Source: Sphaerolaimus hirsutus
Taxonomy: Eukaryota; Nematoda; Chromadorea; Monhysterida; Sphaerolaimidae
Length of the DNA stretch: 64,000 nucleotides
NCBI GenBank assembly: GCA_964036195.1
Contig: OZ038450.1
Coordinates: 11,038,701-11,102,700 of the forward strand
Reading direction: 5' to 3'
Position numbers and translations under genes: made by a program
Shown here: positions 1 to 64,000 of the stretch, in pieces
Layout of the letters: the number at the start of each line of letters is the position of its first letter
Position numbering within the stretch: the stretch's first letter is position 1
Notes under the pieces: model-generated
What the model was told of the DNA's origin: nothing
Database searches by the model: none
The model's input: the letters and a program-made list of their open reading frames with translations, nothing else

Positions 1-689
1 CGCGGGGGCTGGATAGATAGCAAATCGCTTAGGAGGGTTAGATAGCTGAAAAATTTTCTGGGGGGGGCTGGCGGGGCACAATATATAGGCTTTTTCAAGG
101 TTAAGAAGGCAGAAAGGGGAAAAAATCGCTAATAATCCGTTAAAAGAAGCCAAAAGTAGGTGAAAAATTGCTAAAAATAGGTATATAACCATGCATATAG
201 CCGGAAAGCACGATTTTGAAGGTGAAAAACTATAAAAAGTGCGAGAATTAGTGATTTTGAGCGAAAATTGGGGCAAAATTTTTCAAAAACCGTTCCAGAT
301 AGATAGAAAGCTGTGCGATTTGGGGGTCTTTGGGGGTAGTAGCCAAAAAATTTGCCGCGGGATGGATAGATAGCTGAGCGGCCTCCGGGATAGATAGATA
401 GCTGGCCGATTGGGGGGGCAGCCCCCCTCCCAGCCCCCCTAGGAGACCCCTGGGTCGCAGTTTGCATCGCAGCTACACATATACTAGTGTGTAGCGATGG
501 ACGTTGATATGTCCAAATATACCCTACTTGGAAACGTTGATTACCGGTTTTGGGTATATATAAGCGCACTCTTTACTACGAATTTCGTGAAAATTTCTGA
601 CGAAATAATAACCCCCCACGAAATACCCCCCTCAAAATTTCCACTCTGAAAAAATAAACCCCCTGGGGGTATTTCGAGGAAATACGGTA
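1..689. mobile_element. Overlapping MITEs at the left edge
   Basis: 1-452 is the right part of a GGAGACCCCTG-ended element containing GGATAGATAGATAGC repeats. 453-689 is the right half of a TACCGTATTT element, ending at AGGAAATACGGTA. No coding exon is seen before 881. The ORF at 171-569 on the minus strand is spurious, being repeat. Confidence 0.65.
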
Positions 690-880
690 GTTACAAAAAT
701 TTATAGAACAGTCCAAGGAATCTAAAAAGTATTGGCACAAGGTTTGTCATTCAAACATGGCGCTGTCGGGCAGTGTCAAACCTTAAGATTTTTTAAAAAT
801 CATAAATTTGTGTACATATCTACTTTTGGAATGAAACTCTTTAATTGCTGTGGCGTTTTACAAATACGGCACTTGCTCAG

Positions 881-3800
881 CTACACTGTGTTGGCCAGCC
901 GCGAACAGTCGTGCATCAATGCGGACGTGCGGAACCGCAGAGATATCGACATCAACAGTGCGTGTCGCGAGGTCAATACCCACAATTCCGTGCGTTTTTC
1001 ATGTGCTTTTAATGGCACGCTAAGGAATGGAAGGGATCCATTTTTTCGGCTTTCGTCTCATCAAAATATTCCGATCAATTTTTTTAAGTGGCTTGAAGGC
1101 GGAGTTATAGATTAAGAATAAAGATATTGGGTGTCAAACAATGTATCGTCATCTACTGTGGACATTGCGTGCAAATTTTTTTACAAACACGTAAAAATAA
1201 TAATAATAAATAATATTAATACAGGGGTGGGCATCTTCAGTTACCGCTGGGAAAATGCGATAGATTGAGCTACGGTTGAGCTATCGGAATGAAATTTTAA
1301 CACAATGGAGTAGACTCCATAGGACACCTATTCTGAAGTTTGCAACCCAAACGGCCACATTTTGGGTGAATTGTGGAACACACGGTTTTTAGTGTAATTT
1401 TGTGACTTGGCGTCACCCATAGGATAAATCGAGGGTGGCATTTGAGGGGGGGGGGTCATCGGTCGTTGGTGTCGTCCCATTCTGTCGTACATCGGCCGAT
1501 TTTGATGCCCTTTGAGTATGTTGTGGTCGCGCCTACTACCAAATTCTTTTTTTACTCGAATAGTCCCCCAGTCCCGAGATAAGGGAGGTGAAGTCACAAA
1601 ATTACACTAAAAACTGTGTGTTCCACAACTCCTCCAAACTGTGGCCGTTTGGGTTGCAAACTTCAGCATAGGTGTCCTATGGAGTCTACTCTATTGTGTT
1701 AAAATTTCATTGTGATAGCTCAACCGTAGCTCAAGCTATCGCGTTTTTCCAGCGGTAACTGAAGATGCCCACCCCTGTAAATAGATAAATAATAAAATCA
1801 CCTGTAAAAAATAGAGGGCCATCGCTAGACTAGGCATGCTAGTTGATTGTTATCACGGATAATATATTTTATTAACATTTATCTAAATTCTTAATATTTA
1901 TATAACGTATTACCTCGAATTATCCCACCCCCTCGAAATACCCCCCCCCCCTTTGGAATGATTTACATCATGTACGTAATAAATACGTCATGTATGCAAT
2001 GTACATTGATGTATATTACTGCTAATTTGCATCGCAGCTACACATAAGACTAGTTTGTGTAGCTATCTACGTTTCCATGTCCAAATATACCCCGTTTGGA
2101 CACATTTATTACCTGTTTTGTGTACGCAAATGCCCACTTTTTACTACGATCCTTACGAAAATTGTAAATGTCTTTCAGGCCGGCTGCGTTTACCGATCGA
2201 ATCTTCGCTCAGCGTACAAAGACACCGCGCATCTACTGCGACCGGCCATTGCTGACGGCATGAGAAGTTTACGCGACACAGGTGGCGTGCAGCCGAAAAC
2301 TTGCTGGGACATGGAAGATTTGGTCGCTATCGCTGAACAGTCGGCACTCAAACAGGTGCTCTTGGGTTGCGTGAATGGAGTTAAACTTACTGAATTTATG
2401 ATTTTAGTTTAGTTTAGTTTTGATCGATCTGGATTGTCCTTTAACAGCTTGTAAAAGTAATCTACCGTGAATCCCTTCAGTATTATACTACTAGTGTTTA
2501 TCAGTGTTGAATAGAGATAGTAAAAATTAGACTCTTGCAGAGTTTCGCCAATGGGAGATACGGCGCCAACAAAAGACGCCGCGCACACAGCCAATTTTGT
2601 CCATATTATGCCACTAACAAAGTGATGCTGCAGGATGCCAGATTGATCATCTGTCCATACAATTATTTGATTGGTTGGCTGTTTTCTCATATGTATTTCT
2701 CCCTTCGGTTGGACAATAGGCGGATACATATCTAGAAGTTTTAATTATCGCGACATTTGCAGACCCAATGGTTCGCCGTTCCATGAGTTTGAGCACTGTG
2801 AATGCCGTGATAATACTGGTGCCACTTTCAGACCTTGTAAACGACCCTGTAAAATGTAAAATGTCGTGTGATGTGTCAAAAGTCATTTAAAATACCCTGT
2901 AATTGTACAAACGGAAGTTTGCCGCTTTACAGGTACTTTTCATGACTTTTGACACTTTTCATGACATTTTACATTTTACACGGCAGTTTACAGAGTCTGT
3001 GAGTGCCCCTGGACGAGGCGCACAACATCGAAGACGTTTGCCGCGATTCCGCCAGTTTTGAGTTCGCTTACGACGCGTGCCACGATGCTGAAACTAGTTT
3101 TGCCACTGCCGGTGTGTTGCCGTTGTGCTGATTTCGTGATCACTGCAAATTGGAGTTGGCTATATCTGTCACGGGCTCAACGTTTTTGGTCTAATTTAGT
3201 CACAACGTTTCAACTAAAAATTCCAATTTTCATTGTACGCAGCGACAGGAGGAGAGGGGTGGGGGTGTTTTAGCAATTTTTGCAACTGCTTTTCGAAAAG
3301 CAGGGTTATTTCTAGGGTTGGGACTTGATTTTTTTACTGATTAAAAACAATCAAAGGGTGGAAACTGATTTTAATTTAAAAAAATCAAAAGACAAATTTT
3401 CTGTCTACTTGCACTAGGTATTTTTTAATTTTTTTGTGCACACGTGCGCAATTTCTTATACACGCATTGGTTGTGTTTTCATGGGTTTTGGGGCATTTTC
3501 AGTGTAAAAGCTTCCATTTATTCATGCTGCCATGTAAATAATATGCCATGATATGCTAAGTGTAGTGTAAAATATCCAACCAGTGTGCTCCCACATACTT
3601 CTACAGTGTGTAACATCACTGTCAATGTATTAGCCATCTCTTATAACCTTATTTAAGCACTTTTCCATGCTGAACTTCACTTGAAGTCACAAACGTTCGA
3701 CAAGGTGATATACGTAATAAGTCGACGTAAAAATGCATATTTCTGAAAGAAATCACTGCTTATAATGCTATCCCATGACTTCACAGCCATAATATGACCA

Positions 3801-6800
3801 CAATAGACATAACAATACATTGTCTGACACTTAACATACACATACCCCCATTTTGGACGATTAAAAAATCTGATTTAAAAATAAATTTAAAAAAATTGAT
3901 TTTTTTCAATAGAAAAATCAAGTCCTTTGAAAAAATGATTTTTTCCAGCCCTAGTTATTCCCATCCCCATCGCAGCTCAACACTTGCAAGGATTTGCGAG
4001 GGATTTTGGCGGTCCGCCGCACGAACTGACCGAAAGCATATGCACCCTAAAATCGTACGTAGTATCGGTCAAGTCGATGCTGTACTCAGTGGCGCAAAAT
4101 GTGCCCGTACAGAGCAAAAACACGAATAGTCCCACTTCCAACGAGAATAGAAAAGTGTTGTGTAAAAGTGTCGCTGAAATTGAACGCGTCTTTGAGGAGA
4201 ATGGTGTGTTTTTGGATGCCGAGAAGATGAAACTGATGCAGGTGCGGAGCATTCAAATTTTTATCTCTCAAAATGTATCAGGTTCTTGCCACCATGACAC
4301 AAACACAGGAGCACCTGCGCAAGTTTTCTGGCTCGTATGAAAATGATGAATCCCGATCAAAAAAGAACAAACAGCAGAATGCCAACAGGTTGGAAGACCC
4401 CCTGGAAACCATGCCCAAGGTGACCTGTGGCCTTGTTTTCGTGGAAAAGGTGCTTCAGTTTCACGAGTATCTTGAGAAGGCCAGGGGAAATCGCGATTCA
4501 AAACAGAGGGAGGACTACCGGTGAGGTATTCGTTGTCCGTTGCACGGGTTTCCGTCGCCCAGCTATCTACTTACCTATCCGGAGGGATTTTGGTGGAATT
4601 TTAACCCAATTAATTTCATAGATTTTTATATTTTTGCCCATTTTCTCCTGCAAAATCACTACTTTATGTGCATTATTCCTTCTCCATCAGAATGGTGCCG
4701 AGGAAACCTTCAAATTTGACTATTTCTGGACACTGAAGCTTCTGTGTGGTGATGCATGGCAGATACATTTGTCTAGACCCTGTACCCCTCTGCATGTAGA
4801 CTCTCTCTGAAACTAGTAAATAGTGGCCTGCAGGTAATTATGATCGCTCTGCAAGTGAACTCGCACTGCAAGTATGCAACCCAGCTAGGGTGGGGACCAG
4901 GACTGGGACTGGGTATTCGGTACCAGGGCTGGGACCAGGACTGACATATTTCTTTCTCGGGGCTGGGGCGTCGGGACTAGGACTGGCTCTGTCTAATTTC
5001 TACTCATAGTGGACAAAGCTGGATAAAATTAGGGTTGGAAAAAAAACGTTTTTTTTTTAACTCGATGTTTTTTTTAAAAAAACAACGTTTTTTTATTAAA
5101 AAAAACGTTTTTTTTTTAATAAAAACAACGTTTTTTTAAAAGCTCTCAGATATGACCTAGTGTCAACATATATAGGTATATCAGACACTGGCAATACTAT
5201 GTGATGTTAAATATGACCATATAATGGCTGTGGACAAGGACGTAGCCAGGGGGGGGGGCGGGGGGGGCGGCCGCCCCCCCCTTCCCGGGCCGGGCCAAAA
5301 AATGTGCCAGAAATGGCACTTCCAGAAGACGATTTTTGCGTAGTTAGAAAAAAATTTGCGCGCAAGCGCGCATTTTACAGTCACACAACATATATTTGCA
5401 GTTGAGCCGTATCCGCGGCCTCAAAACCGGTAAAAAACTATAAATTCCAGTCCGTGTCGCTGTATATGCCTGTACAATATAGACATGTACAGCTGTTTTG
5501 GCGCCAATGCCAGCGCCAGTGGCGCCATGGCGTCACGCCTACGAATGGCGCCAGCGCCATGGCGCCATTCCCCTACTACAGAGGCAAAATTTTAGGGGGG
5601 GGGGCGCCGCCCCCCCCCCGTTCGCCGGGCCCCGTATACAATCCGCCCCCCCCCGCTCAAAAATCCTGGCTACGTCCCTGGCTGTGGAGCCATGGGATAG
5701 CATTATAAGTGGTGATTTGTGTCAAAAATATCCATTTTTAGTCAACATATCGTTCGTATATCGCCTTATAGTTGAATGTTTGTGACTTCAGGTAAAGTTT
5801 GGCACGGAATGGTGATCAAACAAGGTTATAAAAGGAGGTTGTTACTTTGGGAGTGAAGTTACACACTGTGGAGGTACATGGAAGCACATTACCTCAATAT
5901 TATATATTACAGCAACATATGTCGGCTTATTCACCCATGGTAGCACATAGAAATGGATGTTTTGATACTAAAAATGCAACAAAACCAATGAAAACAACCA
6001 CCAATGTCAATTTGTGTGTGAAATTGCGCGCTTGCGCGCAAAAATTTTGCAAAATACCTAGTGCTTAGTAGGGTTGGGACGATATATCGTATCGAATATC
6101 GAATATCGGATATCGACCATTTTTTCATATCGAATATCGAATATCGATATCGAAAATTTTGAAAAAATATCGAATATCGATATCGAATATCGACCATTTT
6201 TTCGATATTTTTCGATATTCTGGTATGCCTTTTGAGGTATTTGCGATCCCACAAAAAATGGCTGAAGCCAACAAAAAGTGGACGCTGCAGCCAAACACGT
6301 GTATGCTTATGAATGCACAAAGTAATATATCATATAAATGCCATGTCATTTTCACATTGAGCTATCAAAAATAGGATATCAAGTTTAAATTATACACATC
6401 CTAACAAAATATAGGATATTAACACAGCAAACGGCATCACAAAGAAACCATTTCACCAAACCTTTGCATGGCAGCGTGGCAAAAAAATTTGGCTGTTTTT
6501 TTAAATACCAACCTTTAAAAATGTACGCCACCCCTAGTCACAAGTATGACCTGTAAGTGTTTGCTTAATAATTTTTCACCTGATATAATTTGATTCATCC
6601 TGTTTTTGTCATTATCTCATTTCAACTGTTGTGCACCTCATTTAAAAAGATGATCAACCATGTTTGTGTCCAAATGGAAATACAATATGCCCCGCTGTAC
6701 TAAAATATCGAAAATATCGAAATATCGATATCGAATATCGAGCATATTTTCATATCGAATATCGATATCGAATATCGAGGGTCCATATCGTATCGATATC

Positions 6801-9800
6801 GAATATCGAGTTTCAGAAAAAAATATCGAATATCGAATATCGATATCGAAAAGTCATATCGTCCCAACCCTAGTGCTTAGTACTAAAAATTTCGGCCGAT
6901 GTTTTTAAAAAAAAAAAAACATTTCGGACGTCATGTTTTTTTTATAAAAAAAACGTTTAAAAAAAACATCGGCCAACCCTAGATAAAATGTAAATAAATA
7001 TGAGGTTATTTTTGTCAGTTTCTGATATTTTTAGGGATATTAATATGCCTAAATTTTAAAATGCTAATCCATGCTATGCTTCAGATAGATTTAATTAGAT
7101 TTTCATTTTGGGACATTTTCTGAAATTATATTTTGTTAGATTTTCTCAACATCATCCATTGTTCAATGTTAGCTGGGGTGCCTACTTTCAGAGCGAGCGC
7201 ACTTGTAGAACGGTCACAATTACATGCAGGCCGCTACTACTTGCAGGGCGAGCTTGCTTGTAGAGAGATTTCCGACCACTAGCAACGCCACTATTCGATG
7301 CACGTTACAGAATGTGTATGGTGCGATCGCGTCGCAGCGCCGCCCGTCGGCCGAGCACGCAGGGCATGGCGCCCGTGTCGCAGCACCTGTTCCCGGAGGA
7401 ATCTGTCGCGTTGCACGTGTGGTGCATGACACCGGCCATCGTGCGTCCAATTATTAGTGTTTACCGTATATCCTTGAATTACCACCTCGAATCAACTCCC
7501 CCCCCCCGATATACGCCCAGGTGTCTTCTAGCTGAGGAAATAATAACGCCCCCCCTCGAAATACCCCCCGTCTGGAAGAAAGTACATCATGTATGTAATG
7601 AACATGATGTATTAATTGATGTCAGTTTGCATCGCAACTACACATAGACTAGTATGTGTAGCTATCTACATTGATATGTCTTAATATAACCTGTTCGCTC
7701 ACGTTTATTATCAGTTTTGGGTATGTAAAATGCCACTCTGTACTACGATCCTTACTGAAAATTTCTGGCGAAACAATACCCCCCCCCCTCGAATAAGCCC
7801 CCCCTCAAAATTTTCACTTTGAAAAATACCCACCCCCTGTGGTTGAGTCGTTGAGGATTTTTGAGGAAATACGGTAAATAGTTGTTATTTCGGAATATGA
7901 ATAATGCTTTTGCCGTTTGCAGGCATTCCAAGATGCATTCGCCGATGCGCGGTCGGTGATTCTCGCCTCGGGCACGTTGTGCCCCATGGAGTCGTTCAAA
8001 GTGGAACTGGAGGTTCCGTTTTTGCAGCTGGAAGGGAGACACGTAATTGAGAGCGACAGATTTTATGTGGCGGCGTTGTCGACAGTCAGTTGAATGAGAG
8101 CTTACGGCAAACCTTTGTAAATATGTGTTTATTACACATCCTACACTAAGGTAAACTTGTAAACTTTTCAACGACCCGGTTTTTATTAAAAAAACACGTT
8201 TCCCCCCATTAAAGTTGGTTAAAAAATCCGTTTTGCTTCTTCAAAAGCTCCCAGATATGGTTATGAGTCAACATAAACATGGGACACGCCAGGTCCGGTA
8301 CCCAAAAGTTGAGTCGGTTCCGGAGCCTATAACTTTGGTTCTAGGGGGGGGGGGGCGGGGGTAAAAATTTGAAATTTTTGGGGAATATATTCTAGACCCC
8401 CCCCTTTAGGGTTGGCACTTGATTTTTTTAAACTGATTTTTAATAAAAAATCTGATTAAAAAAAAAATCAAGGGGTGGAAACTGATTTTATTTAAAAAAA
8501 ATCAAAATGAAAAATTTCTGGTAGACTTGCACTAGGTATTTTGCTATTTTTTGCGCGCTAGCGCGCAATTTCTAATACACATTACCATTGGTGGTGTTTT
8601 CATGGGTTTTGGGGCATTTTTAGTGTAAAAGTTTGCATTTATTCATGCTACAGTGTAATAATAAGCCGTGATATGCTAGTGTAGTATATAATATTCAGCC
8701 AATGTGCCCTCACATACTTCTGCAGTGTGTAGCATCACTGTCAATGTATTAGCCTTCTCTTACAGCCTTTTTTAAGCACTATTCCATGCTGAACTTCACT
8801 TGAAGTCACGAACGTTTGACAAAAGGCGATATACATAACAAGTCGACATAAAATGGATATTTTTGAATGAAATCACTGCTTATAATACTATCCCATGACT
8901 CCACAGTCATATTATGACCACAATAGACATAACAATACATTGTCTGACACTTAACATAGACATATTTTTTCTCTATACCCCCATTTTGGGCGATTTTCAA
9001 AAAAAATCGGATTTTAATTTAAAAAAATCAATTTAAAAAATTTATTTAAAAAAAATCAAGGCGTTTAAAAAAAATTAATTTTTTCCAACACTACCCCCCT
9101 TCGACTATACACTGCAGGGGGGCTCACAAGAGTGTGGGCCGCCGTATACGTGAATATTTTTTTTTTTAAACAGGTGTCCACGCGAGGTCCCGGTACCCCG
9201 TGTTTTTACAGTATAATGGGCTGCTAATCTAAAACTGTTTGGGGGAAATGATCGAAATTTGGAGGGGGTGTACACGACACCCCCCACTAATTTTCACGAA
9301 AGGTTGAGCCCTTTGGCGATCCCCCTGAGAGTGAACTGCTGGAAAATAAACTGATATTTTTTAGAATTCACTGTCCGTATTTGGCACTGGACAGCAAAAA
9401 TAAAAATTACATTAGAATGTCCATTAGAGAACAATGTATACCACTGTAAAAAGTGTGTATTTAAAAAGCGAATTTTAAAACGAAAATTTGATCTGGTACA
9501 AAAGTGTATTCGACACCCATACACAAGTTCCAGATTAAATTTCGATTTAAGTCAAATCTTTACTGCACACTTTTAAAGCTGGTTTACAATGTCCTCTAGG
9601 AGATGATTTAATGTAAAAATTCCTTAAACAACATTGCCCCAAAAATCAACCATAGTGGAGTTTCAATGGGGGTCACTGTAATGATGTCATCGATTACATC
9701 ATTCCAGTAACAAAATTCGCCTTGGGGGACAGCTTTTGTGTTGACCCCCATCAAATCTCCTCCATGGTTGATTTTTGGGGCAATGTTGTTTATGCAAATT

Positions 9801-12800
9801 TTTACATTGAATCATCTCCTAGAGGACATCGTAAACCAGCTTTAAAAGTGTGTATTTAAGATTTGACTTAAATCGAAATTTTATTTGGAACTTGTGTATG
9901 GGTGTCGAATACACTTTCGTACCAGATAAAAATTTCATTTTAAGATTTGCTTTTTTAATACACACTTTTTACAGTGGTATACATTGTTCTCTAATGGACA
10001 TTCTAATGTAATTTTTATTTTTGCTGTCCAGTGCCAAATATGGACAGTGAATTCTAAAAAATATCAGTTTATTTTCCAGCAGTTCACTCTCAGCGGGATC
10101 GCCAAAGTGCTCAACCTTTCGTGAAAAGTAGTCGGGGGTGTCGTGTACACCCCCTCCAAATTTCGATCATTTCCCCCAAACAGTTTTAGATTAGCAGCCA
10201 GTTATACTGTAAAAAACACGGGGTGTCGGACCCCTGGACGGCGATTTTTTCAAAAAAAAACTATTCATGTATACGGCGGCCCACACTCAGGTGAGTCGCC
10301 GACCTTCCCCAGCCCGTATAAAGTAGTGGGGGGATGTCGAGTAAATAATCTCAAAATTTCGAATAAATCCCCCCACTACAGCTGAAGATGTGGCGTCCGG
10401 CACCGACTCAAAAATTAGGTGCCGTACCTGGCGTGTCCCCAGTTTATATATGTAAATCATACAGGTGCCAGTACGTTGTGATGTTGTATATAGCCATAGA
10501 ATGGATGTGAAGTCATGGGATACTATTGTAAGCGGTGATTTCTGTCAAAAATATGAGTTTTTATTAGCCATCCCTTCTATACGTTCGTGACCTCGCAATT
10601 TGTAGATCCTTACATATTTATATTTAGAAAATATTTATTGATGTTTATATATTTATGATAATTTATTTATTAAAGATACCATAATTGTAATGATAAAATT
10701 TTAATATTTAATAACCTGTTCCAGGGTCCAACTGGCCAGGAAATGCGTTGCACACAGCGGGAAAAGTCGAGCGCGTGGTGGCAGGTGCCAGTTCCGCAAG
10801 TGGAGAAGTGAAAGCGCAAACGGCAAAAGCGACGCGAAATGGCAAGTAAATTGGCGAAATCTAACTAACTTCTCTTCTCTTTTGCCATTTTACTTCACAA
10901 TTCACTTAGATTTTGCCATTTCACTTGGCGTTTGCCATTTGCGCTTTCACTTGTCCACTCGCGGAACTGAGCCCAGGACGAGCTGGGTCGCATCGTGCTG
11001 CAAGTGTGCACCCGCGTGCCCGGTGGCGTGCTCGTCTTCTTCGCCAGCTACACGGACATGGAGCGGGCCCACATCAGATGGGGTGAACGCGGCCTGCTCA
11101 AGGCCATGCTCGAATTCAAGGTGAGTTGCATTGAGTTTCATTCTTGTTTCGTGAGACATCAGGGTTCGTTAGCTGAATTGTGCCCTGATGAATAGGTAAT
11201 ATAGCAAAAAAAAACATAATAGCAAAAATGGTTGTCTGTTTATCCAACTTTACCACTGAAAAGTGCCACCTCTGAATGAATAGCTATATACCGTATTTCT
11301 TCTAATAGAACGGCATACCTACAATAGAATGGCACCTCCAATAGAACGGCAGGTTTTGGCATGTTTTTGTGTTCACGAAAACAAAAGAACAGCAGCCCCC
11401 AATTGAACGGCACCTCCAATAGAACGGCAAGTAGGACTTATGTTGGGAGTGTGCCAAAACACAAAAATCAGTAGAAAATGGATGGTGAGAACATTCAAAG
11501 CATTCAAATAGCTGCTAAATGTCAAATTGGTGCTCTTACATTAAAATATTGCTCAAGCTTCATTAAAAATAAGGCTCATGTTCACATGAGAAATGTGTGA
11601 AAAAATTGGTGAAAAAAGTAGAACGGCAGCCTCCAATAGAACGGCACCTCCAGTAGAACGGCAGGTAAAAAAGTTGCCGAAAAAAATACAACGGCGCTCT
11701 TCTATTAGAAGAAATACGGTATGTTGCTAAATAAAGTCGGCAGACGTATCGCCCTACAAACATTTGCGTCACTCTCTCCAGTGGAGAGTGCATGACGGCA
11801 TTAGGTATTGTGACGCAATATTTTAACCACTGGAATAGATCGGGTCACGTATGCAAACTTGGCCCTTATCCCAGTTACCAGTTGCATATTATACAAATGA
11901 GAGTGAAAACTCAAAGTTAGCTAAAAATCGTTAAAATTTGCTTCGCTTTGCCAATTTCCACCTTCATAATCGCTATTTTTGTTTATATACATGGTTATAT
12001 AGCTATTGTGAGCCTATTTTATTCATATAAATAGCGGATTTCGACATTTTGGCCGGCTGCCAGGTTCTCTTCTGTTGGAACGGAGCCAACTTATGAAAAA
12101 TAAAATAAAAACAAAAACGGTAGTTTGAACGGTAAAACGGTAGTTTGAACGGTCAAATTCTTTACGAGCAACGTTGAAAATGTAGATAACTAGGTCGTGG
12201 CACGCACGGAGGCAGCGAAACGTCCATTTTTCTTTTAATATGATTTTCTTTTTCAATTTCTAGCGTCCGCGTGGGACGCAAGTTTCGTTGTTCGCTCTAT
12301 TCACGAGCGAATTCTAACTCTCCGATTTTGTAGGGTGAAATGTCCGCCGACTTTACCAATGGTGCTTGATTGTAACAGGCCAGGCCTATTTCGCACATAT
12401 ACCGGTCTCGCACATACGCCCGTTTCCCACATGGATGAAACCCGGACCGCACATATGCCTGTTTCGCACATAACTGATGCTATGTGCGAATCGGGCCTAT
12501 GTGCAAAACGGGCCTATGTTAACATAACCCCCCCCCCCCCAGCAGCACAATGAATATGTGAAAAAACTAGTCAAATGAGTTTTCAACATATTTGTCACTT
12601 TTTTCAAGTGAAAAAAGTGAAAAGTAAAGTGACTTGTCATTTGACTTCTCAGTTTTCAACAAATTTATCACTTTGTTCAAATGAAAAACTTCCCATCAAA
12701 TCAAATGACAAGTCACTTTACTTTTCAATTTTTTCACGTGAGTGTGTTGAAAACTCATTTGAACCTGGAGAACTCGTGCTGCTGAGGGTGGTAATGTTGG

Positions 12801-14670
12801 AGTGCCCGGTCAATAGCATGACACGCACATAGGCCCGTTTCGCACATAGCATCAGTTCTGTGCGAAATAGGCGTATGTGCGGTCCGGGTTTCATCCATGT
12901 GCAAAACGGGCTTATGTGCGAAACGGGTTTATGTGCGGAACAGTGCACCCTCAATTGTAACATTCGCATTGAACATGACTAGGGTTCAAACGGAATTGAC
13001 TTTTCGGGATCGGGATTCTTTTTTTGAGATTTCGGGATTGTGGTCGGGATCCCGTTTGAACCCTAAACATAACTGACTTACTTGAGTCGCAATTTTCCAA
13101 TCCAAGTTTGTCGATTCACAGGCAGTGGTCCAAGAACCGCGGCACACGTCCGATCTGGAGAAGCGCCTTCGGGTACACCGGGACGCGGTGGCGCAGCCGT
13201 GGCAGTTCGGCAGGACCGTGACCGGCTCTCTGTTGCTCGCCGTGTGCAGGGGCAAGGTGGCGGAGGGGATCGACTTCGCCGACGCCCACGCCAGGGCCGT
13301 TATCAGTGTCGGCATTCCGCTGCCCAATTTTGGAGACCCCCAAGTATATAAATGTGGTTGATTAGGGTTTCACGATTTCTCATTTTATTGTTCTGGTTGA
13401 ATTAATTCTGTTGAATCTAAGTTACCATCTGTCAATCGTCAGTAATGTACGTGCGGAAACTGGTTTCTCATGTCGAAAATCACGCTAAATAAACATAAAT
13501 TTTCATTCAGGTTGTCCAGAAACGGCAGTACAACGACTCTCTGTATATTCCGAGCAACCGTCAAGCGGCAGCCGGCAACAAAACAATGACCGCTCACTTG
13601 TCTGGTGCCAAGTGGTACGAAATTCAGGGCTTCCGCGCATTGAATCAAGCTTTGGGCAGATGTCTCAGACATAAAAATGATTGGGGTGCACTCATTTTGG
13701 TCGACTGTCGATTCGTGGGAAATGCAGAAGGGCCAAAGATGAGACAGGGCGTTTCCAGATGGATCAGAGAGGCTATGAGACAGTACGAGTGCGTGTTTTT
13801 TTCATTAGTGATCTGAAATTTGTTGTGTGCTTTTTCTTTAATATTGTGTATACCGCATTTCCTCGAAATACCCACCCCCTCGGAATACCTCAGGTCTGGA
13901 TGACCTGGGGAAATAAGGTACCCCACCCTAGAAATGCCCGCCCCTCCCGAGTGTAGTAATAATAAAAATATTTATTGTACAAGCTGATCATCGGTTACCG
14001 CCTGTCATGTCGATAACATATCATGTCATGTCATGAGATGTACAGCATCCTGGATCCAAGATTTTTGAGCGGGGAGGCTGTTTTTTTTACGGAGCCCGGC
14101 GAACCTAAAATTTACCCCCCCCCCCTAACCTAACCCCGCTAAAACTTTACCTATGTATAAAGTTACGTGATGGGGGCTGTAGCCACCTCCCGGTTACAAA
14201 TACGGTATGTAATAATTTTGTGATAATTTTTATGCCACTCCGCAGCAATTTCGATGCATTTGCCGAGCATCTTGGTGAATTCGTTTGGAAGCTACAAAAG
14301 GAAAAACAGGGGCAACAAGCGGGACCAGCTGCCACCGATTCCACCGGCGTAACTCCAGCCCTGTCAAGGTTGAATAGTACGTTTATTGCGCGCAACTTCA
14401 TCCGGGACCTCGTTCCAATTTCGCGACCTCACTCATGATTTCTATTCTTAAAAAGAGCCCAGTCCCGTTTCGATCGCGCCCCTTTTTCACACGTCCACAT
14501 TCGTCATTTCATACAATCGTCTGTTCGACGCAGCACGACGCAATTTCGGTGGGCCGGTGGCGGGCACCCCTTCGTCTGCGGAGTCGTGCGAGCGCAGCGT
14601 GTTGGGCGGGAGGCAAGGCGACGTGGACACGCCCACTACCGCCAAAACATTGGGCACCAGGAGAAGGTGA
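881..14670 (+). CDS. BRIP1: BRIP1/FANCJ DEAH-box DNA helicase, 5' partial (15 exons)
   Basis: Superfamily 2 iron-sulfur helicase that acts in interstrand-crosslink repair and G-quadruplex unwinding in the nucleus. Exons: 881-971, 2179-2355, 2541-2673, 2763-2818, 3012-3096, 3976-4241, 4309-4520, 7311-7440, 7923-8084, 10725-10784, 10977-11120, 13122-13343, 13511-13788, 14246-14376, 14534-14670. All phases agree and give about 760 residues before TGA. Seen, in order: four Fe-S cysteines (residues 12, 29, 34, 110; the last in CPYY), the CPYNYLI segment, the DEAHNIED box (from residue 154), [42 protein letters not shown]-type [10 protein letters not shown] region and motif [11 protein letters not shown] (626-634) followed by [10 protein letters not shown]. 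The CRGKVxEGxDF and [10 protein letters not shown] signatures separate FANCJ from XPD and are shared with RTEL1-type relatives; the overall exon-by-exon match favours FANCJ. The Walker A exon lies left of the window. After motif VI only about 130 residues remain, so the long disordered BRCA1-binding tail of vertebrates is absent. Introns 4 and 10 are introner-like elements; intron 4 has no AG acceptor. Confidence 0.93.
1222..1777. mobile_element. CAGGGGTGGGCATCTTCAG MITE (TA target)
   Basis: Ends CAGGGGTGGGCATCTTCAG and its exact complement at the right, flanked by TA on both sides. Copies at 29650-30203 and 33348-33901 are nearly identical and lie in the tandem array. It falls in the BRIP1 intron 972-2178. 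TA flanks suggest a Tc1/mariner-like origin. Confidence 0.8.
2819..3011 (+). mobile_element. Introner-like hairpin element forming BRIP1 intron 4 (non-AG end)
   Basis: A 193-bp near-perfect inverted repeat starting GTGCCACTTTCAGACC and ending GTCTGTGAGTGCCC plus CTG. The same CTG precedes it (2816-2818), which looks like a 3-bp target duplication. It interrupts the codons of [12 protein letters not shown]. Exact excision between the two CTGs gives the conserved VIILDEAH sequence. No GT-AG pair that I can find restores this frame; the nearest AG (3002-3003) shifts it. Confidence 0.8.
3313..3953. mobile_element. TAGGGTTGGGACTTG MITE (8-bp TSD)
   Basis: AT-rich inverted-repeat element with ends TAGGGTTGGGACTTG and CCAGCCCTA. 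The target duplication is GTTATTTC / GTTATTCC, one mismatch. It lies in the BRIP1 intron 3097-3975. Its interior resembles that of 8407-9093. The 8-bp duplication suggests a hAT-type origin. Confidence 0.75.
5235..5680. mobile_element. CAGGGACGTAGCC MITE, nested
   Basis: Ends CAAGGACGTAGCC and GGCTACGTCCCTG, with the perfect 8-bp duplication GCTGTGGA. It contains long G and C tracts and inverted GGCGCCAGCGCC-like motifs. The empty site GGCTGTGGAGCC is seen in the related elements near 22780 and 39695. Confidence 0.85.
6069..6872. mobile_element. TAGGGTTGGGACGATA MITE with TCGATA arrays, nested
   Basis: Both ends carry arrays of the self-complementary unit ATCGAT/AATATCG, capped by TAGGGTTGGGACG and CGTCCCAACCCTA. 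The perfect 8-bp duplication is GTGCTTAG. The empty site is preserved in the sister elements near 23150 and 40075. Confidence 0.87.
7462..7876. mobile_element. TACCGTATTTCCTCGAAATACCCC MITE
   Basis: Ends TACCGTATATCCTTG and TTGAGGAAATACGGTA, with C-rich subterminal blocks. It lies in the short BRIP1 intron 7441-7922. Relatives: 1-689 (right end only), about 1910-2165, 13850-13960, 44535-44951, 53169-53515 and 62748-63946. Confidence 0.7.
8281..10439. mobile_element. Large GGGACACGCCAGG inverted-repeat element with a 1.2-kb palindrome
   Basis: Ends GGGACACGCCAGGT and ACCTGGCGTGTCCC. About 9110-10310 forms a palindrome: two arms of roughly 550-600 bp around a centre near 9690-9710. It fills the BRIP1 intron 8085-10724. 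No transposase open frame is visible. A TAGGGTTGGCAC element (8407-9093, duplication CCCCCCTT) is nested in it. The DNA on each side (8165-8280, 10440-10600) looks like one AAAACGTTTTT-type element split by this insertion. Confidence 0.75.
8407..9093. mobile_element. TAGGGTTGGCACTTG MITE, nested (TSD CCCCCCTT)
   Basis: Ends TAGGGTTGGCACTTG and CCAACACTA with identical CCCCCCTT on both sides. The interior is similar to 3313-3953 over most of its length. Confidence 0.78.
10785..10976 (+). mobile_element. Introner-like element forming BRIP1 intron 10 (GT-AG)
   Basis: A 192-bp element beginning GTGCCAGTTCCGCAAG and ending CGCGGAACTGAGCC plus CAG. CAG also precedes it, so the 3-bp duplication supplies a normal AG acceptor. 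Excision joins WWQ to DELGRI in phase 0, matching the FANCJ family segment QDEVG. The interior is AT-rich with inverted copies of a TTGCCATTT motif. Confidence 0.85.
11289..11721. mobile_element. TACCGTATTTCTTCTAATAGAACGGC MITE
   Basis: Ends TACCGTATTTCTTCTAAT and ATTAGAAGAAATACGGTA, with dispersed AATAGAACGGCA units between. It lies in the BRIP1 intron 11121-13121. Confidence 0.72.
11732..12355 (+). mobile_element. TAAAGTCGGC MITE, copy 1
   Basis: Ends TAAAGTCGGCAGACG and TCCGCCGACTTTA. A second copy, in the opposite orientation, lies at 45814-46415 with only scattered differences. In the BRIP1 intron 11121-13121. Confidence 0.75.
12370..12960. repeat. Inverted repeat of CGCACATA(T/G)GCCCGTTT units
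   Basis: Two arms rich in CGCACATA and TATGTGCG surround an AT-rich core with AAGTGAAAAAGTG motifs. I see no clean target duplication. In the BRIP1 intron 11121-13121. Confidence 0.55.
12980..13065. mobile_element. Miniature TAGGGTTCAAACGG element, 86 bp
   Basis: Ends TAGGGTTCAAACGG and CCGTTTGAACCCTA. The duplication is AACATGAC / AACATAAC. It holds only a few GGGATC units, so it is a minimal member of the TAGGGTTCAAACGGG family. Confidence 0.75.
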
Positions 14671-15599
14671 TTCTGCGAGTGCCTATATTTGCACAATTTG
14701 TTTTTCTGGCTGTTTATAGTGTGATTTTTTTTGTGTTTTTTTGTTTGTCTGGTGATGGGTTTTTTTGTATGTACTCTGCTCATGTATTTACTGTGGGTTG
14801 GTACTACATTTATAAACCCCGGCAGGGTCGAATTGGTTTAGACCCATGCTGTAGGTACATGTTCAGGTATTCTTTTCGCTTGAGTTGTTCAATGCGGTGC
14901 GCTGACAGACGGCACGGTTTACAGTGCAATCTGTCCCCCTTTGAATAAGTACTATGGTTTTGCTATATTTTTGGTTATAAATTTTGATTTTTTTAATGTA
15001 TTGTCGGTGAGTTAAGTGCATGATTTCGTTTTAATCACCGAAATATAGGAACATTATCCGTAAAGGATGCTGTCCAACTCCTTGCCATGTAAATGCCTTC
15101 GCTGTAATATTGTTTTGTGTACTTTTGTGATACCTCATTGACTGTCATTCTGTTTGGTCTCCTCCAGTGACTTTACACCTTGCACGCGTGGTTCACACTG
15201 GAAGCGTGCCAGCGATATTTAATGCAGGCGATTTTCACAAAAAGACCAAAAAAATTATGAGGAAATTTACAAAACGATTATTTTGCGATAATCTTTTCAC
15301 AGTAATAATTGTTCAACTTTTTCACAAAGATCGCATGCTTTGATTACAATTGGCACGCTTCCAACGTGAGACATAACAACTTCGCGTTCAGCGTGTCATG
15401 TCACCATATTGTGAAAATAATACTACCGATATAGAGTCTAGTTAAAATGGGTATTAGATGCATTGCAGTAGGTAATTGCTCATGCTTGTTAATTGCATTT
15501 ATTGTGAATAATGTTGACTCTGTTATGCCACAATGACATTCCGGCGGTGGCATTGTAATTGATCTTAGGTGTTTTGTTTACGGAAGAATTATCACTAAC

Positions 15600-16400
15600 T
15601 TATTGTTGCACGGCACACTCAAATTTTCAGTTGCAGTTCGAACACTTTTCCAAGGGCGGAATTCAAAAGGGCGGAATTAAAATCGGGTGTGGAATTCAAA
15701 AACGTCCGAACCGCCCTCGATTTCAATTCCACACATGAAACGTTCGAACACTTTTTCGACGGCGGAATTGCCTTGAATTGTGCACGGGCGGAATTAATTT
15801 GGAAAAGGCGGAAAGTGCAATGCGTTTGAACAACGTCCGCACGTTTTTTACTCATGGCGGAATTGTGCATGGGCTGAATTAATTTGGAAAAGGCGGAAAG
15901 CGCAAAGCGTTTGAACAACGTCCGCACTCTTTTGAGTGTGCGGTGTGCCATCTAGGCAAGAAAACATTGGGACACTTTCTAGAGGGTGGAATTCAGTTTC
16001 GGTTTACACAAATATGCCACACGGTGAACTTCAATATCTTTTAAACAAGTTGATATTACTAAAAAATTTATCTATTCATTTTTAAAGACAAAGCCTAGAT
16101 CTACCTATAAAAATTTTTTCACAAATATATTTGACAAGATAAGTGAGATGTGTTTCTCACAACAACCTTCTCTAATGGGTGGAATTGAAAGTCAAGGGCG
16201 GAATTGAAAGTGTCCCAATCATTTTGAAACTTGCTGCGTGGAAATGTTATGACACGCAAATCAGCGAAAAGTGTACGAATTTGTCCGGACTCTGTTCGAA
16301 TGTCCAAAAAATGCCCTAAAAATCCTTTAAAAAATCGTTCGAACTGCACTTGGAGTTCCGCCTTGGTGGAACTCAAAAACGTTCGAACTGCACTTGAAAA
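15600..16400. repeat. Degenerate GCGGAATT / GTTCGAAC repeats
   Basis: Units of about 30-40 bp containing GGGCGGAATT and CGTTCGAACTGC in both orientations. The long open frames here (for example 15619-15951 minus) are side effects of the repeats. Confidence 0.55.
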
Positions 16401-16549
16401 TTTTGAGTGTGCGGTGCGCCAATCAATCAATGAAATTAAAGAACGTACTAAACATAAAAATGTGTGTGAATTGTTCGTAGCTCGTCGCGGCGCCATATCT
16501 GAGCGATAGAACTTGCTCTACACTTCAGATTTGTGCCATACACCTAACG

Positions 16550-17390
16550 ATGGCAAACCTCCCAGAAAAAAGTATTTAAATTTTTAAGTGTTTTTTCTAA
16601 AATGAATTTTCGAATTTTCGAATTTTTTCCCAAATTAATTTTTGAATTTCTAATTTAATTTTTGAATTTTCGAATTTTCGAATCTTTTTTGGCAATTTTC
16701 GAATTTTTTCAGAAAAAGATTGAATTTGAAGCTTAAAACACAGTATTTGGACTGTTTTCATGTTTGGAGCCCCTTTTAACCTTAATTTCACTGTAAGTGA
16801 AGCATGACATAACAATTTCATATCACTTTAACATGACAAATGGTAAATAGAAACACTTATGTGGACCAGTTTGCACCATTTTCACTGGGGCAGAATGCCT
16901 TCCGAAAATGTTTGTGTGATTTCCCCTGGAAGACCCGCAAGCGATTTTTTCGTCTCTATCCGTGGAAGTAGAGTGCCGCGGTTCTAATTGTTTGGGCGGC
17001 TCCCTGCATTCCTAAATAGATGTCATAAATAGATGGAGTCTGCCGCTGCCCTCACGGATGCCATTTCAATGTTTTTTCATTACACGTTTTTTCGTTTCAA
17101 TGTTTGTTTTTTTGTTACACGAGACTTTTTCAGACCCAGCGCATATAAATTGTCGCTTTATTTAGCACGCTGAACTTAAGATCGCTTTTTGTCACCTTGA
17201 ATTCCCTGAAAAATTTGAAAACTATTTTCGAATTTTTGAATTTTCGAATTTTCGAATTTTTTAAAAAATAAATCGATTTTTAAGTGTTTTTTCCAGGGGT
17301 GGAATAAAAATTCGAAAATTATGAAAAAATTCGAAAATTCGAAAATATTTTTGAATTTTCGAATCTTTTTTTGCCATCGTTACATACACC
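16550..17390. repeat. TTCGAATTTTCGAATTTT repeat element
   Basis: Blocks of GAATTTTCGAATTTTC at both ends (16590-16700 and 17215-17375) around a unique core, which resembles a MITE with simple-repeat arms. Confidence 0.5.
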
Positions 17391-19686
17391 TCAGTCTGCA
17401 TTTGGGGAGTTTCCTTCTAAACTGGCATATATCCAAGTTTTTCGAATTTTCAAAATCGCATTTTAAAGTTTGACGCTGGCCCGACGACGCTATGTTTGGG
17501 GGACGATGCTTGCCCCGCACTTTTCAGATAGATCCGACATTTCTCTACAATTTTTGTAGTCACATATTTTGTTGGCCGGGAAATATTTAGGGAGTTATGT
17601 GAGATTTTGTAAGTCACCCAAAATTGGGAACAAATCTGAACATTTGAAATTAAATGGTTAATAACTTCTTAACGGTGCATCGTAGGATAAAACAAATAAC
17701 ATCACTGCAAAGCCCGTGTCTAAAAGTACCTCTACCTAAATTTTCAGATCAATATACGCACGCATATTTGATTTATAGTGCAAAATAGATTTGGAAATTC
17801 ACGTGTGCATTTTTGGAAATGAAACTTTTTTGAAATGAAGGAAATGAAAGGGGAAAAAATGCAAAAATGTTGAAAATTAGTGGTATGGAGTAAGAATCTG
17901 CAAAATTTCAGGGAAAATGTACCAGGGAAAAGTGTTTTACTCACGAGTTATGAGTAGAGATGGAAAAGCGCTATGGTGCTGGCGCCCAAGGTAAAATCTC
18001 CATAACGCTTTTGGTGCTTGATGCTATTTTACTGTGGTGCCATTGGCGCGTGGTGCTTTTGGCGCTTGGGGGTTCAATGTTACCTATTGGCTTTTTCAAG
18101 GTATGGAATGAAGAAAATTGGTAAAAATCACATGAATTAGTGATTTTTAAGGTGAAAATATATAAAAAGATGTGAAAATTTGCAATTTTGAACATAAATA
18201 TTTTTAAATCTCAACAATGAAAGCAACAACAAGTTACCAGTTCTGCAAATTGGCAGCTAGAAACTTAACTGAAGCAATAGGATAGAAACCTTTTTATAGA
18301 ATTTTACATACACACGTTTTTGGTAAAAATTTTTACCAAAATTTTACAAAAATCTGAATTTTTGTAAAATTTTATTTGATATTAAAAGTTTTTTATTTTA
18401 ATTTTCCATTTTATCTTATTCTTCAATTTTCATTTTCATTTTATTTTTTTTCTGAGATTTTGCCAACCCTGATTGTAAAAAGTATTTCCGATGTATTTGT
18501 CAATATGAAGTATTATTAATTTCGTCACTGCAGTTTACACTTACTGTAGTACAGATAATGTAAAGTATAAATTTTACTTAGACTAAAATATGTAAAAAAT
18601 ACGTTCATCTAAAATGCAAAAGGAAATATTTTTCTCAATTGTTGACTTACAAAGAGTATGTAGAAGAATGTAAACGTGTAAAAGTACTTTTCCCAGAAAC
18701 ACTTAGTATTTCTCAATCAATCTCCTCATGAATATTTAGTAATGTTTATGCTAAAAAATATATTTAATTTTTTTCCACACTTTAAATGAACAATAGTTAA
18801 ATAATTTTTACATGACTGCCAAATATTTAAAAAATGCTAAAGTTCAAGCTTTTTTGCCAAAAATGGTGAATTAAGGATAAGTTTTCTGTACTCTGATACT
18901 TTCAAAGGTATACCAGTACATAAGTATACAAGTGAGTGCTGGTACATGTTTGGAAGAAATATAAATGTGGTTGAGCATATATTTTTTGTAAAAGTGAATT
19001 ATTTTCACAACTGTGGTGTATAACAAAAAAATTATCAATATTTCAAGATTGGCACTGCAATAGTAGTTGCACTGTGATAATGCCCGCATGGGTGCAATTT
19101 TACTCCCAAAAATATTTACATCATTTTTAGTCTAACAAGGTTGTGAAGCCATGCTTGAAAATCTACAATACGAATGGCCGTCATTTTTATATGAAAAAAA
19201 TTAAAATTGTTGGTTTTAGTAAAATTCTTTTTGTTCTAATATTTTGATTTAATTCATGTTTTCTTTTATTCTGAAATGTCATAAAATAAAATTTTTCTAT
19301 TTTATAAAAAAATTATGTAATTCTACAAATACAATTAAAATTTCCGTACAATTTTACAAAAAAATTAGTGTATTTTTGTTTGATTTATTTTCAATTTTTT
19401 TCCCCCTGAGTGCCACACGATGTGCTGGTGATGCGCAGATTTGCATGGGGGTGGTGATCAAATCTGCAAAAGAGTCACTGAGGGCACTTAAAAGCTTCGC
19501 TGATATCAAGAGCTACAATAGCTAAGTCTGCCAATTCCATAAAACGTCACCTTACCGGATGAAATTCAACTGTTTCCGTAACTTGAAAAAAAGAAAAGAA
19601 ATTGCCGCGTTACGGTACCTGAGATGGCTTTGTTGGCGGAATAACGCAGGTTACGATCGGACGCGCTGGCTGACTGGTTCGACAGG

Positions 19687-20822
19687 ATGGCCGCCAGGGC
19701 GCACTTTCTTTTTGCCGGCCTGGAAAGTGATGACGATGACGATTATATCACGCCGCCGAGCGCGTTGGTGCCTCATTTTGGTGATATATTCGCACAGTTG
19801 CTCAACGCCCTACCCTTTTCCGCAGTCGCCGCGGTGATTCCGCTGGTGGCGCTCGTGTGCTGCGCTCGTCGCCGGCGAGGCGTCCTCACGTCGCCAGCGT
19901 TCCAAGGTGACTGTTTGTGTGACTTTCGAGAATATTTGTCGCTGCGGTTAGCGGCCCTGAATATTTAGCGCTGTAGCCGTACCGAATCGATGTACACAAG
20001 GACACAGCCATGGGAGGGGGGGGGCTTCCTGGGTGAGAATATAAAGATGCGCCGAAACGTATTTCTGGCTCTAATTTTCAGGATGATTCGTAAAAATTTT
20101 GCGCGCACGCGCGCATTTTTTGCTTCACGCGGCGGTTGGTTTCGTCTGACTGGTCGCGACAGCTTCAAATGTGTTCACGACCCCGGCTCAAATGTGTATA
20201 TGTCTGTAAAATCATACATACTGTTGTGGTACACGTCTGTGGCGCCATGGCACCATTCCCTCACTACACGGATCAAATTTTAAAGCTCTGTACCCAATCC
20301 CCCCCCCCCCCCCCACCGCTCAAAAATTCTGGCTACGTCCGTGGATGTACAAGTCTCCATAAAAGCCATGATGTTTTTACACGAAGTCCCTCACAAATGC
20401 GCAGCAACATGCCGCCATCGCCCCCTTCGAGCGGTCGGCAGCCGCCGCGGAAACGCAGCCGCCCCACAAATACAGAGGACGATTGTCAAGTGCGAAGCGC
20501 CCGCGCCACGATCGACGAGGAGCCCCGTTTTCGTACGTTTTTGTTCAAACGTTATTTTGCATAATTGTGTGGAACGTAGATGCTAATGATGCTCTAGTAT
20601 CGTTTTTGTTGCAGCGACCTTGGCCGCCTCTTCGCGGAGAACGGCGACAAGCAGTGGAGGGGTAAGTACTTTTTTGATTGACCACTATTTACCTATACAA
20701 AGTTACAGACGCGTAAAATATAACGGTAAATTATCTTTAGTTGGATCGTGCCGAAGGGACACGCATGAATCCATCTACCCGCCAAAGTGGAGGGAGTGGC
20801 CTGCGCCGTGGTGCCAGTGATG
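19687..20822 (+). CDS. Possible upstream exons of the first RING-H2 gene
   Basis: Four candidate exons: 19687-19906 (starts ATG; contains ESDDDDDY and a hydrophobic stretch ending in CCARRRR), 20405-20532 (PPRKRSRP, acidic TNTEDD), 20615-20661 and 20741-20822. The last three agree in phase with one another (128, 47 and 82 nt). The joins from 19906 to 20405 and from 20822 to the exon at 22203 do not fit cleanly; a weak donor two codons further on would fix the second. They could be 5' exons of the RING gene, whose paralog also begins with an acidic exon, or a small separate gene. I recognise no domain. Confidence 0.35.
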
Positions 20823-20865
20823 GTGCGTTTGGTTTCACTTGTGCACTTGTGCAAATTAAGAACAA

Positions 20866-21248
20866 CGGGGGTCTCCAAGATTTTGGCCCTCGCGGGGGGT
20901 GGATAGATAGCAAATCGCTCCTCCGGAGGGATAGATAGCTGAAAAATTTCTCTGGGGGGGGGCTCGCGGGGGCAAAATATATAGGCTTTTTCAGTGCATA
21001 GAAGGCCGAAAGGGGAAAAAATCGCTAATAATAGGTTAAAGTTGCCAAAAGTAGGTTTAAAATGGCTGAAAACAGGCGTATAACCATGCATATAGCCGGA
21101 GAGCACGATTCTGAAGGTGAAAAACTATAAAAAGATGCGAAAATTAGTGATTTTTAGCGAAAATTGAGGCAAAATTTCTCAAAAACCACTCCAGATAGAT
21201 AGGATATTGAGACCCCTCCAGATAGATAGGATAGCTAGGAGACCCCTG
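20866..21248. mobile_element. GGGGTCTCC MITE (TSD AAGAACAA)
   Basis: Ends CGGGGGTCTCC and GGAGACCCCTG, with the perfect 8-bp duplication AAGAACAA. It contains GATAGATAGC motifs. Same family as 24197-24719 and 41794-42266. Confidence 0.82.
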
Positions 21249-21393
21249 AAGAACAATCGAGTGTGGATATTTATGCCTAGCCCATCACGAGAATAGTTGT
21301 AGCCAGAATGTAGCAGGATAGGAGGTAGCCAGGATTTTGGGACGGGAGCGGGTTGTATACGGCGGGACCCGACGAACACCCTTACGTGGTAAT

Positions 21394-22006
21394 GCCCCCC
21401 ACACGCTAGTTGACATCGACACCAAATGTCCACTGGTTCCGATCCCGATTCAAAGCGTGCTGACGAGCCGACAAACGACGTTCAAACGCAAGCTTTGAAT
21501 TGGCATCATAACCAGTTGACATTTGGTGTCGATGTCAACTAGCGTGTGTGCAGGGACGTACGCAGGATTTTTGAGCGGGGGGGGGCGGATTGTATACGGA
21601 GCCCGGCGAACGGGGGGGGGCGGCGCCCCCCCCCCCTAAAATTTGGCCCTATAGTAAAGGAATGGAGCCATGGCGCTGGCGCCATTTGAAGGCGCCAGCG
21701 CCATGGCAGTATTGGCGTTGGCGTTGGCGCCAACGTCTACCATATAGGTACCTATTGATACCTATGTATGGTACTAGGTCCGCGTTTTGCACTGTTGGAC
21801 GCTTTTCTAATGCATTTTGACACCTGAAAATACATATTAAAGAATGGGGTGGGGATTTGCGCGCTTGCGCGCAAGAAAATTTTTAAAGTGCCCACAAGTT
21901 CGCCTCAGAAAAGTGCCATTTCTGGCAAATTTTGTCTGTCCAGCCTGGGAACGGGGGGGGGCGGCCGCCCCCCCCCCCTGCGTACGTCCTTGCGTGTGTG
22001 GGCCCT
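21394..22006. mobile_element. CTAGTTGACATCGACACC MITE with a nested CAGGGACGTACG MITE
   Basis: The outer palindrome has GTTGACATCGACACCAAA in both arms. Near its right tip it carries an element at 21551-21992 with ends CAGGGACGTACGCAGG and CTGCGTACGTCCTTG and the duplication CGTGTGTG. Confidence 0.75.
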
Positions 22007-22202
22007 ACAGCGCGGTGCCATTGCGCTGGTGGTGGCACCATTGGCGTTGGCTTTTGATATTTCGAGATCAGGATTAGGGTTTCGGGATCGGGACTGCAAA
22101 ATTCTGGAATTTTTTGGGATTTGGGATCGGGATCCCCTTTGAACCCTAGTCACCATGAAAGTTTTTTTGTTTCAAGAGCTATTGCAATCCGATTAGTAAC
22201 AA

Positions 22203-25200
22203 ATGTCGACCAACAGACACGACACAGGTGTCCGGCTGGCTGAAATGCTATTGGACGACGATCGTGGCGGCAGCATAGTTCTGTCGTTCGCCGACAATGC
22301 TGATGCGGGCCAGTCGCCGGTAGTGAATCTGACTGGACAGAGCTCCAGCTCGAGTAGAAACAGGTGGGCTGCATTGGCTAAATTTGGCATTTTGCCAACT
22401 GTTTATCTGCACTGATGTATTGTATGTTGGGTCTCACCACCCATTTCCCATTTATTTTCTTAACCGGGAAGGTTTTAGCAAAAATCTGGCTATTCTCATT
22501 CACCATTCCCCATCCCTGCTATCTATCTCAAAACAATTGCCGTACAAGAAATGCACGTTTACTAAAAAAAGTAAAAAGGGGTTAAATTTGCTTTAATCTA
22601 AGTAGGGTTGAAAAAAAACGTTTTTTTTAACTCGATGTTTTTTTAAACGTTTTTTTATAAAAAAAACGTTTTTTATAATAAAAACGTTTTTTTTAAAGCT
22701 CCCAGATATGACCTAGTGTCAACATATAGGTATTTCAGACAGTGGCAATACTCTGTGATGTTATAGTTGACCATATAATGGCTGTGGAGCCATGGGATAG
22801 CATTATAAATGGTGATTTGATTCAAAAATATCCATTTTTGTCGACACGTTCGTATATCGCCTTATAGTCGAATGTTTGTGACTTCAGGTAAAGTTTGGCA
22901 CGGAAAAGTGATGAAACAAGGTTATAAAAGGAGGTTGTTACTTTGGGAGTGAAGTGACACACTGTGGAGGTACACTACCACAATATTATATACTAGAGCA
23001 ACATATGACGGCTTATTAACCCATGGTAGCACATAGAAATGGATACTTTGATACTAAAAATGCCACAAAACTAATGAAAACAACCACCAATGTTAATTTG
23101 TGTGTAAAATTGCGCGCTTACGCGCAAAAATTTTGCAAATTACCTAGTGCTTAGTACTAAAAATTTCGGCCAATGCTTTTTTTAAACCTTTCGGACGTCA
23201 TGTTTTTTTTAAAAAAACAACGTTTTTTTTTAAAAAACATCGGCCAACCCTAAATCTAATACACATGACTAACCCTAAAAATCCCATTTCTGCCTGATAC
23301 AAGAAGCCAGGGACGTATCCAGGATTTTTGAACGGGGGGGGCTGCTTGTTTACGGAGGCCGGCGAGCGGGGGGGGGGGGGGGGCTCAGCCCCCCCCTAAA
23401 TTTTTTCCCTATATAGGGACGGAAAGGTGTTTTGGCGCTAGCGCCATACCAAGGCGCCACGCCATGGCGCTTTTGGCGTTTGCGCCAGCGCCAGGAACCG
23501 CATTATATAGATGTAAATACGCATACATATGCAGCGAAAGTCGCAAAAATGTGTTCATTTTCAAGGATATTTGTTTACGGGGACCGATCCGCTAAAAATA
23601 CAATGTATGGGGAAGAATTTGCGCGCTTACGCGCAAAAGTTTTAAGAAACATTGAAAAATGTATAGGAAAAAATAGCATTTTCCGGGACTTTTTAGGTCT
23701 CACCCCGGGAGGGGGGGCGGCTGCAGCCCCCCCCCCCGCCCCCCCTGGATACGGCCCTGCAAGAAGCCACAAGTAGGGATGGTACTCGAGTTTTCAACTG
23801 ATTTCAATGTAAGAATTCAGTTCACTTGTTATTTAAAAAAAATTTAGCGCACAGGCATGACATATGATATTCAAATTAACATTGTAGTATTCATTGATTT
23901 TGTGGCTTACCGGTGTCAAAGTGTCCTTTTGCAATTTTGTATGTAAATAGTTTTAATAACTGCCTGTGTTTCTTCTCGTATCCACACAACCGCGCACCCT
24001 TTTCAACGGCGCTCAGCTCTGGCGGCGGCGGGTCGTCGTCGAGTTCAGCTGCCGCGGCGCCCGCGAACTCGTGCCTCGACCAATCGACCGTGGAGGCGCT
24101 CGAGCGCTTCGCCCAGATCGAGGAGGATGAACGTCTCGCCAGGGAGCTGCAGGTGTGTTGCGACGCGGCAGAACATTGTATCGGTTAAGATTCAGTCAGG
24201 GGTCTCCTAGGGGGGGGGGCTGGGGGGGGGACTGCCCCCCCCCCAAATCCGCCAGCTATCTATCTATCCCGGAGGCCGCTCAGCTATCTATCTATCCCGA
24301 GGCAAAATTTTTGGCTACTACCCCCAAAGACCCCCCCCCCCAAATCGCTCAGCTATCTATCTATCTGGAGTGGTTTTTGAGAAATTTTGCCCCAATTTTC
24401 GCTAAAAATCACCAATTTTCGCACCTTTTTATAGTTTTTCACCTTCAAAATCGTGCTCTCCGGCTATATGCATGGTTATATGCCTGTTTTTAGCCATTTT
24501 AAACCTACTTTTGGCCACTTTAAACCGATTATTAGCATTTTTTTCCCCTTTCGGCCTTCTATGCACTGAAAAAGCCTATATATTTTGCCCCCGCGAGCCC
24601 CCCCCCCAAGCCCCCCCCCAGCCCCCCCCCCAGAAAAATTTTTCAGCTATCTATCCCTCCGGAGGAGCGATTTGCTATCTATCCAGCCCCCGCGAGGGCC
24701 AAAATCTTGGAGACCCCTGGATTCAGTTACCCTGGGTTTTTTTCTTATTAGCGATTTTTTTGGGTGGCCGAAATATGATCTTATTTCTGATTTATTGACG
24801 CGGTGTACATACACTGAAGTACACTGATTTTGAGTCCCGCATTCGAAAGTTTTCGCAAGCGGGACGACAATCTCGGAAATAGGAAACCTATCAAACGCAG
24901 CGCGTTTGAAGGGTTCAGTAATTTGGTTCGGATGCAAATTTGGATTTGGAGAAACTCGTAAATCTGTTTTGAACAAGTTTGAGTTTTCGCGGAGTGAGGA
25001 GTTTAATCTAAGTCAAATATCATTCATTGTATCTGGCACACGGAACATTCGGATGACATAAACAATAACATTCGGAACATTTAACCCGATTGGCTGCTGC
25101 CCCCTCAGGCCCAACTCGACGCCGAAGAACCAGCGGGGCGGCATCTACACGACGCTTCAGAATCGCTGCGTGCCATTCTCGAAGCTGAAGTCGACAACAG

Positions 25201-27329
25201 TTCCACCGCTGGTGAAAACAGCCGCCGCACCAGACAGACGGCACGCCGCGCCGCCAACAGCGATGACTGGATGCTCATTCCCGATCTGTGGCACTTTTAC
25301 ACCAACTCGCCCACGCAGCGCCGCCGCGCCGGCGCTCGCGCCTCACCGACCAGGGCTACTGAGCTGGATGAAATTTCGAGGATTCAGGTGGTTTTCTTTT
25401 TTTAAATAATTTTTTTAGAAAACTTGTGGAGTGGGGTGCTTTTTTAAAGCTGATGGATTTTATAAATTTGATAGGTTTGATTTGTTGACTGCTATTTAGA
25501 TTATTGCAAAACTGTCGACTTTTTATTGTGCGTTGTTTGTTTTTAAACACAAACAGCGAAACGGTTCTTTATGAAAACCGTAGTCAAAATTTTTTTATGT
25601 CTAGGTTTGCAATCACACGCAAAAAAGTTTTCCCACTTTCACAATGTTTCAAGCAGTTCAGAAGCAAATATGTTGTGAATACAAATAAATGTGGTGCAGT
25701 TGGAATTTAGCCACTAATGGGTAAAACTTATGACATTCAGACACACAGAAATATGATTGAAAAATATGATGAAAAATGCAAGCATCGAAACCGTCTGCCG
25801 TGGGCGGCAGCCCTTCCTACCCGGGACAGACACAAAACATGCCCGGAATGACACTTTTATCTAATGGGCTGTTGGGGAGGGCGGTTAGCCAACCCCCACC
25901 CCACAACCCCCAACTCCCACTCCATTCGAAACCCCTGCTGGCAGCACATTGATTAGCATATTCATATAACTGAGCCCCCATACTCCCAGAATGAAGAGTC
26001 CAATCGGCGGCGGCCGCGTCGCGGCGCGGTCCAGGAGACGCTGCTGCGGCAGGCGGCGGCCACGCGGAACCGCGCCCGCGCCAGGGACCGACAGCAGGCG
26101 GCCGACGGCGCCAGCGACGCGGTGCATCGGGCGACCAGCGTGGACGCCACCGAGCGGCGGCAGAACATGCTGCGGCTGCAGCGACAGGCGCGTAGGCGCG
26201 AGGAACGCTTGAGGCAGAATAGGCTCGGTCCGTTCGCTCGCCTGCTTATACCGGGACTGATGGATGATGGTTTGTGGCCCTCTTTCGGTTTAGATTGTGC
26301 TTTGCCGAAGTCTTTTTTCATTTGCCCCAACAGCTATGGATAACGTGTACACGCTCTCTGGTCATTACCCGATGCTATGTGGGCATAATCCTGCGTATCA
26401 AGAGTGGCAGGGCGGCGCGGCACGTGTCTGTGTCTAGCCGCAAAGAATATGGTCAGACGCTGTTCCGCTCCGCGGCAAGCTGATTTAATAATCTAATCGG
26501 AGTTGGGGTGGCCGGATTTTTTAAATTGATTATGAAATAGACGCAAGCATCGAAATAACAACCAAACGTCTGTCCGTACACGTAGAACCCGCTGGAGGCT
26601 CCTATTCCCGCTCCACATGTAGTTTTGCTGGAAAATTCCATAATTCAAATTTTCAGTACTCTTCATTAGGCAAATATTTTACATTTTTTACTATGCTTTA
26701 CCAGTTCCATTTCCTTTGCGCAGAAGAAGCGGGCACATCGTATGAAAATCTGATTGAGTTGGTGGAACGTTTGGGAGGCGAGGTGGCCAGTGGTCTGAGC
26801 AAGACACAAATTTCAACTCTTCCTCAACTTGCATTCTCGTTGGTTTCTTTGCTTTTTCGATGTTGAATTAATTAATTGATTAAAAAATAATAATTGTAGT
26901 TTAACCGATTTTCAGAGGGGATTCCGATTCATGCACGATTTGCATGACGGATTATAGCGAGAACGAGACGTTGTTGCTGCTTCCGTGCAGTCATCGCTAT
27001 CACAACGTGTGCATTGAGAAATGGCTGTCAAAGGTATTGCGCCCACTTTATTAGCTATCTAAGCATCTTTGGACATTGGGTTGACCCCGCCGCAGCGGTC
27101 CACGTGCCCAGTCTGCCGCGACGACGTGCGCGCGCACCTGGGCGGCAGCTCGGCTCCGCCCACATCCAGCGGCGGCGGCGCGAGCAGCTCTCGCCAGCGG
27201 TCCGACTCTAGCGCCGTGTCGCGTCGCATGCGCCGCCGCCGCCGCAGGGACACGCCGGTGCGCGACCGGCCGCAGTCGCTCGTCCGCCTCACCGACTCGT
27301 CGTCCAGCTCGTCCGACTCGGACTACTGA
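22203..27329 (+). CDS. RING-H2 E3 ubiquitin ligase (RNF38/44-RLIM type), 7 exons
   Basis: Likely transfers ubiquitin from an E2 through a C-terminal RING-H2 finger. Exons: 22203-22363, 24017-24152, 25109-25387, 25990-26269, 26724-26838, 26916-27033, 27096-27329; phases agree throughout and give 440 residues. Seen: Ser-rich N-terminal third; an acidic helix with EALERFAQIEEDERLARELQ near residues 80-99; an Arg-rich coiled region (about 200-280); GLSKTQISTLP (about 308-318), the short motif before the RING in this subfamily; RING ligands C330, C333, C348, H350, H353, C356, C367, C370; a Ser-rich tail ending SDSDY. An intron splits the RING after WLSK, as in the paralog at 36920. The start is the ATG at 22203, but a longer product using exons from 19687 is possible. 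Substrates unknown. Confidence 0.8.
22603..23252. mobile_element. TAGGGTTGAAAA / CATCGGCCAACCCTA MITE
   Basis: Uninterrupted relative of 5030-6981. The duplication is AATCTAAG / AATCTAAT. It lies in the RING-gene intron 22364-24016. Confidence 0.78.
23308..23759. mobile_element. CAGGGACGTATCC MITE (TSD CAAGAAGC)
   Basis: Ends CAGGGACGTATCCAGG and CCTGGATACGGCCCTG with perfect CAAGAAGC on both sides. It contains poly-G and poly-C tracts and GGCGCCA palindromes. In intron 22364-24016. Confidence 0.82.
24197..24719. mobile_element. CAGGGGTCTCC MITE (TSD GATTCAGT)
   Basis: Ends CAGGGGTCTCC and GGAGACCCCTG with perfect GATTCAGT flanks. AGCTATCTATCTATCC repeats line both arms. In intron 24153-25108. 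Confidence 0.85.
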
Positions 27330-27484
27330 GTCGCCTTGGAGAGTGGGAGAATGGGTCCATTTTTACGTTTGATTTTGGATTTAGGGCACTAGTTAACAGT
27401 GAGAGTGCTGGGGTTGGGAGGTCTTTTTGGCCAGTTTTGTTCGGGTAACTTTGATTTGGTCCGAAGAAATCAAGCGAAGAACTG

Positions 27485-27665
27485 GGGCTAGTTCTGCAAA
27501 TTTGGAAGTAAGAAGTAAAATGGCAAATGCGAAGTGAAATTACTCTTTTATTTTTATATTTTATTTCGTTTTTGCTAATGTACATGCCAATTCTCTTCGT
27601 TTTTGCCAATTTTTTCTCTATTCACTTCTTAATTCATTTTACTTCTTAATTTGCGGAACTGGCAC
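27485..27665 (-). mobile_element. Introner-family element outside coding sequence (copy 1)
   Basis: A 181-bp element downstream of the RING stop codon. Ends read GGGCTAGTTCTGCAAAT and ATTTGCGGAACTGGCAC and it is flanked by CTG on both sides. The termini match the intron-forming copies, so the family also inserts in non-coding DNA. It is repeated with the tandem unit at 31183-31363 and 34881-35061. Confidence 0.7.
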
Positions 27666-28870
27666 CTGGTTTTCCAAATATTATCACCCAAAGGACGTTT
27701 GCAACCCTAGCGGCTGGATTTCACAGAACGACCGTGTTACTCGTCCGATCATTTTGTGTTCCACACGGCTATATCTTTGTAGTCTGTCAGCGATTTTGTT
27801 TTGGATTTGTGCGAGTATTTCCACGATTATATATACTTAGGTAGACAAATAATTTCGTAAACTTTTTAATGATTTGTGGGTGGGTGCCGTCGTTACACGA
27901 GATGTGGTCATCTAAAAAGCTTATTCAGGGGTATTCAGGAGGCCGCGCCCTCTCACCTGGGGTAAGCCATAAATATGTCAAAAATAGAAACTTGTTCTAC
28001 CAATTGTTCACACCGCATCGACTTTTTACGATCCTGGGTAGGTCCCCGGCTACAAGCTACCGGTGTGAATTTCTCGTGTCATTATTTTCGTGGCCAGGAT
28101 GTGTTTTCGGACGACCTATTTATAATAATTTCGTTGCCGTCTTAAGGGTAGAAAATCGCCAGTGTCCCGCCGATGAGTTGCACCTAATATTTATTCAAAA
28201 TTCAAGTTTGAAGTATTTGTTAAATCATATTAATTTGCACATTTTTCAATCATACTCGCAGAAACACTCACTACTAAATATTTATCAAATTATTTGTTCT
28301 TAGTAGCGTGCGTTTGTTTTAAGACGCTTGTCTACGTAACCGCCGTCACTGTTGCCTGTGTATTCCGCCAGTAACGATTGCCAAAGGAATCTTAAACTTT
28401 TTACTTTTTTCTATTTTTAATTTCATCACGGGAAAACAGTTAAAAATCTTTTTTTCTCGAATGTTTTCTGTGGGTATTTTTAGTTTAAAATAATTTGTAA
28501 TGCAAACGCACAATACAACCGGTCAATGTGCCTAGTTGACAACCTAGTTCCAAAGCTGATGATGATAAACATATTTTGAACACATTTTAATTTACTGAAA
28601 TGAATCTTTTTGTTATCAACGTCGGCAGTAGTTGACGGACTCATTATTCCGGTAAACTCAAATGTGTTCAAAACATGTTGATCAGCTTTGGAAATTCCAG
28701 TTGTCAACTAGTGGGCGTGGTAGTGTCAATTGCACATGGACTTATTGGCCGTGACAAACTGAAACCCTGTGAGATTCAAATGTAAATGGTCCAAAAATTC
28801 AAATGTAGAATTTAGTGGGGAAAAAAATTGAAAACTGAAAAAACTTTTTTTAATAAATAAATAAATTCAG

Positions 28871-28909
28871 GCGCTCTACTCCAGAGAGTTTGCCATCGTT
28901 ATCTGCCAG
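28871..28909 (+). other. Exon-like 39-bp segment kept in all three units
   Basis: Sequence starting GCGCTCTACTCCAGAGAG, preceded by TTCAG and followed by the donor GTATGA. It is open for 13 codons (ALYSREFAIVICQ). Copies lie at 32569 and 36447; the third has TTCAAG before it. It could be a 5' untranslated exon of the downstream RING genes. The evidence is weak. Confidence 0.35.
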
Positions 28910-29345
28910 GTATGATTTACACCTCAAACACGCCTAATTAGTGAGATTTTCGGCCCGTGTGATACCTCGCTTAGTCAGGGTTGCAGAGTTAGGGTAATAT
29001 TTGGGTGTGTGTGACCGTTTTTTTTGCATTTCGTTATTGCGACATCTGGGAAAAATGAAATTATTTCAATCTTCGTTAGTTTTGGTATGTCACGATGACT
29101 GTTCGTTATGGGTGAGAATGTGCTTGAAACGTGTCGAAAGTTTCTTAAAGTTATTTCTCACAGAGGTCACTTTACTCCGCCCACACTTCGTGCACATTTT
29201 CAACCTGCCATGCAGCTAAGGGATTTCTTTTCAAATTCCACACCTCGGATACAGCGCCTGTATTCCAGTTGTTCTACCGTAAATTAAAGTATGGTCGACC
29301 CATGTTAAACGGCGGGAAGTGTGACTCAGGCGGATAATTTGTTCG

Positions 29346-31027
29346 ATGTCTCGGAGCAATCCGATCATACTGGGGTCGAGCGATGATGATGAACCGATCG
29401 CCCACAGGTGGGTGCTTTGCGCTCGGGGGTCTCCAAGTGGTGGTGGTGGTGCTGCCCCCTAAAATTGGCCATCTATTCTAGAGGCTGCTCAGCTATTTAC
29501 ATATCTATCCCTATCCCATGTCAAGATTTCTGTGCCCGGGTATTGTCCCCTTAGTCACCCCCTCCCCCGTCTAATGTGGAGTAAATTTTGAGCAATTTTC
29601 CCCCAATTTTTACCTTCACCTTCAAAATAACTATCTTCGGCTATATATACGGGTGGGCATCTTCAGTTACCGCTGGGAAAATGCGATAGATTGAGCTACG
29701 GTTGAGCTATCAGAATGAAATTTTAACACAATGGAGTAGACTCCATAGGACACCTATTCTGAAGTTTGCAACCCAAACGGCCACATTTTGGGTGAATTGT
29801 GGAACACACGGTTTTTAGTGTAATTTTGTGACTTGGCGTCACCCATAGGATAAATCGAGGGTGGCATTTGAGGGGGGGGGGTCATCGGTCGTTGGTGTCG
29901 TCCCATTCTGTCGTACATCGGCCGATTTTGATGCCCTTTGAGTATGTTGTGGTCGGGGCTACTAACAAATTCTTTTTTTACTCGAATAGTCCCCCAGTCC
30001 CGAGATAAGGGGGGTGAAGTCACAAAATTACACTAAAAACTGTGTGTTCCACAACTCCTCCAAACTGTGGCCGTTTGGGTTGCAAACTTCAGCATAGGTG
30101 TCCTATGGAGTCTACTCCATTGTGTTAAAATTTCATTGTGATAGCTCAACTGTAGCTCAAGCTATTGCGTTTTTCCAGCGGTAACTGAAGATGCCCACCC
30201 CTGTATATGGTTATAAATATACCTATTAGATATTTTTATCTATTTTTGCTACTTTTGAATCAAAATTTTGGTTACTTTAGCATAGTATCTGTATATGGCG
30301 TGGAGTTCGTTGATTGTTATTGTCCGAAATAAGATTTGACAAATTGTGCAACTTGTAGATGATTTTCTTAAAGTCCCGATGATTCCCGATCAAGTCCGGC
30401 CGCCTATTTTTTTTCACTTTGCAGGCCATATCTCCCGTTGCGGGAGGGGTGGAAAACTAAAACTTGGGTGGTATATAGGCGCAACCCCCCACTACCCCAC
30501 ATGAATAAATGGGGCAGCGGCGACTCACTATAGAGGGGGTCGCCATATATGTGAAAAAAATTTACAGTGTTTTCACTGTCCCGCACAGGTCCGGCCCCCG
30601 GTTGATTTCTTCCACTGCGGGTTCTGATTCATGCACGATTTGCATGACGGACTATAGCGAGAACGAGACGTTGTTGCTGCTTCCGTGCAGTCACCGCTAT
30701 CACAACGTGTGCATTGAGAAATGGCTGTCAAAGGTATTGCGCCCACTTCATTAGTTATCTAAGAATCCTTGGACATTGGGTTGACCCGCGCAGCGGTCCA
30801 CGTGCCCCGTGTGCCGCGACGACGTGCGCGCGCACCTGGGCGGCAGCTCGGCTCCGCCCACATCCAGCGGCGGCGGCGCGAGCAGCTCTCGCCAGCGGTC
30901 CGACTCTAGCGCCGTGTCGCGTCGCATGCGCCGCCGCCGCCGCAGGGACACGCCGGTGCGCGACCGGCCGCAGTCGCTCGTCCGCCTCACCGACTCGTCG
31001 TCCAGCTCGTCCGACTCGGACTACTGA
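29346..31027 (+). CDS. Short chimeric RING-H2 protein A (3 exons, 146 aa)
   Basis: Exon 29346-29407 (ATG, MSRSNPIILGSSDDDEPIAH) ends with two bases of a codon and a GTGGGT donor. Exon 30589-30733 begins after CCGCACAG and completes the codon, reading RSGPRLISSTAGSDS into the RING. Exon 30794-31027 completes the finger and tail, with a stop at 31025-31027. The sum is 441 nt, in frame throughout. The RING is the same as in the gene at 22203: synonymous changes only, all eight ligands kept. It joins the first exon of the downstream paralog to the last exons of the upstream one, so the duplication may have built a new minimal ligase. Expression is unproven; the exon-1 to exon-2 intron carries the TA-flanked MITE 29650-30203. 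Confidence 0.6.
29650..30203. mobile_element. CAGGGGTGGGCATCTTCAG MITE in tandem unit 1
   Basis: TA-flanked copy of the 1222-1777 element. The equivalent place in unit 3 (about 37209, GGCTATATACACGG) is empty. Confidence 0.82.
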
Positions 31028-31182
31028 GTCGCCTTGGAGAGTGGGAGAATGGGTCCATTTTTACGTTTGATTTTGGATTTAGGGCACTAGTTAACAGTGA
31101 GAGTGCTGGGGTTGGGAGGTCTTTTTGGCCAGTTTTGTTCGGGTAACTTTGATTTGGTCCGAAGAAATCAAGCGAAGAACTG

Positions 31183-31363
31183 GGGCTAGTTCTGCAAATT
31201 TGGAAGTAAGAAGTAAAATGGCAAATGCGAAGTGAAATTACTCTTTTATTTTTATATTTTATTTCGTTTTTGCTAATGTACATGCCAATTCTCTTCGTTT
31301 TTGCCAATTTTTTCTCTATTCACTTCTTAATTCATTTTACTTCTTAATTTGCGGAACTGGCAC
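31183..31363 (-). mobile_element. Introner-family element, tandem-unit copy 2
   Basis: Same element as at 27485-27665, shifted by exactly 3,698 bp, with the same CTG flanks. Confidence 0.68.
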
Positions 31364-33043
31364 CTGGTTTTCCAAATATTATCACCCAAAGGACGTTTGC
31401 AACCCTAGCGGCTGGATTTCACAGAACGACCGTGTTACTCGTCCGATCATTTTGTGTTCCACACGGCTATATCTTTGTAGTCTGTCAGCGATTTTGTTTT
31501 GGATTTGTGCGAGTATTTCCACGATTATATATACTTAGGTAGACAAATAATTTCGTAAACTTTTTAATGATTTGTGGGTGGGTGCCGTCGTTACACGAGA
31601 TGTGGTCATCTAAAAAGCTTATTCAGGGGTATTCAGGAGGCCGCGCCCTCTCACCTGGGGTAAGCCATAAATATGTCAAAAATAGAAACTTGTTCTACCA
31701 ATTGTTCACACCGCATCGACTTTTTACGATCCTGGGTAGGTCCCCGGCTACAAGCTACCGGTGTGAATTTCTCGTGTCATTATTTTCGTGGCCAGGATGT
31801 GTTTTCGGACGACCTATTTATAATAATTTCGTTGCCGTCTTAAGGGTAGAAAATCGCCAGTGTCCCGCCGATGAGTTGCACCTAATATTTATTCAAAATT
31901 CAAGTTTGAAGTATTTGTTAAATCATATTAATTTGCACATTTTTCAATCATACTCGCAGAAACACTCACTACTAAATATTTATCAAATTATTTGTTCTTA
32001 GTAGCGTGCGTTTGTTTTAAGACGCTTGTCTACGTAACCGCCGTCACTGTTGCCTGTGTATTCCGCCAGTAACGATTGCCAAAGGAATCTTAAACTTTTT
32101 ACTTTTTTCTATTTTTAATTTCATCACGGGAAAACAGTTAAAAATCTTTTTTTCTCGAATGTTTTCTGTGGGTATTTTTAGTTTAAAATAATTTGTAATG
32201 CAAACGCACAATACAACCGGTCAATGTGCCTAGTTGACAACCTAGTTCCAAAGCTGATGATGATAAACATATTTTGAACACATTTTAATTTACTGAAATG
32301 AATCTTTTTGTTATCAACGTCGGCAGTAGTTGACGGACTCATTATTCCGGTAAACTCAAATGTGTTCAAAACATGTTGATCAGCTTTGGAAATTCCAGTT
32401 GTCAACTAGTGGGCGTGGTAGTGTCAATTGCACATGGACTTATTGGCCGTGACAAACTGAAACCCTGTGAGATTCAAATGTAAATGGTCCAAAAATTCAA
32501 ATGTAGAATTTAGTGGGGAAAAAAATTGAAAACTGAAAAAACTTTTTTTAATAAATAAATAAATTCAGGCGCTCTACTCCAGAGAGTTTGCCATCGTTAT
32601 CTGCCAGGTATGATTTACACCTCAAACACGCCTAATTAGTGAGATTTTCGGCCCGTGTGATACCTCGCTTAGTCAGGGTTGCAGAGTTAGGGTAATATTT
32701 GGGTGTGTGTGACCGTTTTTTTTGCATTTCGTTATTGCGACATCTGGGAAAAATGAAATTATTTCAATCTTCGTTAGTTTTGGTATGTCACGATGACTGT
32801 TCGTTATGGGTGAGAATGTGCTTGAAACGTGTCGAAAGTTTCTTAAAGTTATTTCTCACAGAGGTCACTTTACTCCGCCCACACTTCGTGCACATTTTCA
32901 ACCTGCCATGCAGCTAAGGGATTTCTTTTCAAATTCCACACCTCGGATACAGCGCCTGTATTCCAGTTGTTCTACCGTAAATTAAAGTATGGTCGACCCA
33001 TGTTAAACGGCGGGAAGTGTGACTCAGGCGGATAATTTGTTCG

Positions 33044-34725
33044 ATGTCTCGGAGCAATCCGATCATACTGGGGTCGAGCGATGATGATGAACCGATCGCC
33101 CACAGGTGGGTGCTTTGCGCTCGGGGGTCTCCAAGTGGTGGTGGTGGTGCTGCCCCCTAAAATTGGCCATCTATTCTAGAGGCTGCTCAGCTATTTACAT
33201 ATCTATCCCTATCCCATGTCAAGATTTCTGTGCCCGGGTATTGTCCCCTTAGTCACCCCCTCCCCCGTCTAATGTGGAGTAAATTTTGAGCAATTTTCCC
33301 CCAATTTTTACCTTCACCTTCAAAATAACTATCTTCGGCTATATATACGGGTGGGCATCTTCAGTTACCGCTGGGAAAATGCGATAGATTGAGCTACGGT
33401 TGAGCTATCAGAATGAAATTTTAACACAATGGAGTAGACTCCATAGGACACCTATTCTGAAGTTTGCAACCCAAACGGCCACATTTTGGGTGAATTGTGG
33501 AACACACGGTTTTTAGTGTAATTTTGTGACTTGGCGTCACCCATAGGATAAATCGAGGGTGGCATTTGAGGGGGGGGGGTCATCGGTCGTTGGTGTCGTC
33601 CCATTCTGTCGTACATCGGCCGATTTTGATGCCCTTTGAGTATGTTGTGGTCGGGGCTACTAACAAATTCTTTTTTTACTCGAATAGTCCCCCAGTCCCG
33701 AGATAAGGGGGGTGAAGTCACAAAATTACACTAAAAACTGTGTGTTCCACAACTCCTCCAAACTGTGGCCGTTTGGGTTGCAAACTTCAGCATAGGTGTC
33801 CTATGGAGTCTACTCCATTGTGTTAAAATTTCATTGTGATAGCTCAACTGTAGCTCAAGCTATTGCGTTTTTCCAGCGGTAACTGAAGATGCCCACCCCT
33901 GTATATGGTTATAAATATACCTATTAGATATTTTTATCTATTTTTGCTACTTTTGAATCAAAATTTTGGTTACTTTAGCATAGTATCTGTATATGGCGTG
34001 GAGTTCGTTGATTGTTATTGTCCGAAATAAGATTTGACAAATTGTGCAACTTGTAGATGATTTTCTTAAAGTCCCGATGATTCCCGATCAAGTCCGGCCG
34101 CCTATTTTTTTTCACTTTGCAGGCCATATCTCCCGTTGCGGGAGGGGTGGAAAACTAAAACTTGGGTGGTATATAGGCGCAACCCCCCACTACCCCACAT
34201 GAATAAATGGGGCAGCGGCGACTCACTATAGAGGGGGTCGCCATATATGTGAAAAAAATTTACAGTGTTTTCACTGTCCCGCACAGGTCCGGCCCCCGGT
34301 TGATTTCTTCCACTGCGGGTTCTGATTCATGCACGATTTGCATGACGGACTATAGCGAGAACGAGACGTTGTTGCTGCTTCCGTGCAGTCACCGCTATCA
34401 CAACGTGTGCATTGAGAAATGGCTGTCAAAGGTATTGCGCCCACTTCATTAGTTATCTAAGAATCCTTGGACATTGGGTTGACCCGCGCAGCGGTCCACG
34501 TGCCCCGTGTGCCGCGACGACGTGCGCGCGCACCTGGGCGGCAGCTCGGCTCCGCCCACATCCAGCGGCGGCGGCGCGAGCAGCTCTCGCCAGCGGTCCG
34601 ACTCTAGCGCCGTGTCGCGTCGCATGCGCCGCCGCCGCCGCAGGGACACGCCGGTGCGCGACCGGCCGCAGTCGCTCGTCCGCCTCACCGACTCGTCGTC
34701 CAGCTCGTCCGACTCGGACTACTGA
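33044..34725 (+). CDS. Short chimeric RING-H2 protein B (3 exons, 146 aa)
   Basis: Exons 33044-33105, 34287-34431 and 34492-34725. It is the same gene structure as 29346-31027, shifted by 3,698 bp, and I see no amino-acid difference. Having two identical copies makes an assembly duplication a real alternative to a recent tandem copy. Confidence 0.58.
33348..33901. mobile_element. CAGGGGTGGGCATCTTCAG MITE in tandem unit 2
   Basis: Same insertion as in unit 1, so it predates the duplication of units 1 and 2. Confidence 0.82.
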
Positions 34726-34880
34726 GTCGCCTTGGAGAGTGGGAGAATGGGTCCATTTTTACGTTTGATTTTGGATTTAGGGCACTAGTTAACAGTGAGA
34801 GTGCTGGGGTTGGGAGGTCTTTTTGGCCAGTTTTGTTCGGGTAACTTTGATTTGGTCCGAAGAAATCAAGCGAAGAACTG

Positions 34881-35061
34881 GGGCTAGTTCTGCAAATTTG
34901 GAAGTAAGAAGTAAAATGGCAAATGCGAAGTGAAATTACTCTTTTATTTTTATATTTTATTTCGTTTTTGCTAATGTACATGCCAATTCTCTTCGTTTTT
35001 GCCAATTTTTTCTCTATTCACTTCTTAATTCATTTTACTTCTTAATTTGCGGAACTGGCAC
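34881..35061 (-). mobile_element. Introner-family element, tandem-unit copy 3
   Basis: Same element again, another 3,698 bp downstream. Confidence 0.68.
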
Positions 35062-36175
35062 CTGGTTTTCCAAATATTATCACCCAAAGGACGTTTGCAA
35101 CCCTAGCGGCTGGATTTCACAGAACGACCGTGTTACTCGTCCGATCATTTTGTGTTCCACACGGCTATATCTTTGTAGTCTGTCAGCGATTTTGTTTTGG
35201 ATTTGTGCGAGTATTTCCACGATTATATATACTTAGGTAGACAAATAATTTCGTAAACTTTTTAATGATTTGTGGGTGGGTGCCGTCGTTACACGAGATG
35301 TGGTCATCTAAAAAGCTTATTCAGGGGTATTCAGGAGGCCGCGCCCTCTCACCTGGGGTAAGCCATAAATATGTCAAAAATAGAAACTTGTTCTACCAAT
35401 TGTTCACACCGCATCGACTTTTTACGATCCTGGGTAGGTCCCCGGCTACAAGCTACCGGTGTGAATTTCTCGTGTCATTATTTTCGTGGCCAGGATGTGT
35501 TTTCGGACGACCTATTTATAATAATTTCGTTGCCGTCTTAAGGGTAGAAAATCGCCAGTGTCCCGCCGATGAGTTGCACCTAATATTTATTCAAAATTCA
35601 AGTTTGAAGTATTTGTAAAATCATATTAATTTGCACATTTTTCAATCATACTCGCAGAAACACTCACTACTAAATATTTATCAAATTATTTGTTCTTAGT
35701 AGCGTGCGTTTGTTTTAAGACGCTTGTCTACGTAACCGCCGTCATTGTTGCCTGTGTATTCCGCCAGTAACGATTGCCAAAGGAATCTTAAACTTTTTAC
35801 CTTTTTCTAATTTTAATTCCATCACGGGAAAACAGTTAAAAATCATATTTTTTTTCGAATGTTTTCTGTGGGTATTTTTAGTTGAAAATAATTTGTAATG
35901 CAAACGCACAATACAACCGGTCAATGTGCCTAGTTGACAACCTAGTTCCAAAGCTGATGATGATAAAACATGTTTTGAACACATTTTTATTTACTGAAAT
36001 GAAACTTTTTGTTATCAACGTCGGCAGTAGTTGACGGACTCATTATTCCGGTAAACTCAAATGTGTTCAAAACATGTTTATCAGCTTTGGAAATTCCAGT
36101 TGTCAACTAGTGGGCGCAGTAGTGTCAATTGCACATGGACTTATTGGCCATGACAAACTGAAACCCTGTGAGATT

Positions 36176-36338
36176 GGGCCCACACACGCTAGTTGACATC
36201 GACACCAAATGTCAACTGGTGCTGATCCCGATTCAAAGCTTGCTGACGAGTGGACGAACGACGTTCAAATGCAATCTTTGAATTAGGAATGGAACCAGTT
36301 GACATTTGGTGTCGATGTCAACTAGCGTGTGGGGGGCT
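36176..36338. mobile_element. CTAGTTGACATCGACACC MITE, unit-3 specific (TSD ATT)
   Basis: A 163-bp palindromic element starting GGGCCCACACACGCTAG. Units 1 and 2 lack it (GAGATTCAAATG). Unit 3 reads GAGATT, element, ATTCAAATG. This fixes a 3-bp ATT duplication. Confidence 0.88.
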
Positions 36339-36919
36339 ATTCAAATGTAAATGGTCCAAAAATTCAAATGTAGAATTTAGTGGGAAAAAAACTCAGTGGA
36401 ATCGAAAACTCAAAAAACTTTTTTTAATAAATGAATAAATTCAAGCGCTCTACTCCAGAGAGTTTGCCATCGTTATCTGCCAGGTATAATTTACGCCTCA
36501 AACACGCCTAATTAGTGAGATTTTCGGCCCGTGTGATACCTCGCTTAGTCAGGGTTGCAGAGTTAGGGTAATATTTGGGTGTGTGTGACCGTTTTTTTTT
36601 GCATTTCGTTATTGCGACATCTGGGAAAAATGAAATTATTTCAATCTTCGTTAGTTTTTGTATGTCACGATGACTGTTCGTTAAGGTTGAAAATGTGCTT
36701 GAAGTGTGTCGCAAGTTTATATAAAGTTATTTCCTTCAGAGGTCACTTAACTCCGCCCACACTTCGTGCACATTTTCAACCTGCCATGCAGCTAAGGGAT
36801 TTCTTTTCAAATTCCACACCTCGGATACACCGCCTGTATTCCAGTTGTTCTACCGTAAATTCAAGTATGGTCGACCCATGTTAAACGGCGGGAAATGACA
36901 CAGGCGGATAATTTGTTCG

Positions 36920-39900
36920 ATGTCTCGGAGCAATCCGATCAGACTGGGGTCGAGCGATGATGATGAACCGATCGCCCACAGGTGGGTGCTTTGCGCTCGG
37001 GGGTCTCTAAGTGGTGGGGGCGCTGCCCCCTAAAATCGGCAATCTATTTTGGGGGCTGCTCAGGTATTTACATATCAAGATTTCGGGCTACTATCTCTTA
37101 AATCTCCCGCCTCTCCCAAATCTACCATCTCTCTAGCTATCTGGAGTAAATTTTAAACGATTTTCCTCCATTTTTTACCTTCACATTCAAAATAGCTATC
37201 TTAGGCTATATACACGGTTATAAATATACCTATTGGCTATTTTTTAAATATATTTTAAACAATTTTTCAAATTTTTGGCTACTTTAGTACGGTATATTCG
37301 AGGCTAGCGTTGGTGGCTATTGCCCGAGAAAATATGACAAATTGTGCAACTTTTAGATGATTTTCTATTTACAAGGTTGCAATAATAATCACATTTGACT
37401 TCCTCAATGGTTTCGCTTCTGCCTGCGTAGGCTTCGATCCAGGGCCCGTGCTGTCCCGGCTGCCGGCAGCGGTAGGGCGGAACGATCTACAGTTGCCAGA
37501 ATACATGTTCGTACTGTTATCTCAATCATTGCCGATGAGAAACCTCCACATAGGCTCGCCACACGCTATTGACATCGACACCAAATGTCAACTGGTTCCA
37601 TTCCTAATTCAAAGATTGCGTTTGAACGTCGTTTGTCCACTCGTCAGCAAGGGGGTCAGCACCAGTTGACATTTGGTGTCAATGTCAACTAGCGTGTGTG
37701 GGCCCATAGAAACGCCAATCCTTGGCTCTCATGCACAGGCGACAACATTGAGCGAGTGCCGCGCCGGCTGTCCCTTTTTCGCCGAAGGAGAGCCGCCGCG
37801 GCGGCGGCGACGCACGGCGGGCGGAGATGAGCAGGTTTCTGCCGCGCTGCGCTCGCACGTGGACGCCCACCGCCTCATGGTCAGGAACGAGCGCATAGCC
37901 GAGCAGCGGAGGCTCCGGTCGCTGCAGCACCGCCAGCGCGAGCTGGTGCCAATCCCGGACACTAAAGAGCCCTGTAAAGTGTCAAATGTCACGCAACGTG
38001 TCAAAAGTCACGGAAAATGCCCTGCAAAATGGCAACCGAGTTGCCATTTCGCAGGGCATTTTCCGTGACTTTTGACACGTTGCGTAATATTTGACACTTT
38101 ACAGGGCTTTTTACAGGGTCCGGGAGTGCCCCCCGGCCGCCCGTGCCAATCCCGGCGAGGAGGACGCGTTCGCCCGCCGAGTCGCGCACGATTTGGAGCG
38201 GTTCTTTTTCGCCGACGATCAGAACACCGACTTCATGGTGGTCAGTTTCACCGCCAGTCCGGAAGACTTGCCGCAGTTGGACGCGGCGCAGCAGCTGGCG
38301 GTCAGTGTGGATGCTACTGCGGTGGTTACGTCCGAGGCGGCGACTATGGATTTCCAGAGTGTGGAAACTTCTGCGACTCAGACGGTTTGTGGGATGGAAT
38401 TTCTGGTGTGAACTGTGCACTGCGGGTCTCATTGATTGAGCATAGCGTGTAGGGTTCAAACGGGAGCCCGAATCCCGATACTTTTGGGGATTCAGCGGTC
38501 CCGATCCCGAAGCTCCGATCCCGATCCCGAAATCTGAAAAAAGCGAATCCCGACGATCTCTGTCTCGAAAATTTTCAAATTTCAATCCCGATCCTGAAAA
38601 AAAATAATACAATCCCGAGCCCGGAAAAAATTACCAACTTTATTACATGCCATTTTTGTACTAATAAATGTGAATGGAAACCTCCAATACCCACTTTATG
38701 CAACTTTTCTGGCATATGTGTTTTTTAAGGCTTTTTTTGTCAAAAAATCAGGGAAAAGAACATGTCTATTAGAACCTTTTCAAAATGCCAATACCGATCC
38801 CGAATAATGCCAATCCAGTCCCGAAACCCCAATCCCAATCCCGAAATCACAAAAAAAACGAATCCCGATCTCGAAATCTCAAAAAGCCAATCCCAATCCC
38901 GATCACGAAAAGTCAATCCCGTTTGAACCCTAATAGCGTGTTATACACTGTTGATCTTGTCCAGTGTGTAACCACAGCTGGGGCTGCATTCATTTTGCCC
39001 CACACTTGCTATGGCCGCCACAGTTGTCTTCAATTCAATGTTCAACGCTCGCAGGTGCAGTCCAGCGGCCAGTCGTCGCTCACGTCCAATAGTGGATCGG
39101 ATGCGGCGGCATTGCCGCCCCGCCCGATGCTGCGGCCCCGCCGCAACGCCCTCTCGGCTCAAGGCTCGGTGGGCTCCGGCCGGCCGGCCAGCGGGCAGGC
39201 GCGCGTCGCCACGCAGCGCGTCGCCCCCACCACGGTGCTGTTGGAGTGGACGGGCGCGGCGCCCGCCGTCGCCGCCAGCGTCGCGCCGTCCACGTCGGCG
39301 GCCGATCAAGGCGACGCGGCCGTGGATCGGCGCAGACGCATACAGGATGCGCTCGCCGATGTGATAGTGCACCACAGGGACAGCGTGCAGCGCCTGTTCT
39401 CTAACAACGACGCTGCGGCTAGTGCCCAGGCGAATTCGACGCCGAGCTTCAGCGACGCGACAAGACAGGTTTGCCTTTTCTGTTCTTTAGGTAGTGTGGA
39501 AACCTACCAGTGATCTATCCGAATAATGAAACAAAAATTATAGTTTTTCATCTAGGGTTGGAAAAAAAACGTTTTTTTTAACTCGATGTTTTTTTTTTTT
39601 AAAAAACGTTTTTTTTTTAAAAGCTCCCAGATATGACCTAGTGTATATCAGACACTGGCAATACTCTGTGATGTTAAATATGACCGTATAATGGCTGTGG
39701 AGCCATGGGATAGCATTATAAGTGGTGATTTGTGTCAAAAATATCCATTTTTTGTCAACATATCGTTCGTATATCGCCTTATAGTCGAATGTTCGTGACT
39801 TCAGGTAAAGTTTGGCACGGAATGGTGATCAAACAAGGTTATAAAAGGAGGTTGTTACTTTGGGAGTGAAGTTACACACTGTGGAGGTACATGGAAGCAC

Positions 39901-42412
39901 ATTACCTCAATATTATATATTACAGCAACATATGTCGGCTTATTCACCCATGGTAGCACATAGAAATGGATGTTTTGATACTAAAAATGCAACAAAACCA
40001 ATTAAAACAACCACCAATGTCAATTTTTGTGTGAAATTGCGCGCTTGCGCGCAAAAACTTTGCAAAATACCTAGTGCTTAGTACTAAAAATTTCGGCCGA
40101 TGTTTTTTTTAAAAAAAAAACATTTCGGACGTCATGTTTTTTTATAAAAAAAACGTTTAAAAAAAAACATCGGCCAACCCTATTTTCATCATAATATTTC
40201 GTTCTAACGTTTACTCTTTTTCGGAATAATTACGTAATTGGGCCTTCACACGCTAGTTGTCATCGACACCAAATGTCAACTGATTCAAAATTTGGTGACG
40301 AGTGGACGAACGACGTTCAAACGCAATCTTTCAATTAGGAACGGAACCAGTCAGGGACGTACGCAGGATTTTTGAGCGGGGGGGGGCGGATTGTATACGG
40401 AGCCCGGCGAACGGGGGGGGGGGGGCGGCGCCCCCCCCCCTAAAATTTGGCCCTATAGTTAAGGAATGGAGCCATGGCGCTGGCGCCATTTGTAGGCGCC
40501 AGCGCCATGGCAGTATTGGCGTCAGCGCTGGCGCCAACGTATACTATATAGGTATCTATAAATACCCATATATAGTTACTGTGACCACGTTGGGCACTTT
40601 TATAATGCTGTTTGGACTCTTGAAATTATATACTAAACAACGGGGTGGGGTTTGCGCGCTCGCGCGCAAAAAAATTTCAAAGTACCTACAAAATCGCTTT
40701 ACAAAAGTGCCATTTCTGGTAAATTTTTATGACCGGGCCGGGAACGGGTGGGAGCGGCCGCCCCCCCCCGCCCCCCCCCCCCTGCGTACGTCCTTGGAAC
40801 CAGTTGACATTTGGTGTCGATGTCAACTAGCGTGTGTGGGGCCATTTGTCACAAGATTTTATTCATTAAATTAGATAGGATTCTGCACATACTTTGCTTT
40901 TCGACGAGTATACACCCCCCCTTGGAGACCCCTGGCATTTGTGAATTAACGTTTAGAAAATATTTACACATTCGAAGTGTACGAATTTTGAGCCTCGAAT
41001 TTCTGCGTCTTAATACGCTGTAATCGTTTTGCTAGACGATTTTGGCAATCATCGAGAGCGCGCTACTGGCGAGCGGGCCGCGCGGCTTGACCGATGACGA
41101 ACTTATATCCTTGCCGTGCAACCTTTTCGAGTTGGTTCATTTTTTGAGCATCCGTTTTCTGCATTCTAGATAGGTGTTTTGTACTGTGAGCAACTACATG
41201 TATCGTTTCTGCATCGTTTCAGCGGCGTGGCGTCGACGAAATGCATCGTGTGTCTGTGCTTTCTTGAGAAGGAGGAGAACGTCCGCTCACTGCCTTGTGA
41301 TCATACGTACCATGCCGATTGCATCGACCGCTGGCTCAAGGTTCGCATCGATCCATTTCTCTTGCCTATTCTCATTGAGGATGGCAAACAAAAATTCGAA
41401 TTTTATTTCACCCCTGGAAAAACCAGTGGCATCGATTTTTTTTCTAGAGAAGTTCGAAAACGTTTTCGAATTTTTTTCTGGTATTTTGAAAAATGAAAAT
41501 GAGTATAAAATGCGGAAACACAATTAAAACACCAATTTCACTTGTATATTTTCGTAGCGGCGGAACAAAAATTGTGAAAGTGTCTGCGGTAACAGTTTAG
41601 ATGGTCGCAAAACGTCAATTTAAAGTGCAATAATTTGATGCAAAGACATTCGAAAAGTAATAAAAAATATTCGAAAATTCCCTTCATAGAAGATTCGAAA
41701 CTATTTCCAGAAAAATTAGAAAAATCGTACTTTATAAAATGAAAAAAAATTTTAACACTTTTTTCAAGGGGGTATGCCATCGTTCATTCTCACCAGGGGT
41801 CTCCTAGGGGGGGGGGGGCTGCCCCCCCCCCCAAATCGGCCAGCTATCTATCTATCCCGAGGCAAATTTTTTGGCTACTACCCCCAAAGACCCCCCCCCC
41901 CCAATCGCTTAGCTATCTATCTATCCGGAGTCGTTTTTGAGAAATTTTGCCCCAATTTTCGCTCAAAATCACTAATTTTCGCACCTTTTTATAGTTTTTC
42001 ACCTTCAAAATCGTGCTTTCCGGCTATATACAGGGTTATATACCTATTTTTAGCCATTTTATACCTACTTTTGGCTACTTTTAACTGATTATAAGCGATT
42101 TTTTCCCCTTTCTGCCTTTTTAACCTTGAAAAAGCCTATATATTGTGCCCCCGCCAGCCCCCCCCCAAGCCTCCCCCCCAGAAAATTTTCCAGCTATCTA
42201 TACCTCCGGAGGAGCGATTTGCTATCTATCCAGCCCCCGCGAGGGCCAAAATCCTGGAGACCCCTGATTCTCACACGTCTGTCAACTCAAGTGCATGTCC
42301 CACAAATACCGCGCAGCAATGTGCCACGTGCCCGGTGTGCCGCGACGATGTTTCAAAGCACGTGCGAACGCACACTGGCGCCGCTTCGTCTGCGAGTACC
42401 AGCCGCCAATGA
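36920..42412 (+). CDS. Second RING-H2 E3 ubiquitin ligase, paralog of the 22203 gene
   Basis: Exons: 36920-36981 (MSRSNPIRLGSSDDDEPIAH), probably about 37431-37510 (reading uncertain: two open frames), 37739-37945, 38127- or 38136-38384, 39055-39468, 41036-41130, 41223-41340, 42317-42412. From 37739 on, phases agree. Seen: a basic helix with RNERIAEQRRLRSLQHRQRE; an acidic domain with RRVAHDLERFFFADD; GPRGLTDDELISLP before the RING; RING ligands in CIVC, SLPCDHTYHADC and TCPVC; stop after ASTSRQ. The intron inside the RING falls after WLK, exactly as in the upstream gene, and the split exon has the same 118 bp. Exon 1 is shared with the tandem array. Function inferred from the RING only. Confidence 0.75.
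37552..37705. mobile_element. CTAGTTGACATCGACACC-family MITE in an intron of the second RING gene
   Basis: Palindromic element with ends GCCACACGCTATTGACATCG and CTAGCGTGTGTGGGCC, flanked by ATA-like bases. It sits right after the uncertain second exon. Confidence 0.65.
37946..38135 (+). mobile_element. Introner-like hairpin element forming an intron of the second RING gene
   Basis: A hairpin of about 190 bp beginning GTGCCAATCCCGGACAC after CTG and ending GTCCGGGAGTGCCCC next to CCG. Two excisions keep the frame: a canonical one ending at AG (38125-38126) or a family-style one ending at CCG (38135). The 13-base string GTGCCAATCCCGG of the element start recurs at 38143-38155 in the next exon. 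That may be chance or a trace of the insertion. Confidence 0.7.
38450..38932. mobile_element. TAGGGTTCAAACGGG MITE with CCGATCC arrays (TSD ATAGCGTG)
   Basis: Ends TAGGGTTCAAACGGG and CCCGTTTGAACCCTA with perfect ATAGCGTG flanks. Arrays of GATCCC are present. In intron 38385-39054. The 203-residue open frame on the minus strand here is an artefact of the array. Confidence 0.85.
39553..40182. mobile_element. TAGGGTTGGAAAA / CATCGGCCAACCCTA MITE (TSD TTTTCATC)
   Basis: Perfect TTTTCATC flanks. Uninterrupted relative of 5030-6981. In the RING-gene intron 39469-41035. Confidence 0.83.
40240..40843. mobile_element. CTAGTTGACATCGACACC MITE with a nested CAGGGACGTACG MITE
   Basis: The outer element is flanked by ATT. 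The inner element, 40352-40796, has the perfect duplication GAACCAGT. The nesting is of the same type as at 21394-22006 but at another position, so the two were independent insertions. Confidence 0.8.
41794..42266. mobile_element. CAGGGGTCTCC MITE (TSD ATTCTCAC)
   Basis: Perfect 8-bp duplication. Lies in the RING-splitting intron 41341-42316, the equivalent of which is only about 60 bp in the upstream paralog. Confidence 0.85.
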
Positions 42413-42976
42413 CTTCATACCAAACTGGTCCAATGCACTCCGCCTGTGTGATCGTTGATGGTAGTCATCTCTGGTAAAGGACAATCGTAGTGCAGTTTAC
42501 AGATGTGTTCCCTTTCCGTCAACTGGGACGCGCGTTTTGGTCAACTCGGCGAACTTAGCCGATTGAAATGATCAACAAATTTTGAGACGCGTGTGTATTG
42601 GGCCCACACACGCTAGTTGACATTGACATCAAATGTCAACTGGTGCCGATCCCGATTCAAAGCTTGCTGACGAGTGGACGAACAACGTTCAAACACAATA
42701 TTTGAATTAGGAGCGGAACCAGTTGACATTTGGTGTCGATGTCAACTAGCGTGTGGGGGCCATTGTGACTCCACTTATACTCAGCGGACTTTATACTCTG
42801 CACTCGCACTGATTTATGTCTTGCATTGGAAGCTTGCCAACGATAATAAAGCGTGCGATTTTTGTAAACAGATTGACAGATTCATTGTTGTGAATACGTT
42901 AACGTGTAATGCTATAACAGCAATGAAAATTTTCAACTTTTTATAAGAATCGCATGCGTTATATATAGTTGGCACC

Positions 42977-43601
42977 TAGGGTTCAAACGATATATCGTAT
43001 CGAATATCGGATATCGACCATTTTTTAATATCGAATATCGATATCGAAAATTTTTAAAAAATATCGAATATCGAATATCGATATCGAAAATTTTGAAAAA
43101 ATATCGAATATCGACCATTTTTTCGATATATCGAACCTGTATTGTGTCCCCAAATTTACTTTTCATTTTCATTTTGAGATGTTTATGGTTGATCTGATGT
43201 GCTTATAGTACTGTATTTGATGAGTAAAAGTATGTACAGTATTTATAATGTCATTGTTGTTTGAGTGCTAAATTTGAAGCCAGCAAACGCTGATATACTT
43301 TTTTTTGCAACATGCCCTTAAGCAATTAGGTTAGGATGAACTGTTGTTAAAATCACTTGCACCATTCAAATTTCAGTAAAGAGATGATTAAACATGTGTG
43401 CAACCACATAAAAATAAAATATGCCACTTGAAACATGCCTTGCTATACCAAAAGCATATCGCAATATCGAATATCGACCATTTTTCAATATCGAATATCG
43501 AATATCGATATCGAGGTTCCATATCGTATCGATATCGAATATCGAGTTTCAGCAAAAAATATCGAATATCGATATCGAAAAGTCATATCGTTTGAACCCT
43601 A
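42977..43601. mobile_element. TAGGGTTCAAACGATA MITE with TCGATA arrays (TSD TTGGCACC)
   Basis: Perfect 8-bp flanks. The arrays are the same as in 6069-6872 but the cap is GGGTTCAAACG instead of GGGTTGGGACG. It is inserted into a larger TTGCACGCGTGG-type MITE. Confidence 0.86.
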
Positions 43602-44534
43602 TTGGCACCCTTCCAGCGTGAACCACGCGTGCAAGGTCTAAAGTCCCTGGAGTATACCTAATTACCTACCTATTTTAACGATGTTGGTATCGATACTCCT
43701 ATTAAAGCTGAATTTGTAAGGAGTTGACGGAAGGGAAAGTTATAAGATTTAGACGAGTTTCAGGTTCGATCGCGGAGCGTGAGTGTTATGAGCTGTGAGC
43801 TTTCAGTCTTATTATTTTATTCTTCGAAGCATTTACACTATCTTGACTTTCTGCCCCATCCCATCTCGGTATAAATCGATTTTTCGACAATAATTGACCC
43901 AATTTGGAATTTGACTACGAAAAGAAATTTACCTACTTCTGTTTTGCCAACCAGACGAAGTAAAAAATCTGAAAAATGTTTTGAGCGACAATTAAGCAAA
44001 AGTATCTCGATGTATTCCGGGATGGGTGCACCCGTTTTCAAAAAAAAAACATGCGGTACGGTTGGTTTATTTGGGGATTCTGAATCGCTGCACACACCTC
44101 ATATAATCGTGCCATTGGAAATGGATGGAAGGGGCTGAGCCACCCTGCTCGCCGGGTTCTGTAAACAAGCCAAAAATCCGCTCAAAGATCCTGGATGCGT
44201 CTCTGTCTGTATGGGCGCATTGACCCCAGTGCCTAAAAAATCAGATTTAAAGTGCCATCCCTAATTTCAAACTTGCATCACCTTGTCATGAAGGGATGAA
44301 ATGTGAAGCAGCAATTCTGAATCTTCCAATTGAAGGCTTCGGCTATCGTATGTAATTAAATACTTGCTGCGTTCCTCAACTTGCGCTGTTGTAGCGGCTA
44401 GTCGGCTGATTGTATGCCGTTAAACAAAAAAATTACAACGTTCGTTACTTGGACGGTGTAGTTTAAAACTGGGTGTTTTTCAGGAAATATGATTGAATAT
44501 AATCTCAGAAAATAGGTTAAAAATAAAATTATAA

Positions 44535-44951
44535 TACCGTGTTTCCTCGAAATACCCCCCCTCAAAATGGACACTATGAAATAATTACCCACCCCCTCGA
44601 AATACCCCCCCTAATTGTATGTAAAGGGAACATACATGACTAAAGCTACGGTTTGTGATCCGGGCAATGCCGAACAGACGTAAAAAAGAACCACTGTGTT
44701 ACGTTAGAACCTTTTTATACCATCTACATACTTATGTAAGTGTATAGACTCCGTTACATGGTGTTTATTGGTGTATTTTTCGATGTCTGCGTACGTTACA
44801 AACGACAAATCTGTACCGGGATTTCAAAAAATTTCTGGCGAAATAATAAGTCCCCTCTCGAAATACCCCCCCCCCCCCCTCGTTTAACCCCCCCTCAAAA
44901 TTCTCACTCTGAAACAATCGCCCCCGGGGGGTATTTCGAGGAAATACGGTA
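44535..44951. mobile_element. TACCGTGTTTCCTCGAAATACCC MITE
   Basis: Ends TACCGTGTTTCCTCG and CGAGGAAATACGGTA with poly-C subterminal blocks. Confidence 0.7.
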
Positions 44952-45813
44952 TTTACATTATTTATGCGTTTGTAATTTGTTTCTTTTTAGAATTTTGCTC
45001 TTCGTGAAAATGTGTTTGGCGTGCAAATATTTTGCTCTTTCCTGTAACTAGGGCCGTGGTCAGGTTCCGGGAAAATGTAAAACCCCACATGGTCGCATAA
45101 GCCTCCCCTGGAACGTACCAAGTAATCATAATCGTTGTATTTCTTTCTCGTTTTGACTTTCTCTACCTATTTTATGAATTTGTGCAGCACAATGTTGTTG
45201 AGCATTCGGGATGTATCGTTTTTTTGCAAGTCGTTTGTTTTGCTTGGTGAATTGGTGCGATTTGGAGACATGATTTGATGGCGGTTTAAATTGCAAACAT
45301 TTGAGCACATTTAAGTGTTGGCACAATGGCCCCCCACACGCTAGTTGACATCGACACCAAATGTCAACTGGTTCCATTCCCAATTCAAAGCTTGCGTTTG
45401 AACGTCGATCATCGGTTCGTCAGCAAGCTTTGAATTGCGATCAGAACCAGTTGACATTTGGTGTTGATGTTCACTAGTGTGTGTGTGGGCCCTAAAACGT
45501 CGGTTTACAATGCGTCAGCTAGAAAAATACGCACCGAACATTACAGCAAAATGTTCGACGAAGCATTATTCTACTTGTTATTGGCCGTTTTATTTGTAAA
45601 TGTAAAATGTCTTAAGTTTATCGCTTGCCAGAGTTTTGCTATTGGAAAACCGTATGGTCATTTGAAGGATATATATTTACTTATGTGGTACCTATCGATA
45701 GAAGATTGTTTTATTTAGGAGCAGATCAGATCGAGAAATGCTGTGATTGATGTAATGTTTTATTGACAAAATTTTGAAATAAACATGACGTGGTTATTTT
45801 GATATGTTTGCGG

Positions 45814-46415
45814 TAAAGTCGGCGGACATTTCACCCTACAAAATCGGAGAGTTAGAATTCGCTTGTGAATAGAGCGAACAACGAAACTTGTGTCCCACGC
45901 GGACGCTAGAAATTGAAAAAGAAAATCATATTAAAAGAAAAATGGACGTTTCGCTGCGTCCGTGCATGCCACGCCCTAGTTATCTACATTTTCAACGTTG
46001 CTTGTAAAGAATTTGACCGTTCAAACTACCGTTTTTGTTTTTATTTTATTTTTCACTCGTTGGCTCCTTTCCAACAGAAGAGAACTTGGCAGCCGGCCAA
46101 AATTTCGAAATTCGCTATTAATATGAATAAAATAGCCTCAAAATAGCTATATAACCATGTATATAAACAAAAATAGCGATTATGAAGGTGAAAAATTGGC
46201 AAAGCGAAGCAAATTTTAACGATTTTTAGCTAACTTTCAGTTTTCACTAATTGTAAAAAGTGCAACTGGTAACTGGGATAAGGGCCAAGTTTTCATACGT
46301 GACCCGATCCATTCCGATGGTTAAAATATTGCGTCACAATACCTAATGCCGTCATGCACTCTCCACTGGAGAGACTGACGCAAATGTTTGTAGGGCGATA
46401 CGTCTGCCGACTTTA
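45814..46415 (-). mobile_element. TAAAGTCGGC MITE, copy 2 (inverted)
   Basis: Near-identical reverse copy of 11732-12355, sitting in the repeat-only interval before the NYN gene. Confidence 0.75.
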
Positions 46416-46833
46416 TGTGCTTTGAGCGATATAGAACACGTCAAGAAATAACAACTTTATAGTATTCCCAGATAATGGATACACATGCATATTGTATACC
46501 AAAAATCAAAAAGATGATGCAAAAATCAGACATCAAGAATGCACGGTGCGCGATCGGTAGACAAAGGGTTTGACAAAAGGCTGATCGGTTGTCCTGGTTT
46601 TTGTCAGGTGAAGCTGTTTAATTAGATCATAATCGATCGAGGCATCACGTGAATCAAATATTTCCTTTTTGTACCAAAAAATGGTTGAAAAATCGATTTT
46701 TTGGAGAAAATAAAAATGTCTTCACAGAAAAACCTGAATGAACAGCACCTACATAGAAGTGCGCGATAGCAAGAAAACCAGTAAGCATCAAGTGAAACAA
46801 TGCCATCCATATATGTACTCACAACGTGTACAT

Positions 46834-48745
46834 CTAAAGATCCTCCAGTTTTTCGACGCAGTCCAGCCCGCAGACGGGACACAAGCGCACGTGGTGCTGC
46901 ACCTGCGGCAGGGTGGGCGGCCTAGGGCAGTCCCAAACCCTGTAAAGTGTCAAATGTCATGCAGTGTCAATTGTGTATCCAAAGCTTATGTTTGATGATA
47001 AGCTGTAGATACAAAACAGATCTGGATAGAAAGCATAAGATTTGGATACAATTAACACTGCATGACACCTTACTTTACATTTGTCATGACAATTGACAAT
47101 TTACAGGGTCTGGAATTGGCACCTGGCGTGGCGGCCGACCCCTTGACCGCAGTACATGTCGGCCAATTCCTCCAGCAGACGCAGATAACGTTCCCGCTGC
47201 GCCGGCGACAGTTGCACGTTGCTGACTGTGGCGTAGTCCGCGTGGTCGGGCCACACCTGGTGCCAATTCCGTGCCTTGTCCAGTGTCAAGGAAAGTGATC
47301 AGAAAAGCTTGAATGTGTATGAAATGACGAAAAGTGACACGGATGTTGTTTAGTGAGGATATGTAGAATATAACAAAGCTGTGAGTGATGAGCCAAATTG
47401 TCACGCCTCTTTCACAACTAGAAATTGTAACTTAACGTTCCACTTGCAATTTTAGCTGGTCACTAATGTAACTTGTAACTTTATCACTTTAACTTTTCTT
47501 ATCACTTATCCTGTGACTAGGCAAGGTGCGGAATTCGTACCTGCATTCTATCGCTGCTCATTGCTGTCTCCAAGGTGTCCGCAACTAAAAAAAGACAAGG
47601 GAAATAAATAAAGAGTTCCCGGAAAAAGAGAGAAAACACGATGGCATGCTTACACGAGAGGTGCGCCTTGTAGCCAGCGATGCCAAAAGTTGCCGCCTGG
47701 CTAGGTTTTCGCTGCCACGCCACCGTAATTCGGCACCGTTCAATGGTCGTTCTGAGGTACTCTTGCCCCTTCATTCGAGCCACGTCCTCAAACCGGTCGC
47801 GCGACACCACTAAACCTGAAATGGCGTCGGTATAGCTTCAATCGTTTAATAGGCGTGCTTTGATGCGCATGTAGGATACCTGCGTGCAGATGCGCCTGCT
47901 GCAGCAACACGAGGTCGTCGTAGGCTTTCAGCGACCGCTGGTCGACCGTGCGCGCGGACGTGGTCACCAACAGGCTCTCTTCTATCAGCTTCTGCAAGTG
48001 AATGTCCCTGATCACTATACTCGGCGGACCGCAAAGTATGCGCAGAATGCTATCATAATTGAATGAATAAAATCTTGTGACAAATTTTGTAATTAATAAT
48101 TCCACACTAAAAACGAAACTGTACGATTTTTGGCTCAATATTCAGAGTTGTTATGGTATGTTTACGTAAAAAGTGTGATGTCCGCCGAGTATGCGACAAT
48201 ATACAGCGGCGCATTCGTAAACGGATATCAAAATCATGTGACATGCAAACCTGCAACAGAATGTTGTCCTCCGGCGACAGGTGTCGCTTTTTGAGCGTTA
48301 TCGGTGCGTAGCAGGTGACCGGGTGCCCGTTGCGCAGCAGCGGCCCCATCACGGCTAGAAGGCCGCGCAGCACCAAACAACTATGCCTGAGCAATTAGGT
48401 ATAGCTCAGTGACACGGCGTCAGTCCCTGACGACAAAGCGAGCTGGACATTACGGAATGCACGCCACAAAAAAATAGATCCAGGTGGGTCTGCATTTACA
48501 ACCATACTTAAAATACAAAAAAATAATCAAAAAATATACGATATCGTTTTTCCACCCTAATTCAACCATAACCTCGGAATAAAAACCTCCCTCTTCGTTT
48601 ACTGTCGCGACGCGCAAATACCCACCAATAAGCGTCGACTAACAGGTCCGAAGTGAACGAACCTCTCGTCGCTGGCGCTGCAGGCGATGTTGCACGCGTC
48701 CAGGTACACCGGCCGGGGAAGCGGGCCCACCCCCTCGCCGGCCAT
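46834..48745 (-). CDS. NYN/PIN-domain ribonuclease (Regnase/N4BP1-like)
   Basis: Exons on the minus strand: 48644-48745 (ATG, MAGEGVGPLPRPVYLDACN), about 48252-48380, 47880-47991, 47654-47815, 47541-47584, 47123-47256, 46834-46921; all joins agree in phase except the first. Matches to the ZC3H12/Regnase NYN fold: VYLDACNIA (usual VVIDGSNVA, with the first catalytic Asp), LRNGHPVTCYAP (usual ERGHTDITVFVP), KAYDDLVLL followed by GLVVSRDRFEDV (usual YDDRFIV and GIVVSNDNYRDL), so the acidic active-site residues are present. The C-terminus has CPVCGLDC, a possible zinc site, and ends VEKLEDL. Family members cleave mRNA stem-loops or viral RNA in the cytoplasm. No CCCH finger is seen. Its last two introns are introner-like elements. 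The 5' end may be incomplete. Confidence 0.72.
46922..47122 (-). mobile_element. Introner-like hairpin element, last intron of the NYN gene
   Basis: On the minus strand the intron starts GTGCCAATTCCAGACCCTG and ends CAGGGTTTGGGACTGCCCTAG, so the arms pair almost base for base. The flanks are CCAG and CTAG (a CAG/TAG duplication with one change). It is a normal GT-AG intron in phase 2, joining GRHA to RPPTLPQ. The length is 201 bp. Confidence 0.82.
47257..47540 (-). mobile_element. Introner-like element, penultimate intron of the NYN gene
   Basis: On the minus strand it starts GTACGAATTCCGCACCTTG and ends CAAGGCACGGAATTGGCAC plus CAG; CAG also precedes it. The 284-bp intron is GT-AG and phase 0, joining SSDRMQ to VWPDHADY. 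The first bases (GTACGA) differ from the usual GTGCCA but the TTCCGC core and the 3' arm match the family. Confidence 0.8.
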
Positions 48746-51700
48746 GTCGCTCAGTTGCGAGTAAACGCAAATGGACGTTTAGCTGCCTCACTGCAGAATC
48801 GACCACTCGGCTTTCGAAACGGAATATAAACTTTGGCGGGAAATAGCGATACAAATTCACCACGTATCGTTTCGAATAGGTATTTAGGTGACTTTCGGTT
48901 AAACGCGTACTGATATTTGAATATGAATATTTTTCAAGCTGCTCAACTACATATTGAGCTTATTAATTTCTACATGGTAACTGCATTGAAATTAGGGTTG
49001 GGAACTTTGTCCCACATCTCTACCACTTGACGAGTTTGAATTAGGTAATTAATTTTTTTCCAAATAGGCCAAAGGCGGGTATTGTATGAGATGCAAAATG
49101 TATTGTCATTTCACTGAGGCTTTGAAATAACGGAGACTGTAGAAAATGGTGTGAAACGTCACAGTATTGAGTAGCATTCGAAGTGGTGATGCTGCCAGAA
49201 TTTTTTGTTGACTCGTTATGCATATTGCCTTTCATTGAACATACCCGGAACTTCAGCAAACGAAATTGAAAATTGACAAACTAATTCAGTTGAAAAATCA
49301 AGTACCATCCCTAGGCACTGCTTGAAAAACGGTTATGACAGATTTCATTTTTTTCGTGTAACTTTGCAGCACAAAATACGGCTAGACAACCGGGTGCCAT
49401 GAAGCCTTTATTTATTTACACATCACGCAAAAAAAGTAATGGTGAACGACGGAAAACCTCCCTAGCGCCAGTTTCTTAATTCAAATATGACGCCAAAGAA
49501 GCCCGCAGAAAGTGGCTTTAAGAAATGTGGCGGCGCCGCGCCATTGATAATCCTCAAATGGCGCCGGCACAACTCCAGAAAAAAATGGATCAAAGCGACG
49601 ACAAAGGTTTAAATGATACTGATCGTCGATGGTGCCACTTCACCAATCAAAATCACTAGCATTACAAACACAATCAACCAATAATCTTAACTCTGTTGAG
49701 TTCAGCTAATACAATGCCCCACATTAGTTTACGGAAGAAATTTCAAAAACTTATGAATCAGCTTTGAACACATTTCAGTTTACCGGAATTACTAGTAAAT
49801 ACATCCAACTACTGTTGATGGCGATCGCAAATGATTGATTCCTAAAAACTAAAGTGCTTTCAAAATAGATGTATCACTTTCTGAAACTTATGCCGTAAAC
49901 TAGTGAGTGGCCAAAATTCACAATCAAGTTAGGAAACTATTTACTGTCAAAAGTCAACATAATGAGAGATCAGTCAGCAATTCACAAACTTATTCGCTTC
50001 GAAATCCTTATTCTCGAATTTTTTGAATACATTAAGTGGTATTCAGATTCACCAATTTTTTTGCATCGACAAAATTTTCAACCATTTTTGTGTGATGAAA
50101 ATGGAAAAATTTAGGTGTGACGACTCAAACGATCATCATTTGATCGGCCTCGCTTGCTATTGACAAACATAAATTATCATAGATGATGACCTCATCATGG
50201 ACCATCATAGACCAAGGACACAAAATAACACGTTTTCTTATTGTGATTTGTGTTGTAATGGGCCAACACACACTAGTTGACATCGTAAATTCGCGTGAAC
50301 AGAATGTCAATTAAATAATTCAAAAATTTACATCACACTTACAGAAACACCGAAAATTAAGTGTCACGATATAAAATCGACTATGCTTTATCACAGGAAA
50401 GTTGAAATCACAAAATTTACAAAAAATTTGTTGAATTCGATTGACACTTTTTAATGTCTACTAAATTTCGAATTTTGCTGTCAACTAGTGTGTGTGGACC
50501 CAACTGTGCTAATCAAACACTCCCTAAAGAGCCCTAATCCCGTAGCGAGGCCGACAAATCATGATCAATCGAGATGTCACACATCTCGAATTTTTTGTCG
50601 TCACAGAAAAATCGTATGAGCGCCCCTTTATGTGGCTATGTATCTGCAAGTTACCGCAGCATGGGCCCTGCCCTGCCAATGAATAGTTAGTGATTAAATC
50701 GACACAACGCAGATCGAAATTTTGGAAATTGTGAAATTTGAATTAGCAGGAAAAACGTTTAAACGATATTCTCGCACTGATACGCAGTTAACCTAGTTGC
50801 AAATTTGTTCGTCAGTATACACCTCAGCACGTAATATCCTGAAAATTCACAAATTGACCGATTTAAGCACTCACCATTCACAAACCGAAATACTCGGAAA
50901 AGGATGCTCATCGGGACGATAATGGTCTGATCCCGATAACTCAGTAACTCGATCAAATCAGGGGCCTCGTAGGGTAGGTGGGATACCGCCCCCCCAACGC
51001 TCCAGCTATCCATATATTCCAAGCTATTTATTGCCGCCCAGCTATTTATCTATCCATCCTGCCTAGGATTGAAAAAACCCCTGGGAGATTTATATTTAAA
51101 AAATCTCAGAAAATATAAGATTTTCTGAGATTTATATTTTTCCACGACTTTCTAGAGATATTTAATTATATTTTCTTTTTAAGAGATTTTATGAGATTTT
51201 TCAAAATATCAGAAAATCTCTCGAATTCTGATATTTATATTTTTTCCAGGTTTTTGAGAGAGATTTAATTATATTTTTTTCTTGAGAGATTGTCTGAGAT
51301 TATATTTTATGACATTTTCTAAAAATTGACGATTTTTTCAATGCTAATTCCTGCCACATTTATTGTGTTACTATCGCCAGCAACCAACCCCCAAACCGGC
51401 CACCGGCGATTTACAATCAATCTGAACCCCTATCTGTCCAAATCTCCAAGACCCTTGAATCAAATGCAATTCAAAAAGTCAAATTCAAAAATCGCAACCC
51501 GCCGACTGGTCGTTCAACGTTCTGTATTACGACAAAGAAATGGGTATACTCGGCGGACCGCAAAGTATGCGTTCAAAATTACTTTCGTCTTAGTCGATAA
51601 CGCACGAGCAGGGTATTATACTTACGCACACATTTTACAAAAAATAATATTTCAAAAAAAAAAAGCGACGAACGTTTTTCCTTTTTGTAACAATTTTAAT

Positions 51701-52354
51701 TTTTCTTACGATGACGTCATGAAGGAGCGTTTGCTTCAGAAAAATACATAAATAGCGTGCGGTCCACGGAGTACAACAAAGATTGCCAGGATAAAGGTGC
51801 CAATACAAGCTCTTGGGAACAGTGTACAACAGAATAGAGAAAGCAACCGAGGCATCTACTTTTAAATTTGTAGAATGTTTTCTAAATGTTTTTAAGTTAA
51901 AAATAGTCGATTTTGGAAAATATCATTGATTCAAATTATCTGCCAGTTTGACGTGTCCAATGGACTTGCTTGTTGAAAATTGTACCACATATCAATAATA
52001 AAGTGTCAAATTTTCAGTCTCTGCTCTCAAAATAATGGGGACAGTGGTCTTTCCACAAAATGCAAGTGGAGAAAAGGTGCAGAAAACAATATAATCAGCA
52101 AAAAGTCCCAGAAACAAGTGGACTTATTGGCTCCGCGCACACACTTTTCGAAAATTGGGACTTATCGACTGTTAGAAGTGAATGCCTCAACCGGATCATA
52201 AAAACTTACAACCGGCAACACAAAATTAAGAGACAATTAAGATATACAAGAAAAAAATAAAAAAATCGCGTGACCAGGAAAATTGAAACTCCACCAAACG
52301 CACAAAGCGAAAAACACCGACAAAACGTGACACTGAAAAATATACCAAAATGCA
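48746..52354. other. Intergenic interval between the NYN gene and ATRX
   Basis: AT-rich. A CTAGTTGACATCG-type palindrome lies at 50260-50502. A GTCTCC/CTATCC relic is near 50950-51060. AGATTTATATTT repeats lie at 51085-51310. An element near 51544-51775 shares a TATACTCGGCGGACCGCAAA block with the NYN gene. No supported exon. Confidence 0.55.
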
Positions 52355-55300
52355 TCATCTCCGGCCAGAGTAGCCGGTCACGTCGACTCGTTCGGCTGGG
52401 CCCAGACTAAATCCGAGCCCATCGTCAGCTTCAGACTCCGCCTCCGCCCCCGGCTCCGTCTCGTCTGTCGGCGTCGCTGCCCGCTGCGCGTCCTCCGCTG
52501 TCTGCGAGTGGATAAAAAATTGCCTCATCTGGGTGATAATGCGGTCGGTCTGTCAGACGTCAGTCCCGCACCCGGTCAAGTGTAAAGTGTCAAATTTCAT
52601 GTAAAATGCCAATTAAAATAAAATAGAAAGTTTTATTGCTTGATGTTTTGACATTTTGCGTGACATTTGACAATTTTGTGAGATTTTACATGCCACACTT
52701 TACTTTACATTTAACAAGGTGCGGAACTGCCCAGCTGTTAGCTGTTACACAGGATCTGTTCTATCACCGTCTCCCGTTTTTGGACGGCTCCCATGCACGT
52801 TTCAATATTCAACAATTGAGTGTTTCGTCCGGCTGCATCGGTTGTGAAAAATTGCTGTTTTTCTTCAAAAGTTGCCCAATTTTCGGAAACACTTGAAAAA
52901 CCTCTTGTAACCCAAGGTGCCAGCATCAGTTAGGCAACAGCCGAGACACGGGCCAAAGAAGCACGCGCACTCACTAGATCGATCATTGAGCGGGAGTTGG
53001 GCGCCCCGGCCAGGTTGGTGCGCATGCGCGGCATCGGCCTTGCCATGAACATGGGCGCGTGGTTGTTCGCGTTGCTCGCCGACCGCGCCATGATCGCTTG
53101 CTGCTGCTGTTGCTGCGCACGGATCGGCGGAAACATACAGGTAAATCGAAAGTTTCTCAGTATATAGCTACCGTATTTACTAGACATATCTACTTTAATA
53201 AACCCGTACCTAGAAATACAAGGTCTCAGCGAGCTGAGGAAAAATAACCCCCCCTCGAAATACCCCCGTCTGAAATGTACATGATGTAATTATCGCTGCC
53301 AGTTGACATCGCAGATACACCTACAGTGTAGCGATGTACACTGATGTCCAAATGAATCGTTCCCAGTCAAATTTATTACCGGTTTTGTGTATGTGAAAGC
53401 GTTTTCTTTACCGTGAATACGAAAATTTCTGACGATATAATAAAGCTCGAAATACCCCCAAAAATTTTCACTCTGAAAAGTAAACCCCCCTGGGGTATTA
53501 CGACGAAATACGGTAGCCACTCACGGGATTGAACTGCCTCTGCAGTTCGTTGAACAGGTGCTGGGCGCTGGCCGGGTACGCATACAGCCCCACCCCGCCC
53601 GCCGCGGTGAACATGCGCACCGGCTCGCGCCGAAGGTCGATTGCTGGGAAACGCTGCTCCCGCAGTTTGTTCTGCGGATGCATACAGGCCGCCCGTGAGA
53701 TGAAACGCGAAAAACAACGACAAATCCTAAACCAATCAAATGAGAATGAGTTAAGCGCAGTCAGTAAAAAGTCAGTCCCCGAAAGAAGATGCACATAGTG
53801 CCTTTACCACCACCGTAGAAACAAATAAAACAAATGAAAATCCTAATTATACGATTATCGACAGCCGCGTATGGCCCCCGGCCAGTCGTGAAGGGCGACC
53901 GGCCGCCAATGCCGAGCGACGGGTCGTGCTGCAGCACGCCGCGGCCAACGCCCGGTCCTTTGTGACGCTGAGCTCCGCGCTGCTCGGCGGCGGGTAAGTC
54001 ATGTCGAAAAGGTGGAATAGCGGGCACGGTGAAACGCTTCTCGGCCGCAACGGTGTTCTGCGACTTGTGTCGCGCACACTGCGGCGGACCGACTGGGCGC
54101 GCAGAGGCGACCGGGGCCGACTTTTGACCGTGAAACACCGACGATAGCATGAGATAAAAAGTCTCTGTGGCGAAGCTCATATCGGCATTGCTGTACAGCG
54201 TGGGCCCCAGCTCGGCGGCAAAGTCCTTCGCTGCTTTTTGCTGGTTTTCGATGAAACGCCAGCGCCAAATTTCACCCACAAGTGGGTCACGCTGCACGAT
54301 GAAGACAGTCTACAGTTAACGCGAGAACACACTCTACGGAACACACGAAGAAAACGAAAAAAAGTCCACCAGGAAAAGAATGAATGTTAAGTTCTGTTAC
54401 TATGACTTGTTTTCTCTATTTATAATGACCATGTGCTTGTTTTGCCACACGTTTATAAAGTCCACGGACCGCACACTTTGCACTGAAATTCACCATGGGA
54501 TGTGAAAATTTTTTTTTCAATATTTTTGCATCACTCATTCGTTCAAATATGTCAAGATTTTGTGCAAAGTATCCGGTCCGGTCAGTAAAAAAATCATATT
54601 CAGGGTGAAAAATACTTGAAACCTGAACCACCCAGAACAAAAACAACAACAACATCAACACACTAAATGCCGCACGGTACACTGGAATTCTGCGTTCTGC
54701 ATTCGAATACAAATACGAGCAGAAATACAAATGCGGAAACGAGAAATTCACCGGATGCAATGCGTCTGGAGGTGGGGTTAAAAATTAAGCTCTGATGCAA
54801 ATTGCGCGACAAGAGAAAAATTCCTTTTATCTTTCCACGATGCGTCCCTTTATACCAAAAATAACGATTATTAAAAAACACCATTTCAGCACTTGTTCGA
54901 AAAAGTTCGAATGCGGGGGCAAAATTTTAAGTGTACCGTGCGACAGTAAAAGTTTTCGAAAAGGAAGACTCGAAAAAATAAAAATTGATTTTTTGAAACA
55001 AAGCGGCCAGGCAAGTGCTGCAATTCCAGACAATGTGGAAACTACGAGCGGCAACTACGAGCAGTTTTGGCACGACCAAATCAACTATTCCCGGCTATTA
55101 AAGCAAAAGGCAAAGGCACTAAAAAACCGATCTGACACTCAAAAAAACCGACCTCAATGAACATTTTCTGTATGAGATTTAGCACTTGAGCTTGGAGCGC
55201 GGCGGCGCTTGATCCCGCGTGCTGCACGGCCATCTGCGCCGCTTGCACGGCTTCCCGCTGCTCGTGCCGCAGGTGCGGCAACAGCGACTCGAGCATTATA

Positions 55301-58300
55301 GGGACGCCTGCGACAAGGCACGTGTAGAGTGGAGTGGATATCAAGAACGAGAACACCATGAAAAAATCTCGATGTCATATTTTTAAATATCAGTTCAAAA
55401 ATCCCTTACTTATTTAAATACATTTTCTCCAGAGATTTATTTTTCTGAGGAGAAAATAAAAATATCTAATTTTCCATGCATTTTTTCAAAGTCGTTTCAT
55501 TACATTTTCGTCTTATAAAATTTTCAGATCTTAGTTGCTTATATCTTCAATGCTACATTCACAGGGAAACACACTCATGCTACAATCTAAGAAATCCACA
55601 GGGAAACACACTCTCTAAAGATATGAACTGGCTGGTGGACGGCTGAATGTTGGGCATGCCGACGCCGGCGGCGTATCGCGGCTGCGCGCTGTGCACCCCC
55701 TTCTCGAAGTCTTCCCAGGCCTTCTTCTGGTCCTCCTCCGACAGGACCTCGTCCTCCACGTGCGACAGCAGAGTGTCGTGTTCGTGGTGGACTACTAGCC
55801 ATTGCTTGCCCAGGTCGGACAGCATCATCTCGCCCAGCAGACGGTCGCTGCGCAGAATGGACGGATAAGAGATGGTTTGATAAGTAATATTTATTATATT
55901 TACAATTAATATTTATTATATTAAAAATTAATATTTATTGTATTTATATTTAATATTTATTATATTTATAATTAATGTTTAATAATTAATATTTATACGA
56001 TTTAACTTTGCACATGAAACGGTTGCACATACGGTTAGGGTGGCAGAATTTACCGTACCGTACCGTACCGCATTTTTGGGAAATTTACCGTACCGTACCG
56101 TACCGTTTACCGCACTTTTAGAAATTTACCGTACCGTACCGCGTACCGCATTTTCCATAATTTACCGTACCGTACCGCGTACCGCACTCATTTACCGCAG
56201 AAAATGCGGTAAATTTGACTCAGATTGACTTTAAATATGCCAATTTATTGATGACAATTAATGTGGTGTGTTGAAAAATTTTGCGCGCAAGCGTGCAAAT
56301 GTCACAACACTGTTTTCCTGATTTGAAGCCCTCTCATTTTATTGATATAAGTCATGATTTACACTAGTATAATGTGTTTATAAAATCAAGCCATGTGCTT
56401 CAACACGCTCTTAAAGTGTAAATTTCACATAGTTTGAGCAATTTTTCACCACTTTTAGCTATTTTGCTTCCTTTTCTTCCTTCTACACCTTGAATAAACC
56501 TATATATTGAGCCCATAGGAATTTTATGTCATCATACTGTTATTGTGTGCTTAAGTCCATTTATCAAATTGTGGCATTGAATTTGGTGTCAATTTATGAA
56601 GTAAAAGTTGTCTGTAGTCCGGCATTGATACATTTCTGACAATCGGAAATTTACCGTACCGTACCGTACCGCGTACCGCACTTTTCAGATTTACCGTACC
56701 GTACCGTTTACCGCAAAATTGAAGATTTACCGTACCGTACCGTTTACCGCGAAATAGAAAATTTACCGTACCGTACGGTTTACCGCAAGGCCGTACCGTC
56801 TGCCACCCTACACGGTTTACACCGGTTACATGCATATAATAAATCTTTTTCCGACCGTATTATTAAAATTATAATAAATATTTGAAAATGTGAGAAATAG
56901 CTCGAATGAGGGAAAAATATGAAATTTTGAGTTAAAAATAAAACGGCACCAAGGTATCTACATCGTCAATAGTGCATCTGGTATCCAGACGCAGAAAATA
57001 CCTCCTTAGCCGTCTCACCTAGGAACTTTTCCCTTCGGCCTCTCTTCCAGCGCATTCGGCTCCAACAAAATGGGATCGAATCGATACAAGTCCTCCAAAT
57101 CATTGGCGGTAAAGTGCCGTTTGATCGCTTCAGCATCAACAACTCGCAGCGAAGTGCTGGTCTTGGTGACTTGGCGGTCGTAGACGCGCTGCTCCATGGT
57201 GCCCTGGGCGACCAGACGGTACACGTAGACGGGTTTGGTCTGGCCGAAGCGGTACACCCGGAAGAAGGCCTGCCTGTCCTTGATCGGGTTCCACGAGGCG
57301 TCGAAAATTATGACCCGAGGGCGGTCCCAGACCCTGTAAAATGGCCTGTAAAATGTCAAATGTCATGCAAAGTGTCAAAAGTCATGTAAACTGCGCTGCA
57401 AAATGGCAACCTAGTTGCCATTTTGCACGGCATTTTACATGACTTTTGACACTTTGTATAACATTTGACATTTTACAGGCCATTTTACAGGGTCTGGGAC
57501 TGGCACCCGGTTGGCCGCCGTCAACGAAATGCCCTCGCCGCCGGCCATGGTCGATATGAGCATGAGTCGCAGTCGCAACTGTTCCGGGTCGTTGAACGCC
57601 TCGATCATGGCCGACCGGCGCTCGGTGCTGCTCGAGCCGTCCAGCCGCAAATAGTCAATTTTCTGCACCCACGACCAGTCGGTGCTGGCGACGCCGTCGG
57701 GCACGTTCCGGCCTTCCCACCAGTCGCCCGCGTCGCGGTAGCGCCGCAGGAATTGCTCGATTATGTTCAGCACCTCCGTGCGTTGCGAGAACACCAGCAA
57801 CTGCGGTGGGGATTAGGGTTGATGCATGTTCGTTAGAAACGTTTTGTTTTTTTCAAGCTGCAGCGGAAATTTGTAGAATTTACTTAATCTCATATTATTA
57901 AAAATTTTCATTAGGTTTGTGGCATTTCTGACGCCAAGCTTTCATTTCTGCACACCAAGATGTAATGAGCAACGACTTTAGTATAAAAGTCAGTCAATGT
58001 TTCCATATGCGGCTGAGGAATGTAGAATAACAATCATTGTTTGGAATCACAATGTTTGGTGCTGATAAAAACGACCGCAAGAGATACCATGGTATACAAC
58101 GTGCTAGCTTAGATTCACGTATCCATTTTCCATAATTCAGGCACCCACACTTCCAACCCACCTTATCACCGATCTCCTCGCAGCGTCTGATAATCTCGAA
58201 CAACATGGTGAGCTTGCCGCTCAGCTGCATGTCGTATCTGTCGGCGTCGGCGACGTGGCCCGACCACCAGGCGCACGTGCGCAGCTCCGCGGGCGTCGAA

Positions 58301-61300
58301 CGGCCGCTCGAACAGCCGTCGCCGTCGGGGTTGGGCGGTTTGGCGCCGTTCGCGTCCGCCCCGCTGATGTCGTCGTCTGAATTGATGGGTTAAAGGATTT
58401 GGGGAAGTGCAATTGTGAGTTCATAGAATTTATACGCTTATTTTGATCTATACGTATAATTGCCGAACGTGATTTCGATATAAGGGATGGAAAATATTCG
58501 TTTTGAAAGCTTTGGAAAAACCGAAAATAGTCACGTCGCAACATGATCATCCAACCAGAAAATTGGCTAAAGCCAATAAAAAGTGGACGCAGTGACCAAT
58601 CATTGCTGACATGTACACCTTTATACAAGATTGTCACCGTATTTTGATGAACAGTCTGTAAAAATGGACCAAATTCACCCAGCGATGTCAATGTAATGTG
58701 ATAGAAAAACCCCACAATGATGATGAATCAATGATGTGATGTGATGTTTCTGGCAAAAACAAGATGCCACCGCAAGCAAAACGGTGAAGCTAACCATCGA
58801 GAGCTCTCGACTTTGTCTTGTACTTCTTGACGACTTCCTGATCGCGCTCGCCATCATCGTCGCCAGACTCTGCGGGCGACTTCATTTTCGAGTCAGACCC
58901 GCTGGCCGACGCGCTGCGCGCCCGCTTATCGGCTCGTGCATCCCTTTGGCCGCGCTTGTCCTTGTCCTTAACTTCGTCCTTGCCTTTGTTCTTGTCCTTG
59001 TCCTTGGCCGGCGAGCGCGACCTGCTGCGGCCGCTGGCCTCATAATCAGCGTCGGATGTTGCAGACGCGTCGGTCGCCTCTGACGCGGACGTGACGAACT
59101 CGCTGTCGTCCGCCTTTTCGGCTTCGCGCATTTTCTGGACATGCGGGGATGCCACATTGAACAAGGCAATAAATACGTGTGCATACTCTGCAGCCGCCAT
59201 CAACAGTGGAATGGAACGGCGCCATGGTGTCATGACGCCATAGCTAATCAATGGGTGCGTAGACAGAATCTCGATAATAGCCGCATGATGGACCATGTAC
59301 AGCGCGTCCATCATGCAAAATACAGCAGAGTATCAACTATGCTTAGCAACCAACTGAGCTATATTACGTATGCGAAAACCGCAAACCTTGCGAGCCAATT
59401 CGCGTTCGTGCAGCGGCAACATGTACGGATGCGTCCACACTCGATTGAGTATGTGGAAATCGGGCATGACCAGCAGCCGACGCTTCTTCAGCTGCTCAGC
59501 ATCCAGGCTCCCGTCACTCGACGCGCCCGCCACATCTTGTAGGTATCGAGAATATAGGTCGACCTGCGTTTGCAATAATTGTTTGTAAAAAAGACTTTTT
59601 TTAAATAAATTTATTGGTGCGAGCCGATGGACTTAGGTGACATGCAAGTAGGGTTCAAACGGGATTGACTTTTCGGGATCGGGATCGGGATCGAGATTGG
59701 GGTTTCGGGATCGGGATCGGGATTGGTTTTTTGAGATTTCGGGATCGGGATCGGGATTGGCCGGGATTGGGGTCACGGGATCGGGATCGGGATTGGGATA
59801 GGCATTTTTCCGGGATCGGGATTGGGTTCTAGGGATAGAGATTTTGGCCATTTTTCTGGCATTCACAGTTGTTCATAAAGGTCTCAAAACACTGTTGGAT
59901 GCCAGAAAAGTGGCATAAAATTGACGCTGGGGGTTTGCATCCACTTTTTTGCATGCAAAAACGTCATTATTTCACTTTTTATAATTTCCATAAATTTTTC
60001 CGGGATCGGGATCCCGGACTTGGGAGTTTCTCGGGATCGGGATTTGAAAACTTTCGGGATCGGGATCGGGATTGGTATTTTTGAGATTTCGGGATCGGGA
60101 TCGGGATTGGGGTTTCGGGATCGGGATCGGGACTGGTAAATCCCGGAAGTTCACGGGATCCGGGATCGGGATCCCGTTTGAACCCTACATGCAAGACATA
60201 AATATTATAGTATACTTTATACTATGGTACACACTAGGGTTGGGAATTTCAAAATTTTCGGTTCCGGTTCTCGGTTCCAAAAGATTTCGGTTCGGGTATC
60301 GGTTCTCGGTTCCTGAAAATTTTCGGTTCCGGTTCTCGGTTCGGTTCTTAAACTCGGTTCCGGTTCGGTTCTTTCGGTTCTAAAATGATCAAAATTTCGG
60401 TTCCGGGTAATAAAATAACGGGTATCGGGTAATAATCGGCTGAACAACAGAAAAACAATATACCCAAGTTTGTGTAAGTACATTGGTTGGATATTCCATA
60501 CTACAGGAGCATATCACAACTTATTATTTCATGGTAAATAGAATGCAGAAAGCAGAGTTGTTATAAAAATACTGGTATTAAAAAAGTGTAAAAGCAAACA
60601 TATACGTTTTCTGTACTTGTGACTTTCAAAAAGTACACGAGTAAATAAGTACTGGTATTTTTTTCTGGAGGAACGTAAATGTATTTATGTAGTACACGAG
60701 TGAGTACGCCTATTATTTTGAGTACAAACATAAATAACTTTTGCAAAATATGGTTTAAACTGCCACAAAACCAATGAAAACTACTACCAGTGATAATGTG
60801 TATACTGCAGCGACATTACACCTTACAATGAAATCTACCATATCCCATCTGAATAAACGAACATACATAAAAATTTCATCATATTTATCAAAGCAATTTG
60901 ATAAATATGATGAAAATATTTTATGTTTGTTCTTTTATTCAGGTGGGATATGGTAGATTTCATTGTAAGGTGTAATGTCGCTGGAGTAAATGTGAAATTA
61001 CACACTCCCGCGCAATCATTTTGCAAACAGATGAATTTTGCAATTCATCTGAACACGCACCAAGATGTTCAGCTGCTGTTTAAAGGCTTAGATGTAGGTG
61101 TTGAAAAAACGCTGTTTAAAAACTTAAAGACTCCTAGAAAATTTCGGTTCTTTCGGGTATTTACTTCGGTTCCGGGTATAAGTGCCGGTTCTCGGTTTCG
61201 GTTCGGTTCTCAAGCTCGGTTCCGGTTCTCGGTTCCAAAATAGTGCTCGGTTCTCGGTTCGGTTCGGTTCGGTTTCCCAACCCTAGTACACACAAATCAA

Positions 61301-62537
61301 ACATGACTGCAAAGTATTCGAAATCACAGGGCTATCACAAAAACAGGGGGGTTTTGTTGAAATGTCCCCTCTTCACTGAATTTAATTTTTACCGTGCCTT
61401 TCAGATAACATTTTGGGGCAAATTTTATGCAACATTTTACAGGGGGCTGCCTGCGCGATCATCACAAAAGCACACCGACCTGTTTCTGACAGAGGCGGAT
61501 GGACAACACAAATTCGTACTTGTCGGGCAACTGGCGCAAATCTCGGCACCGTTTGATCTCGCTGACCCACTCGCGCCGGTGCACCACGCCCTCCAGTTTC
61601 CTGTGCAGCACCAGGGCGCGCTGCTTCATGAAGCGCACGTCGGACCTGCCGCTGTCTTTGAACGAGCCCGCCTTGATGGGATTGGCGAACTGGTTGGCGA
61701 ACTCCTTGCGCGAGCCGAGCAAGTGCGGCCGGACCCACTGCACCATGGTGTAGTACTCGTTCAGGTTGTTCTGCAGCGGCGTGCCCGTCAGGCACAGTCG
61801 CCGGCGCGTCTCGATCAGCTCGACGCACGCGAACAGGATGGTGTCCTCGTTTTTGAACGCGTGCGCCTCGTCGCACACCACCATGTCGGGGCCTGTGGAC
61901 ATTGGAGAGGGGCAACGTTGATGTGGGCAATCGTGTCAGACTAACGACTTAGCAGCGAATACGGGGTCTATTCCGCAAATAGGAAGTAAATAATCATTTG
62001 AGTAGCACTAAAAATAGAAGACATGAAATGGAGTCAAACGTGAAGTAAAGTGAGAATTATTTTTTTAGTTATAATTTCACTTCTCACTTATGAATTTACT
62101 TAGTTTTTGACTTTAAACTTTTCACCATTTCACTTATTACTTCTCCCACTAGGGTTCAAACGGGAATCCGGACAAAATCCGCAAAATCCCGAAAATTTTC
62201 GGGATCCCGTTAGAACCCTATCACCCACTCACTCAAGCGGGTTATTTCACTTCTACACTTGCGGAATTCGCACCTGGAACCGAACGAAACCACACAATTT
62301 AAAACCCGCACCTTTGCAAAGCAATTCCCGGGCCTCTTCCATATATCTCTTCTTGACCTTCGACAGCTTTTTCGGCTCACCCTTCTTTTTGCTTTTGGAG
62401 CGCTCGGTGTCGGGCCCCTTGACCATGTTGACGAACATGTGGTAATTGGTTATGAGCACGCCGCCTCTGTCGTGCCAACGGCGCGCCAGCTGCAGTCGTT
62501 TCTTCGGGTCGCTGGACGACGCGTCGATAAGCGTCCA
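52355..62537 (-). CDS. ATRX: ATRX SNF2-family chromatin remodeller, 5' partial (13 exons)
   Basis: ATP-dependent DNA translocase working with DAXX to deposit histone H3.3. Minus-strand exons: 62312-62537, 61480-61892, 59387-59563, 58795-59134, 58162-58376, 57507-57800, 57019-57314, 55612-55847, 55153-55307, about 53853-54291 (donor unsure), 53525-53671, 52975-53112, 52355-52501 (stop 52355-52357). Seen in order: [22 protein letters not shown] (motif II); [13 protein letters not shown] (III); VWTHP; a charged Lys/Asp/Ser/Arg insert; [21 protein letters not shown] (IV); [16 protein letters not shown] (V); [25 protein letters not shown] (VI); [16 protein letters not shown], matching the YHEHDSLLDHKEEE region specific to ATRX; a poly-Gln run near the end. 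The N-terminal ADD domain and Walker A lie beyond the right edge. The intron between motifs V and VI is a non-AG introner-like hairpin. Confidence 0.92.
52557..52731 (+). mobile_element. Introner-family element inside the last ATRX intron
   Basis: A 175-bp element with ends ACGTCAGTCCCGCACC and GGTGCGGAACTGCC, flanked on both sides by CAG (plus strand). It lies within the intron that separates exon 52975-53112 from the terminal exon, not at the splice sites. Confidence 0.65.
53169..53515. mobile_element. TACCGTATTTACTAG MITE in an ATRX intron
   Basis: Ends TACCGTATTTAC and GACGAAATACGGTA, with CGAAATACCCCC blocks. It nearly fills intron 53113-53524. Confidence 0.68.
56037..56809. mobile_element. 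AGGGTGGCAGAATTTACCG MITE with TACCG arrays
   Basis: Arrays of TACCG at both ends (inverted) are capped by AGGGTGGCAGA and TCTGCCACCCT. The duplication is ATACGGTT / ACACGGTT, one mismatch. In the ATRX intron 55848-57018. Confidence 0.78.
57315..57506 (-). mobile_element. Introner-like hairpin element forming an ATRX intron (non-AG end)
   Basis: On the minus strand this 192-bp hairpin runs from GTGCCAGTCCCAGACCCTG to CAGGGTCTGGGACCGCCCT plus CGG, and CGG also precedes it. It separates SLTAANR from [10 protein letters not shown], which are contiguous in ATRX. Because CGGGT is shared by both junctions the cut point is ambiguous by five bases, yet no placement gives an AG end. The nearest AG, in the ACAG of the stem, would add 19 bases and break the frame. 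Confidence 0.8.
59649..60187. mobile_element. TAGGGTTCAAACGGG MITE with GGGATC arrays (TSD CATGCAAG)
   Basis: Perfect 8-bp flanks; many GGGATC units. In the ATRX intron 59564-61479, next to 60235-61285. Confidence 0.86.
60235..61285. mobile_element. TAGGGTTGGGAATTTC MITE with GGTTC/TTCGG arrays (TSD GTACACAC)
   Basis: Perfect 8-bp flanks. Arrays of CGGTTCCGGTTCTCGG lie at both ends around a long AT-rich core. In the core, 60804-60906 and 60908-61000 are inverted copies of each other. Confidence 0.85.
61965..62273 (-). mobile_element. Introner-family element within an ATRX intron, carrying a nested MITE
   Basis: Ends GGTCTATTCCGCAAAT and CTTGCGGAATTCGCAC match the family, with CGG and CTG as imperfect flanks. 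It sits inside the intron 61893-62311 but starts about 40 bp from the donor. It has been entered by a small TAGGGTT element at 62150-62220. Confidence 0.6.
62150..62220. mobile_element. Miniature TAGGGTTCAAACGGG element, 71 bp, nested
   Basis: Ends TAGGGTTCAAACGGG and CCCGTTAGAACCCTA. The duplication is TCTCCCAC / TCACCCAC. Inserted in the introner-family element 61965-62273. Confidence 0.75.
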
Positions 62538-62747
62538 CTGTAAATCAACCGGATTTTATGGCGTTTATGCGGTAGCTCGATATTATTTCCTATAACTTGT
62601 CGATTGCGGTTATAAAATCGATGTCGATTGCGGTTATGGAATATTCAGATAGAGATAGTATAAATAGATAAATACATCACTCGATAAATATGATAGATAA
62701 AGACTTCAGAGGGACTATACTTTTACCCAAGTTACGTTATTTTAACA

Positions 62748-63946
62748 TACCGTATTTCCTCGAAATGCCCCCAGGGGGTTTATTTTTCCAGAGTGCCAAT
62801 TTAATGGGGGGTATTTCGACGGGGGATATCATTTCCCCAGATCATAGTAAAGATGGGCTTTTACATACCAAAAACTGGTAATAAATGTTTAAAAAGGATA
62901 TATCTAGACATATCAACGACGTAGATGTCTACAGAAACTAGTCTTATGTGTAGCTGTGATGCATATTGGTATCAATTAATTCATCAAGTATACATTGCAT
63001 ATAGGGTTCAAACGGGACCAGTTTTTCGGACCGGGACCGGGACCGGGACCAGAAATTTTCTAATGTCGGGACCGGGACCGGGACCGGGACTGGGTGGTCC
63101 GGACCGGGACCGGGACCGGGACTGGCTTTTTTCAATTGTCGGGACCGGGACCGGGACCGGGACTGGGGGGTCGGGACCGGGACTGAGATTTGCCGAACCA
63201 TGTACCGGGACCGGGGTCTCGTTTGAACCCTATTGGTACGTCCCCTTGAGACAACATATCCAGCCAACGTTGTTCCACACACCTCCACTGTGTGAAGGAA
63301 CACTCTAAATGTATTAGCGTTTTCTTATAACATTATTCAAGCACTATTCCAATCCCATCTTCACTTGAATTTATATTTTATGAAAAACGATGTATTTATG
63401 TAACAAGTTACACAAGACACAAGTAATAACACCTAAAATAGATTTTTTGGCAAAAATCACCACTTATAATACTACAACATGGCTCCAACGCCATTGTATT
63501 GCCATATATGACATCATAAGATACTGCTATTTGTCAGACATATTTACATGTACATGTTGACCACATTGTAACTATATTTGGGAGCCGTTGAGAAAAACAT
63601 ATTTCTTTAAACCCAGGTTATTGAAAAATACGTTTTTTTACCATCCCTTGTCGGGACCGCTATAAAATTCCGGGACCGGGACCGGGACCGGGACTGGGTG
63701 GTCGGGACCGGGACCGGGACCGGGACTGGCTTTTTGTAAATGTCGGGACCGGGACCGGGACCGGGACTGGGGTGTCGGGACCGGGACCGGGACCGGGACC
63801 GCACCAGTCCCGACTTTTTGCCGAACCATGTACCGGGACCGCGGTCCCGTTTGAACCCTAATTGCATACTTGATGTTCCTTATTCCAGACGGGGGTATTT
63901 CGAGGCGGGGCTTAATTCAAGGGGGGTATTTCTAGGAAATACGGTA
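62748..63946. mobile_element. TACCGTATTTCCTCGAAATGCCCC element with nested GGGACC-array MITEs
   Basis: Outer ends TACCGTATTTCCTCG (62748) and TAGGAAATACGGTA (63946). Inside are a TAGGGTTCAAACGGGACC element at 63002-63232 and a second GGGACC array at about 63645-63862 ending GTTTGAACCCTA. No exon is seen right of 62537. Confidence 0.65.
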
Positions 63947-64000
63947 AGTAAAGTTTGCAAAACTGATAGAAAAACGCACGTCAACGGAATCAATCAACTC

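Follow-up and report, generated by a model that had tools for sequence, protein, structure and literature searches.

How animals gain introns is largely unsolved. Removal of transposons at the RNA level has reportedly just been described in nematodes: SOS splicing is said to have been found in C. elegans by Zhao et al. in 2026, and its factors are AKAP17A and CAAP1 beside RTCB. A 2025 paper is said to report the horizontal spread of introner transposons. As far as the sections used here go, the published record frames the question as follows. Gozashti et al. (2022, PMC9860276) surveyed 3,325 genomes and, among animals, met introners in two groups only. For 168 new introns of Caenorhabditis, GT-AG in every case, a study of nematode introns detected no source sequence (PMC9169325). 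Szafranski et al. (2007, PMC2374985) describe TG acceptors of U2-type introns in 36 human genes, where they serve only as alternatives to an AG close by and depend on it, and in tunicates such as Fritillaria 95% of introns escape the GT/AG rule (PMC13326754). Finally, duplication of a CWG target is a mark of the NuwaI group in the PHIS superfamily of transposons, as described in the part of PMC4482050 considered. Our literature search went by titles and the first lines of abstracts, with subscription papers and preprints mostly outside its scope, and returned no introner from a nematode or from a Harbinger-type element.

The window (the whole 64-kb stretch of DNA analysed) contains a family of short elements with terminal GTGCCA and CNG repeats. 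Six copies interrupt reading frames and three lie elsewhere; their positions, with one repeat given separately, are as follows.

2816..2818, plus strand: 5' copy of the 3-bp repeat of BRIP1a, CTG
2819..3011, plus strand: putative introner copy BRIP1a, element plus 3' repeat copy; repeat CTG/CTG, 3' end TG, not AG
10785..10976, plus strand: putative introner copy BRIP1b, GTTCCGC subfamily, between AWWQ and DELGRI; repeat CAG/CAG, GT-AG
27485..27665, minus strand: copy of the GTTCCGC subfamily outside any gene identified, flanked by CAG
37946..38135, plus strand: putative introner copy RING2 (the 'second RING' gene), between QREL and AARANP; repeat CTG/CCG, no AG
46922..47122, minus strand: putative introner copy NYN1, phase 2; repeat CAG/TAG, GT-AG; open frame only
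47257..47540, minus strand: putative introner copy NYN2, decayed, phase 0; repeat CAG/CAG, GT-AG; open frame only
52557..52734, plus strand: copy outside any gene identified; repeat CAG/CAG
57315..57506, minus strand: putative introner copy in ATRX; repeat CGG/CGG, no AG
61962..62273, minus strand: copy nested in an ordinary GT-AG intron of ATRX; repeat CAG/CCG

The initial annotation had described six hairpin elements coinciding with introns, and all six were located where it had placed them. The 3-bp CNG repeat reported around them is present in every case, one right copy now reading TAG. The single terminal sequence attributed to the family is not identical in all six: BRIP1a carries one mismatch and NYN2 begins GTACGAATTCCG. 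With at most one mismatch allowed, 19 instances of this motif fall in the window where 3.9 would be expected; none of 100 shuffles reaches 19, and 10 of these instances are ends of the elements described. Sense orientation, said to be invariable, holds for the five asymmetric copies, while NYN2 reads GT...AC on both sides and cannot be oriented. Among the three sites called non-intronic, 27485 and 52557 do lie outside identified genes, but the copy at 61965 sits inside the ATRX intron 61893-62311: it is intronic, yet not itself the intron. One point had been overlooked, namely that only three of the six frame-interrupting elements end in AG; the other three finish with CTG (BRIP1a), CGG (ATRX) and CCG (RING2). 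Since the repeat is direct, moving the cut within it yields no GT-AG pair in these copies.

Two side observations concern the copies themselves. Those at 10785-10976 and 27485-27665 form a second subfamily, with GTTCCGC ends and a different inner sequence, which has the terminal GTGCCA and the CNG repeats in common with the first. The copy at 27485 recurs identically at 31183-31363 and 34881-35061, at a spacing of 3,698 bp, through either a recent tandem duplication or an effect of assembly.

Ordinary introns in the same genes were placed by eye from homologous exons, and all six (four in BRIP1, two in ATRX) are GT-AG:

2356..2540, plus strand: ordinary BRIP1 intron, GT-AG
2674..2762, plus strand: ordinary BRIP1 intron, GT-AG
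7441..7922, plus strand: ordinary BRIP1 intron, GT-AG
8085..10724, plus strand: ordinary BRIP1 intron, GT-AG
57801..58161, minus strand: ordinary ATRX intron, GT-AG
61893..62311, minus strand: ordinary ATRX intron, GT-AG, containing the nested element copy

The window holds other repeated structures as well. An inverted repeat at 9118-10300, within a BRIP1 intron, has 504-nt arms that are 91% complementary around a 175-nt spacer and is apparently another large foldback element. Smaller foldbacks at 1220-1779, 29643-30208 and 33341-33906 have arms of 189-192 nt, a 182-nt spacer and 93-94% complementarity; the last two lie 3,698 bp apart, like the tandem repeat of 27485-35061. Stretches at 38446-38700, 59614-60221 and 62947-63916 are repetitive and open in several frames as PIPIP, SRSRSR or NRNREP repeats, which would mislead gene prediction.

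In all six window cases an open frame returns once the element is excised together with one of its repeat copies. At two of the junctions the protein so joined gives a gapless alignment with a solved homologue, which we take to be human in both cases: ATRX to chain 9l06_K and BRIP1a to FANCJ chain 9ej9_A. The BRIP1b protein shows a weak Helicase_C_2 match, slightly below cut-off, which lies only downstream and does not cross the junction between Q and DELGRI. At RING2 and the two NYN junctions the support is the open frame, with no Pfam match spanning any of the three; a Zc3h12a-type NYN match lies near the NYN junctions, below its cut-off (E 4e-4), and the name 'RING' found no Pfam support in the stretches tested.

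The inverted repeats of the window elements can base-pair, as would be expected of a substrate of SOS splicing: fold z-scores of the six range from -4.8 to -25.9 (60 shuffles each). The description of most copies as nearly perfect hairpins suits ATRX and RING2, with 90% and 95% complementarity over the reported arms; complementarity is 81% in BRIP1a and 88% over 57 nt in BRIP1b, and NYN2 is badly decayed. The consensus of 91 genome copies, 195 nt long including both repeats, folds into a single hairpin of about -170 kcal/mol with a stem of about 90 bp, and the copies are only about 10% diverged from it. Conservation of the two arms is equal overall (p 0.59), with a slight difference in the ATTTTACA tract (0.054 vs 0.090), and neither a branch point nor a pyrimidine tract is therefore conspicuous; a better-conserved 3' arm was accordingly dropped as a sign of either.

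We then turned to the whole assembly (348 Mb, 762 contigs). The two-ended pattern GTGCCANTYCCR-N(135-165)-YGGRANNGCC gave 1,820 matches (899 + 921), and the reversed pattern, searched genome-wide as a control, gave none. The hundreds of copies anticipated by the initial annotation are thus exceeded. The ends of the pattern are strict, so that decayed copies are missed, and GT is demanded by the search itself; any claim about the GT therefore rests on its orientation and not on its presence. For closer study we took 98 copies outside the window from among the first 100 or so matches, two of which lie in the window; the 98 cover one contig arm, within the initial 11.2 Mb of contig 1. L001-L004, obtained with an earlier symmetric pattern, are not included because the second pattern does not match them. 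The left repeat of the sampled copies is CAG in 44, CTG in 41, CGG in 3, CCG in 2 and another triplet in 8, and the 3-bp repeat pairs are exact in 80, approximate in 16 and absent in 2. The family thus has both the target site duplication and the terminal inverted repeats of known introners.

Across the genome the repeat pairs are CAG/CAG in at least 500 copies, CTG/CTG in at least 301, CTG/CAG in at least 144, CAG/CTG in at least 49 and CGG/CGG in at least 3; these are lower bounds counted with a two-base gap before the right repeat, and each reversed control gave zero. The CNG repeat, which the initial annotation did not recognise, hence agrees with the CWG duplication of NuwaI transposons of the PHIS superfamily, as given in the part of the description consulted (PMC4482050). 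The genome has 163 matches to DDE_Tnp_4, a Harbinger-type transposase domain. Most of the matches listed have near-equal scores and extend about 190 nt beyond what the profile requires, as young copies of one gene with intron sequence would. An introner within the transposase gene, suggested by a 192-nt excess, was discarded: the one copy read did not match the element profile. Nor were GTGCCA ends found around the transposase in the one 3.2-kb stretch read, and one pattern for the element had no match in viral contigs. As to the host, the N-terminal domain of nematode cuticle collagens has 56 matches in this genome; 14 control genomes are silent but, not being shown to be animals, carry little weight. 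A match to Ly-6_related, a family named after C. elegans, was also obtained. On their own these signals point to a nematode and could also come from related Ecdysozoa. SL1 RNA had no match here, and since its controls were silent too this speaks neither way.

The main coding test framed each flank independently, after seven near-identical copies had been dropped (98 to 91). Coding signal is present in both flanks of 49 of the 91 copies, and in 38 of these both flanks are in sense and share a frame under exact removal, with the GT end upstream. The remainder are one sense copy out of frame, one antisense copy in frame, one antisense copy out of frame and eight with flanks on opposite strands. 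Random re-pairing of flanks gave a mean of 14.2 and a maximum of 24 in 10,000 trials, against the 38 observed. The bias toward GT-first orientation is 38:1 (p 1.5e-10). The element being almost palindromic, this bias hardly comes from the hairpin and points instead to the ends, mainly to the GT, the other end being C-rich. An earlier codon model, trained on window exons and then on sampled copies and so partly circular, had scored joined flanks on both sides in 50 of 98 cases, 42 sense and 8 antisense.

Homology places many of these junctions inside known domains. In 12 of 21 different sense ORFs a Pfam family spans the junction, with ten families represented: Rcd1, tRNA-synt_1d, CBS, Sugar_tr, E1_dh, Fer4_ETF_QO, Oscp1, Ly-6_related, 7tm_2 and LRR_6, the CBS and LRR_6 matches being below the curated cut-off. 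The other nine gave no match, weak and implausible matches or, for a cadherin, a match stopping at the junction; the eight antisense ORFs had no Pfam match at E 0.01. Similar copies at intron positions in unrelated genes, a feature of introners, are thus numerous. The OSCP1 gene (L030, L031) and the E1 dehydrogenase gene (L077, L078) each seem to hold at least two introner copies at different positions, the two E1_dh copies being about 0.6 kb apart.

Such data can be set against the view that the copies are recent disruptive insertions, found in null alleles, haplotype variants or pseudogenes. Low divergence from the consensus would suit that view, as would the fact that removal from transcripts is something we infer from sequence. 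However, 38 of the 91 sampled copies lie in consistent frames and in one orientation, CNOT9, arginyl-tRNA synthetase, BRIP1 and ATRX stay conserved around their copies, and two genes, for OSCP1 and E1 dehydrogenase, carry two copies each. We regard disruption as very improbable.

The 38 frame-consistent sense copies end in CAG (21) or CTG (17), so that, with three of six in the window, the AG expected at the 3' end of a canonical U2 GT-AG intron is often missing. Exact joining nevertheless fits: the CTG-ended copies in CNOT9, arginyl-tRNA synthetase and AMPK-gamma-1 give gapless alignments to solved chains. Joined in the same way, CTG-ended copies also match Pfam Rcd1, Sugar_tr and Oscp1 over equal lengths. 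Altogether, solved homologous proteins are continuous at five junctions (ATRX, BRIP1a, CNOT9, arginyl-tRNA synthetase and AMPK-gamma).

Could the CTG copies be spliced by the ordinary rule at other positions, through an internal AG or a shifted donor, with a few codons gained or lost? Of the 17 CTG coding copies, 16 have an ACAG 18-19 nt short of the 3' boundary. The residue left after it is 19 nt long in 15 of the 16 and shifts the frame; the 18 nt of AMPK-gamma are in frame. With the element's own GT as donor, an internal AG that is in frame and open lies in the last 30 nt of 6 of the 17, the other 11 having none. A wider scan, with donors allowed between -45 and +60 and acceptors between -75 and +30, took in 21 non-CAG copies: the three of the window and 18 others of the genome, among them one near-duplicate. 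Of the 21, 18 offer one or more shifted GT-AG pairs that keep the frame, whereas L030, L077 and L079 have no in-frame pair in the ranges tested. The closest shifted pairs listed change residues, a few keeping the length by swapping some; in BRIP1a the nearest pair would delete the DE of the DEAH box, and the solved homologues fit the exact junction with no insertion. Ordinary splicing at other sites is therefore, in our estimate, improbable, and exact removal would be the best reading of the sequences, if not a proven one for every copy.

The repeats at the two ends of the element differ in composition. From the lower-bound pair counts, CAG:CTG is 644:350 in the right repeat and 549:445 in the left, and the mismatched pairs are skewed in the same sense, CTG/CAG 144 vs CAG/CTG 49 (p 5e-12). 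Because CAG and CTG are reverse complements, they would be expected equally often without selection; AG is in excess at the right end. It appears that the GT end is required, that AG is favoured and that TG is tolerated. Part of the CTG/CAG excess could come from an asymmetry of transposition, and the counts mix coding and other copies. Within the sample, CAG:CTG is 23:17 in sense-coding copies vs 22:15 in the others, no difference (Fisher p 1.0). A requirement for G after CTG was considered and set aside: strong in the sample (29/32), it shrinks genome-wide to 223/301 vs 336/500 for the mirror control, C before CAG (p 0.047).

These biases of orientation and of AG are not predicted by sequence-blind removal, whether by pure hairpin recognition or by DNA excision. 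The main rival for the TG copies is excision guided by the hairpin and independent of the spliceosome, as in SOS splicing: paired inverted repeats would mark the element, an endonuclease would cut at its base and RTCB would join the exons. Strong hairpins speak for it, and so does the apparent indifference to AG, seen in the equal CAG:CTG ratios of sense-coding and other copies; in the window the three lowest fold z-scores belong to the three copies that lack AG; and the host is a nematode, SOS splicing being metazoan according to the sections consulted of a review (PMC13247085). Yet such a process should ignore both orientation and AG, while the copies are oriented 38:1 and AG is favoured 144:49 at the 3' end. 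In coding sequence, moreover, no difference in folding energy separates CAG from CTG copies (p 0.27), and hairpin strength was for that reason abandoned as support for hairpin-dependent removal. On balance we consider this reading unlikely, though clearly less so than displaced ordinary splicing. Somatic removal from the DNA, as in the excision of ciliate IES, would likewise be exact and would act between short direct repeats, but such removal would sense neither the direction of transcription nor an AG, and both leave a bias here; we give it next to no credence.

The reading we prefer, and hold to be somewhat probable from sequence evidence, is that a NuwaI-like MITE acts as an introner, with the element supplying the GT and the target duplication supplying AG or TG. 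Non-autonomous hairpin MITEs would insert into sites resembling C-CWG-G and duplicate the 3 bp CWG. In an exon such an insertion would become an intron: the first bases of the element, GT, would serve as donor, and the far copy of the target repeat as acceptor, AG if the target was CAG and TG if it was CTG, and removal would give back the original coding sequence exactly. This presupposes that the RNA is freed of the elements in the first place, presumably by the spliceosome, and that TG is a real 3' splice site, perhaps aided by the hairpin, which would bring the ends together, and by the conserved ACAG 18-19 nt upstream; TG sites may then drift to AG under selection. The initial annotation's central claim, that a DNA transposon family makes introns, is supported by the copy number, the 3-bp target duplications, the restoration of frame in conserved genes and the orientation bias, beside which we observe the excess of 3' AG. 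Against the NuwaI-like introner, its 5' site GTGCCA matches the U1 consensus poorly, within a stem of about 90 bp any branch point should be hidden, and TG is not known to serve as sole acceptor in human introns; the evenly conserved arms, the like CAG:CTG ratios of sense-coding and other copies and the weak genome-wide preference for G after CTG weigh on the same side.

A bolder version is possible but doubtful: a nematode may carry hundreds of introns that start with GT, lack AG and derive from a hairpin transposon, removed exactly by a hairpin-assisted route (a TG-accepting spliceosome or a domesticated SOS-type pathway) and maturing to GT-AG introns by a single T-to-A change.

The 1,820 matches, the youth of the copies and the coexistence of CAG and CTG ends amount to a natural experiment on the requirements of new introns, in which the GT end seems indispensable and AG a dispensable help. 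About four in ten of the apparent removals would proceed without AG, which would make the element a mass producer of new, partly rule-breaking introns. With a nematode as host, the step from emergency removal at the RNA level to a permanent intron becomes testable.

Compared with known systems, for which we draw on parts of the papers cited, the family shares some features and departs in others. Like the introners of the genome survey (PMC9860276), its members are non-autonomous DNA elements that carry target repeats and inverted ends, and they would form introns mostly leaving the mRNA unchanged; as in the survey's Chrysochromulina case, one splice site would come from the element and the other from the target repeat. 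The survey's introners have GY/AG sites, whereas here many copies have TG at the exact boundary and are nearly full-length hairpins; in the sections considered nematodes are not named among the hosts, and here the genome is that of a nematode. The introner elements of Amoebophrya (PMC7789003) share hairpin inverted repeats, direct repeats of 3-5 nt at exon borders and non-AG ends; they belong to a dinoflagellate and show no clear terminal dinucleotide, unlike the present GT end, which is oriented with the gene, and the 3' CWG, of which only the middle base varies. With SOS splicing (PMC13247085) the family shares inverted-repeat DNA transposons removed from animal mRNA, a removal that here we infer; in contrast, it would take place at exact sites sensitive to orientation and to AG, and the copies lie in the assembled genome and in conserved genes. 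Human TG acceptors depend on a nearby AG (PMC2374985), while here TG would be the only acceptor that restores the frame exactly. In Fritillaria the GT/AG rule is broken by 95% of introns (PMC13326754); here the six ordinary introns placed obey it, and departures go with a single element family. The NuwaI group, mainly found in animals, has the same 3-bp CWG target duplication (PMC4482050), and it is by this duplication that the element is likened to NuwaI.
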